From Cymodocea nodosa (lineage: Eukaryota > Streptophyta > Magnoliopsida > Alismatales > Cymodoceaceae), in NCBI GenBank assembly GCA_036874045.1, contig CM072339.1, forward strand, positions 17,677,501 through 17,741,500: a stretch of DNA of 64,000 nt. The letters are read 5' to 3'. Each line of letters starts with the position of its first letter. The stretch's first letter is position 1. Under the pieces are notes generated by a model. That model searched no databases and was not told the DNA's origin. It was given only the letters and a program-made list of their open reading frames with translations. Of the stretch, positions 1 through 64,000 are shown one piece after another. The position numbers and the translations under genes are program-made.

Positions 1-1914
1 AATTCTTGACTTTTAAGTCAACATAGTTGACCTCTTTCCCAGTCCACAATTCTTGAGGGTTTTTGAGCCCCATTGGGATAGATGGTCCTCTATTTATTAG
101 ATAGGAAGCTGTATTGACAACTTCTGCCCAGAATGTCTTGGGAAAATCTACATGTAGTCTCATGCATCTTGCCCATTCATTCAAGGTCCTATTCATCCTT
201 TAAGCAACTCCATTTTGTTGTGGAGTTCCAGCTACAGTTCTTTACCTTCTAATCCCTTGCTCCTCACAGTAAACTTTGAATTCATGACTATAATATTCTC
301 CTCCATTATCTAACCTGATGGATTTGATTTTTCTTCCACTTTGATTTTACACTTCTGCCTTCCATTTCTTGAAGACTTGAAAAACTTCAAACTTCTATTT
401 TAGAAATAAATCCATACTTTCCTGATACTATCATCAATGAAGGTGACATAATAGAGAGAACCTCCTAAAGAACTGATATGGGCAGGCCCCCACACATGCA
501 TGTGAACCAACTCCAATTTCTGTGACTTTGGATCATGAGGAGTCTTGGCAAAGCTAACTTTCTTTTGTTTTCCCTCAATGCAATCCTCACATATCCCTAA
601 ATTGACATTCTTTAGCTTAGGGATTTTCCCTTTTGCCTCTAAAACCTTCAGTCCATTCTCACTAAGGTGTCTCAGTCTTTTATGTCATAAGTTAGTGTCT
701 TCAGTATCACTGACTACTGCAATAGTGTCATCTTGATCTGATGTCAAATATAAGGTGTTAGTCCTCTGTCCTAAGGCAATAATTCTTGCACCTTTGGTTA
801 CCTTCTATTTTCCTACACCAAAGGTAATCTGGTAACCATCATTATCTAGGAAACTAATGGAAATTAATTGCTTTGCAAGATCAAGAATATATTTGACTTC
901 CTGCAATTTTCATATCCCTTATTTTGTTTTAATGTGTACCTCTCTTTTTCCCAATACATCCAAGCTTGTGTTGTTAGCTAGGTACACTTTCTTCATAAGA
1001 GTTGCATGATAATTTTGCAACAAATCTTTCCTATAGGTAGTGTGGAATGAAGTTCCTGAGTCTAGTACCCATGAGTCAATGGAACTATCCACACAGTATA
1101 CCAAGTCATCATCTGAATCATAGGAGACAACATTTGCACTTGCTCCTTCTAATTCCTTCCCTTTGCTATCTTGCTTGGAAGCCTTACATTGTGACTTGAA
1201 GTGCCCTTATTGATTACAGTTCCAACATTTAATATTTGATCTCACCTTACTGGTACCTCTAGACTTTGGCATTCCTTTGGATTTAAATTGTTTTGAATTA
1301 CTTCTCCCTCTACTTTCAACACTAAGAGTAGAAGTTGAAACTGATAATTCACTTTTCCTGCGGATATCCTCACTCAAAATTAAATATCGAATGTCACTCA
1401 TTTTAAGTTTTTCATGACCTAATGAACTACTTACACTAGTCACGACAGGAGACCAACTTTTTGGTAATGAGGATAATAAAATCAAAGCCTTGACTTCATC
1501 ATCAAATACTATATCTACTGAATGCAATTGATTCAAAATAATATTTAACTAATTAACGTCGTCTATAACATTTCTACTTTTATGCATTTTCAGATTGAAT
1601 AATCTATGCATGAGAAATACCTTGTTGGCGACTAATGGCTTCTCATATATGTTGGACAGTGCTTTTATCAAGTTAGTTATTGTTTTCTCTTTGACAACAT
1701 TCGAATGAACATTCCTTGCTAGTGACAACCTAACAAGACCTAGAGCTTTCCTATCTAGCAACTCCCACTCTTCCTAATCCATCTTCTCTAGTTTTCTTTC
1801 AAATAGAGGTTGATGAAGATCCTTCTAATACAAACAGTCTTCTATCTGAGACCTTTAGTATCCAAAATCTTTTCCATCAAACTTCTCGATCCTGAGCTTT
1901 CTATCGTTTGCCAT
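1..1914 (-). pseudogene. copia gag-protease-integrase polyprotein remnant
   Basis: The frame starts at the ATG at 1914 with a copia-gag-like N-terminus (KLRIEKFDGKDF). It continues through a UBN2-type gag region, a zinc-knuckle start CWNCNQ (about 1210) and the aspartic protease motif WVLDSGTSFHTT (about 1045-1080). Integrase core follows, with IRLDNGGEYYSHEF (about 270-310), TPQQNGVA (about 210-235) and the downstream WAEVVNTASYLINRGPSIP stretch. Several in-frame stops and shifts break it, for example after CNQ and around the integrase PQQNGVA segment, so this copy is not translatable as one polyprotein. Gene order protease then integrase is the Ty1/copia order. Reverse transcriptase would lie left of base 1. 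Confidence 0.8.
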
Positions 1915-1943
1915 TCTGTTAGACTGAAAAAAAAAAACCTTCA

Positions 1944-1955
1944 GCTTTGATACCA
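1944..1955 (-). other. primer-binding site of copia element E
   Basis: On the minus strand this reads TGGTATCAAAGC, one base off the usual plant copia site complementary to the 3' end of initiator tRNA-Met. It lies two bases inside the LTR end, as expected. Confidence 0.75.
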
Positions 1956-1957
1956 GT

Positions 1958-2590
1958 TGTTAGAGTTAAAATTGATCATTCAGTCAATGCACTATAGCAC
2001 GATTCTAAAACACTCACCTCTAAACTCATCGAAACTAGGAAGTGAAGAGAAAGAGGAAGAAAGAACACTAAAGACACAAGATTTACGTGATTCAGCATTA
2101 GCCTACGTCCATAGAGAGTTGGGGCTTCTTCTTTGAGCTTCGACATAATCAATCACAATGTTTTACAACATCATAAAGGTTTATATACTACCCAACTTAG
2201 GGTTAATAAACTACCCAACCTAGGGTTAATAAACCTTGAATTACACTTGAACCATTACAGTAGAGAAAAAATGCTACGGAGAAGGAACTCTAAATTTCGG
2301 AGCCTTATCTTCCTATCTTTCTGAAATCTACAATACTTCGAATAATTACAAAGCTTAACTATCTAAAGAAAATTCTTTTTTCTTCATTTGTCGTAATGGG
2401 TGGTACTGTAGCAGACTAACTATTTGGAGAGATTCAGTCTTTTGGATAGTTACAAACTTAACTGTCTCAAAACCCACTTACATCTCTCTTAGTCCATTCG
2501 AAAGGTTCTACTGTTAACTTTCCAAAAACTACTTGTCTTTTGGATAGTTACTGTTTTAACTATCCAAAAACTCATGTGTCTCTTCGATCA
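1958..2590 (-). repeat. 5' LTR of copia element E
   Basis: The inner boundary is fixed by the adjacent primer-binding site and a TGTTAG end (plus strand). No coding frame is visible inside. The outer half (2340-2580) contains repeated imperfect palindromes of the type GGATAGTTA...TAACTATCC, best seen at about 2536-2572. The same motif class occurs in the unrelated Athila LTRs of this window. The outer end is approximate. Confidence 0.6.
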
Positions 2591-3918
2591 CTTAAGCTAG
2601 GCTTAAGCTAGTCTTAAGTCTGAAAAATGATTCCTTGCAATTTTTATCAAAGTTAAATGGGACATCTTTTAATAGAATAGTTAAAGGTCTATCTATCTTG
2701 CTAAAGTCTTTAATAAATCTTCTATAAAAACCAGCATGTCCTAGAAATGATCTAATATCTTTTACTGATTTAAGTTCTGGTAGATTAGAAATTACTTCTA
2801 TTTTAGCTTTATCTACTTCCAACCCTTTCTTAGAAACAACATGCCCTAAGACTATTCCTTATTTAACCATGAAGTGACATTTTTCCCAATTTAAAACTAG
2901 ATTTTTTTCCACACAGCGTTTTAATATTTGGTCTAAATTGCTTAAACAAACTTCATATGAGTTGTCATATACAGTAAAATCATCCATAAATATTTCTAAG
3001 AAATCTTCAGTCATTCCAGTAAATATGCCTTGTATACACCTTTGAAAGGTAACTGGTGCATTGCATAATCCGAACGGCATTCTCTTAAAAGCATAAGTTC
3101 CATTAGGATAGGTGAAAGTTGTTTTCTCTTGATCCTCTAATGCTATTGGAATTTGGTTATACCTTGAATACCCGTCTAGACAACAAAAATATTCTTGCCC
3201 TACTAATCTTTCCAGCATTTGATCTATAAAAGGTAAGGGAAAATGATCTTTCCTAGCCACAACATTCAGCTTTCTATAGTCTATACATACTCTTCAACCT
3301 GATTGAATTCTAGTAGGTATCAAGTCTTGACTTTCATTCCTAATAACTGTTAATCCTGTTTTTTGGGAACTACATAGATTGGGCTAACCCACGAGCTATC
3401 AGAAATCGGATAAATTATGTCATTATCTAACCATTTAACTATTTCCTTCCTGACTACTTCTTTAAGGTTTGGATTTAATCTCCTCTCAGGAATTCTAACA
3501 GGTTTAGCATTCTCTTCTAAATATATGTGGTGACAGCATAAAGTTGAACTTAACCCTTTTATATCAGTCATAGTCCATCATATTGCTTCTTTATAACTTT
3601 TTACTACATCTTTTAATTTAGCTATTTAATCCTCTTTTAAATCTGAAGCAATAATGATTGAACAGGTCGTTTATCTTTCAGAAATATATAGATTAATTCA
3701 GGAGGTAAAGGTTTTAATTCTAAATGTTACCCATCAGAAACTAGAGTTCCTAATTGAACATCATCATTTTCTAAATGAGTTTCTTCCTGATCTCCTTCTA
3801 TATTTATGCTTTCACTTTCTTTTAAAATTTCAGAATTGATTTGCCTATTTAATTCTTCTTGAATCACATCATCTAACATATCTCCTTCATCCTCTAAAAA
3901 GTCTATGGTATATAAGGA
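2591..3918 (-). pseudogene. Athila-type (Ty3/gypsy) reverse transcriptase of element B, distal half
   Basis: This is the pol continuation of element B, separated from its protease by the insertion of element A. Blocks in order on the minus strand: a linker with FLEDEGDMLDDV; the RT entry region (ERRLNPNLKEVVRKEIVKWL, SWVSPIYVVPKK, about 3350-3500); the palm with DHFPLPFIDQML, FCCLDGYSRYNQIPI, RMPFGLCNAP and the catalytic box IFMDDF (about 2985-3005); then the connection SFLGHAGFYRRFIKDFSKI (about 2680-2770). The box MDDF in place of YxDD is usual for Athila/Tat elements. The frame has several stops (near 3571, 3350-3260 and 2859-2822). It ends at 2592 inside RNase H, next to copia element E. 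It is not functional. Confidence 0.85.
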
Positions 3919-5865
3919 TGTTTGGGTTTTCCCAGCACTACACTAGAAAAACTTGGATTTGTTACTTCTATTTTTTACTTAGTTAATTTATCTTTATGTC
4001 TATTCTTTCTTTTAGAAGTAAACAAACAACCTTTAATACAATTTAGATATTAATTCCAATTTGTACTTTAACTGCAAGTGCACAGTGTCTATTGTATCAG
4101 TGTGCAAGTACAAGTCGATCCCATAGGAAATTGCTGACGAATTTAAGAAATGTTTGATTGTGAACAATTCAAATTTATATTCAATAAGCACTCCGTTGAG
4201 TTACAATTAACTCAACGGACTAAGTTCGTTGAGTTATCGCTAACTCAACAGGCTCTCCTCGTGGACTTAAGTTAACTCCACGAGCCTGTCTCTTCTTTAT
4301 AATACTGCTATTTACAGAGGAATTCGGCCAACCATTGGGCGATTTCACAGATTGTAAATAACATCAATTAAGCTTTTTAATGCTAGTTAACATTAGATTT
4401 ATCATTAAGCAATACTAACATTCAGATGATTCAAACAGTCACCATTAAAATCTTTAAGTTTTTTGTACGAACCAATTTCAGTAAACTGTAAAATTAAAAC
4501 TAACATAAAACAATCATAAAATTGATACAGATAACATTAATCACGATACAACACAAGCAATACAACACTCAAATACAACATACAAACAAAGATAAATTAT
4601 TTTTGGTATTTTTGTTTTGATGTAAACATGGAAATGGGCGAAAGGTGAAATGTAAAGTAATCTCACTTGATAGTAAATACTTTCGACACTACTTGCAATG
4701 TGATTACAACACTGAAAATTAAACCACTTACAATTCTGTCTCCTCTCCCTATAGAATCGCGAGTCCAGAATTGCAAGATGATCTCCTCTTCAGCATACAG
4801 GCATCAACCCGAAGCCAAGGCTAAAAGCTTTACGATCTCCTGAAATATGAGTCAGCGCTTGGTGAAAATGTCTTCCCTTCCCACGACGTGATCACTCCTC
4901 ACAGTGGTTGTCAGGCACTATGTTTGGCTCGGAATCGACCCGACATCAGGCAAGTATCCACACAGACCTCCGATGATTGGTGATTATGGTGGTGATACGA
5001 TGGTTGGTGTGATACTTTAGAGAATCACCGATACTTTCTGTAGAAAGCTCGGTGCTCCTCCTCTGTATACACTGGTCGTCCATCGATCACACCTTCTTCT
5101 TTTTTTCTTCTTTTCTTTTATATTTCTTCAGTAGTAACTGCTTCTGCTTGAATGATCGGTTGGATTTCCTTCCTTCAATCAACGGCGATGCTCCCTTCTC
5201 CTTGCGCGATTGAATTCCTGCGTGATACGTGCAAACATGGTTTTTCCTTCCAACTGTCTGTTCCTACAACCGCTACAGTGGCATTTTAGAAAATAACTAT
5301 AAAATACATGCAATAAAGAAATAAGCCACTAACCTAATGCATTACCTTAGTGTATATTCATGTAACTCAACGCATGCAGTTATGCTAACTTAACGAGTTA
5401 TAACTTAAGTAAATCTACCAGATCTCGACATGTGTCAACAACAGTTTAAACATAAAATAACATTTCGGAGAGTTACAGGTCTAACTATCCGATGCTTAGA
5501 TACATTTTCGAATAGTTACAGCTAACTCACCGAAAATTCACTTAAGACATTCATTCTGGTTTCGACACGTGTACATTTGGAAATAATAAAATATTCTCTC
5601 TAAACATAACTATTCAGCAATTTAAACATAACTATCCGAAATATCAAAAAATTCGAATACTTAAGAATTTCACAACCTGCAACTTACTGATAGTTCATAA
5701 ATGTACTAAATTAACATTAATTCCCCAAAATTAAGTAGATTCTTCAATTAAAGCATATAATAGTGCAATTATAACATAATGGCTTAATTCTCATATGATA
5801 AGCTAAATATTATGCAATTAACCATCATTTAGTCGTTAATAATATGCACTTTTTCATTCTAAACA
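3919..5865 (-). repeat. 3' LTR of element A
   Basis: 1947 bp, from TGTTTGGG at 3919 (3' end of the element) to CTAAACA at 5865. It is almost identical to the 11876-13821 copy. A three-palindrome cluster lies at 4190-4285 and a candidate TATA box (minus) at 5117-5123. A less AT-rich stretch at 4740-5280 is shared with the other LTRs. Confidence 0.9.
5117..5123 (-). promoter_or_regulatory. candidate LTR TATA box, 3' LTR of element A
   Basis: Minus-strand ATATAAA is conserved at the same place in all three LTRs (here, 13074-13080 and 16674-16680), followed by an A/G-rich stretch. If used, U3 is about 740 bp. Transcription would start near 5090, placing the palindrome cluster at 4190-4285 inside the transcribed R/U5 part. 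Confidence 0.45.
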
Positions 5866-5873
5866 CTTCCCCC
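5866..5873 (-). other. polypurine tract of element A
   Basis: Minus-strand GGGGGAAG lies directly against the 3' LTR start. This is the expected plus-strand primer position. Confidence 0.75.
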
Positions 5874-7631
5874 ATACCTAAATTTTGCCAGTCCCTTAGC
5901 AAACTAAGATCTAATTAATTGTTCTTTCAAAAAGTGCTAGAATTTATTCTTCCCCTTTTGTTTTTTTTCTTCTGTTTAGCATAAACATATATTCTGTATG
6001 TTTCAGTAATCAACCTGCAAAGATATTTAGAATATATGTAAATTACATACAAAGTATATCATCTTCATATAGGTGTTAATTATACTATCATTTGTTCTTC
6101 TTTCATCATCTGTAATCCTGAATTTTCCAATAAGTTTTCTAGAAGAAATTTCTACATCATACAAATCAAAATACAATCCAATTCAATCTGATTAAGACAA
6201 GTAGAATAAAGAATTGTATTTTCAACTTCAAAAGTCAATTCCAGATTCATATTTCAACAATTCTAGATAACAGAAAATATACTCGATTCATAAGATATCT
6301 GTATTTCACAAAACACTTGTATCTTTTCAGAACAGTATATTTTTTTTTTTTTTTGTACTTTAAAAGTTAATTTGACAAGCTTGAATCATACAAGAGCTTT
6401 CTAATGTACCCATGTAACGAGCTTTCAGTCAACAATCCCAGATCTGATCAAGATCTTAGGTTGCTAGATTTTCAGAGTCCTTTTTCATGTCAACAATCCT
6501 TACATACCTATCTGCTCAAGTACAAAAGACTCGTGATCAAATAAGTCAATAAACTCTCAAAGTTTTTTTTCTCTCTTTTTTTTCTTTTTCTTTTTTTTTC
6601 TAAAAATAAATGCACACACAAAACAAAGCATTAATCACATACTGTATATGCATGTATTTCATTAATAAAGATGTAGTAAAACACCAATCTCATATAATCC
6701 TACTTCTATCATTTACTAAAAATATGAATCCATAACAATAAGCTCATACTTTATCTGTAGTTTAATAAGATCTACACATAAATCATTCTACAAGTTCAAT
6801 CAGTCAAAGTAAATGTATCTTTCATCATATGTGTTTCATTTACTCCAGAATTCACATCTCAGCTCCTTTAGGACTTCAGATAATTTTCTGATTAAGCATT
6901 AAATATTCTGATTTCATTTTAAAATCGTGAAACTTTTAAACTCAAGAAATTCAGAAAAATCATAAGATACTATATCTAGATTTACATAAATAATAAATTC
7001 TATAGCATCTTCTATAGCCTTCTAAATATAACATTCAAGCAGTTTATAAAAATTTTACAGTCTCAATTATCAGATAGTTACAACAAGTTCATAAAAATTT
7101 TCAATTTCCTCAAAACTTTGCAATACCATTTTAATTCCTTTAATTAACAAACTTACATGGCTGTTACTTTAATTACCTCCCCCCCATACCTACATTTTGC
7201 ATTGTCCTCAATGTAAAAGATTTGACAAAAAGTACAATAATTGTAACAGGCATGAATAAAGTTTTGTTTGATTTAAAATTCAGGATAAGTAATTGGTTAC
7301 ATACCTTGTTCCATTTGTATCTCTTTCTGCATATTTCGATTTTTGATTCTGAAAAACTTTTCATTCCCAGATAAATACAGAATATAAAACAAAATAACAT
7401 TTAACAGATATTAATAAATCAGTGTCTTATGTGGAACCCAGGCTTTTATACCTTTGGTGGCTCACAAGCAAGCCAATTGGTTTCCCAGAACAGATACCAA
7501 CAAATTGGATTGATATTTTGTTTTGTTTGTTTTTTTTTTATAAAATGAACATGAAAAACTTCAAAATTCCTTCTTCTTCTTTTTTTCAATATAAATGCAG
7601 AATACACATGTTAAACACACAAAATCACAGT
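5874..7631 (-). other. non-coding 3' region of element A
   Basis: AT-rich DNA between the F-box ORF and the polypurine tract, with poly-T runs on the plus strand at about 6340-6355, 6560-6600 and 7510-7525. No frame in either direction resembles pol or env. At 7176-7200 there is a second run of C's followed by CATACCTACATTTTGC, nearly repeating the sequence at the true polypurine tract (5866-5890). It may be an internal or ancestral polypurine tract. Confidence 0.6.
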
Positions 7632-8771
7632 TTAAGAACATGATTGAAAAGTAGAAACAAATGGAATAAATGTATCAGTCCAAGCAAACTTTTTAGGCAT
7701 AGTTCTTCTTGCTATTAATTCTGTTTTAATGCAGTTCTTGTTCCTTTCTAATTTGTAAACATGCAATATATTATAAATTCCAAATACGAGTGTATTACCA
7801 TTAATGATATGTAATGCAGAAAGGGATCCTTTTTGGTTCCAAGGTAATGTAGCAGTTTCTATTTCTACATCTATTTCAATATACTCCTCTTCCCACTTCC
7901 ATTCATTCATGTCTTCCATAATCCATATTTGAAATTTCATCAGCTCATCCCACCATCTTATCAGACATAAAGTAGGATCATCTTCTTCATTATACCACAT
8001 TCCTATTTGAATTTCATTAAATTCTGCAGATGGTGGTTTAGCTATTTCACTCGATACAAGTAAAATTTCTATATAATCATCATTACTGTCTATGCTCACT
8101 ACGTATAAATTAAATCCATATGCTAATGATATCTCTATGACTAAATAGATATATCCACCAAGTATGACATGTGTTTGGTTAATTAATGATTTTTGTCCTA
8201 GATATATTATAATGTTTTCATTCCAAGATCTGTTCAGAAAATTATACACATTTAAGCGTAAATCTTCACCCCAATTTCCTGTAGGTCTCCAATAATATAA
8301 TTTTTCAGAAATTGCAGAATTTTTATCAGAAAATATTAAAGCTGACCCACAATTTACAGTTGGTGCTTCAAATCTATTAGGTCTTCCTATATTCCATTCT
8401 TCTCCTATTATAGGATTTCTTATCAAAATATCAGGTAATGATAAACTTGCATACCTTGGTCTCATCTTGTATATGATTAATCCTTCATCTATCCCCATAA
8501 TATGACTCATTCCTTCTAATGCATTGGGTAGAATTCCAGTAGTTTCTTCCATAGCCAGATATTCATGGGTATTTGAACTACGATTAAATGACCTCCATAT
8601 GAATCCATCTCTAATCTTAGTCATTTTTGCAACTTGTAGTCCCTGAAAATATTTTTCTTCAATACAGTCTTTAATTTCCTTTGATACACAACACAGTCTG
8701 CATAGATCTTTAGCTGACAAGTTACTTAGTATTTCCCTTAGTGCATTCAATGATAATTGCATTAATTCCAT
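7632..8771 (-). CDS. F-box protein carried by LTR element A
   Basis: An intact frame of 379 codons starts at the ATG at 8771. The frame is open up to an ATG at 8864, but those 31 extra residues come from the palindromic spacer, and the F-box begins right after the inner Met. Residues about 6-46 fit the F-box pattern: LSLNALREILSNLSAKDLCR, then CCVSKEIKDCI and F. F-box domains bind SKP1 in SCF ubiquitin ligases, and the C-terminal part picks the substrate. Here the C-terminal 300 residues resemble the plant FBA/kelch-like type: an IRNPIIGEEW segment near residue 115, many Trp and aromatic strands, and no transmembrane segment. The ORF has no introns and sits between gag (end 8961) and the 3' LTR in the same direction. 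A frameshifted sister copy follows gag at 20.2 kb. Capture from a host mRNA is inferred. The domain is well supported; a function is not known. Confidence 0.8.
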   Translation of the reverse strand: MELMQLSLNALREILSNLSAKDLCRLCCVSKEIKDCIEEKYFQGLQVAKMTKIRDGFIWRSFNRSSNTHEYLAMEETTGILPNALEGMSHIMGIDEGLIIYKMRPRYASLSLPDILIRNPIIGEEWNIGRPNRFEAPTVNCGSALIFSDKNSAISEKLYYWRPTGNWGEDLRLNVYNFLNRSWNENIIIYLGQKSLINQTHVILGGYIYLVIEISLAYGFNLYVVSIDSNDDYIEILLVSSEIAKPPSAEFNEIQIGMWYNEEDDPTLCLIRWWDELMKFQIWIMEDMNEWKWEEEYIEIDVEIETATLPWNQKGSLSALHIINGNTLVFGIYNILHVYKLERNKNCIKTELIARRTMPKKFAWTDTFIPFVSTFQSCS

Positions 8772-8843
8772 TTGTCGATTCTGTAAAATAAAAAACAAAA
8801 ATTTAGTAGAGACAAAAATTAACATAACTACTGCACACCCTCG

Positions 8844-8900
8844 TGGAGTTAAGGCATAGCTCAACGGACTAAGTTCATTGAGTTAAAAATTAACTCTATG
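8844..8900. repeat. palindromic repeats between gag and F-box ORF
   Basis: GTGGAGTTA...AGCTCAACGG and CATTGAGTTA...TTAACTCTATG half-sites lie in the gap between gag and the F-box ORF. They are of the same class as those in the LTR and leader. Confidence 0.6.
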
Positions 8901-8960
8901 ATACTATTAACTTAAAATAAAACATATATACATATAGATAGTTGCTTCAGATATGTTGCT

Positions 8961-10148
8961 TCATTCAACTGCCCTTCCAGAAGAGGTATCAATTTCATTA
9001 ACCGTTCTATTGACAGGATTAGCTATAGCTTGTATTGGCAATCCTCTAGTAGGTCTAACTTCCATTGGTTCCTTCTGTCTAAGTGATATATTTCTATTCT
9101 GATTTTGATTTGCAACATTTCCAAATATAAATTCTAGACGATTGTTTACTTGTTGGATTATCTTTTCTAATTTCTCTATTCTAGCTCCTTGTTCAATTAA
9201 TACTTCATAACTTATGTTCTTCTCATTTATATTTTCTCCTCCCTGGAAATTATTGTTTGTCCAAGATAAATTTGGGTGATTTCTCCAATTAGGATTATAA
9301 GAATTTCCCAAGTTATCTCTCTGGTTTCTAGCATAAATAATATCTAAGTCATTTATGTTTGTATTTTTTTCTGCTAGCTTTTGATTTAATGATAACTCTT
9401 CTATTTTCTTTGTTAATTCATTTAATTTCACCTCAAGCATAGTATTGGAATCTATTTCATGCATTCCTCTTGGCAATAATTTTTTATCTGCAATAGCTTC
9501 AGCCGAATTTTCCCACTGTGCAATTCTTTTTGCAAAATTTTCTAAATATGCCCATGCTTCTTCACTACATAATTTTAAAAATCCATTTTGACAAGTAGAT
9601 TCTAATAAAGATTTCGTTGAAACATCTATGCCTTCATAAATTATGCCTATTAATTGTGCTTTACTCATTGCATGATGTGGACATTGAGTCAGTAAATCTT
9701 TAAATCTTTCAAAATATTTCCAGAATGATTCACCCTGTTTTTGGCTACACATTAATATTTCTTTCTTCTTTTTAATCGTTTGATGTGTTGGATAGTATTT
9801 TTCCAGAAAAACAGAGTAAAATTCAGTCCATGTAGAAATTGAATCAGGCGATAGAGTATATAATCATCTCTTAGCTGTATCTTTTAAAGAAAAAAGGATA
9901 TATCTAAGTTTAATAGAATCTATACTCATGTTCGACATTCTCATCATTTGACAAACTTCGTTAAATTCTCTAAGGAAATAATAGGCATCCTCTCTTTCTA
10001 ATCCATGAAAATGTGGCAATTGACTAATATAATTAGATTTCAGTTCAAGTCTATCTCCCTCAAAATTTGGCAATCGAATACATGAAGGTTCATCAATTAA
10101 TTCAGGATACGGAATCTCTGCTAATGGTTTTTCTACTAGAGCAGCCAT
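8961..10148 (-). pseudogene. Athila-type gag of element A with an in-frame TGA
   Basis: Start ATG at 10148. The frame is open to 9867, meets a TGA at 9864-9866, and is then open for about 300 codons to the stop at 8961. The TGA replaces the tryptophan expected in the capsid motif K-R-W-L-Y-T-L. Recognisable Athila/Tat gag features are YISQLPHFHGLEREDAYYFL, EFNEVCQMM, the conserved ESFWKYFERFKDLLTQCPHH block (about 9660-9735) and the tail YNPNWRNHPNLSW (about 9260-9300). The zinc knuckle that Athila gag usually carries between capsid and this tail is absent. Element C has the TGA at the same codon. Either both descend from an already broken gag, or the stop is read through; I favour decay or trans-complementation. 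Confidence 0.75.
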
Positions 10149-10272
10149 CTCTACGTTCTCTTTTAAAGAAAGGTTAGCTACACTCCAAAGAATTTCGTTA
10201 AAGTTTAGTTCAGAAAATTTTTCAGTACTCCTCTACAATGAAAATTCCTAGGTAGGTGTTCTTACTAATCGT

Positions 10273-10578
10273 TTAGTGCTTAGAGAACGAGTCCTTGTGC
10301 TCATAAATAAATAGCAAAAGATTAATTACATACCAATCTGAAGCTTTCCATTCTATAAATATTTGTTGTCGAATGAAGATTGAATCAGCTGCTTCTCCTT
10401 CTAGTTCCTCCAACGCTTTCTCCTTTCTTTTAAAAGCGCTTGTAACCCATAAATAACATTCTATTTCATATATATATTGCGCATCCATAAAGTGAATAAA
10501 TCTTGCTGCAAGAACGTGGCTTGCAACGTGCATCGTGGTTCCTGTTTTTATGGGTACGTGTACCACTACTAATTTCAA
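10273..10578 (-). other. leader ORF of element A with a possible splice donor
   Basis: A 101-codon frame upstream of gag, rich in Glu/Lys in its middle (KRKEKALEELEGE). It matches no family I recognise, and the frame is not kept in element C. At 10333 the minus strand has TTG|GTATGT; at the equivalent place in C (22104) it has CTG|GTATGT. This could be a donor of a leader intron ending just before gag. It may be non-coding. Confidence 0.3.
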
Positions 10579-10639
10579 ATTTTGGTAACCGCTAAACCGA
10601 GGAAGTTTCGTTTGTGGTTAAAAGAATAACCGTTCTGCT

Positions 10640-10815
10640 TAATCCACGAACTAACCTCGTTGAGTTACAGATTACTCAACAGAACATAGTCGATTACTAT
10701 TGCTAACTCCATGAACTAACTTCATTGAGTTACAGATAACTCAACGGAGTGACCTTATATTATATTACTGACCTCGTGGAGTTACGGTTAACTCAACGGA
10801 CTTACTTTGTTGAGT
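10640..10815. repeat. leader palindrome cluster 1
   Basis: Several imperfect palindromes of the type CGTTGAGTTA-N4-TAACTCAACG, separated by about 40-60 bp, in the transcribed leader of element A. A matching cluster lies at 22428-22620 in element C. Confidence 0.7.
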
Positions 10816-11317
10816 TAACACTTGGCAACTTCTAAGTTTCACTCTTGTAAGTTTTCTATTCTGTTTTTTTTTTTCTTTGTTTTTCATTCTGCTAACTGTA
10901 ATAAAGTTAAATCTATGTCATTAATGCCTCATTTTGATTAAAATATATTTAACTCTGAACATTATATAAAGATTTAACTTGCAAGTCATTTTACGTTATG
11001 CAGAATTTACATTTTACCTTATAACATGCAGTAATTTTTAAGCAGTTATCCTGTCATTCAGCAAATTGTAAATCTGTTACATATTCATAAAGTTCCACAA
11101 ATTACATAATATTCAATAAATTCCATTCATTTCACATCCAAATACGTATGAAAATTGCATCTGAAAAATTATATTCGTTAATATGAATCAATTACCTTAC
11201 AAGTACACCATACAATTTCATACAATTTTACACAAGTAGACGAGCAATACAATTTAATCTCTATGCCTAAATTCATCTACTTCCTTCTGAATTTTTTCTA
11301 ATTTTAGGTCTTAGCTA

Positions 11318-11422
11318 CAGTACTCTGTTGAGTTACAGTTAACTCAACGGAATAAGCTCGTTGACTAACTCAAGAATTAACAAAGTATACTCGTTGAGTT
11401 AAGCGTAACTCAACGGACTCCC
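11318..11422. repeat. leader palindrome cluster 2
   Basis: Two near-perfect copies of GTTGAGTTA...TAACTCAACG(G), at about 11325-11351 and 11390-11416, plus a degenerate one between them. Confidence 0.7.
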
Positions 11423-11477
11423 CGTACAAGCAAATATAATAATAAAAATATTACAGAGAATAGTTTTTTTATTTTTT

Positions 11478-11765
11478 TACTGATTTAACCGATACTATGC
11501 TTCGGTCAGACCTAAATATTTTTTATTTTTTTATTTTTCTTTCAATTGAACCGATACTATGTTTCGGTAAAACCAATATTTTTTTCTGAAAATTAATATA
11601 CAATTTTTCTTGCCGGTTTAACCGATACTATGCTTCGGTCAGACCTAAATATTTCGGTTGGACCGATATTATGTTTCAGTAAAAACAATATTTTTTTCTA
11701 AAAATTAATATACAATTTTTTTTTTAATGTTTCGATCATACCGATGGATCAAGTCGGTTGAACCA
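11478..11765. repeat. tandem ACCGATACTATG...TTCGGT repeats in the leader
   Basis: A block next to the primer-binding region of element A with alternating units containing ACCGATACTATG then CTTCGGTCAGACC or TTTCGGTAAAACC. Each is followed by an AT-rich spacer; four or five copies are seen. ACCGA and TCGGT form a short stem around a 9-10 base loop. A (CAATT)n run follows at about 11808-11850. Confidence 0.65.
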
Positions 11766-11851
11766 CAACTATTTTTATGTTTTATATATATTTTTAATGT
11801 TTAACTCAATTCAATTCAATTCAATTCACTTCGACTCAATTCAATTCAATT

Positions 11852-11868
11852 CCCCAGCAACGGCACCA
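11852..11868 (-). other. primer-binding site of element A
   Basis: Minus-strand TGGTGCCGTTGCTGGGG resembles the tRNA-Asp-type site typical of Athila elements with two mismatches, and lies seven bases inside the 5' LTR. Confidence 0.75.
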
Positions 11869-11875
11869 TAAAACT

Positions 11876-13821
11876 TGTTTAGGTTTTCCCAACACTACAC
11901 TAGAAAAACTTGGATTTGTTACTTCTATTTTTTACTTAGTTAATTTATCTTTATGCCTATTCTTTCTTTTAGAAGTAAACAAACAACCTTTAATATAATT
12001 TAGATATTAATTCCAATTTGTACTTTAACTACAAGTGCATAGTGTCTATTGTATTAGTGTGCAAGTACAGGTCGATCTCATAGGGAATTGCTGACGAATT
12101 TAAGAAATGTTTGATTGTGAACAATTCAAATTTATATTCAATAAGCACTCTGTTGAGTTACAGTTAACTCAATGGACTAAGTTCGTTGAGTTATGGCTAA
12201 CTCAACAGACTCTCCTCGTGGACTTAAGTTAACTCCACGAGCCTGTCTCTTCTTTATAATACTGCTATTTACAAAGGAATTCGGCCAACCATTGGGCGAT
12301 TCCACAAATTGTAAATAACATCAATTAAGCTTTTTAATGCTAGTTAACATTGGATTTATCATTAAGCAATACTAATATTCAGATGATTCAAACAGTCACC
12401 ATTAAAATCTTTAAGTTTTTTGTACGAACCAATTTCAGTAAATTGTAAAATTAAAACTAACATAAAACAATCATAAAATTGATACAGATAACATTAATCA
12501 CGATACAACACAAGCAATACAACACTCAAATACAACATACAAACAAAGATAAATTATTTTTGGTATTTTTGTTTTGATGTGAACATGGAAATGGGCGAAA
12601 GGTGAAATGTAAAGTAATCTCACTTGAAAGTAAATACTTTCGACACTACTTGCAACGCGATTACAACACTGAAAATTAAACCACTTACAATTCTGTCTCC
12701 TCTCCCTATAGAATCGCGAGTCCAAAATTGCAAGATAATCTCCTCTTCAGCATACAGGCATCAACCCGAAGCCAAGGCTAAAAGCTTTACGATCTCCTGA
12801 AATATGAGTCGGCGCTTGGTGAAAATGTCTTCCCTTCCAGCGACGCGATCACTCCTCACAGTAGTTGTCAAGCACTGTGTTTGGCTCGGAATCGACCCGA
12901 CATCAGGCAAGTATCCTCACAAACCTCCGATGATTGGTGATTATGGTGGTGATACGATGGTTGGTGTGATACTTCGAAGAATCACCGATACTTTCTGCAG
13001 AAAGCTCGGTGCTCCTCCTCTGTATACACTGGCCGTCCATCGATCACACCTTCTTCTTCTTTTCTTCTTTTCTTTTATATTTCTTTAGTAGTAACTGCTT
13101 CTGCTTGAATGATCGGTTGGATTTCCTTCCTTCAGATTAGCGGCGATGCTTCCTTCTCCATGCACGATTGAATTCCTACGTGATACGTGCAAACGTGGTT
13201 TTTCCTTCCAACTGTCTGTTCCTGCAACCGCTACAGTGGCATTTTAAAAATAACTATAAAATACATGCAATAAAGAAATAAGCTGCTAACCTAACGCGTT
13301 ACCTTAGTGTATATTTATGTAACTCAACGCATGCAGTTATGCTAACTTAACGAGTTATAACTTAAGTAAATCTACCAGATCTCGACACGTGTTAGCAGCA
13401 GTTTAAACATAAAATAAATTTCGGAGAGTTACAGGTCTAACTATCCGATGCTCAGATGCATTTTCGGATAGTTACAGCTAACTCACCAAAAATTCACTTA
13501 AGACATTCATTCTGGTTTCGACACGTGTACATCTGGAAATAATAAAATATTCTCTCTAAACATAACTGTTCGGTAATTTAAACATAACTATCTGAAATAT
13601 CAGAAAATTCAGATACTTAGGAATTTCACAGTCTGTAACTTACTGACAGTTCATAAATGTACTAAATTAACATTAATTCCCCAAAATTAAGTAGATTCTT
13701 CAATTAAAGCATATAACATTGCAATTATAACATAATAGCTTAATTCTCATATGATAAGCTAAATATTATGCAATTAACCATCATTTAACCGTTAATAATA
13801 TGCACTTTTTCATTCTAAACA
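11876..13821 (-). repeat. 5' LTR of element A
   Basis: 1946 bp, TGTTTAGG to CTAAACA, matching the 3' LTR closely. The palindrome trio lies at 12146-12242, the candidate TATA box (minus) at 13074-13080, and GGATAGTTA-type palindromes at 13417-13500 and 13560-13600. Confidence 0.9.
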
Positions 13822-15403
13822 AAGGACATTTCTAACTCCTCAAACCTTTCTGGTTTCAAAAAATATATAATTGAGTGTCCTCATTACCATATGCTAACTT
13901 CATTACTCCAGTTTTACAATTTATAACAGCCCCTAATGTTGCTAAAAATGTCCTTCCCAAAATTAAAGATGTATCACTATTTTTATGCTTAATTTGTTGG
14001 GAATCCAAAATTACAATATCAATAGGATATATAAAATTTTTGATTTTAATTAAAACATCCTCTATTTTTCCTCTAGGCTATCTTATACTTCTATCAGCTA
14101 ATTGAATAACCGTACTAATAGGAGTTAAGCTTTCTAATCCTAAGGATGCAAATATATCACTTGGCATAACATTTATACCTGCACCTAAGTTTATTAAGGT
14201 TCTTTCTAAAATGGTATTTCCTATGGTGCATGATATAACAGGGATTCCAGGATCAGATAACTTTTTAGGAATTTGTGGCAAAAATAGGGAACTACTTTGC
14301 TCAGCTAAAAAGACCTTTCTAAGAACTTTTCGCTCTCTTTTCCTAGTACACCAATCCTTCAGAAATTTAGCACAAGTTGACATTTTCTGCAATAGATCTA
14401 ACAAAGGAATGTTAACTTGTACTTTTTCAGAAATTTCTCTGATTTTTTCTTATTTTTTAGGTATTGTTTGTTGTAATCTTTCAGGATAGGGTGCTAAAGA
14501 TTTTGATTTCAAAGATTCTTTTTCTTTCAATTGATTTGTTTGATCATTTTTAGCTTCATTAGTAGATTCAGATTGTTCTTCAGTGATTTCTAGATTTTTA
14601 GCTATTACATTTTCATTATCATTTTGATTTTTACTCTTATCCACCTTCATATCATTTTCATTTTAAGTTCTTGGTGGTATATCAGTTCCAGATCTTAATG
14701 TTACACATACATCTTCCAGATTTTCGTTACTCTCATGATGTTTTTGTATGTCATTTTCGTAATTATGATCTTCAATTGTTTTTAGTTTTAAAATGCATTC
14801 TTTAAATTCTCTTGCATTAGTATTTTCTGTTTGTTGTATATTTTACAAATTATGTAGGTTTATAACATTATAATTTTCATTGTCCTGTTGCATAATTTGT
14901 ATTTTCATTATATATTCGTTTAATGTTTTTAGTTTTCTTTCCAGATCATCTAATCTCATTGCATTCAATTTTTAATCAATTTTCATTATGGTTTTTTCAG
15001 TTTCGTAAATTATATCTTTTTTAGGTTCTGAATATGCTTCCTTATAATTTAATTGGTTGACTTCTTGTTGCTGACACATAAAGTATTCCAGTTTGTCAAG
15101 ATTTTGCTCTATACTATGCTCTAGTTTGTCATACCTATCCCAAACTTCAGTGTCTCTCAACATATTACACATTCTATACTGACCATCAATTGGGTAAACT
15201 ATAAGATTCTCATACTCGGCTCTATTATATTGAGGATAATTCATTTGTTGTTCATAGGATCTAACCATCTGTAAACGTCTCAATTTCAAACAGTCAGAAA
15301 TGTCGTGTCCTTCAGAATTACAGAATTCACATATGCTAATTACAGGTTTTAAAAATCTTTGAGCATAAGCATATGCCATATTCTCAATTACAGAAGAAAA
15401 CAC
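13822..15403 (-). pseudogene. Athila gag C-terminus and protease of element B, proximal half
   Basis: Read right to left. A short start (MFSSVIENMAYAYAQRFLKP) leads at once to a zinc knuckle CEFCNSEGHDISDC (about 15290-15335). An acidic/basic linker follows, with the Athila hallmark VTLRSGTDIPPRT (about 14670-14710), then LAPYPERLQQT, FLKDWCTRKRERK, and the protease block CTIGNTILERTLINLGAGIN and IQLADRSIR (about 14080-14245). The expected catalytic DLGAS reads NLGAG, so the protease would be inactive. The capsid half of gag is missing, although LTR and primer site are present: an internal deletion. Stops near 14970, 14660 and 14450 also break it. The frame stops at 13826, where element A is inserted, and resumes at 3918. 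Confidence 0.8.
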
Positions 15404-15474
15404 ACAACTCTAACTATTAAAATGAAACAGCTCTAACAATTGCTTATATCTATTCAATTCAATTCAAGTCAATT

Positions 15475-15491
15475 CCCCAGCAACGGCGCCA
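15475..15491 (-). other. primer-binding site of element B
   Basis: Minus-strand TGGCGCCGTTGCTGGGG is one mismatch from the usual tRNA-Asp-type Athila site, seven bases from the LTR. Confidence 0.8.
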
Positions 15492-15498
15492 TATAACT

Positions 15499-17674
15499 TG
15501 TTTGTATTTTTCCAACACTACACTAGAAAAACTTGGATTTGTTACTTCTGTTTTTACTTAGTTAATCTATCTTTATGCCTATTCTTTCTTTTAGAAGTAA
15601 ACAAACAACCTTTAATACAATTTAGATATTAATTACAATTTGTACTTTAATTGCAAGTGCATAGTGTCTATTGTATCAGTGTGCAAGTACAAGTCGATCC
15701 CATAGAGAATTGCTGAAGAACTTGAGAACTATTCGTTTCTTAACAATCAAATTTATATATTCAATAAGCTCTCCGTTGAATTACAATTAACGGACTAACT
15801 CAACGAACTAACCTCGTGGACTTAAGTTAACTCCACGAGCCTGTCTTTTCTTTTTAATACTACTATTTACAGAGAAATTCGGCCAACCATTGGGCGATTC
15901 CATAGATTGTAAATAACATCAATTAAGCTCTTTAATGTTAGTTAACATTGGATTTATCATTAAGCAATACTAACATTCAGATAATTCAAATAGTAACTAT
16001 TAAAATCTTTAAGTCTTTTAAACGAACCAATTTCAGTAAACTGTAAAACTAAAACAACATAAAGCAATCATAACACTGACAAAGATAACATTAATCACGA
16101 TACAACACAAACAATACAACACTCAAATACAACATACAAACATAGATAAATTGTTTTTGGTATTTTTGTTTTAATATGAACATGGAAATGGGCGAAAGGT
16201 GAAATGTAAAGTAATCTCACTTGATAGTAAATACTTCTGACACTACTTACAACGCGATTACACCACTGAAAATTAAATCACTTACAATTCTGTCTCCTCT
16301 CCCTATAGAATCGCAAGTCTAGAATTGTAAGATAATCTTCTCTTTAGCATACAGGCATCAACCCGAAGCCAAGGCTAAAGGTTTTACGATCTCCTGAAAT
16401 ATGAGTCGGTGCTTGGTGAAAATGGCTTCCCTTCCCACAACGCGATCACTCCTCACAGTAGTTGTCAGGCACTATGTTTAGCTCGAAATCGACCCAACAT
16501 CAAGAAAGTATTCTCACAGACCTCCGATGGTTGGTGATTGTGGTGGTGGTAACAATGGTTGGTGTGATACTTCGGAGAATCACCGATACTGTCTATAGAA
16601 AGCTCGGTGCTCCTCCTCTATATACACTGGCCGCCCATCGATCACACACCTTTTCTTCTTTTTCTTCTTTTCTTTTATATTTCTTCAGTAATAACTGCTT
16701 CTGCTTGAATGGTCGGTTGGATTTCCTTCATTCATATCAACGGTGATGTTTTCTTCTCCCTACGCGATACGTGTAGTTGTGGTTTTTCTTCCAACTATCC
16801 TGTTTCTGCAACCGCTACAGTGGCATATTTGAAAATAAATAGTCCGTGGAGTTACAGATAACTCAACAGACTTTCTTCGTTGATTTAACTATAAAACACG
16901 TGCATAAATTTAACTATCTGATGCTTAGGTGTATTTCGGATACTTATAAACTTAACTATCCGATGCTCAAATGCATTTCGGATAGTTATAAATAACTCAC
17001 CGATATATAACTTAAGTAAATCTACCAGATCTCGACACGTGTCAACAACATTTTAATCATAAAATAGCATTTCAAAGAGTTGCAGGTCTAACTATCCGAT
17101 GCCCAAATGCATTTCGAATAGTTAGAGATAACTCACTGAAAATCCACTTAAGTCACTTTCCCAGAACATGACACGTGTCCTCAACTATTTTATAAATAAA
17201 AAGAGATTTTGGAGAGTTATACATATAACTATCTGATGTCTAGCTGCAATTTCGGATAGTTATAGATAACTCACCGAAAGTTCACTTAACTCATGCATTA
17301 TGGTTTCGACACGCGTACTTCAGGAAATAATAAAATATTCTCTCAAAACATAACTATTCGGCAATTTAAACATAACTATCTGATACATGTTTGGTCTGTT
17401 AAACATAACTGTCCGAATATGTTCGGTATGTTAAACATAACTATCTGAATTATCAAAAAATTTGGATACTTAAGAATTTCACAGCCTGCAACTTACCGAC
17501 AGTTCAGAAATGTACTAAATTGACATTAATTCCCTAAAGTTAAGCAGATTCTTCAATTAAAGCATATAACAATGCAATTATAACATAATGGCTTAATTCT
17601 TATATGATAAGCTAAATATTATGCAATTAGCCATCATTTAACCGTTAATAATACGCACTTTTTCATTCTAAATA
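15499..17674 (-). repeat. 5' LTR of element B
   Basis: 2176 bp, the same family as the element A LTRs but more diverged. It is about 230 bp longer, because the segment 16830-17450 holds extra copies of the GGATAGTTA/TAACTATCC palindrome units. The outer end reads TAAATA rather than TAAACA. The partner LTR is not in the window; it would lie beyond copia element E. Confidence 0.85.
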
Positions 17675-17676
17675 AG

Positions 17677-17945
17677 GAGCTACGTGCATAAAGATCAAGT
17701 TTTATATAATTCAAAATTAACTTAAAATAAAGACTTCATTTTCTAATTGAATTGTATATCAAACTTTATCGTATCAAAACCAACAAGAAGGGAATTGAGC
17801 TGAAAAGAAATTGTAAATTCTTTCTTTAAAGTTTATCAAGAATAGAATTTTATTTACAAGTGTTTTGTGCTCTTATTTTATCTACTAGTAATATTAATTA
17901 CTAAAGACACAATTCACCCCCTTTTTGTGATACAATGATCCTACA
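17677..17945 (-). repeat. left arm of a diverged inverted repeat
   Basis: In reverse complement this aligns by eye with 19262-19515. Shared landmarks are TGCACGTAG at the outer ends, CAATTGAATTGTATAT-like sequence, ATAAGAGCACAAAA, and GTATCACAA followed by G-rich GGTGAATTGT at the inner ends. It begins two bases after the LTR end of element B, so B may have inserted at its edge. The nature is unknown: two head-to-head insertions of one repeat, or the arms of a DNA element. Confidence 0.55.
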
Positions 17946-19261
17946 GGTTCAACCAAAGTTTTGAAAAATAATAATAATAAATAAAATAAAATAAATATAT
18001 ATATATGTAATAGTTATATAAGATATAACTTCTAAGGAAGTTCATTGAGTTACACTTAACTCAACAAACTTACTCCATGGAGTCTTTGGATAAGCCTACA
18101 AACTTAGTCTATTGAGTTAACGTGTAACCCAATGAAATACTAGCATAAGTCCATGAACTTAGTCTATTGAGTTAACATGTAACTCAACAGAGTACTTGAT
18201 AGGTTCTTCATTCAAATGAACATCAACACTTATTTTCTTCTTCTTTCAATTCACACCTTCTTCTCAAATGCGCCAAGCCACCATTGGTGAGTGTCATTCA
18301 CTCATGTGAAAGCCTCACCAACAACCCCAACAATACACATGAATAGAGGATGCAAATTAGAAGTTGAAAAGAAGAATTAAACATTCATATACATTCATTG
18401 AACTCTATCTAACTAAGAAGACATATAATTGAGATGTTCACCACCATTTCTCATCAATTCTTCCTTCTATACAAGAAAATAATAAACTCTAAGAGTTGTC
18501 ACAACCTTAGGAGCTTCTTATCTTCTTCTCTAGAGGTTTGAATTCAATGGAACTTGGCAACAACTTCACCTCCAAGCTTGGACGTCTTCTCCTTAGCCCT
18601 TGGAATGGTGAATAGCATGAATGGATGGTCTCTCTTTGGAAGCACAAGCCTCACCTCCAAGCTTCTTCTCCTTTGGTATTCTCTCATTGGAAGCACCCCA
18701 AGTTGTTGGCCGAAATTCCTCTCCCCTTGTATTTATGTTGTTGTGTCTTCTCTCTCTTTGATGTGGCACCTTGGTTTTATCACCAAGCCAATAAGATGTC
18801 ATAGATCTAGGAGGGCCAATAAGGTGTTGGCATGTCCTCTTCTTTAAAGTTTAGTCCACCAACTTTTGATTCTTTACATCTTCTTTGGTCTTTTGCATTA
18901 AGCTCCTCCCATATGTGTGTTACCTACAATTAATGGAAGTTGAACTCCAAGAGACGTTAGCCAACATAGGACATGCAAAATAAATTAATGTGTTCCATGT
19001 AAAATTATATCCAATGAAGGATGCACTTGTTAATTAAATTTCTATATTGCACTATATTTCAAGACTTATATTACCCATAGTTAATATCATTTATCCACCA
19101 TAGATATATAATATCATGCAAAATTACTTATAAAATTCATTAAAAATGGACAAAATTAAAGCTTGAATAGTACTAGCATAAGTCCATGAACTTAGTCAAC
19201 TAAGCTAATGTGTAACTCAATAGAGTAGCAAAGGTAAGTTGTGCATAAATTTGTGCGGTGT
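17946..19261. other. spacer between inverted-repeat arms
   Basis: It contains (TA)n-like DNA near 17990, TTGAGTTA/TAACTCAA palindromes at 18040-18200 and a CT-rich segment at 18230-18800. An ORF at 18554-18847 resembles no protein I know. No gene is supported. Confidence 0.4.
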
Positions 19262-19515
19262 TGGACCGTAGTATCACAAGAGGGGAGGTGAATTGTATCT
19301 TTATTTTTTAAGAAACTAGCAAATACAATAAGAGCACAAAAGACTCACTATATGAAATTCTAAACTTTTTTATTGATAAAGTAAGAATTTATAGATGTTT
19401 ACAATACAATTTCGTACTTGTCGGTTTAGATACAATTTTCGAGTTAAAATTCAATACGAAATAAAATCTATCTTATTCTAACCTCAATTGAATTGTATAT
19501 TCAAACTTGAGCTTT
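19262..19515 (+). repeat. right arm of the inverted repeat
   Basis: Counterpart of 17677-17945, beginning GGACCGTAGTATCACAAG and ending near TTTTGCACGTAG. Identity is clearly well below 90 per cent by eye. Confidence 0.55.
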
Positions 19516-20222
19516 TGCACGTAGTTTTCTGATTCTTCAAAAAATTATTGCTCAACTTCTGTATCTCTTTGCTTCCTTCTTTGAATCTCCAAGACTTCCT
19601 TCATAGTAGCTCTTTCTTTAATTTTGCTTAGGATTCTATTGTGGAATACAATTTTGGGATTTTAGAGATTAGTGTAGGGATAGGTGTAGGCATACATAAA
19701 GTATAGCTCATACTCTTCATTTATAGTAGTAGAACTGTGTTTTCACGTTCAACATGTTCAACCACATGATTCATAATTCATAATCTCACATATTAATTTA
19801 AATTTAAATTATCCACAATCTCCATTGACTTTTTGAATTTCCATTATCTCCACTCTATTTTTGAATCTCCATGATCTCCTATCATAGAACAATCAAAAGT
19901 CTTCTTTCTAGAGAGTCATAGAATATATCTTCTAAGTCACCACTTTATTCAAACACTTATCTTTTAAAACCTGCAAAAACTCAAACATTTATCTATAACT
20001 CTTCGAGGTTTTCACTTGCAAAACACGTGATTGAAACAAATAAACTTAACTTTTCATTAGTCACTTTATAAAACTCGAACAGTTATCTATCCATGCATAA
20101 AAACTCGAACAATTATTTAACTCTTCAACTTTTCTTTACTGAATGCACATGGAAAACATATGACAATTTAAAACATTAAAAAAACATGTGCAAATCAATC
20201 CTAAGTCACTTCCCATAATATA
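19516..20222. other. AT-rich stretch without a gene
   Basis: No coding frame or known repeat recognised. Short phrases such as GAATCTCCATGATCTCC recur (19800-19885). The F-box homology of element C starts abruptly at its right end. Confidence 0.4.
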
Positions 20223-20500
20223 GTCTACTCCTAACGCATTAGGTGGAATTCCAAAAGTTTCTTCTATACTCATATGTTCATAACTTGCTATACTACAACT
20301 GAATAATTTCCATAAGAATCCATCATTGGTATTGGTTGTCTGAGCAGCTTACAATCTATGGAAGTAACTTTCTACTATGTATCCCTTAATTTGTTTTGAA
20401 GCACATCGTAATCTACATAAATCTTTAGCTAATGAGTAACTTAATATTTCTCTCAAACACATCCAATGACAAATCCATAATTCCTAGACTTTGTGATTCT
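20223..20500 (-). pseudogene. truncated, frameshifted F-box ORF of element C
   Basis: It is a sister of the element A F-box ORF. Starting near IMDLSLDV (about 20465-20490), a one-base shift is needed to continue as LREILSYSLAKDLCRLRC, ASKQIKGYIVESYFHRL, then EETFGIPPNALGV. A stop interrupts after HRL. Only the F-box and a short following part remain. It shows the same domain as element A, so the gag/F-box pairing predates both copies. Confidence 0.75.
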
Positions 20501-20554
20501 ATAATCAACAACATAAAAATGCAAATAAAATTTAATTCTCCATGTGCTATGTTC

Positions 20555-20605
20555 ATTGAAGTAGATAGTAACTCAACGAAATAAGACCGTTGAGTTAAGT
20601 AATAA
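20555..20605. repeat. palindromes between gag and F-box remnant of element C
   Basis: The phrases GATAGTAACTCAACG and CGTTGAGTTAAGTAATAACTCAACG occupy the same place as the palindromes at 8844-8900 in element A. Confidence 0.6.
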
Positions 20606-20710
20606 CTCAACGAATCTTAGAACAATAAATAAAACTATGTTGTTATATGTGCTATTTTTTGTGGTTTTTTTTTTACATATATATATATTGTTAATAGCAA
20701 TTATATTACT

Positions 20711-21904
20711 TCATTCTACTTCCCTCCTACTAGAGGTATCAATTTCATTTACATTTCTATTTAAAAGATTAGGTACTGCTTGACTTGATAACCCTCCTAT
20801 AAGTCTAACTTCAATTGGTTCTTTTAGTTTAGTTGGTATATTTTTGTTTAAATTTTGATTTTGGAATGCTGTATTTCTAAATATATGATCTAAATAATTG
20901 TTTAAATTATGAATTATCTTTTCTAATTTATCTATTTTAGCTCCTTGTTTAATTAATGCTTCATAACTTTGATTTTTATCATTTACATTCTCTCCTCCTT
21001 GGAAACTATTATTTCTTTAGGATAAATTTGGGTGATTTTTCCAATTAAGATTGTAAGCATTACCAAAATTATCTTTTTGGTTTCTAGCATAAATAGCATC
21101 TAAGTCATTCACACTTGCACTTTTTTCTACTAATTTTTGATTTAATGACAATTCTTCTATTTTCCTTGTTAATTCACTTAATTTGACTTCTAGCATAGTG
21201 CTCGAATCTATTTCATGCATTCCTCTAGGTAGCACTTTCCTATCTAAAATGGCTTCAACCGAGTTCTCCCGTTGAGTAGTTTTTTTTGCAAAATTTTCTA
21301 AATAAACCCATACTTCATCGCGACACATTTTTAGAAATCCATTTTGATATGTAGATTCTAATAAAGATTTTGTAGCAACATTTATACCTTCATAAATTAT
21401 ATCTATTAGTTGAGATTTACTCATTGCATGATGTAGGCATTGAGTGAGTAAATTTTTAAATCTTTCAAAGTATTTCTAAAAGGATTCTCCTTGCTTTTGG
21501 CTACACATTAATATTTCTTTTTTCTTCTTAATTGTTTGATGAGTAGGGTAGTATTTTTCTACGAAAACTGAACAAAATTCAATCAATATAGAGATTGAAT
21601 CGAGAGACAAAGTGTAAAGTCATCTCTCAACTATATCTTTTAAAGTAAAGAAAATATATCTAAGTTTGATAGCATCTATGCTCAAATTAGACATTCCCAT
21701 CATTTGACAAACCTCATTAAATTCTCTAAGGAAATAATAAGTATCTTCTCTCTCTAATCCATGAAATTGTGGTAATTGACTAATATAATTAAATTTCAAT
21801 TCAAGTCTATCTCCCTCAAAAGTAAGTAATCAAATTCATGATGATTCATCTACCAATTTTGAATAAAGAATTTTTCCTAATGGCCTCTCTACTAGAGTTG
21901 TCAT
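20711..21904 (-). pseudogene. gag remnant of element C
   Basis: ATG at 21904, end at 20711. It matches element A gag along its whole length: ISQLPQFHGLEREDTYYFL, EFNEVCQMM, YFERFKNLLTQCLHHAMS, MHEIDSSTMLEVKLSELTRK, YNLNWKNHPNLS. Stops include TGA at 21620-21622, at the same codon as the element A TGA, one near 21840 and one in the SFWKYF motif (about 21475). The longest open part is 21017-21424. Confidence 0.8.
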
Positions 21905-22427
21905 CTCAATGTTCTCCTCTAATGAAATTCTAGCTGTTTCTTGAAGAATATCATTGATTTCTGTTTCATATGCTTTATAAATTTTTTTAAGTACTATATG
22001 ATCCTATTTAGCTATTCTAAGTAATCTCTTAGTATTGAGAGAATGAATCTAGATGCTCATAAACTTACAACATATATTAAGTTTAAAAAGGTAAGACTAC
22101 ATACCAGTTGTAATACTCATTTGATAGTTTTGATAATACTTGAGGCCGTCAACAGATGAAGTTGAACCAGTTGATTCTCTTCACTGTCGACTACGAGTAT
22201 TCTACCCTTCTTTTACTATTGGTGTTAAGATTATGACACTCTGTTTTTTCTTTTTTATAATGTTCTTCCATTCTATGGACGCACTCACATTACAAGAATG
22301 TGTCTTGCAACGTGTGTTGTGGTTCCTACATTTATGAATACGTGTTCTAAGCTTAAATTTAAATTCTTAGTAACCGCTAAGCACACAAAGTCATGTGCAT
22401 GGAAAAAATAATAACTATTTAGACAAC

Positions 22428-22620
22428 TCCATGGACTAACTTCGTTGAGTTAAGAGATAACTCAATAAAGTAACCTTGACTATTATTCTTAACTTAATAA
22501 ACTAATTTCATTGAGTTACAAATAACTTAACGAAGTACACTTATATTCCTATTAATTGCTTTGTGGAGTTATTGTGTAACTCAATTGACTAACTTTGTTA
22601 AGTTAACATTTAGGCAATTT
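22428..22620. repeat. palindrome cluster in element C leader
   Basis: Degenerate copies of TTCGTTGAGTTA...TAACTCAA and GTGGAGTTATTGTGTAACTCAA, corresponding to 10640-10815 in element A. Confidence 0.6.
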
Positions 22621-22859
22621 TTTTCAAAAATCTGCTCTTCATGTTAACTTCTCTATTCCATTCTTGCTATTTATCAATGTAATAACATTTAAATACATAG
22701 TCATTAATGTAGTTAAACTAGCATTGATAAAGAAAATTCACATCATTCAATTCATCCACAATCATCAAATTTCAAACAATAGTTTGATTCTCAAACAAGT
22801 ATATATATATATTGTTTTGATATAAATTTGTAATTACACCAATTACAAACTTCTTGGCA

Positions 22860-23240
22860 CAATTCATTCTCTTCTTTTTAATTATTCTATTTTCTTTTGA
22901 AGTTTTTCCATATGTTGTTCTAATTGTGCTATTCGATCCATAACTCTAGAAGATTCTTTAGAACATCCAATAGTGGCAATAGTAGCAGCAACCTCCAAAT
23001 TTATATAACTTCTATATTTCTTTACAAAGATGGCTCTAAATCTAATCTTTTTTTATGTACATCTCGTGAAATATAAGTATATAATGAGATTTGAAGTAGC
23101 AAACTACTTACTGTCATGATGAGAATATTTTTTATCATTTCATCTTCATCTTCCTCCAATGGGTCAAAGGCATTTTCAAAGTATTTCAGAAGAGAGTTCA
23201 AAGTTTCAAATTGTAAGAGGTTTAAAAGTTTGGAAGTAAA
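22860..23240 (-). other. two short open blocks joined by a consensus splice donor
   Basis: The right block (about 23240-23122) can be read as SKLLNLLQFETLNSLLKYFE then an acidic DPLEEDEDEMIKNILIMT. It is followed at once by a perfect donor, ACA|GTAAGT. The left block (about 23007-22870), after GGAG, reads VAATIATIGCSKESSRVMDR then a heptad-like coiled coil (IAQLEQHMEKLQKKIE) and a stop. This could be the last two exons of an unrecognised minus-strand gene or captured gene fragment. No 5' end was found. Confidence 0.3.
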
Positions 23241-23340
23241 TATTATTTATTTTTCCAAACAACACAAATACTAGAAAACCAAGAAAATTTTTCACAATTT
23301 CCATTTTATGACTTACCTAGAAGCACAAACCCTTCTTTAA

Positions 23341-24780
23341 GGACATTTTTGGTACCAATTGACTTTTTTATAATTTAATTATGATTAATAAAATATTATG
23401 GAAGTATGATTTTATTTGACAAATCTACTAGAATTTAATTTAATGAATTTGTTAAAATAAATTATTAAAAATCGAGTCATTTCCTGCATATATTCTTCAA
23501 TGTTTTCAATGATTTGTAAGTATGGAATAATCAAATTGTTATATATTGGTGTCATTTTTATAAAAAATTCTAACTTGATTGTTTTTTAGAACAATATAAT
23601 TAATGAAGTAAAAAAGAAGGTTAAAAATCATCACGAGCCTCATGAAGATAAATTAAGCAGGAGAAAGAGAGTCGCACGTACGTATTCAAATTCTGAGTCG
23701 GCTTAATCAATTTAGGAATAGTTTCAAGGCATAAATTATATGTGCCGTTATTAATTTGGGTCAATGAATCATGACCTCGTATCTTTGATGAATCTTAAAT
23801 GAATGTAAAACCTTCAACGGGTCATTTAAGAAATGGGCACACGTACGTCGTGTATGGGCCTGAGTTAAGAAATTTGACGGAGAATTAAAGCAATATGGGC
23901 TCTAGACTAAAATAGAAAGCCTGAAGTGGGTTCCCAATCAATATAATGATGAAAAGAGACTGAGAGAAATCAATTGACTAATTAAAATTGGCCTACCGAA
24001 GTTACGTTTTCTACCTATGATTAAACTAACAGATATCATTTCGGACCATGTTTGCATGAATGATATGGCCCAGATTTATTTCATTTTGTTACGTTGTCAA
24101 ATGGGCCACATATTTTATGTTTTCTTGCATTCACGTAGATTAGAACCTACGATGTCACACAAGTCATCTCCCTTCACTTCAGACATCACCTCCAGGAAGG
24201 GTGGAAATGGAAAATCGAGCGTGGACGGTCTTTTCTTCTCTTGCCTTTTCTTTTTGGTCTCGGCCGCGCCGTTTTCTAATTATTGACTTGTAAACGTCAG
24301 CCAACCGTTTTTTTGATCCGATTTTAATGCACCGTGCTGTCCAAGTAACATTCTTAAATAACATCCTTGTCGTTTTAAAGTCTCATCGCCGCCATTTGTA
24401 AGATATGGGAACGGCCCACCTCCTCCTCCCGTCGTTGAACTGTAATGGTTTGATTCGTTAAGAATATGATGGTATTTTTATCATCAACAATGTGACGATA
24501 TTTTAATAAATATACAAATCATGATTGTAAAAAAAAATTAAAAAAGGTCAAAGTCAAGTGACGGACGGACGCACGAGATCTTCTCAACTCCTCCTGTCGT
24601 AGGAGGGAGGGAGAGAGGGAAGGTCACTGAAGAACCGGTCAGATCTCATCGTACCGTCCTCCTCACTGTCCCGACCCATTCATCCAATCTCGACCGTCCA
24701 TTCTCCCTCGTTTCACCGCCCGCCTTCTCTCATCCTTCCTGCTCGTTTCATATCTACTTCTACCTCCATCCATCATTTCC
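23341..24780. other. intergenic, upstream of the GT14 gene
   Basis: AT-rich to 24160, then increasingly GC-rich. No gene or repeat recognised. The final 400 bp are probably the promoter of the gene starting near 24.8 kb. Confidence 0.5.
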
Positions 24781-24803
24781 GACAACAGGCGGATTTGAAT
24801 GAA

Positions 24804-24810
24804 TATAAAG
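24804..24810 (+). promoter_or_regulatory. TATA box of the GT14 gene
   Basis: TATAAAG lies in an otherwise GC-rich promoter, about 30 bp before the likely start of transcription. A (GA)n leader tract follows at 24864-24897. Confidence 0.55.
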
Positions 24811-24863
24811 AAGAGAAGACACTTCTTCTTTCCGCGACCTCGACAACACTAGCTCTCTGTTTC

Positions 24864-24897
<34 letters not shown>
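24864..24897 (+). repeat. (GA)n microsatellite in the 5' leader
   Basis: An uninterrupted AG repeat just downstream of the TATA box. GA/CT tracts are common in plant 5'-UTRs. The leader probably also contains an intron: donor AAG|GTACGC near 24969, candidate acceptor CTGCAG at 25534. Confidence 0.7.
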
Positions 24898-24898
<1 letters not shown>

Positions 24899-25572
24899 GA
24901 ATTCGAGATTGGAAGCTGTCGTCTGTTCCGGATCTCCCCACAGATATCCGCGACCTACGGCTCGTAAGGTACGCTGCTGCTCTTTTGCCCTTCTTCGTCG
25001 TTCTTTGGGAGGAGAACGTGCTGAGGATCGATGCAGTGGACTTGTGCGGATCTGTCATGGATATTGAATTTTGTTTTATTCCCAGGCTTCGTGTGATGAG
25101 GGTCGCTGGCGAAGGAGCCGGCGGGAGAAGGTTCAGCTTAATGTTTTCGCTTTTAATGATGATGAAACGCTAACTTTCAGTGATGAAAACATTGCATTTG
25201 TTAGATTTCATTCTTGTACCACGTAGGTGCTTGCAGTTTTGTTCGTGTCCTATGATCCTCTTCCCCATTCCTGCGTTTCTTGCATATTTCTTCGTTTTAA
25301 ATTGAATGATTAGTTTTGTATGTTGAACCGCTTGTTTTTTGGATCGTTAATCGCACGACTGGAGACTGCCGATTGGTCCCTATGTGGATTTATTGCCGTG
25401 GAGAATTTTTGAGTGTTTTTCAAGCTTTAAAAGCACACTAATCTTTGTTTTCTCGTGTCTAGTTTGAACTCTCTGTTCGTTCATCCAGTGATGACGCGTT
25501 CATGTAATGCCTTGACTGCAATGGAGCACCTGCAGAAGAAATACTTTTAAATTGGCCTCGAAGGATTTCAAA

Positions 25573-28500
25573 ATGAAGGCACACAGAGGGTGGACCCGTT
25601 CCACAGCTAGAAGGCCTAATTGGATCATCGTTTTAGTTTGCCTGGCCTGCGTCTTGCTGATTGGGGCTTATATTTTCCCAGCCGGAGGATATTCGGCTTG
25701 CTACCTTCTCACTTCCAGCGTCTGCGATCAATATAAGGAATGGCTTCCTCCCATACGGAGAGAGTTGTCAGACGATGAGTTCAATTCTCGGGTAGTGTTC
25801 AAGGAAATTCTTTCGTTGCCCTCGCAACCAAATAATCGTAAGATTGCTTTCATGTTTCTAGCTCGGGGTACGCTGCCGTTCGAGAAGTTATGGGAGACTT
25901 TCTTCCGGGTACGGAATTTCAAGATTGTATTTTCTTAAATCCATTATTCCATTTGTCTTTTTCGTCGTACTTTGCCATTTGCCTTAGGCGTACCATTTTC
26001 CGGGATTTTTTTACGTGCCTTGGCTCGAAATATAAATGGTAAGAAACTAATATCATGGTGGCCACCCCCTCTGCGCGCACAAGAGATTCTGTGTGCCATT
26101 TGACGGATGCTGATGAGAAAGAAATGCAACATTTAAGTTGTAATGAAATTCAAATATATATTTGTCACATTTGAGGATAAATAACAAGCATGCAGTTTCC
26201 TGCATTAAGTAATATTCTGAATGTTCACGATACGGTAGATTAAGTGACCTGTGGGTCTGTGACTCAAAAAGTTTCTGATTCGGTGTAGAGTGAAATATGA
26301 TGAGTGAACTAACTAAATGTGGTTGTGGCGAGTAATTGCATTTATACAGCAGCATAATTCTCTGTCTCAATTTAAATGGAAGGTAGGATTCAGTGATTGT
26401 ATCATACATTTATGAGAAACATCATCACCCTTATGCTTTTTGATAGTTTTATATTGCTTACATTGAACATAACAACAATAATTTGAGTTGTAATCTCACT
26501 GCATGGTATCGGTTATATAAATCTTTTGTTTTCACGTATTTTTATCTATGGTCAAATTTTTAATCAAGTTACATAAATTTAAATCTTTTTTACAATTTCT
26601 AATCAAATAATTTTAAGCCTTCCTATACTTTTATTAGTTTCTTTTGCATTAATTAATTCTCCTCTTCTAATTGATACATTAATTGGTCTCCTAAGGATAT
26701 AATCAAACCACCTAAATTAATTGTTTTTAATCTTATCTTCAATTGGTGCAACTCCTACTCTATTCATAATAAAGTCATTTTTGAACTTATCTCTTATAAT
26801 ATTACCACAAATTTATCTAAGTATTTGCCTTTTTTGCAATATTAACTTTTTACATATGGTCATACTTTAGAATTCAACATTTAGAGTTATAAATATAGTT
26901 GGATGAATAACAGTTTTATAGAATTTTCCTTTTAATTTTAAAGATATCCTCCTATCACTTAATGCTTCAAAAATAATTCTTCACTCCATTTTACTACTTT
27001 AATCCTATGTATAACATCTTTTATAATTTCTCTATTGTTACTTATTATAAATTCTAAGTACTTAAAAGTTTTACTTTCATGATCAACATGACTATCTAAT
27101 TGTATACTTTCATTATTATTTCTATTTTTCTTGAACCTACACTCTATATATTTAGTTTTTAACCTATTCAATCAAAATGCTTTGGATTGTAAAGAATCTC
27201 TCTATAAATTTAATTTAGAACTAATTTCTACTTTACTTTCATCAACCAAAGCTATGTTATCAATAAATAGCATGCACTAGGATATTTCTCTTTGAATTTC
27301 ATTAGTTATTTCATTTATAATTAAAACAAATAGATACAGACTTAAAGAGGACCCTTAGTATATACCTTTGTCTATTGAAAATTCATTAGTTTCTCTTTCT
27401 ATAATTTGAACAGTAATAATTGTTCTTTCATACATGTCTATCTTGCTTCTCTTGAGGATAAACCCATAAAAATTTTATCAAAGGAAAGTTAGGAAACCTA
27501 CCATAAGACTACTTGAACGAACTACAAAAAGGCATGTACTTGACAAACCATTGATACATTTGTTATAGCCATTAGTGTAGGAGCCAAAAATGAATGGATC
27601 AAATCAAATTGAGGATTATAAACTTGAGAATCATGTCTATAAATTTGTACAAGATCTTGATAAAAACTAATAAACCATGAAGCACTTAAAAAAGTGATAT
27701 TTTAAGGATTAATGAAATATAATATTCTTAAGAGCATGTGCCTCTCAAATAGGTTGAAAGAAATTGTTATAAAAAGTTTTGTGGAGGATATGAACAATTT
27801 AAATTAGGACTTGCCAACTAGAGGAAAACTTGTTATAGGAGGGTTCTAGATGGGCATGGAAATGGAATAGAGGATATGATCAAATCATAAAATATTTAGG
27901 TATGGAAAGTGCCAAGAGTTAAAAATGCATTCAAAAGTGAATTAACTGTTACAAATAGATTTTTTACCAGAAAAAAATTATCAATGAATTTTCCAAGAAG
28001 TAAAAATACAATAGGAGAGTTTTACTACAAAAACAAGTCAATATTAGATGTTAGAATCAAAATTTGGTATAAAAACAAAATTAAATACATAGAAATTGAT
28101 GAAATAAATGGTAGAATGAGAAGGTTGGAAAACAAAGGGTTTTCGGAATAAGATGTTAAAAGAATGAAAATGATGATTGGATTAAAAAGCAAATCACAAT
28201 GAAATAAAAGATTGCCCAAAAACCTTGAGTCCATAGGAATAAGATTATTAGGTAAATAAACATGGTGGAAAAATAAAAATCTCAAAAGATAAATAGAAAA
28301 GAATGTGATGAAATTTTTCTTAAATGTTGGGATGATGAAAATCGTGAGAAGTACAAATTAACAAAAAGAAAGATAAGAAAATGGTAATGGGATATATGAT
28401 AGATTCAATACAAAACCAAGGAGAAAGATTATTTATAAACTTGCAAGGATAAGAGATATGTGCGTAAGAGAAAGTATCATGTGATAAAAAAAAATAAAAG

Positions 28501-31500
28501 AAATTTTATAAGATATTTATTTTCTTAGTTATGCTTCAGGACACAATGTTTGTTAAGAAAAAAAATTTAGTATAAACAAGATGAGAATGTTAAGATAGAT
28601 GAGTGGTAATATCTAATAGATAAATTAAGAAATGAATTTATTCAAATTTGTGAAAGAGTTTCATCAATTGAAGTTTACTGAAAGTACATTGTCCTAGATG
28701 ATTTTGCCATGTCTAAAGAATACCCATAAAATGTACTTGTAAGAAATGAAAATTAATAAATTTCTTGGAACCAAAGGAGGTAGATGAATGTTGAAAACTC
28801 ATGGTTGGAAATAATAAAATAATCTAGCATAAATCTTTGTAATAAATAAGAGTAAACAGGAAGAAATTATTCATATTGTCAATCTCACATTGGGATTAAA
28901 GCATTGGTGCATCTTCATTGTAGGAGTGATTGGAAAACTTTCTTTGCTTTCTAGGTATGATTGATCCATGGTTGAAAACTAGTTCCAAACTATTTCCAGA
29001 GAATATTCTATTTCGTAATGCAGATATATTGTCTCAAACTCTTTACCACTATATACTTCTTACATTGATGTCCAGTTTGCTTATGGGGAATGTATTGAAA
29101 TATATGCTTGTGGAGCTTTCACAAATACTTTCAGTCTATTTCTAAACCATTATGGTAATGCTAAAGGACTTAGGACACTAATGACCCTTCAGGTCCTCAA
29201 AATACAATTGTATTTGGCATATCAATCTATAACCATCATTGTATATGGGGAAGTCTAGGGATATGACACATTAGTATATTGATAGACTATTTCCATTTGA
29301 TGAAAATTATTTTGTTTTTTATAAATTAAAATATGGTATAAATAGCCAAAATATTAATTCACGTCTATCTAAAAGGAAAAACATGTAGGGTACCACATGT
29401 GAAGCATGCTAGGATTACCCTACATCGGAAAAATAGGACAACACATGTGATTTGTTTTGAGCATGACACCTAATTGCAATTTCTTGGATGTGATTTCCTG
29501 ATCTTTTGTTATAATCAACAGGGCCATGAGGGTAGGTTCTCTATTTATGTCCATGCATCAAAAGAGAAACCAATTCATAGGAGTCCAGTCTTTGCAAATA
29601 GTGAAATTCGCAGTGATAAGGTGCAACAACCTCATTGTACCTGCAAATTCTTTTCAAAATTTATGTTCATCTATATAATTTATTTAGATTTTAGGTGAAA
29701 CATTTAGCTGGTGTTATCTTAAGGCATTTTTAACACAGAAAATAATGCTAACTGCCTAATTTATTTTTGCACATTCATATTATTGTAGGTTGGCTGGGGT
29801 AAAATCTCCATGGTTGATGCAGAAAGAAGACTACTTGCTAATGCACTCAAAGATCCTGAGAATCAGCATTTTGTGTTGCTTTCTGATAGGTTGATCTACT
29901 ATTTCCTTTCTCTTTGGTAATCAGTGTATATTTCTTTCACACAGAATCTTGAGCTTTGACTTTGGCTTTGACAGCTGTATACCCCTTCATGATTTTGATC
30001 ATGTTTATAGATACTTTATGGAAACAAATGTAAGCTTTGTGGACTGGTGAGTGTCAATCCACAACATATTGTGATCAATGAAAGTGTTTCTTCTACATAA
30101 GATCATCACTGCTTATCATGTTTATAATGGCACATCTAAATGACTCCTTTCAGCTTTGTAGATCCTGGTCAATATGGTAACGAACGATACTCAGAGCATA
30201 TGCTGCCTGAAGTTCATATAAAAGATTTCAGGAAGGGATCACAGGTATGCCAGAGTTCAACCATTTCATTAACCATGTGCCATCTGTGAGTTATATCTAT
30301 ATCTATTAGAGTCATTAGGAATCCCAGACAGACAAACTTTGAGTGGATATTTGGGTTATTGGATATCTATTTATCTTAGGATATCTATAATCCACTATAT
30401 ACTTGTAATCTCCATTAATTAGTGAATCAATTAGAGTATTCTTTCTAATCAAACAATGTACCAGAGCACCACCTTTAACCCTCAAAAAACAAAAAAAGAG
30501 AGCTACTGCCACCCTGCCTTCTTGGTTTTTTTTTCCACCCTACCTTCACCATCATTGCTGACCACCTGCAGCTAGTCCAAGGCCACTGATTAACCTCCAT
30601 CTTCCAGACTACCACTATGATTCTACCTTCCTTTTCTCTTCTTCCCTTCCACCCACACCACCAACAAGGACTTCTACCCCTTGCTTCCACCAACCATCCT
30701 TTGTTGGTCGGCTTCACCCAATCCACCTTTGGGTAATCGACAGCATAGTTTGCTGCAACACTGATCTCCTTAATGATTTAGGTAGCCACAGTATTCTTCC
30801 TCCATTTCTTTGTGTGAACACATCCTGTCCTCATTTTGTCAGTCTGTGCCTAGGAGGATATGTGAGTAATGTTGTTGCCATGTCAATCAAGGATCCAATA
30901 TATGTGGCCAGATCAGATCTTGCATTTTTTTTGGGATACGAGTGGCCTTTGATGAATCTTTGGGAAAGAATCTTAGTAGAATCAGAAAATTTTAATGAGA
31001 ATTACTTATTGTGGGCACAGAATGTAGAAATTTTCATCCTCCTCCCATTGTTAAGGATGTCACATATGATGATTAGTATGTGGATTATGTAATTATTGTC
31101 CCTTGGTTAGATAATAGCATGGAGCCAGTATTATCCACAATGTCATTATGCTCTGATCTGCTAAGATAATTAAGGATATATTGAAGATTATATATGAACA
31201 CAAGAACATTTCTAGAGTTTTTGAGGTATATGAGCAGATTTTCATATTTTGTTAAGGTGTCAAATCAGTTTAGGATTTTTTCACTACTTTTCACGCACTT
31301 ATGGATGATCTTAACATCTACTGTCCATTGTTAACAAATATCACAAGTTGAGAATGTACACTAAGGAGTTGGTATTTGCAGCTTAACTGTTAGCCTTAAA
31401 TCAAATCTATCCACTCAAATTTGAGGGAAAATTCTAGGTAGTAAGGTAGTCATAGACCTTCAAACTACATTCTCCATGGTTTTAAGAATTTCTACAACTA

Positions 31501-34013
31501 CTTAGCCTTTAGTTACAATTCACTCCACCATGGTTACTTCGGCACTAAGTGGTTGTGGTCATGGTGACTGTATTGGAGTGGGTGCCCTTAATGACAACAT
31601 TTTAGGAAGATTGGACATCGATCATAGAGATGCTGGAAAAAGTTTAGCTAGTCACAGTTGGTTAATGCTATTGTTAGGTCATGACCTATGGATGCCTATA
31701 GCTGATTAGGATATTACTGTTTCTCAACCTGACTACACATTGTTCCTACATTTTCAGGGCATTGTACTATTACCATTGCTTCTCATATTTTTCATTTTAA
31801 ACATGAGTACCCTATTAGTCTTTAATAGATTTGAAAGTCTCTCCTTACATGTTAGGTATATGAGAGGAGTCATCCACTCATTTTTTTTAGCTATTTTGTT
31901 TCCATAACCAATGACCACTCTTACTCTGTATCTAGCAAGGAGGTTATATTCTTGAAGTGCTTCATTGTTAGGCAGCTTTACATGAGATGCACTATGTAAA
32001 GGGAGTTTTTGGAAGGGCCCCTTTTATACTAGAAGAATAATCATTTGCACGTTAAGGCTTATTCAAATTCTAGATATGTTAGGGACAAAGGAGATAAAAA
32101 AATTTCACCGTAAGTTTTTTCTCTTATGTCAAGGAAAACTTGATTGCAAGGCAAAGCAAAAAAATAGTGGTGTATAAGCTTATGTTGAGATCAAATATTG
32201 CTCTATGATGCAGAATACATGTGAGATAATGTTGTTAAAATCATTTCTAACAAACCTTGACTTCAATTTGTAGGCACCTATAGGATATAACGATGCATTG
32301 TGAAAATTAAGTTGTCATTTTTATAACCAGCAATACTCAAGTTCCATGAGTGAACTAAGCATGGTGAGGTAGATCATCATTATATTCATGATATAATGAT
32401 AAGAAGAGCCATCTTTATACGCTACACTCTGCTTTCTATGCAATTGGCTGACTTCATCATAAAAGGATTAGGTGTTGGGCATATACAACACTTTGTATCA
32501 AACTGGCTATGATTGATATATATATTCAATGCAAGGGAGAATGCTAGTGTTATATCTATATGTTTTAGAGTCCTAGTGTCATTAGTAGATAGTTGGCTTA
32601 TTGGATATTTATTTATTCTTGGGTATAATCCATTATATATTTGTAATCTCCTTTGATTAGTGCATCAATCGAATCATTTTCTCTCTAATCCAACATCATC
32701 AACATATAATCACTTTTCTAAAATAAAATTCTACTTTATTTTATGACATATCAGTCTTTTTCAATAATTTTGTCAAAATCTTTAAACATTATAAGTATAA
32801 ATGCTTTTCTCACATACCATTAATTGCTAATGTTGGCACACTGATTTATCTTTATTTATTCATCACTATCTTTATCATTCTGAAAGTATTCAATTTGCAG
32901 TGGTTCTCGTTAAAGCGCCAGCATGCTCTCATGGTTCTCACAGATAGCCTCTATTATAGAAAATTCAAACATTTCTGCAAGGTGACTACTTATCTATGTC
33001 ATCGATATGAGATTTACAATGTTCACTTTAAATTTCACAAAAATGAGCTCTTCCTGTTTGCCTTTTATTGGATTTACTCTTTATCACATGTGAGTGGCTA
33101 CGAGATGGATTTTTCATTGTATTTTGATTTCACCACAACTTATGCTAGAAGTTCTACTTGTCATTATTTGGAGTATATCTTTTTTTTATGACAGCCGGGT
33201 ATGGAAGGAGATAAAAATTGCTATTCTGATGAACATTACTTGCCGACACTGTTTACTGTAAGCATCTATCATTTACCATGGCAAATAAAAATACCTGCTT
33301 TAGTTCTTTCCAGTTCATAAAAAAATCATCTAATTTGTTCAGATATTTGATCCTACTGGAATTGCATATCGGTCTGTCACATATGTTGATTGGTCTGAAG
33401 GGAAGTGGCATCCAAGATCATTCAACGCTCAGGATGTCACTATAGAAGTCTTGAGAAATATCACGGTAGGAATTTCCTGTGCCAAATAACAAATACCCAC
33501 GTTATTTATCAAGATGTTTATGCATTTCTCTCTAATTTTTTCAGACAATTGATGAGGTTCTTCATGTCACAAGTGATGAAGAGGTAAGATGTACATTGCT
33601 ACTTCATGCTTGTCTTGTTTTTTCTAGCCATTCTTTCAATTTGAAGAATTTTCATTTACAAGGATTGAGAAAATTGCCCATTTTGCAGTATACCTTGTTT
33701 AAATTGAGGTACATCTTTATGTTGTTTTTGATGGAAACTTTAGTTTTCGTTTGTATTTCTATGATCTGTGCATTATGGCTTTCATATCATGTGATCTGTC
33801 CAAGTTACTGCATGAGATGACGAGAAACACAGATTAGTACCTACTGTCTACTTGTTTTCCATGTATCTGTAGAAAAAAGTGGAGCGCAGGCCATGCCTCA
33901 GAAATGATGTGCGAGAGCCATGCTTTTTGTTTGCAAGGAAATTTTTGCCGGAAGCTCAAAATAACCTGATGAATCTACTCTTTGGTACCGACCAACATTT
34001 GAACAAATCCTAA
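25573..34013 (+). CDS. BC10-like glycosyltransferase, GT14 family (core-2/I-branching type, DUF266)
   Basis: Ten exons: 25573-25908, 29522-29620, 29789-29889, 29975-30046, 30154-30244, 32901-32981, 33195-33257, 33343-33465, 33545-33583, 33873-34013. All junctions are GT/AG and phases agree, giving 381 residues, the usual family length. The ATG at 25573 is the first in frame and leads to a basic tail and one membrane segment (PNWIIVLVCLACVLLIGAYI), i.e. a type II Golgi protein. Family motifs in order: KIAFMFLARGTLPFEKLWE; GHEGRFSIYVH; GWGKISMVDAERRLLANAL; FVLLSDSCIPL; FRKGSQWFSLKRQHAL; CYSDEHYLPTLF; TYVDWSEGKWHP; EPCFLFARKF. The animal relatives add beta-1,6-GlcNAc branches. The rice member BC10 affects cellulose and arabinogalactan proteins, but the plant substrate is unsettled. 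Introns 1 (3.6 kb) and 5 (2.7 kb) are swollen by transposons, yet no exon is damaged. Confidence 0.92.
26540..27450 (-). pseudogene. LINE (non-LTR) reverse transcriptase remnant in GT14 intron 1
   Basis: Minus-strand frames with the order SIDKGIY-GSSLSLYLFVL, then CMLFIDNIALVDESK (about 27240-27285; canonical FADD reads FIDN). Next come NRLKTKYIECRFKK and TFKYLEFIISNNREI (about 26990-27160), then KLKGKFYKTVIHP. This is the palm and thumb region of a plant LINE. Many stops; no 3' poly-A tail or target duplication identified. Confidence 0.7.
27480..28800 (+). pseudogene. second LINE remnant, opposite orientation
   Basis: On the plus strand there is the pre-RT linker of the same type of LINE, with TWWKNKN (about 28258-28280) and IYKLARIRDMCVRE (about 28425-28470). 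Its orientation is opposite to the RT piece at 26540-27450. So this is either a second insertion or an inversion of one element's two halves. It is badly decayed. Confidence 0.5.
30285..30455 (+). repeat. 5' LTR of intron-5 copia element
   Basis: About 171 bp. It shares with the right LTR the phrases TTATATCTATAT, ATCCACTATATACTTGTAATCTCC-like sequence and TTCTTTCTAATC. Confidence 0.7.
32548..32695 (+). repeat. 3' LTR of intron-5 copia element
   Basis: About 148 bp, TGTTATATC to CCAACA. It is shorter than the 5' copy by small deletions. Confidence 0.7.
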
Positions 34014-34280
34014 TTCTTTCGTTGTTGGTCGGGAAATGACCTCTCAATCTTTCATAAAGCAGCAGCTATTAGCCTCTATTTTTGTGCATATGTTGAAAAT
34101 GCATGACCACAAGCAGCTCGATTGGAACCTCACGTTGGCAAAGCAGAAGACTGCCAAAGTAGGCAGAGCTTGAATCCTGGAGTGTCTCTTTACAAATGAA
34201 GTACACCTTTCCATTGTTTCAATAGTCCTAGCCCTTTGGGCAACATTCTTGCTCATTCATTACGCATTTTTATGAAATTT

Positions 34281-34286
34281 AATAAA
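34281..34286 (+). terminator. polyadenylation signal of the GT14 gene
   Basis: AATAAA lies 268 bases after the stop codon in an AT-rich context; plausible as the 3'-end signal. Confidence 0.45.
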
Positions 34287-34299
34287 CTGTATGGAAACT

Positions 34300-36889
34300 A
34301 CTTTGTGTATGACAATGCAATTATGAAAGCATTTATAGCACTTCTATGATACTGTCATTGAAGAGCGATTGGTTCTCTATAAGTCTGGGATGGAACAAAC
34401 GTTCTTCAAGTAAACCTTAGAGATTGATCCTTTGTTATCGACAAATACAAAATTATAGATCAAGAAATTGGACAGACAGGCATTTATCTCTAGGTGGTAA
34501 AATTATACTTAACACATTTTGTTTTCCTGGTCATTCAAAAATACTACTCTTATCTAATGTGAAATTTTTTATTGGAACCTCAGTCCGGTCCAATCCAAGC
34601 ACAAGAATTGAATGTTCTTTGAGATTCCCACAGTAGTAGAAGTTCATTTGCGCCTGAGTTTTTAGCTGACACTTGGTCTTACCAATAGGTCAAGGAGCTC
34701 ATCTCTTATGGCACACGTTTCTTTTGGCTCTCTTACTACTTGAGTGCCCTTCTAAGCTTGGGTTGATCAGTTTCGAGTGTCATATGGTTGCCTTTGCATT
34801 CGATAGTTTCTAATTACTCTCGCCTACCATTAGCAACAATTTAATTACTATAATATGCATTAACTTCATCACCTTAAATTTTATGGATCCTTTTGTTCTG
34901 TTCATCCTAATGTAAATTTCAAAGTGTGTTCTGTAGCCCACGCCTTGTGGGTTCTAACAAAATACATGTTTTCTTAAGTAGCAGCCATCCTATTTAGTTT
35001 TGAGCCAATCACCTAATTCGCATAAGTTAGAGGAGAAGGATTACATGACTAGTTATTGTAACCGCTTAACCAAAAAAAATTAGTTGTTATCAATGAAAAA
35101 AAAAAGGTATATTTACACCTACTATCAAGCACTGACTCTTGTAAAAACTTTGAAGTTAACTGTATCTGGACGAGAGTAGAACTAGGATAAGTGATCATCT
35201 AAGAAGTTCTCATGTAATGCTTATAAGCAATAGTGTTGGCTCAATCAAGTTGGTGGATAGAGTCACTTTAGGTACCCTCAACTAGTTAAAAATATCTACA
35301 AGACAAAATACGCGATACTCGAAGAAATCTACCATGTTGAGACCTAACAAAGCCTTCTTAAAACTTTCGCCTCCTTAGATACTAGGTCATTTTTGAGTGT
35401 CCATTAAAATTCATATGTTATCACCTTTATGAATACTCTTAAAAGATAAATAAAAAGGCAAACAATAATTGAGCAAATTTCATGTGTACTAAAACTCAAT
35501 CACAAACTCAAAAGTGTTAATAAAGGGCAATGTCAGGACAACACAAGCCGAAGGACGGTTGGCAAGAATGTTTTTTGCCACTTCAATCTCCTTGCTCACG
35601 CTTAGGAAGGGGGGGAGGGGGAAAGGAAATGATAGAAATGATTTCTTGTTATTTTTTTTTATATTAAAAAAATGTTTTCTGTCGTTTTTCCCTTCTTTTT
35701 TTCGTAAATGATGAAAAATAATATAGGCTTATAATATAATAAATAATATATAATTATGAATATAATTATAATAAATTAAAATATAATAATTATAATAACA
35801 ATAAACATATCATAATTATAATATATTAAAATAAATAATAACATTAACATGATATCAAGAAGTATGATTATAATAATAAATAAATAATAACATATTATAA
35901 TTATAATAGATTAAAATAAAAAATAATGTTGAAGAATGATATTAGATTATAATACATAAAAATATAATAGCATTAATGTTATACGAATAAATAATACATT
36001 AACAAATTTAGCAACTTAATGATATGTTAAATAAGTAATGTTAATTCCAACACAACTTAATAATATTAAATAATACATTAACATATTATTTCTAAAAAAA
36101 ATTAGATTATAATGAACAATGTTGTTTATGTTAATTACAAATATATTATTTCACATGTTACATCTATATTTAATGAAATGTTAATATATACTATAATATT
36201 TAAAATATTTTTTCAAATATAATATTTTTTTAATTTATTATTAAAAAATTTAAATTTTTAATTTCCTAACATTTTTATTAAATTAGAAGTATTTTTTGTC
36301 AATTTATTATTTAATATTTTAAAAATTATTAAATAATACATTTCCTACAACTGCACAAACATCTCATTTTTCATTTTTCAATCATTTCGTCATTATATTT
36401 CTTATCATTTCTATTTTCTACTATTTTTATCATTTTTGGTTGTTTCATTTTTAAATGAAAAATACACACAAACGCCTAACTTTCCTAGTCAAGGGGAGAA
36501 CGACTTGCCACACCTCAATCTTTAAGCATCTCAGAAAGTCAATGGAAGTGTGATGGTGATTAAGCGAAGAATAAATTTATAAGAATAATAGTAGAGATGG
36601 CTCTTGTTAAGCTTAAACTGATTTAGGCAATTAGAAATGGGAAGGCAAGTAGTTCAAGCAACTAATTAATGTTGACCTGGCCATGGCGGAGTCTCAACTT
36701 GAAGAGGAGCCTTTTCTAGAGGGCTTTAAGTTACCAGTGATGGAGAGAGACATAAGTCAACAAAGGGCACTCGCCAAAGCATGCCAAAACTTTCAAAGAC
36801 TCAATGGGGGGGTGCAAAGCAGAAACAGGCTACCGAACTTGTTACCATACACTCCATTTTTTAGAGCTTTGGGTTTATCTTGATTTCTG
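34300..36889. other. intergenic, AT-rich
   Basis: No gene recognised. The segment 35700-36360 is almost pure A/T, with repeated ATTATAATA-type units and no TIR or LTR boundary seen. The ORFs at 35514-35711 and 36683-36883 match nothing I know. Confidence 0.5.
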
Positions 36890-37075
36890 GATAAGAAAAT
36901 TCAGACTTAACGTTCAAACACCTGTTCTCTCATCTGGGAAGATTCCCTCTAGATAGGAAATTTCAGACTACCCTTTCGAACATCTGTTTTCATCTCTATG
37001 GAAAGGTCCCTTGGGAGTAAACTTGGACAGAAAATTTCAGATCATCCTTTTAGACACCTTGTTTTAACCTAGATT
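36890..37075 (+). repeat. short diverged tandem repeat, three units
   Basis: Three consecutive units of roughly 60-70 bp share GATA(G)GAAAATTCAGAC, then CNTTCGAACACCTGTTTTCATCT, then GGGAAGATTCCCT-like sequence. Copies differ noticeably. Confidence 0.5.
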
Positions 37076-38939
37076 GAGATACCACGTATAGGCTCTTCCA
37101 GAACAGACCATCAAATAAATTTTTAGCAACAGGGATTTTTGGACCTGTAGGTCAGACCATGGTTTCCACCTTTGTTCCCCAAGTCTGTAACTAGTTGTTG
37201 TAACAAGCTGTTGAATGACGACGTGTTTGATTGAAAAACTAACTATTGTGAATTACTTTAAACCGACCCATTCCTGTAAATAGGGCTCTAGTGACCATAC
37301 AATCACTCCAAGGTACGAATTTGAGCTATTATTCCAACATTGAACAAGATCTCCAAGGTACTTTGGTGCTTGAAAACAACGTAGAACTTCTCTCTAATCC
37401 TTATTCCTACATGAAGAGCATTTGGATCGAGTTGTAAGTATCGTTTCATTTTGCAAGAGTTGTAAAATGATTTTGATTAGTTTATTTTGTTTTTACCTCA
37501 GAACATAAGGTCACTCTAGATGTAAGGAGTGTGAGTTTACTCGTATTTACACCATAAAACACAAAGGGTGAATTCCTCTAGGAGAAGGAATTCTTGTGGG
37601 TTTGTTGTGTTTCGGTATGCTCTATAACGGTTATTGGAGTGGTTGTAAGGTTGGTGCTTATCTGGTAAAAGCATTGGATCATAGAGTTGGGTGTTAATTG
37701 GAAATAGCACCAAATTTGTAGTGAAAGAATAGTAATAGGCTTAAGTGCAAGCTTTAGGGTAGACGTAGCTTCTTACTTATGATTTGTGAATACATATTGA
37801 CTGTGCTTATTTATATTTAGATCACAACTCATTCACATCACTTATCCATTGGTATATACTAATCATAAGAATTTTGTAAAGAACTATCTTGTGACAACTA
37901 TTTGAGTAATGAAATCGTTATTACATATAATTTTTGAAATTTATTGTAATTCACCGTTCACTCATCTCTAACGAAGCAAAGTGATCCTCACAACCAATTC
38001 TACAAAGGTGGCAATTTAAAACTCCTGCTTTCTCAAACCCACGAGGGAATGAATGAACCTTACAATGGACCCAAAAGTCACATGCTTTCTAACCAAAATG
38101 AACTCTTCATCATTTGTTGCTAACACTAGATGACGTCCAATGGAATGACTAATAGTAAGAGCAAGTAACACTGATTTAAGATATCATATTGTAACACATT
38201 CATACTTAACAAGAGTTGCCAAAATTATAAATTGGGTTGTATTTTTACCAAGTGTATTAACAAACACATTGAAGTGAAACAATCAAATCAATTTTCCATG
38301 TTCCTTGCTAATTTTAACCAAGGTGCATCCATAGTTAAAGTTGACCAAGGTTTGTTGTTGCACTTGCTAGTTCCTTAGGTTTTCACAATCCACTCTTTAC
38401 CTTCTCTACGAAGAAGAAGCGACCTTAATATAGGATGCAACTTCTTTCCAACATTTGCAACTTCCATAAGAAAATGCTTGGGCTACTTTGGTTAAAGCCT
38501 TGGTAAACTTAAGAAAGTAGAGAAACTTCGTATAACAATGCATTCCTTCTCCTTGATGCCTTCTTCCCTACCTTCTACCTCTATCATGTTCTCCTCTCTC
38601 CTCCGTCGTCTAGCATACCCTCCTTTGAGTGTATCCTTTGGTTGCTTTTCCAACAAGCCTCACCCATACTCCACACAAACTCGATTCTTTTGGTGATAAC
38701 TGTAGCTGTTATGTTCATCAAGATTTGAAACCTAATGAAAGCTGCAAGTACCACTTTGTTTACGTGAAAAAATATATGGTATTTAAATCTGAGTGCCATG
38801 GTATTTGTACGAACGCTCATTCAAGATGGTTTTGCAATGGTGGTGCATGACCAGTCGTTACATACGAGAGGTTGGTAGAGTGCTCCGCACAAGCCAGTTA
38901 CAATCACTAGTGATGTGCACGGCCTCCCCCTATCGTGTG
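37076..38939. other. intergenic, no gene supported
   Basis: Low-complexity and unrecognised sequence. A cysteine-bearing ORF at 38629-38850 has no upstream signal peptide or clear family. The last 90 bp (38850-38939) are GC-richer, like the DNA right of element D. Confidence 0.4.
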
Positions 38940-39113
38940 TATTAGACGTTATTTAAAGGGTTAGATAGTAGTATTGAGGAGGAGAATCATTTTGTAGTCT
39001 TTTTATATACAATTCCTGTATCTGTACTTTTCATATATATACCACTCTCATCCCAAAGGAGCAGCACACCTAACTTTGGTGCTCCACACGTATCTATTTT
39101 TTTACCTTCTACA
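38940..39113 (+). repeat. 5' LTR of element D
   Basis: 174 bp, starting TATTAGACG (a TA instead of the usual TG) and ending CTTCTACA. It includes TTTTTATATACAATTCC, a possible TATA region. Confidence 0.85.
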
Positions 39114-39141
39114 TGGTATCAGTTGCCTAGTCGTCTCCTTT

Positions 39142-41438
39142 ATGGCGACCAACTCTGGTATCACCGGTGGCGAAGACTCCTTCAACTCTACCCCGCCACC
39201 TCCCCTCCCCTCCTCTCTTCCTCTCAACTTCAACATTTCCCACCATTTTCCGCACACCATAGACAAAGGCTCCTATCTTCTTTGGCGACGTCAGTTCCTT
39301 ATCATTCTTCACCATAGAGTTTTGGATGCCGATGTTATCCCGTTCAACAGCTACAGCTTATTGACGAACTTGAACGAAGATCCATACCTTCCATATTTTT
39401 AGGCTACGACAATCACTCCAATGGCTATACATGTTATTCACCAGCAAATCAACGTATTTACATATCCCACCATGTAACTTTTGATGAAAATGACTTTCCA
39501 GGTCTCTTCGAAGGTGGCACAACTTCCCAAAGTCGTCACTTTTCCAGTAGGGGAAGCATTCGACTAACTCCTTTTCCACCAAGTCTCTTGTGTTTTCTCT
39601 TCCTACTGCTGCCATGACCAATTCCCATGCTGAAACGTCATCAACAAATCATGGCATATCTCTTACAAAATATATGAATACACAGGTGCCAACTACTCCT
39701 GTTCGAACTCCGGTCCAACCAAGTGACTCCTTGTTGGTTTCTCCCCAGCCTTCCTCCTCTCCTACTGTCAACTCACAGTCTTCGACTCCGTCCATTGGTT
39801 CGTCATATGAGTCACCCGTTCTTTGACAGCAAACCCTTCGAGAACTGTACCAACATAAAACTGCTTTGGCAGCTATGTACGATACGATAGATGAAGAACC
39901 TCCAAATTTTAAAACTGCTCTTCAGAATCCAAATTGGACCCAAGCAATGAGAGACAAACTTAAAGCCCACCAGCATGCCAACACCTGGACGTTGGTCCAG
40001 ACCAATCCTACACAACGTGTAATAGGAAGCTGTTGGATATTTAAGACTAAAAGAAATTCTGATGGATCCATCTCCCGCTATCGCACTCGACTTGTGGCGC
40101 AAGGATTTCGCCAACTTCCTGGTTTAGATTATGATATCACTTATAGTCCCGTCATTCGCCATTCAACTATTCAAGTTATTCTCTCGATGGCCTTAGCAAC
40201 AAAAATGGACTCTTCATCAATTGGATGTTGCCAATGCTTTCTTACATGGATATCTACAGGAAGAAGTGTATATGAAGCAGCCCTCAAGTTTTTCTGACCT
40301 TGCTTTTCCCAACCATGTCTACAAGCTTCAACGTTCCATCTATGGGCTCAAGTAGTCTCTACGAGCCTGGTACTTACGATTACACGATTTTCTTCTTTCA
40401 CAAGACTTCTTCAATAGTCGTTCTAATCCTTCCCTCTTCATCTGGCTTAAGCCATCTCCCATATATCAACTTGTGTATGTTGACGACATGATCGTCACTG
40501 GAGCTGATGAAGCACACGTTCATCAGTTTCTTGGATCCCTTACATCCACCTTTTATTGGCGATACATGGGCTTACCTTACCCACTACTTTCCTTGGCATC
40601 GATTTACAGCTTACTTCTAATGGGTTGATTCTACACCAAGCCACATATGCTCAAAAGCTTCTTCATCGCTTTTGCTCGGAGTTGTGTACACCCATCAACA
40701 CCCCTCTCTCTCTCAATGCTGCCACCCTCTCTCCAAATCAGGACATCTTCGTCGATGCCTCTCTTTTCAGGCAAATGGTGGGCTCACTCCAGTACCTGAA
40801 GCTAACACGTACCTGATCTCGCTTTTGCCGTCAGCTTTGTCTCGAGATTCATGGTTGCCCCACGAATGTCACACCTCCAAGCCGTGCGTCGCATTTTTCG
40901 CTATGTCAAGGGAAGCAAGAACCTCGGACTCTTCCTTCAACCTTCCTTTCCACTTCTTACCGCCTTTGCTGATGCTGATTGGGCAACCGACCCACTCACT
41001 TGACGATCAGTCACAAGAAATGCATTCTTTTAGGCGACAACCCCGTTTATTGGCGTGCATCTCAACAATCCACCGTTAGTAAATCCAACGCTGAAGTAGA
41101 ACTTCGAGCTCTCTGCTCTTCCACCTCAGACTTACGATGGTTTTGTTTCCTTCTCCGGGAGCTTGGAGTTTCTCTTTCTGCCACACCCATCCTTCTGTCA
41201 GACAGCCGCCCCGCCCTTTCTATTTGCTTTAATCCAGTGGTAAACGCACAAACTCACCATATTGACATTGATCTTCACTTTATATGAGAGCTTCTTCAAT
41301 GACAAGCCATTTGTGCACAATACACCCGTTCCACATCCCAAGTCGCAGATCTCATGACTAAAGCCTTGGCTCAAGATCAACACTGTCTTCTACGGAACAA
41401 ACTTCAACTCCGGCCTACCTCTGTCTCGTTTGCAAGGG
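39142..41438 (+). pseudogene. copia polyprotein remnant of element D
   Basis: Blocks in order: a gag start at the ATG at 39142 (MATNSGITGG..., then GSYLLWRRQFLIILHHRVLD). A jump leads into the integrase C-terminus (YISHHVTFDENDFPG, about 39450-39500) and a Ser/Pro-rich linker. RT follows: NPNWTQAMRDKLKAHQHANT, IGSCWIFKTKRNSDGS, RLVAQGFRQLPGLDY, and the catalytic YVDDMIVTG at about 40474-40500. The RNase H end has VSKSNAEVELRALCSS, then QVADLMTKAL. Frameshifts near 39400, 39600, 40230, 40300 and 40800 break it. The order integrase then RT is copia. Confidence 0.85.
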
Positions 41439-41440
41439 AG

Positions 41441-41607
41441 TATTAGACGTTATTAAAGGGTTAGATAGTAGTATCGAGGAGGATCATTTTGTAGTCTTTT
41501 TATATACAATTCCTGTATCTGTACTTTTCATGTATATACCACTCTTATCTCAAGGAGCGGCATACCCAGCTTTGGTGCTCCATACATATGTTTTTTTACC
41601 TTCTACA
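41441..41607 (+). repeat. 3' LTR of element D
   Basis: 167 bp, matching the left LTR with a few small deletions and substitutions. Confidence 0.85.
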
Positions 41608-42129
41608 GTGTGCGATCAGCGCCGCCACTCGAACGCAGAAGGGCGTAAGCTCCAGAGGCCCGATCACAAACACCAGGTTTGTGCATGGAAGACTTTGGTC
41701 TTCTCCGGTGAATGAATGAACTCCTGCATGATAATCAAGTACGTATATGCCCAACATGGGATCAAAGATATCCATGCACGTAAATCATATGATCAGTAGG
41801 TACATGTGCAGGATCAAATGTTAGATGCATGGAAATTAAATGTATGTATCTTTGACAAAGTATAAACATATATATATGCGTGAAATCAAATGCATCTACA
41901 CTTTGCAAATATTCTCACATTTGGATATTAATATGAATACCCAAAATAAAATTAAAATGTTTTGGATATGAAATTTGATATCCAAATAATAAAAATTATT
42001 AAATGTTATCAACCCAAACTATCTAATCTTTACTTGGATATGAAAAATAAATATTCAAGTGATTAGAAAATATTTGTAGTTTCTATATACGAGCTAAAAT
42101 TATATTTTGATACATCAAAAATTAAAGTA

Positions 42130-42330
42130 TTCATAGCTAAATTATCGAAATACCCTTACGTGCTTTAAAATTATTGAAATACCATTATATACTCCTAAAT
42201 TATTGAAATATCCTTGTGCACTCCTAAATTATCAAAATATCCTTGTACACTCTTAAATCACCAAAATACTCTTATACACTCTTAAAGTTGCCAAAATACT
42301 CGTATACACTCTTGTACACTCGTATATACT
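42130..42330 (+). repeat. minisatellite with a roughly 35-bp unit
   Basis: At least five units of the form CTAAATTATCGAAATACCCTT followed by GTACACTC. They become more diverged to the right, where the short TATACACTC piece repeats alone. Confidence 0.65.
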
Positions 42331-44160
42331 CTTATAACTAAGTAGAATTGGTTTTTTCATTTATGGTCAATATAACTCTCTCACTTTTCAAATTTTTTAA
42401 CATGTACACTAAACACTTTTTTTTTTCTAACTTTCTAGATATTTCAGTTTTAACTATTCTAAACTTTTCATTTCTTTTTCATCTAAACATTTCATTATGC
42501 ACTAACAAGTCCTTAAGCTCCTCAATTTTTCCCTTTAACAAATTTCTCCTATAAATCTTTTATGATATCTTAGCGTCATATTGTTCCTTTCCTTAATGTC
42601 TTTTATCTTGACATCCACCACATTTTCCTTCATCACGTTAAATCTCTCATCTTCCTTCATATAGGCTCTTGTTTGAGCCGAACAACATCAAATAGTTGAT
42701 CACATCTAATTCCTGTGAAATGAATTACATTAGACTAAAACAAACATGGACCATAAACAAAGACAAAATCACTTACATCAACTCAATGCATAGCAACTAT
42801 TGTAGCCAACCTCGAACTTGAAGTGCACGTAGGCTTACGTAGGTCCACCCCTCAAATTTTCCAATCTCAAAACACTTAATCTAATGAAATTACTCCAAAC
42901 ATTTTAAGGGTAGTGGTCATCTTTGTACTTTCTATGTAAAAAGTTTGACCTCATATGCTAAGGATCAGAAGCTTCTCCTCATTCTCCTTCATTGATAATC
43001 TTCCTTCTCTTCTAATAGTCTACAAAGATTTCACTATCATCCTCCTTATCAATGATAACCTACTCTCTTCATCCCCTACGGAGAGGCATCCCACAAATGG
43101 ATATGTTAGCCTCAATGTTCCCATGGGCCTCAACCTACATTATGCATCTTGAGAAATTTTCCGTATGTATGATCATCATTTAGTTTTGATTATTTGATCT
43201 TCAACCACATCATGCTAACTCTTGGAGAAGCTCAAAAATAGGCCCACGTCATCAAAACATTTAGCTTCTTCTCTTTTTTGAGTTTCAACACAAAACATGG
43301 ATTAGTGCTCAAAAGGTTGGTAGCTATGCTTGACACTAGATACTCTAGTGAGTAAATGCATAAGCTAAGGCTTGATACACACTAGGTTTGGTCAACACCC
43401 TTGTTGAGCACCACAACTTCTCAAATTTACTAGCCTTGGCTTTATATGAAATTCTCTCCATCAGGATCAACCACACATCACAAGAGCAGTAGGTGGACAA
43501 GAGAAATGCGAAGACAAAATACACTTAGCCTTAATCAAGTAGCTAGATGGATTTATGGCGTTGGATTGAGCTCATGGTGAGGCAAATACTTGATAGAGTT
43601 GTAAGTGAAATGTATGGAGCCATCGCCAGAGGAAAGGCATTGCCAAGTAGGAGATTCATTTTTGATCTATGTAGTTTGAAAGTGTAATTCTTTGATGAAC
43701 CAGTAGGAGATTCATTCTTGAAGATCTTTGCAATTGGAAGGAACCATTTGAAGCATTAAGGCCCGATCCCTCTTCTTTTTACAATGACCAAGACCAAATG
43801 GTAGACCGGTGTTGCGCCCACTTTTATGCAACTCTAGGAATAGAAAATGATGTTTTGAAGCTTTCAGGTACACAAAATGCCCATGTTGGCAATTCACACT
43901 GAGAAAGAGAACGCCAAGGAATGAATGAGTAGAGCTCTACACTGATGGCACCCTCTGTTTACAACCAATAAACATATATTGATAGCTAAATACAAAGGTT
44001 ACATAACATCGTGAAGATACTATACAAATTCTTACCACTAGGCCACAGGTTATAATAGCAGTTGAACGGAACATGCAATTCCATTTCCGACACAAACATA
44101 CGATATATGGTAGAGGATCTAGAGGGATCCCTCTGTTGAAAACCTTATCCTTACATTGCT

Positions 44161-44184
44161 ACATATATATATATATATATATAT
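44161..44184. repeat. (AT)n microsatellite
   Basis: A pure AT run followed by AGAGAGAGTGAGAGA. It lies just beyond the 3' end of the subtilase gene. Confidence 0.8.
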
Positions 44185-44305
44185 CTATATCAAGAGAGAG
44201 TGAGAGAAGCAGAGAGGGCTAGCCAATGATCATTATTCCAACACAGTACAAAAAAATGATGGGAGGGAGCAACTTGTAAAGATGGCAGAAACCTGGAAAC
44301 AGCAG

Positions 44306-46497
44306 CTAATTGGTGTAACCCATGGCTGCAACAGTAATTTTCACCTTGTGGCCTCGGTCACCTTTCATGACAATCTCCCCGAAACTGTAAGTACCAGTCA
44401 CCGACCTGGTGGTGAGCGTGACAAGCAAGTCCCTGGATGTGCCAGGGAGAAGTGTCATTGCTGTAGGCCTCACTTCCATGGCGATCTCTGGTGCCATTCT
44501 GCTTTTGATGACGTACCTCTCCGTTTCAGCGACGTTTGTAACCGTCCGTCTTATCGTTCTTGTTCCCTTCAGGCAGGCGACCGTGATCGACGGGCTGTTG
44601 AGGTCTGCTGGGTGGCGGTAAGTGGAGTTGCAACGAGAGCTTGTGAAATTTAAGATCTCCTGGCGATCCACACCGGGTACAGAGCAGAGGAACCTGATGT
44701 AGTCCTCGTATCCTGTTGTTAAGGAACGTGTTTTGGTTTTGACGGTAGGGAACAAAGCTAGACATTTACGGGAAGCCATTTTCAAAAGAGAAGAAGTGTT
44801 TACCTGCATCAAAGATAAGACCAGGATCTAGAGCAGATGTCGGATCCACCGCACCACTGCCATAATCAAAAGGTGTGGCAGGCACAAGGGTCATTGCCTC
44901 AGAGGAGCCTGAGTATTTTTGCGTCAGAATGGGCCTGCCACCTTTATCTACTGTTGTGGCAGTAGTCATCAAGGCTGATTTAATAGCAGCTGGGCTCCAA
45001 TTAGGGTGCTTCTGTTTTACGAGTGCGGCAATTCCTGCAATATGAGGTGCCGCCATACTGGTCCCAGATATCATGGCAAATCCTTCTCCTGCTCGGGTCA
45101 TTAATTTTATGAGAAACGCAAGGCTTCTTCTTTTTTCCCCTATATATATATATACTCATACGAAGGAAGAACCAACGACTTTACAATTTCCTAATCGTTT
45201 GATAAGCACGTTAAATTTGGTTTCTTAATTTCTTTAAGATGATAATCTGAAATATCGAAACATGTTCACAGGCTCATGAGCAAATATCTCACCCACGTAG
45301 TTGGGCTCATCTGTTCCATTGGGTGCCCACGCGGCCCAAATAAGGCTGCCAGGAGCAAGAATATCAGGTTTGAGGAGGTCAGCATCCTGAAAGGTGTAGT
45401 CCTTAACATCTGGTCCTCGTGAGGAAAATAATGCCACCTGGGGTGCCGATTTATGTAGTATGGGTGCCAAACCTTCTCCAATGCTGGCTGTCCCCATGAA
45501 GCCGGTGGCTCGTCCAGCCCAGTCTCTTTTCGTTGTGCTATTATAGTAATCAATAAGATGCTGCAGAATCATGATAGATTAGGAAAAAGCAATGATAACG
45601 TTGACAAGTTATCAGAAATAATAAATTTGAACACTGGTACCCTTGAGTGTTCAACTTCTGTAATAAGAATTCCTGGAACGCTAAAAGGAACGGGGTCAAA
45701 TTTTGTTCCAGGATAAGAATTCTCCACCACAAGTACAAAACCAGCTGCCCCAAGACTTTTGGCAGTTTTACAAACCTTCTTCATTGATGCACTACCAGAT
45801 ATGAAGTTAAAAGAATACCCGCAAAGTATTATCTTCCCCTCCACCATACGCTTGTTAAGTAGCTCAGGCCTCTGACAGTCGGAAGGACTATATTTCGACA
45901 CAGATGAATCTAGCAATGCATCCTTTGCTGCAACCAGGTTATATGTTCCATTCAAGTGTGTGGCAGCTGCAGCGAGCAGTACACAAAGTTTTAGGAGAGG
46001 GGCTAAGATTACATAAACTTTTACATGGAAAAGGTCATATGCATTCTCAAATCAGCTAACGTAAATATCATTTAAACATACAAAAACTAACAAAGTAATG
46101 GTGATATGCAGTAAGGTTAACAAGACAGCATTAGTTACATACAGAAATTAACATCTAAATATATTGAAAACGTTAGTTTTAATCTTTTAATAAATCTTAA
46201 GCCTTAAATATGCATGGGTTCTTGCTGGATTTGATACAAGACCCAACAGCGAACTAGTCAGAACAAAATAAGGCAAAGCACGTACTCACCCAGCAATATA
46301 TCATGGATGGGTGCCATGTTGTCTACCTCAATAAGTATGATGCTATTTATCTAATTATTGATGACAAAATAGATTGGAAAAGCATAAAAAGTTTAGTAGG
46401 GATAATAGCCGATTCTTTCCAGCATAAAAAATTCGTACGATGGGATTCAATATAACTTTCATTTAAATCCACGTTACTATGTTATCTAACAATTTGT

Positions 46498-46535
<38 letters not shown>

Positions 46536-49500
46536 AGGCAGAATAAGTACTGACGAGATAAACCAAGCCCAGATAAAATCTTTCCATTTCCAAGTGTCAA
46601 ATGATTCTTGTATCTGCGATCATCAATTGCGGCAGCTACGGAAGTTAGCCACGGGCTGTAGGATACAAGCGTTTTTGGAAATGGTCCTCCATTACCAGCA
46701 GCTTGTGCAACAAATACCCCAGCTTTAACAGCTGAAAGAATTGCAGCATCAAAGGGATTCAAAAATGTGGTCCTCGTAGTTGATGGTGGATTGTTAGGTC
46801 CGACTGAGAGATTTAAAATATCCACACCATCTTGAACGGCCTGTTCAGAGATTTGAAAAATTAAGAATTATTGTAGATAACAGATACCTATCAAACCTCA
46901 AACTGATCTACGTTTCTTTAACAGCTTAAGATGGAAACTGGTGCATACTAAGCCCGGCTTCAGTGTGCCAGGTGATGTATTATTTTATGTGGGAAAGGAA
47001 ACAATAGATCATAAAATAATTCATGGAAACTAATGAGACAGTGGCCTGCAAATAATGTGATCTCCAAGAAGATAGTCTCAACTAATTGTGAGCAATTAAT
47101 ATAATATCAAAACGAAGGAGAAATGAGCCACCAACTAAAAAAGGATAAACAAGTTCATGAAGTTCCCACCAATGTAAGATATGACCAGTCCTTTCACTTT
47201 TACAGGTAGAGTAGTTGTGTCCAAAAATCGAACTAATAATTTCCAAGTCTCAATGGAGCAACATTGCTGTAAGACTATCCTTTAAATGACTACCAAAAAT
47301 AAAATTAATAGAAATCATCTCGATTAATTATATTTAGAGAGATGCCAAAAATAGCATGCTGTTCAGGTATGTAACTTCTTGATCAATTTTCAAGAAAGTA
47401 GGTAAAAAAGGATGATAACCAACTGATAGAAGCAACCATCTATTGACTATGGAACAATTAACCATTTTACGGTTGCTTGGAAGAGACGGCATTAGTAAAG
47501 TTGGAATTACAATCTCAATTGTATCCAATATAGCTCACGGAGCAATGAAAAGAATGCAATTTAATATGGAAAGGTATTGTCATTTTTTATTGAAATAACC
47601 TGATCGATTGCAGCCACCACGTCTGCCACAAATCCACCAAAAAGCCTATAAATGGCCTTGTACACAGCAATCCTAAATGGCAGAAATAAGATAAATAAGT
47701 TAGTCATACAATCCCAGCAAAAGGATCAAAAATTTCTGTGCAGTATACAGTGCAACAGATACATCATCAAACCTGGCACGGGGAGCCATGCCACTAGCCT
47801 TTCCAAATTCGTAGCCATGCATTCTGACTGGAATCCCATTGTTCCCAGCAGCAACAGCAGCAGTGTGACTACAAAGCAACCACAACAGCAAGTTCCTTAA
47901 TCCCACTACGTGAGTAGATGAATACAAATGATAGATTATAGAAAATACATCAGAACCATGAATACATCATAAACACCTTCTTTAACAGAGAAAATAGCAA
48001 AAATTGCAAAATAAAAATTGAACCGTTCTAAAACTAGGCACATTTATAACTAATTGAGAATAAAGAAATTTCACTCTATGAGCATGACACAAACAATAAT
48101 TACCAATATAGGTGCCTAGGCAACAAGATACCAATGTTGGGTATATACGTCCCTTTTTTACATAGATCCTTGTCATATATCCATATGTATCCAAGAAGAT
48201 CTACATTTTTGAGGAAACTAAGGGGGGCTAAGTGATTAATCATTTTTAAATGTGTGTTACTGACTACTTGTATTAATTTAGATCAAGTAATAAAGTGGTT
48301 AACCTTTCAATCTAAAAAATCCCATCAACACATTACTTTGCAAAAATTTGAAATATAGAATAGCCGTATTCTAGAAATGTGTGGGTGTGTACCATTATAT
48401 TAACATAAATATCATATATTACCGAACCTCAGGACTTTGAATTTCATACGTGGTAGTTAGTTTGGGAAAGAAATGAGATACATTTGTATATCTCCTTATT
48501 GTGCTTGGATGTTCATTTTAAGTCAAGAATCCATGGGAAAGGGTTTGTCAATAATGCAAAAATTTTCAAGCCTATCCATTGTGGATCAAAGCAACACCAT
48601 TACTTCTCAAAAAAAATCTTTCATTTGATAGGAGCAAATAAGAGAAATGTGTCCCTAATACAAGAAAATAATAGGATAAAACGTGACACCCACAATAGGT
48701 AATAAAATTCCACTTCCCATCACCATCCCATACTCATAGGAAATTTATAACTAAGTCAATTTTTAATAATATGAAGAGGAAATAATTTGATGCATCTTTT
48801 AGATTAGGAAATCTAATTATTTTCCAAGTTATGGTAAATGCAAACAAAGAGCCCGAAGAAAGCTTCCTGTGTTTCTTAGATGATTATTAAAACAGCAATG
48901 ACACAAGTTTCTTGGAAAATTGGTTTATAGATGCAAGAAGGCCATTATAAACATGTAACGCTCATGCACCATATAAAGAGGAGAACAGTTTGCAAAGTTA
49001 GAGTTTGGTTTGGATTATGAGACATGCAATCATTAGATTATGATAATGTCACTATAATCTGAATCAAGCAGTACTGACATGATAGAATGTGTTCAATATT
49101 GCCAAGATTATCAACAGTAACTTTGTGAGAGGAACATCATAATCAGCATAATCCACTTTTTTCCAATTATGGAATCATATGTCATTTATGAGATATACAT
49201 AGTGAAATGAGTTAGAATCTTGCGATCCCTAATCTTAGCCAAACAAGATACACAATAGTAGCCTATAATCCATGCATTTTTTGTCAGCTTGTACAGTGTG
49301 TATAATCTTGATTATGCATAACAAATCACACCCATAATTTGAACCATACACTGCCTAAGCTAGATGTGTTTACTTATCAATTCATTAAACAGCATTAGCT
49401 TTCCACTGCTATGCCAGAGAACATCAGATTTACAGTATTGGTTTCAGTGAAGTCCAAAGCTAGACAGACACATTAGACAACTAGCTCAAATGAAAAGAAA

Positions 49501-50461
49501 TGGATTTATATAAAAGCCTCACCTTCCATGGCCATCACCATCCAATGGTGAGGCATAATCAGTTTCAGGGTTGAAAGCACCAGCTGCAGTTGCAGCTGCT
49601 GCAAAATGTTGGGCACCAACTATCTTTCCATTGCAGAAACTCCTGTTGGTGTCAGGATTGATCTCACATTTCCCTCTATAATGAGAAACAGATTCATATG
49701 GCTCAGAATTGTATGTGGAAAAGCTAGGGTGATGGGCATATATTCCCGAATCCACAAAACCAATCACAACATCTTCTCCTGCTCTATCATAGCCACCGCC
49801 AGTAGGCCATACTCCAGTCGGGAGTCCCAAAAACTGTGGAGTATGTGTAGTAAGTTTCGTAACCTTCATGTCCTTCTCAACATATCTTACCCCTGGAGCT
49901 CTGCTAAGGATTTCTGCCTGATAATGTCGCATAACAAGCAAAAATTAGAGTACAGAAAATTGCAACCTGTCAACAAATAATTGCACATAAACAAGATGAC
50001 CAACCTTGACGAGTTAGGACAATACCTGCTCAGGTGACATATGAACAGCAAACCCATTGATAAGATGCCGATAACTGTACAGTTTATTATAGCTTCCACT
50101 TTCAAACAATGATTCAAGTAGTGCATCATGCTTCCTCTCAAGATGGAGAGAATAAGATGTAACTGACTCACTGCAAAAGGGGAAAGAAGACCAGAACAGA
50201 CTAAGTATTATTTTGAATTTATGCAGATGCAACTCAAGCTTTCACGGAGACAAGAAGTACAAGGAAAAATGAAATTTTATTTATATACCTGGTAATATCA
50301 AACTCCTCGTACAGACCAACTGCGGTAGGTTCAAACCCCTCAATACCACCCTCATAAGTAACTACAGGTTCTCCTTCAATGGTGGCAATGTAAATTTCCC
50401 CACTTGCAAGACCTAGTAGCCCGATGGATACTAGGACGATGAAGCCAAGTTCCATCCCCAT
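44306..50461 (-). CDS. subtilisin-like serine protease, SBT2 subfamily (SBT2.5/2.6-like)
   Basis: Ten coding exons (minus): 50461-50289, 50170-50026, 49917-49523, 47868-47773, 47672-47600, 46840-46555, 45966-45641, 45560-45293, 45088-44804, 44712-44306. All are GT/AG with matching phases, giving 817 residues, the length of Arabidopsis SBT2.5/SBT2.6. Residues 1-21 are a signal peptide. The I9 inhibitor propeptide follows to about residue 125 ([19 protein letters not shown]). Catalytic Asp162 is in VVIGFVDSG, His236 in DGDGHGSHTAA, oxyanion Asn344 in AAGNGGP and Ser598 in [10 protein letters not shown] protease-associated insert ([11 protein letters not shown]) lies at about 440-500 and a fibronectin III-like tail ends the protein. 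The protein is predicted to be secreted and self-processing; natural substrates are unknown. No break seen. Intron 3 (1.65 kb) and intron 5 hold only unrecognised AT-rich DNA. Confidence 0.95.
46502..46532. repeat. (GA)n microsatellite in subtilase intron 6
   Basis: A GA run on the plus strand, about 25 bp inside the intron from the exon 6 donor (CTC|GTCAGT). It gives a CT-rich tract on the transcript. Confidence 0.8.
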
Positions 50462-50525
50462 GATTACGCTTGGGCTATGGTCAGAGTCTTAGCAATCAGC
50501 AACACTCCAACTTTTAGGTACCCAA

Positions 50526-51417
50526 CTGCAAGAATGAAGACAAAGAGATAGGAACAGGTCACTGATAGTGCACTTTCCAAGTGACGCATCAAAATGACAT
50601 ATTTACAAGGAAAGATGGTGCGTGTAAGTCACCGACAAGGAATCAACTGACCACTAAAATCTACATTTTATAAAGAAAGATACCAGGATCCTATGTAGGG
50701 CGTAGGGACGACCAGAAAATGAAAAGTTAAACCAACATAGAAATTCATTATTTCCATAGATAAATATATCTATAAATATAGATGAACACAAAAATATCAA
50801 CGAGGGCAGCTTAAGGCAAAAAACAGATGATAATGACATGTACCAGGACCGACGGGAGTTCAGCACAAACGGTAATTTTTCAAAAAAGAGTGGCTGCGCA
50901 CAGAAAATTTGCTTACTCGACTCATTTATTTCGCTGGCGTGGCATCGGCATCAAACCAGCAACCACCCAGAGAAGGAATAGAAAATGCGAGACCTTACCA
51001 AAAAGATCCGAAATTTGGGTCTATTTCGAACAAGAATTTCACAGGTAACATTTGTCCACCAGAGAAGAGTTAAAAAACTATTCAAAAAAAAAAAGAAAAA
51101 AAGAGTAAGACCACTTCCTGCCTTTTTTTCCATATATCCCCGTCTCTGAAAATTCGATCGAAATCCAGAAAGCAAATGAAAAACCACTATTCCGTTCATA
51201 TGCAGAATGAGACACAGAGAAAGAAAACACGCATCCCACGGGAAAACCCATGGTGAAGAAAAAGATCAACAGTTTCAGAAAATATACAAAACGGACTCAA
51301 ACCATCAGTAACTGGGAATGCAAGCACATTCTACTTTACGCCACCGAAAAGAGATCGAAAGGCATCAAGGGGAGCATCGTAAGCAGAAGAAAGCAAGAAA
51401 AAAGCTCTAAGCTTTAC
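50526..51417 (-). other. probable 5'-UTR intron of the subtilase gene
   Basis: On the minus strand a donor GGAG|GTAAAGC at 51418/51417 and an acceptor TTCTTGCAG| at 50526 would join a leader exon (about 51418-51700) to the exon carrying the ATG at 50461. Inferred from splice motifs only. Confidence 0.5.
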
Positions 51418-51614
51418 CTCCAGTTCCGAAGCAAGGAATCGCATAAGAACAGCAGGACAAGCAAAGTGAAGTACCTACACTGGGAGTGGCAGTACCTCCG
51501 GGAAGGGAGTGGCAGGAAGTGAGAGGAGGAGCTAGGGTTACCGAGAGCCGTGGATGGGGGCGATGTGGAGATCCAGCATTTGGTGTATTGCCACTGATAC
51601 AGAAGGAGGAAGAG

Positions 51615-51618
<4 letters not shown>

Positions 51619-51650
<32 letters not shown>
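51619..51650. repeat. (GA)n tract in the subtilase leader or promoter
   Basis: A plus-strand GA run is a CT run on the transcript strand, close to the likely start of transcription at about 51.7 kb. It explains the Ser/Leu-rich shadow ORFs there. Confidence 0.75.
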
Positions 51651-51656
<6 letters not shown>

Positions 51657-51759
51657 TAAGAAGAATAATGAATAGAAGAGGAGGGAAGAGAGAAGACTGG
51701 TTGGGTCCCAGACCATAAGTGGAGACAAACGATAAAACCGTGATGGATTAGAAAAAGGG

Positions 51760-53490
51760 TCATTTTCGTTTAATTCCCTAAATTCTGCGTGATATTTTGA
51801 ACAAGTTATAAATAACTTTTATATTTTTCAAATAGAGGGTATTTTTAGCATAAGACATGTTACTTTGGTGTAAGTGTATAAAACTAAATGAAATTCTCAA
51901 TCAGCTTAATGGGGAATTTGTACAAGTAGAATTTCACAGAAAAGAAAAAAATTTCTGTCTAATTCTATTTGCTTGTATATCTATGAAAAGTGAATTTTAT
52001 CTTTTTAATAAATCTTAAAATTTGTTTTCTAAGTTTAAAGAGTCGGAAATTAAATTTTGTCATGCTCATCGTCCTCCACTCGTATGGCCGACTTTTATGA
52101 AAATCTATGATAAGACTATTGGAGGGAGAAAGAGAGAGAGAGAGAGAGGATTCTCTCTAATTATTTTAATTTATTACTTAAAAATTTTATTAAAAATTAA
52201 TTTTATTTAATTTTATCATGTATACAAAGATTTAAATTTTAATTTTTATCAAATTTTATAAAATTTAAATTCTATTAAAATTCAAATTCTATAAAATTTA
52301 AATTTTAAGTACATAAACTCTCTCCAAATGTAGGGAACAAGTAAAACAAATTCCTGATAATGTTGATTAATATTAATTGTGTAAGACTAAGAATGAGAAC
52401 CAAATGTAAAAAGAGATTAACAAAAAGAGTAAGAGAAGTTTTATGGACGGAAAAAAAGTTGACATAAAAGATGATCTAAGAGATTTAATTTCAATCATTC
52501 ATCACGTACATTTATAGTATAATGTTGTTAATATTTATATTTACATTTTTCTCCATCAAATATAATATTATCGCAAATAAAGTTGTAAATGAGTAAAAGT
52601 AGGTTTTTTCATCAAGTCTACTCCTTCTCTGGTTTATTATTTTTGTAGATAAGGATGATGGAGGTAAACTATTTAACGTCACTTGCAAATCGTTTACAAG
52701 TAAGTGAATATTTGTGTAGTTTTACATGCATCATATTTAAAATTTTAAAATCAATAACATGGTTGCATGAAGTTCATCATGCATTCACCAACATAAGTGA
52801 TGTACCAATGCAACTACATGTCATCCTAAAATACACAAAAAATGCACTAACTTACATTGGTTAGCTAGTAATGTGACTTTCAAGTTTTTCAAAACAAAAG
52901 AAAAGGTAAACCATGCACTAACTACCCATTGTTTATTTATCGGTTATTTAATCTCTAATATCAAGGTGTTTGATCTTTGAACACACGAAAACGCCTTTTT
53001 CCATCGATGTTGATGTTGCGGAATTAGAAGCAATATATAATCCCACCTATGTATGCCAGAAGATATAGCGAATTCATTAAGCAGCATTTCCAATTGAAAA
53101 AATCATTCATTACTCCCTCGGTTACACTTTTAGAAGAAAATTAAGATCAGCCGTTTCTATTATTATTGCGGCCATATTAACTAGACATGGTTGGTTCAAG
53201 GACAGCGACAAGTAAGCAAGCAGAAGAAAGACCTGCAACATGCAGGAAGCCGGTAGCTGGTTGGAAAATCCTCCTCAAAGAGCTCATTGTATAATATGGT
53301 ACGTACTGTAATTAAGAGAGCCCCATGAAGCAATCATCGATCATCTCTAAAACATGTGGATCTTAAGTCCAACTACCTTATTAATTAACCAGATGAAGCC
53401 CTACTTGGAAGTGGTCACACCATGCATGCATGTGTTGTAATTTGGGGCACGTCAGGAAACACAGATATGGATATATATATATGCACGCCT
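51760..53490. other. intergenic, AT-rich
   Basis: No gene recognised. GA run at 52130-52149. The segment 52190-52310 repeats AAATTTAAATTCTATTAAAATT-like units. The ORF at 52655-52864 matches nothing known. Confidence 0.5.
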
Positions 53491-53507
53491 CCTACCTCTC
53501 TCTTCAA

Positions 53508-53662
53508 TGAAATATCGCCTCTCCTATCCTTGCCTTGCAATTATGGTGGCATTAACGCTTTCCACCACCCAATCTCTTGGGCAAGCAGCAATCAAGCTTG
53601 ACTGCATGCATGTACGTACTTTCTTGTTTAGGGTTTTTTTTTCTTTAATTTGCCCATGTTAG
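53508..53662 (+). CDS. possible first exon of a small secreted protein
   Basis: ATG at 53508 follows a TATATATA stretch (53472-53482) by about 25 bp. The first 26 residues look like a signal peptide (MKYRLSYPCLAIMVALTLST), then SLGQAAIKLDCMH. A good donor CAT|GTACGT occurs after 35 codons (end 53612); without splicing the frame stops at 53660-53662. No second exon was identified, so this may be a gene remnant or chance. Confidence 0.3.
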
Positions 53663-53699
53663 CGAGAACTACGTGTGTGCGCGAACCTTCAAGTTCGAA

Positions 53700-55999
53700 C
53701 ACACGATTCTCCACCATGCTTGTAACCTTCCAGGACTCTTACTACCTTTGCAATAAAAAGAGGAGAAGAATATTAGAGTCGTCGTTTAATTTAATTTTAA
53801 GGATAAATTCGAAAAAATCTATACATAAGTAAAGTAAAGTGACTTTTAATTATATAATCTCATGATTCAATAAACCATAAGTTCGATTAAGTATTCTAAA
53901 TACATGTGAGAAGTACATTAAGTGATTGATTGATTGATAACCTCTTAGATTATCTCCATTAAAGAGTGCTCTCTCCACTACCAAGGTATACTCAAACATA
54001 TATTACATGCATGTACTACTTGATCACCGCACAAACATTGAGAATGGCAGGATAATTGGAATGGAATTACCGAGGATGGAGCCCCACGACAAGGCTCTTC
54101 CTTGGGCGTCACATCTCCTCCAAAGTACAAATTTGAGATCACCTTCCTTTCTCAAAAATGAAGCTTCCTTTGACTGTAGGCAACAAACAAGCCGTTCGCA
54201 AGGCTACACATATACGTGTGTGAATCCTACTGTACTAGGAAATGCTGACATTTTAAGAGGGTGTTTGTCTAAAAAATATCTTCCCAAGTTTTTACATCAC
54301 AGAATTATACTCTAATAGCTTCGTGTAGAAGTCGAAATTTTAGTACCTTCCTTCCTTAATGTACAGGAGAAAAAATCTTTAAGAGAACGAACTAATGCAT
54401 GCATTTATATAAAAGGAATCTTCTCCATGACATGAAAGTTAACATACACACCCTTATTAGGTGAACCTGTTTGGGAGATAAACTAGTGCATGCTTTCTTG
54501 TGGGTTACCCACTCTAATGGAAATACATTTATTTTTTGACCATTCTATTAAGAATATTTTACCTGATCTTAGATTTAACTTATTTTTAGTTAGAAAACAT
54601 TTCTTCAGGCGTTGGGGTTGATAAAGTTAATGAAACTCCATCAGCTTGAGACTTTCATCAATCCCGATGGCATAAATAATGTTGGATTCAACTTCGATCT
54701 TGACATTGCTAGAAGATGGGTCGATGAAGTAATAATAGCCTCCTTTTGGCTTTCATCTGTTTATTTTAGTGTACTTTTATTTGCCTTTGAGCTTTTGTGA
54801 TTTTCATCCATTTGCAATTTCATAATTAGATCAATTTATCTATCTACTTCCCTTAACTTTGCAAAAAAAAATAAAAAGGGAGTTTATTTTTGTTCTAGCG
54901 AGGTTGCATCAAATTAATTTTTCCCTTCATTTTCTTATTTCCTCTTTGATTTATTATTTTTCTTGATTTAGAAATTTAGGTTATTACAGTCAACGCAGGG
55001 TATTTACAAGAAAATGCCCAAGTGATGATGACAAATAAGGATTGGATGTAGTGTCTAGAATTTTGGTCAAAGAAGTGCCACATTGAATTTTCAAACAAAT
55101 AAAAATTGAATGGCAAATTCTTATCATGTGGTATTTTCCAAAAAATGTCTAGATGATGGATTTTTGCCATTCCATTCTTAAAATACTAGATTGCACTGGA
55201 TATCTGATGTGACACAAACGAAAAGAAAGAATTGGCAAGGACAGTATCTCAAGTACCGATTTAATTAATGCATTCATTTAGCTTCATATTTCAAAGACAA
55301 TTAGCTATGCGCATCATGTTAAAAGTATGGTTTTATGTAAAATGTGAGTCAGGACTTTTAAAAAGACATGTGATAAATAAGTAGTTTATAGCAGTAAGAG
55401 GTGGTGTTAATTAGGTAAAACCTAAAAATAAGGGCAGGAAGGGTGGGGATGTAATTTACCTAGGCTAGTTAAGTTGCCAACTATGATTAAGTTATTAGAT
55501 TAAACCGATGGATGGACACTAGCCAAAGGGCAAGGAAGAAACTAATTTGAAATAAAGAAATAAATATTGTCAAAAATACAGAAACTTTAGGAGCATCTGT
55601 GAAATATCAGATACCGCAAGGATGTTTATGTAAAAAGTCCAGTGGAACTCGTTCACCTGGTTGGTGATTGGACCGACCGTAGACCACCGTCGGAGCCGTA
55701 CTTTCTCTCTTTTTATTATCTAGTTATTTTATTATGATCTAATGTAAATTTAAATTTTACAAAAAATGTTACTTAACTAAGCTAAAGAAAAAATGATGTA
55801 GTTATTTAAATAAGTTAATTTTATATGATTTAATTAATATTAAAAAAAAATTACATTATATTTTAAAAATATATACATAATACTATTTTGTACTAAATAA
55901 AGCACGTTAGAATCCTGTGGTTCAACAGTTAGAAGCGACGAAACGTTTAAAATAAAAAATTAGAAACCGACGATTATTTTATTAAAAGAATTGACATGT
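53700..55999. other. intergenic, no gene supported
   Basis: Unremarkable AT-rich DNA. ORFs at 54007-54315 and 54612-54800 have no recognisable motif, splice context or signal. Confidence 0.45.
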
Positions 56000-56405
56000 G
56001 GCTGTGATTGCGGGATTGGATCGCGACCACCAGCGGTGACGAACGAAGGAACCCTAGAGGAAAAGGGGAAAAGGGGAAAACGTCCTTCTCTCCTCGACTG
56101 GCGAACGTGACATGTCGCCGCCATCGTCGTCGTCGTCAAGCGATACGCAACATCACGACGCATTTCGTCGTCTCCGATCGACGGGAGCAGGAAGGTCGAT
56201 CCCCGCTGTCTTCGTACGCTCTCTCCTTCCGCATGGGCCACGAAGGTTGGGAGCATTGATGGCGGAACTTAACACGGAGCCGGGAGATGATCGTCACATG
56301 CTGCTGCCGCTTCTTCCTTCCTACCCCGCTCCCCAAAGTAGTCGGCGTGGACGCGAGCAAATACGACGGTGCTCGGCGTTTCGTGCTCTCGAATACCGAA
56401 GGTAA
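56000..56405 (+). other. GC-rich island resembling a promoter and first exon
   Basis: A sharp rise in GC and CpG in otherwise AT-rich DNA. It has (CGT)n-like codons near 56120 and open frames on both strands, and ends at CCGAAG|GTAAAA (56402), a reasonable donor. No frame matches a family I know and no following exon was found. It may be a decayed gene start. Confidence 0.35.
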
Positions 56406-59400
56406 AAATATTCAAGAGAATAAAAATAAAATGTTTAGGCAGTGGATTATTTTTTAAATATAGAAATCTTATTCATGTCATCGTTATCTACATTTTCTAA
56501 TATTTCTTCTCATGCAGTAGGTTGGTCTGATACAGACAGATCTTCACGTTTGTCTGGAGACGTCATCTCTGTTTTGTCGAACTTGATCTCTTTTTGGTTA
56601 AACAATTATTTTATAGGTCTGGGGATTTTCCAATTTCCGAATTTCAAATTTTTTGATGAGATTTTTAATTTTAAATATACTAACAGATACATATAGATTA
56701 ACTGATATTTCTAAATTCTAATCACCTATTATTTAATTTAAACACATACGAAGAAGAGAGAAACATTCAAAACATATAAACTCATAAAGTTAAAATAAAT
56801 TATTTTATTTATAAACTGAAATTAAAATTATATTATAATATGTAATAAGATAAATATTACATTAGATGTTTTTACATTTAATTCTTATTCAATTTTTCAA
56901 ATTCATTTATGAAATCATCTTATTCTTATTCTTGTTGTTTACTTGTAGTCTTTATAACATACATTAAAGTCTTCAAAATGTTATCTTTTAATCAAACTCT
57001 TCTATCACTTAATATATTTTCCCTAATACTAAAAATTTATTTACATGTTATAGAAGAAACTAAAATTGTTACCATAATTATCAAAAACCTTTACAATTGC
57101 ATGTAAATGATATGTTGCATAAATAAAAGTAGAATTGTAATGTTCCTATCGATAGAGCGAACCGATGGACATTTAACTCAAAGACGCTTGAGAATTTTCA
57201 CATCTTAAAAAAAAAAAGAGTCATTACCTAATCTATTAGACAAGGTAAACTAGGAAAATCTTAAGATGCAATGTAGTATATGCAAGTGACATTTATGTAA
57301 CTTAAGAACGAGATAATGTTAACTAGTCTAACCATAATTTATGTGTGAAGACATACCTTACATGAACTTAAACTAAATGGGCTTGGCTATAATAGGTCAA
57401 AGTTCGACATTAATTAGGCAACACATTTGACCTCACCTGTTAATGATAAGAGCCAATGAATCATGTGCACAAGTGCATGACTTTTGAGCTAGCAAGATGT
57501 GTGGATGTGGTCATAACTAGAAGAAGATTGTGGTGGTAGAGGTAGATCAAGTTCCTCGGCTTCTCAACCACAAGGTGCTTCAATGTTTGTCTATCTTCCT
57601 CCCCCCTTATTCTAAGAAGGAGGGAAGCCCCTTTTATAGTTGTGGAAGAAGAGTCAAACAACTGTTTGGGAGAATCAAGGTGTTATTAACAAGGGATGCA
57701 ATTGCTTCATCCAAGAATTTGCCTTAAGTTGGTGCGAAAGCTATGGCGGTGAAGGAATGGGTTGAGGGTGAATTGTGAGGTGTAATGATTGTTGATGCAT
57801 TAGAGAGGCATCGATAGCAAATGTGAGCTATTTTATGAATTTTTTTTTAACTTTATATATATAAAATTTTATTTATGAGAAATATCAACTTTATACATAT
57901 GAATTTTTTACATAAAATGTGTTTATACATTTTATGAATTTTTTAACTTTATACATTTTAATTATGATTAATAAAATGTGTAATAATAGTAATATATCTT
58001 ACTTTAATTCTTCTCTCTTAAATATCAAATGTATAAACTATTGAAATATTTATATAACTTATTACATTAATTAATTTCATTCTAAACTTATTATAAATAT
58101 TAACAATATCTTATTTAATTATATTCTTATAGACAGATTTAAATTGTAAAAAATATACTTATGAAATATATGCTTCAAAATGTTAACCATTATCAAAATG
58201 AATAAATAAATTTTGAACAATAACAAATTTAATATGTAACGTTATTCCATAAAAGTACTTTTGATGGTAAATCTCGTTATTGTAACGTTAAAAGCTTAAC
58301 GTCAAGTTCTACATATTAAATTTGCAACCGAAGCTCAACACACTCTTGAGCTCAAATTTTATCAAATATGTTCAAGGCCGACATTTATTTTGCGCAATTA
58401 CTTTTTTGTTTTGAGACTCTCTTTATGAAACTGCTTCTGTTTGTCGTTTACATCACGAGGACCACTTACAGATCACCTTGGCAGGGCACCTCCCTGTTAA
58501 AAGATTCGATCATGTTTGTTGTTGTTTGAATTACATAAGAGAGCCGGTATGGTATTATATATTGTCTTTTTATAACCAATAGCACTTGTATGTCTTCTTT
58601 TCTTCCTCCCTCTTACCTTAATTTGCTGTAAGTGTAGTCATGCTAGCTTAAAATACACATCCTTTCAAATTAATATGTGACTATGCATTGTAAATATCAT
58701 ACATAAATTAGAATACATCTAAGTTAAATGAGAGGAAATTAAACACTTGTGGAATGTGGATATCTTTCTTGTTGTTATTTCAATATCTGTATAAAAAATA
58801 TTTCTTGAAACATGTCTGTCCGACAAGACTTATCAGTTGTCAAGGCTAGGGCCCAAAATGCTCAATAATGACTACTGTGATAATTAATCACTGGTGAAAT
58901 AGAAAATGACATATTTCCTTATTTTGTTGGTAATTCAGTTAACTTTGCTATTTTCTGGGTAGAAAATTTGGTGGGTAACATAGGTGTTGATGTAGTTAAA
59001 GAAGTTTAGTCTAAGTTAAGATATCTTTGTAGGTAGGTATAACTCCTTTGGAATAACTTGTTTTGTTGTTATTAATACAGAAGTTTAGTCTAAACTAATA
59101 TATCTTTGTGAATAGGCATAATTCTTCTGGAATAACTCATTTTGATGACTAATACAGAAAAATTCAGTCTAAATTGAAATATTTTTGTGGCTAGACACAA
59201 CTCCTCTGGAATATTCATTTTGTTGCTACTAATACAAAAGTTGAGGATTCTGTGTTTATTTCACAGTTGAGGTGATGAAGTGGAAGGCAAAAGAAAAATA
59301 ATTAGATTTTTTGTTATTTGTCTTGGAATTTGTTTAATTTGTTGTTGTGTACTATGTATTTGGGACTTTCTCTCAGTAATAGTTGTTATTGAGATTTATC

Positions 59401-60577
59401 TTTACTATTGTCAATTTTATTACAAAAAAGGTGTACCATTTACCCAAATGTCCAACCACATGCATGGTGGTCTTTGATTTTATATTTTTTTATCATGACA
59501 CAGACATTAAACTACGAAGACACCTTCTAAAATATTTACATTAAACTATGCTTCAAACATGGAATGTTAACATAATAGTCTTAATAATTTCAAGAATTGC
59601 ATCTTTCATATGCATATATAATGTTTTAATTTTATTGCTTATACTTATTTGGATTAATACCCGATAGAAGAGAAAATAACATCAGTGAACATGGCTCTAC
59701 CCTTCTACTAGTAATTTTGAATGAGACTACGGTACGGTAACAACTTTATCAAAAATTATTGAATTAGAAGAATAATTTTACCTTAGTAGGTGTACTTTTC
59801 TTTATTGAAAAATTTGAATATTTTTTTTCTTCTTATTATTATGTACTTTTTAGATATAAATAATAAACTTTTTTATACATATTTTTTAAAATTTATTTAT
59901 TTACAACGAAAAGTTTAAAAGATAAAAAACAAAAAGTCTAAAATAGTTAGAAATGAAAAATTTGAAAAGTAAAAGAAAATTGATATATTTTGAAAAATAA
60001 TTCTCATATTTGCTCATTCGTGCATTGATTCTTACTTACTCAACGCCTTACATTTAATTGTCCCTTTCTCCTTACCCATGCGCATTCATTTATTTGCCTT
60101 ATATGAGTTTTTCATTCTCATCTTTACATTTAAAGTAATAAAGTTTGTTTTTCGATTTTACAAAGTTACGTATCATTTCTTTTTAAATACAAATTAAGAT
60201 TATTTTAATATATTTTTTACTTTATAATTTTATTCGATATAATGGATTTATTTAAAATTTTTAAAAATGAACTAGAAAAAATTGAGAACGCCGATCTTGA
60301 ACTTATAAAATATAGTTAAAAGAAAAAAAATATGTAAACAAATGATGATATTTACGAAGATTGAATTTTATGATTTATTTTTAACAACACGGAAACTTTA
60401 TCAACATGCAATGATAATTTAATTCAATCATTATGGTGGCAGCTCTACCCACCAGCGATTGATTGCCCTGACCGGGGCCTCCCTTCCGATCTCGTCCGAT
60501 CCGGAACGACCTTCCACCACGACATTCATTTCCACTTGTTCCGCTCCGGCTCTCTCCAGAGGAACAAACCAGTGCAA
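56406..60577. other. intergenic, AT-rich, with one tandem repeat
   Basis: No gene recognised. The 57850-57990 stretch repeats TTTATACAT-like words. The 59280-59477 ORF is hydrophobic and Cys-rich but unlike any family I know. The final 150 bp are GC-rich and probably the promoter and leader of the RlmH-like gene. Confidence 0.5.
59001..59236 (+). repeat. three tandem units of about 79 bp
   Basis: Units 59001-59079, 59080-59155 and 59156-59236 each begin GAAGTTTAGTCTAA, pass through ATATCTTTGTG and CTCCTCTGGAATAA, and end ACTAATACA. Differences between units suggest an old array. Confidence 0.75.
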
Positions 60578-62589
60578 ATGGAGGTTTTTCCCAAATCGAA
60601 GTTCTATCCTCGCATAAACCCCATCTCTGCAGGTAAAATGCACATACGATTTCTCTCATTTTGTCTGCAGACGTAAGAGACGGTGTGCGTACTCCAATCG
60701 TTTCCATCTGTTGAACTTGCAGCGAAGCGGTCCCGATTCTCGCGCCAATCCGTGGTAATCTTCACATCCTCCGTCAACTATTTTTTCGTTTATCGCTTTT
60801 GTTTCAAGCGATCGATGTTTGATGTTTTGTCAAGTGATGATAATTCTGTCTCTTGTGAAACCTTACTTACATGCGAAACATATCAATTGAATCTGACGAT
60901 AGTTGCAGCAAAACCTTCTGCATTGGTGCCTTTTGGCCAGTATTTTGCACAAAAGTTTCTTTGGATAAAAATTAGGTGGAGAAACGTTGGATCTGGGCCG
61001 CGGTATCCTTTTTTCCCTTTGTTCTGCTTATGATGGGAGACAGTTTTTTCTAATGATTCAGGGAATTATTAGATAAATTGTGGTCTCGTCCCCACCAAAA
61101 CAAACATCATGGCCTAAACTGTGTTGGATAGTCTCACATCAGAAAGAATGTGGAGATTTTGGGGCTTATAACTTAGGTGGACTCTTCACTTATAGCCATA
61201 TGATTTTAAATGAGGAGCCCACCAAGATATGAGACCCAAGACCTCTACATTCTTTCCAATATGAGACTATCCAACAAACTGTATACAATGAGATGGCGTT
61301 TATGCCACCATAGTTTATTAGTGCCAATACAGCATTTGATGCCATTAGTCCACTAGAGCTTGTGTCATTTAGTAAGATTGTTGGGTTGAAGGTCTTGTGA
61401 TGAGGACTTTTCAAGTTGGAATATTTAACAACTACATTAATATGGTTGCATTCTTGGGTTGTATTTACTACAGAGGGGGATACCCTTGCGCATAATAACT
61501 GTCAGTAAGAAGAGGAGCCAGGGGATTCAACTTGTTGCAAAAGAGTACATGGAGAAAATCAAGCATTATTGTACCATAGAAGATGTTCAGATAAGATCCA
61601 ACCCAAAAAACACAGCGTATGTTCAATCTTATCTTTCACTGCTCTGCTTGTCCAATTGAATTCTGGCTATGGTGTTCACACCCTTAGATTTTTCACATTT
61701 GTCATTGGTGGTTTCTCATGATCTGGAAAATTTATTTACTAAGTTAACATCATTTCTGAGGTTAACAGTATTGTTCAATAACTTCCACTTCTGCATTTAA
61801 GTTGGAATTGTTTTCATGTGAAGAATCTAAAGTAGGTATTTTTTAGGATATCTTCATTTTTTCTGTAATTTAATGATGATCAGATTGCCCTTTCTGAAAT
61901 AGCTATAATTAGGTTACTCTTCTATTTCTAGGCAGTTATATAACTTTTATTTCTTTTGTTTTCTTTTGCTCAAAAATGGATAAATTTCATTAAATTTGTA
62001 AAAAAAAGGGGTCTACAGAAGCTGTAGGCAAGATCAAAAGGAAAACCAAAAACAAAACAAGACCTAATGAACTTCAAAAGGGAAACTTACTAGACACCAA
62101 GACAAAGGTATAAATGCAAAATTAAAGATAACCATGACACACTTATATGCTAGATAAGGACATAAAGTGCAAGAAAACCAGCATCCATTATCCTATCACC
62201 TTATAAGGTTACTAGGGAAAGTAGCCGCATTTGGTCTTCATCATCATTCATGGTACCTAGAACCCTCCAAGACCTTGTCCATTCAATGACACAAAAGATC
62301 ACTTTAGACCAAACATGTTCATCATCCTTGACATCTTTGAGCACCTTGCAATTTCTAACTGTCTTCACCACCATATTTAGTTGCTTCTACCTACATATAA
62401 GTTCATATTTGGATTGAAGTAAATTTTCTCATCAATTAGATTGCAAGTATGACAAAAATTCCCTTTACATTTTGTTTTCTGGAACCTTACTGCCTTCCAT
62501 TGAACCTGTTATAAACAATCAGTGATGTGAATGCCCAGATTGCAGGGGAGGATGCTAGCATCATGCAACATATCAAGCCTGATGATTGG
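60578..62589 (+). CDS. RlmH-type 23S rRNA (pseudouridine) methyltransferase, N-terminal half, runs past the window
   Basis: Exons 60578-60632, 60723-60754, 61474-61616 and 62523-62589 have matching phases, giving 99 codons. The bacterial enzyme RlmH methylates pseudouridine 1915 of 23S rRNA; the plant homologue (Arabidopsis At5g10620 type) is thought to act in organelles. The start ATG (60578) gives a 29-residue basic extension ending AAKRSRFSRQSV, typical of the plant family. The RlmH N-terminus follows: GIPLRIITVSKKRSQGIQL, YMEKIKHYC, VQIRSNPKNT, then exon 4 NAQIAGEDASIMQHIKPDDW. The SAM-binding knotted C-terminal half must lie beyond 64000. The GTATAG after DDW is a donor followed by chance by an in-frame TAG. 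A copia element occupies the intron in progress, so whether the gene is completed cannot be told. Confidence 0.8.
61122..61276. mobile_element. 155-bp fold-back element in RlmH intron 2
   Basis: It starts TGTTGGATAGTCTCA and ends TGAGACTATCCAACA, with arms of at least 33 bp that pair almost perfectly. It is flanked by the perfect 5-bp duplication AACTG (61117-61121, 61277-61281). No coding capacity. It could be a MITE or a palindromic derivative of a small LTR (TG...CA ends, 5-bp duplication). Confidence 0.8.
61980..62460. other. unrecognised segment in RlmH intron 3
   Basis: It begins with an A-rich, (AAAAC)-type stretch and is less AT-rich than its surroundings, suggesting an old retroposed or transposon-derived fragment. 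No protein motif could be read confidently. Confidence 0.3.
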
Positions 62590-63275
62590 GTATAGCCTTC
62601 AAACACATTGATGTGCATGATTTTCAACTCATGCGAAGTTTCAGTTTTGGACTCAGAACATTAGTTGTTGAAGCTACAATTGCATTATTTTCAGTTTCAT
62701 TTGTGAAACCTGAACAAAAGAAATATCAATTCTTATCTATACTGCTTAAATTGAGTCCTAATGAAGTATCTCACAACTTTAACTTTATAGTATGAAATCT
62801 GACATTATTATTTGACTATACTTTTTGAGAATATGAATGGGGCATGATATACAATGCTCTCATAATATAAAAAATTAAATGATAATATTTTATGTGACTT
62901 ATAAATATATTATTATGATGAACTTACAACTTACAAATATGTTAATTATTATGTAACATAAAGGTTCATTAGGATTACTGCAATTAATTACATTCATGCA
63001 TTTATAAATTACAGAAAGCCACAAAGATAAATTCAAAATAATGACATGGAATATTAAACATTCGATCTCATAAAAAACTACATCTAAATTTTCTTTATCT
63101 CTATATCATTTATGTTCAATTTTTTTTACTCTTATTTTGCAGCATGACATTTATTTGTTATTTATTCTTGATTATTTGGAATACATTTTTTATCTTCTAT
63201 ATGACACACTTGATATGTTATTTTTAGCACATTTAAAAATTATTTGAACTTTCATGCAAGTCTTAATTTGTGTTA

Positions 63276-63571
63276 TGTTAGATTCATTAATGTATTAAGG
63301 TTTTAGGTTTGTGTGGGTTTAATCCCACATTGCTAAGTGATATTTATCTTCTTTGTATAGTCTCTATTAAATGTATGAGTGATTAGGTATTAGGTGTAAT
63401 GTCATTAATGTGTGTCTTTTGATATTCTCAATGTATTAGAGTTATTAGGTGTGTTGTAGTGGGGTTTAATCCTTGAGTCCCATTTGTGTCCACTTGGTAG
63501 CCTCTATATAAGAGGCCTTATATTATTGTTAATAGAATATCTCTCTCTTCCTCCATTTCTTTGTCTTCACA
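63276..63571 (+). repeat. 5' LTR of a copia element (F) at the right edge
   Basis: From TGTTAGATTC to CTTCACA, followed immediately by the primer-binding site TGGTATCAG (63572-63580). TCTATATAAGAGG at about 63503-63515 is a good TATA region. Confidence 0.75.
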
Positions 63572-64000
63572 TGGTATCAGCATTAGGGTTTGTCCTAGGA
63601 AAGTCTTTACCAATAGGACCAACGTTGGCTATTATTGAAACCATCGTTGAAATCTTGGTCTTTCGTAGACATGGAGGTCTCCCCATGGTTTCGTCCCTAA
63701 GGACAAGGGTAAAGGAAGCAGAGAAGAGAGGTGGCGGCCGTGGTTGAAGACAATTTTGAGGTTCCAAAATGTTGATCACCGCTTCTCACTATCATAGTCA
63801 ATGGGTCATACGAAGTAGACACCCACTTTCTTTCGTGGTCATGCCATTTGCTATCATTGGTACGCCCTCATGCCTTCCTCTAGTTGCACCTCCACGTCGC
63901 CCTCCTAACACAACTGGCTTGTCTTCTTCAAGCTCTAACTGTCTAGGAGAAGTTATGTTTACTCCACCGCCACTCGTCGAGATGCTCCTCGACACTGCCA
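63572..64000 (+). mobile_element. internal start of copia element F
   Basis: Primer-binding site, then 420 bp without a clear gag frame before the window ends. The rest of the element and its second LTR are outside. Confidence 0.55.

Follow-up and report, generated by a model that had tools for sequence, protein, structure and literature searches.

Element A and its neighbors in the window

The window analyzed here is a stretch of 64,000 nucleotides from Cymodocea nodosa (Alismatales, Cymodoceaceae; GCA_036874045.1, contig CM072339.1, positions 17,677,501-17,741,500, forward strand). A complete LTR retrotransposon, designated A, occupies positions 3919-13821 of the window on the minus strand, and remnants of two other elements, B and C, are present alongside it. 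The features referred to below are the following.

Element A
13822..13826, minus strand: target-site duplication TCCTT, 5' side
11876..13821, minus strand: 5' LTR, 1946 bp
11851..11868, minus strand: primer binding site of tRNA-Asp type, TGGTGCCGTTGCTGGGGA, 16/18 matches
10327..10334, minus strand: candidate splice donor G|GTATGTA in the leader, shared with B (G of GT at 22104)
9867..10148, minus strand: gag before the in-frame TGA, dN/dS 0.168 against B
9864..9866, minus strand: in-frame TGA within gag, also at the same place in B
8961..9863, minus strand: gag after the TGA, PF03732, without a CCHC knuckle
8781..8802, minus strand: candidate splice acceptor 9 nt ahead of the F-box ATG, top-ranked among the 165 YAG sites of the internal region
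7632..8771, minus strand: F-box ORF, 379 aa, intact, PF00646
5866..5878, minus strand: polypurine tract GGTATGGGGGAAG, immediately upstream of the 3' LTR
3919..5865, minus strand: 3' LTR, 1947 bp
3914..3918, minus strand: target-site duplication TCCTT, 3' side
Element B
20714..21903, minus strand: degraded gag, 81% and 83% nucleotide identity to A in two parts
20499..20520, minus strand: candidate splice acceptor 20 nt ahead of B's own ATG, top-ranked among the 84 YAG sites of this element
20190..20486, minus strand: F-box remnant with one in-frame stop and one frameshift
Element C
15490..17674, minus strand: LTR related to that of A, then a tRNA-Asp-type primer site
14078..14449, minus strand: protease-like ORF, no Pfam match
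2859..3293, minus strand: reverse transcriptase fragment, PF00078, 1.2e-22

The LTRs of A begin with TG, end with CA and are 95.6% identical (BLAST): across 1945 aligned sites they differ by 82 substitutions (K2P 0.044), and by three 1-nt indels in addition. Under substitution rates that we take as given, this divergence dates the insertion to about 1.7-3.1 million years ago. Transitions account for 76 of the 82 substitutions, an excess that would fit dense methylation and silencing of the element. Paired direct LTRs, a primer site, a polypurine tract and a 5-bp target-site duplication had all been reported in a preliminary description of this DNA, and all were found.

Between the LTRs, gag was the sole retroviral gene detected: a Pfam scan of the 8 stop-free frames of at least 45 aa on the coding strand of the internal region, covering 263 of the 300 aa of the gag frame, found a pol domain in none of the 8. 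Within that scan, the earlier reading of A as an LTR retrotransposon with gag and an F-box gene, and with no pol, is upheld; the gag is not intact, being split by the TGA. The part after the TGA matches PF03732 (8.9e-7, positions 8964-9752; Pfam), and the part before it has no Pfam match. Six relatives of this gag were retrieved, from a lineage that the database leaves unnamed; they are 33-37% identical to it across 44-65% of the query. Viral contigs yielded none. The TGA common to A and B might serve for recoding, might be an old mutation or might have arisen by two independent deaminations; because B has further stops, we claim none of these readings.

A tRNA-Asp-type primer site, a mark of the Athila clade, is present in both A (16/18) and C (17/18), as scored against a tRNA-Asp complement whose sequence we assume. 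The LTR of C is 88% identical to that of A over the largest aligned piece and 82-92% over the others. The protease-like ORF of C was assigned by motifs that we take to be those of Athila, and its reverse transcriptase fragment lies on the far side of the A insertion. The stretch 15490-17674 was also considered as an LTR of B and rejected, as that LTR precedes the primer site and the C remnants.

B is a decayed element in which gag is followed by an F-box region, placed as in A, so that an F-box is present at both of the two places in the window that match the A gag. Its F-box shares 54% identity with that of A over 90 aa (4e-22), and a 36-aa stop-free piece scores 20.5 bits with PF00646, exactly at the 20.5 cut-off; homology to A is gone beyond about position 20192. 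A codon count gives two stops in this remnant, but one of them precedes the ATG that B itself has and is counted through alignment to the start of A, which leaves one real in-frame stop besides the frameshift.

The F-box gene and its constraint

The F-box that had been claimed for the frame 7632-8771 of A was recovered by profile search: PF00646 scores 34.4 bits against a Pfam cut-off of 20.5 (E 1.8e-8), in an ORF whose 379 stop-free codons have a chance of about 3e-16 at this base composition. The same description had added an FBA/kelch-like C-terminus, which found no backing, since no Pfam match was obtained outside the F-box in two scans (E up to 10 and up to 1), a result that leaves room for a diverged relative; no C-terminal substrate-binding domain was recognized.

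An AlphaFold model of the full-length protein was unusable (pLDDT 37), and one of residues 1-55, predicted from sequence alone, has three helices with pLDDT of about 80 over residues 11-40. In a Foldseek search of this model against the PDB, 27 of 38 match titles name SKP1/ASK, SCF or an F-box protein, the matches being individually non-significant (best E 0.62). Against viral predicted structures, none of its 182 matches (E limit 10) reached E 0.001, the best having E 0.44. Many of the best 50 of these 182 are named F-box, and we draw no conclusion from them. Searched by sequence, the PDB yielded nothing for the full protein and four chance-level matches for residues 1-55, with no F-box among them. 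Among 5.8 billion proteins, no relative was found at E 0.01 for the full protein (2058 candidates), or at E 10 for residues 1-130 (68 candidates); as candidates had to have exact 5-residue words in common with the query, the absence of a relative from plants does not follow from this search. Plasmids, viral contigs, and bacterial and archaeal genomes yielded no F-box relatives.

Most F-boxes carry LP at a position where those of both A and B have LS. In polerovirus P0, LP mutants lost SKP1 binding (PMC6593998, in excerpt).

Between A and B, dN/dS is 0.175 for 95 F-box codons, and 0.168 and 0.181 for the two parts of gag; in each of these three parts, and under each of three transition biases, pN/pS falls below all 500 of 500 neutral simulations. 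As judged from these substitutions, the N-terminus of the F-box protein was, like gag, under purifying selection while the A and B lineages diverged, the test covering 95 N-terminal codons of two copies, one of them dead. The expectation of dN/dS below 1 between copies is borne out for this pair, and the possibility of a single copy with neutral decay in relatives is countered, within the window, by the second copy. There the gene occurs twice and under constraint, as is expected of a conserved additional ORF. The intactness of the A ORF was also considered as proof of selection and rejected, the probability of its remaining intact since insertion under neutral decay being 0.14.

The F-box is more diverged than gag: dS reaches 1.67 (a saturated value, bootstrap replicates with undefined dS having been dropped) against 0.67-0.75 for gag, and 43% of third positions differ against 27-29%. 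The F-box and gag of A and B may therefore not share one history.

Spacer, candidate splice signals and possible origin of the gene

The spacers between gag and F-box are homologous in A and B, scoring 87 by Smith-Waterman where the best of 500 shuffles reached 68; when the comparison is confined to the last 75 nt, 7 of 1000 shuffles attain the score. From gag stop to F-box ATG they measure 189 nt in A and about 232 nt in B, and upstream of the ATG they have GTTGAGTTA repeats and an acceptor-like site in common. This homology points to one shared acquisition of the F-box.

The acceptor-like site that ranks highest in each element, by a crude count of T content, lies just before the F-box ATG, which suggests a spliced mRNA. 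Equally good sites near the ATG occurred in 0.25% (A) and 4.5% (B) of shuffled spacers. The donor-like TGGTATGTA is present in both leaders, which hold 14 (A) and 3 (B) donor-like sites. On these signals, the F-box protein of A is likely translated from a spliced mRNA in which the leader donor is joined to the acceptor 9 nt before the ATG and gag is skipped. In some elements, the env-like ORF is reported to be expressed from a spliced mRNA of this type.

The gene might be a passenger, that is, a host F-box transcript or gene captured by chance through retroduplication and of no use to the element; this we hold to be unlikely, even with F-box families as large as they are in plants. Host-gene capture by LTR elements is indeed common, hundreds of captured genes lying inside those of plants (672 in rice, 1,343 in sorghum; PMC3726574, in excerpt), and an F-box family gene of Thlaspi is classed as 'LTR-gene' (PMC8764390, in excerpt). 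A mere passenger is, however, at odds with the position and spacer common to two diverged elements, with the purifying selection on the F-box between them, and with third positions that are gag-like (G+C 0.21 in the F-box and 0.20 in gag, against 0.32-0.53 in nearby host exons). We find it more improbable still that A-type and B-type elements separately captured related host F-box genes. Such captures would accommodate the higher dS of the F-box, and a low dN/dS is also expected of two host paralogues, which would have been under selection in the host before capture; the spacer homology, including the repeats and the acceptor-like site upstream of the ATG, and the same gene order at similar spacing, argue against them. 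Least credible, in our estimate, is a use by the host, in which an F-box gene dispersed by the element now serves the plant and selection acts on this host gene rather than on the element. The A ORF is intact at an age that we put, on assumed rates, in the millions of years, but host selection is not needed to account for this, given its probability under neutral decay; moreover, B has decayed, and the predominance of transitions in the LTRs of A would fit a silenced element.

The F-box gene has the look of an accessory gene that belongs to a whole family of non-autonomous, Athila-type elements, not of a one-off passenger. The explanation that we consider probable as a whole is that the ancestor of an Athila-type (Ty3/gypsy) family gained an F-box gene behind gag, in place of pol, and that this gene was conserved, is expressed by splicing and encodes an SCF substrate receptor. 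A would be a non-autonomous member of this family, and its reverse transcriptase and integrase would be supplied by relatives that have pol and resemble it in LTR and primer site, such as those from which C derives. Its F-box protein would join the host SKP1 and CUL1 and target a protein of the host for degradation, perhaps one that acts in silencing or one that limits Gag assembly, to the benefit of the element; the SCF partnership, the target and the benefit are what we infer for such a protein. A bolder version, which we put forward tentatively and regard as doubtful, is that a plant retrotransposon family has an SCF substrate receptor of its own as an accessory protein, translated from a subgenomic mRNA that is spliced, and has retained it over millions of years because it removes a host protein that restrains the element. 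Such a receptor would be to plant transposons what the accessory proteins that hijack ubiquitin ligases are to retroviruses. If the target were a part of host silencing, A would directly exemplify how a plant transposon turns host protein degradation into a counter-defense, which would help to explain the persistence of a pol-less element. If not, this would still be an accessory gene worth keeping in an element unable to copy itself.

Relation to known systems

A comes closest to two known kinds, TR-GAG elements and those LTR elements that bear additional ORFs. TR-GAG elements are defined by two LTRs and gag, without pol, and rely on other elements (PMC9784723, in excerpt), all of which would apply to A. 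Unlike them, A carries in addition a gene of non-retroviral type on which purifying selection has acted, and instead of a single intact gag ORF it has a gag with an in-frame TGA and no CCHC knuckle.

Grande (gene23), Retand (TRP28), PvRetro13 (SMC) and Athila/Calypso (env-like) resemble A in that an additional ORF follows the coding core and is found in several copies (PMC7264820, PMC11963269, PMC6317226, in excerpt). Theirs lies between pol and the 3' LTR, whereas no pol was found in A, and that of A is a recognizable F-box protein in sense orientation. Of the extra-ORF proteins surveyed in PMC6317226 (in excerpt), 21.4% resembled a known domain; F-box does not occur in the main text of that paper or of PMC11963269. 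Titles and the starts of abstracts in the literature on F-box and retrotransposons, subscription journals lying largely outside, gave no conserved F-box as an extra ORF of an LTR element, and a paper on flax copia elements mentions F-box once (PMC5142383). Diaspora/Calypso of the Athila clade resemble A in a long leader and in a primer site for tRNA-Asp, located a few bases inward of the LTR, but they have pol, and an F-box is not mentioned in the excerpt available (PMC1142308). In bdelloid rotifers, ORF3 of LTR elements (GDSL esterase, DEDDy exonuclease) is, like the F-box of A, a recognizable cellular-type protein, and it is found across families; these elements differ in keeping gag and pol, in their enzymatic cargo and in their animal host (PMC5408684, in excerpt).

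The origin and function of extra genes in plant LTR elements are mostly unknown, and that of A has a recognizable, testable biochemical role (predicted SKP1 recruitment) and a record of constraint. Bs1 of maize has no known pol. Bs1 and LTR-captured genes are, as in A, cases of host-derived sequence within an LTR element; transduced genes occur in one or few copies (PMC7264820, in excerpt), whereas A and B are two diverged copies in which the gene is constrained. Finally, F-box proteins encoded by viruses, for instance P0 of poleroviruses, offer a functional analogy, with no sequence relation claimed, in which a parasite-encoded F-box-like motif meets SKP1 (PMC6593998, in excerpt).

Layout of element A and its F-box frame

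Element A, the LTR retrotransposon at 3919-13821, combines gag with an F-box frame, a layout that recurs in a second copy within the window and in which the F-box shows constraint. The element is complete and lies on the minus strand, and the LTRs, primer site, polypurine tract and 5-bp target duplication claimed in the preliminary description are all present. Window self-comparison placed its LTRs as follows:

11876-13821, minus strand, LTR of element A
3919-5865, minus strand, LTR of element A

The termini are TG...CA, TCCTT is duplicated on either side, and the polypurine tract lies directly ahead of the 3' LTR. Of the 1945 sites aligned between the two LTRs, 82 carry substitutions (K2P 0.044), which at the substitution rates that we assume corresponds to an age of ~1.7-3.1 million years; the alignment also has three one-base indels. 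Transitions make up 76 of these substitutions, an excess expected of methylated DNA. The primer site agrees at 16 of 18 bases with what we take to be the tRNA-Asp end. Two members of the Athila group, Diaspora and Calypso, are described in PMC1142308 as primed by tRNA-Asp from a site that begins within the LTR by a few bases. An inverted motif, GTTGAGTTA...TAACTCAAC, is repeated in A (4194-4241, 8843-8890, 10658-10822, 11326-11406 and 12151-12231), in the LTRs, leader and gag/F-box spacer, and also occurs in the spacer and leader of element B, the second copy; it is possibly a regulatory or recombination site.

Downstream of gag and in the same direction runs an unbroken ORF of 379 codons (7632-8771), whose F-box domain scores 34.4 bits against a Pfam cut-off of 20.5, and the intact frame first recognised by reading the sequence is thus borne out. 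AlphaFold gave three helices for residues 1-55 (core pLDDT near 80); 27 of 38 titles among the PDB matches to this 55-residue model name SKP1/ASK, SCF or an F-box protein, no match being individually significant (best E 0.62). The C-terminus has neither a Pfam match nor a usable AlphaFold model, so that the FBA/kelch label initially attached to it is unsupported.

The gag of A matches PF03732 in Pfam (8.9e-7, over 8964-9752) and is divided by an in-frame TGA at 9864-9866, ahead of which a Pfam search found no match. Alignment with six relatives (33-37% identity, covering 44-65% of the query) revealed a full CX2CX4HX4C knuckle in P0001, P0002 and P0006 and a partial one in P0004 and P0005, while P0003 stops ahead of it. 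At this position A has a gap, and B is colinear with A across the stretch, with no insertion; both therefore lack the knuckle. No pol was found by Pfam among the 8 stop-free coding-strand frames of at least 45 aa in the internal region of A, where only the gag and F-box frames gave matches above cut-off.

A second copy and selection on the F-box

Element B is a decayed copy. Its gag (20702-21927) is 81% identical to that of A by window self-comparison, and right behind it, at 20193-20459, the A F-box protein finds a match (54% over 90 aa, 4e-22), the homology running out at about 20192. Within this remnant, a stretch of 36 aa without stops is enough to reach the Pfam F-box cut-off. The gag/F-box spacers are homologous (0 of 500 shuffle pairs were as good), and the score of their final 75 nt alone was reached in 7 of 1000 shuffles. 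The F-box piece carries one in-frame stop and one frameshift, and the aligned parts of gag contain four more stops beyond the TGA common with A. That TGA, at about 21620-21622 in B and with dN/dS near 0.17-0.18 on either side, may be a recoding site, a mutation that both elements inherited long ago, or the outcome of independent deamination in each.

Counted by Nei-Gojobori between A and B, dN/dS was 0.168 and 0.181 in the two parts of gag. For the F-box it was 0.175 over 95 codons (bootstrap 95% 0.09-0.39), and 1 was reached by 0 replicates with a defined ratio, undefined ones being dropped; the value below 1 that the preliminary description named as a test holds between the two copies in the window. 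As strong transition bias can depress dN/dS without selection, neutral divergence was simulated under three such biases, namely 1, 25 and double the ratio of transition to transversion counts seen in the data, and the observed values lay under all 500 simulations in 9 of 9 cases (two gag parts and the F-box, three biases). Low dN/dS and the simulations together argue, from two copies of which one is dead and from 95 codons, that the F-box was maintained as a protein through much of the divergence of the A and B lineages. F-box dS is saturated (1.67 versus 0.67-0.75 in gag), and so high a value may point to recombination in the F-box part or to an earlier divergence of it. Third-position G+C is 0.21 in the F-box, 0.20 in gag and 0.32-0.53 in host frames, a small yardstick of six stop-to-stop/ORF frames from two nearby host genes recognised by eye; the gag-like value is consistent with long residence. 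The intactness of A's ORF, taken by itself, was ruled out as evidence of selection (P 0.14).

Nesting in element C and predicted expression

Element A is inserted, in the same orientation, within element C, which is broken up and has a related LTR:

about 15490-17674, same orientation as A, LTR of element C (88% to A's LTR over the largest piece, 82-92% over others)

A primer site of A's type follows this LTR. On one side of A lies an ORF of C that we take from its motifs to be protease-like (no Pfam match), and on the other a reverse transcriptase fragment (PF00078); from their order and orientation, the pieces would belong to one element. Relatives of C with a functional pol would be a natural enzyme source for A, the remnants of C itself being in pieces here. 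By eye, 1-2600 contains a Ty1/copia-like element within C's pol, in the same orientation, with a CCHC-bearing ORF at 1207-1548, a primer site near 1955 presumably of tRNA-Met type, and GGATAGTTA/TAACTATCC repeats in its leading part that resemble those in A's LTR. A further inserted element (17680-19524) may separate C's LTR from the F-box remnant of B; 17680-17945 and 19259-19524 share inverted similarity of 72%, and a separate comparison gave one 43-nt pair at 72%. Elsewhere, direct repeats at 38939-39113 and 41440-41607 (89.7% identical; region 38939-41715) lie on either side of a copia-like reverse transcriptase ORF (39827-40297), and exons resembling a plant subtilisin-like protease (44306-49944, minus strand) and a first exon resembling a plant GT14-type glycosyltransferase (25552-25938, plus strand) were recognised, all three by eye.

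Scored by T content ahead of YAG, a crude measure, the top acceptor-like site of A's internal region (1/165) lies 9 nt upstream of the F-box ATG, and the top site in B (1/84) is its counterpart, 20 nt upstream of B's own ATG; an equally good site near the ATG arose in 0.25% (A) and 4.5% (B) of shuffled spacers. A donor-like TGGTATGTA, one among 14 donor-like sites listed in A and 3 in B, is common to both in the leader upstream of gag. Acceptor rank and common donor suggest a predicted mRNA that skips gag, and the F-box mRNA is likely to be spliced. Its product would serve as the substrate receptor of an SCF ligase, and the element would gain from the loss of the host protein so recruited. Both F-boxes have LS at a position where, to our knowledge, most have LP, which counts against an SCF role and is not decisive, since LP is also absent from some well-known F-boxes. 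In polerovirus P0, mutating the LP motif abolished SKP1 binding, according to excerpts of PMC6593998.

Comparison with known elements

Host-gene capture by LTR elements is common, as passages of PMC3726574, PMC5664825 and PMC8764390 indicate, the last classing an F-box family gene of Thlaspi as an LTR-gene. A constrained F-box gene that replaces pol and is common to two diverged elements was not found among the titles and abstracts that our literature search listed. Its separate components have precedents, here taken from portions of the sources: gag-only non-autonomous elements are known as TR-GAG (PMC9784723), conserved extra ORFs occur in LTR elements (PMC7264820, PMC11963269, PMC6317226), and rotifer LTR elements carry third ORFs of recognisable cellular type (PMC5408684). 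In Bagy2, an env-like ORF is expressed from an mRNA that skips gag (section of PMC7264820), and the F-box of A is predicted to be expressed likewise.
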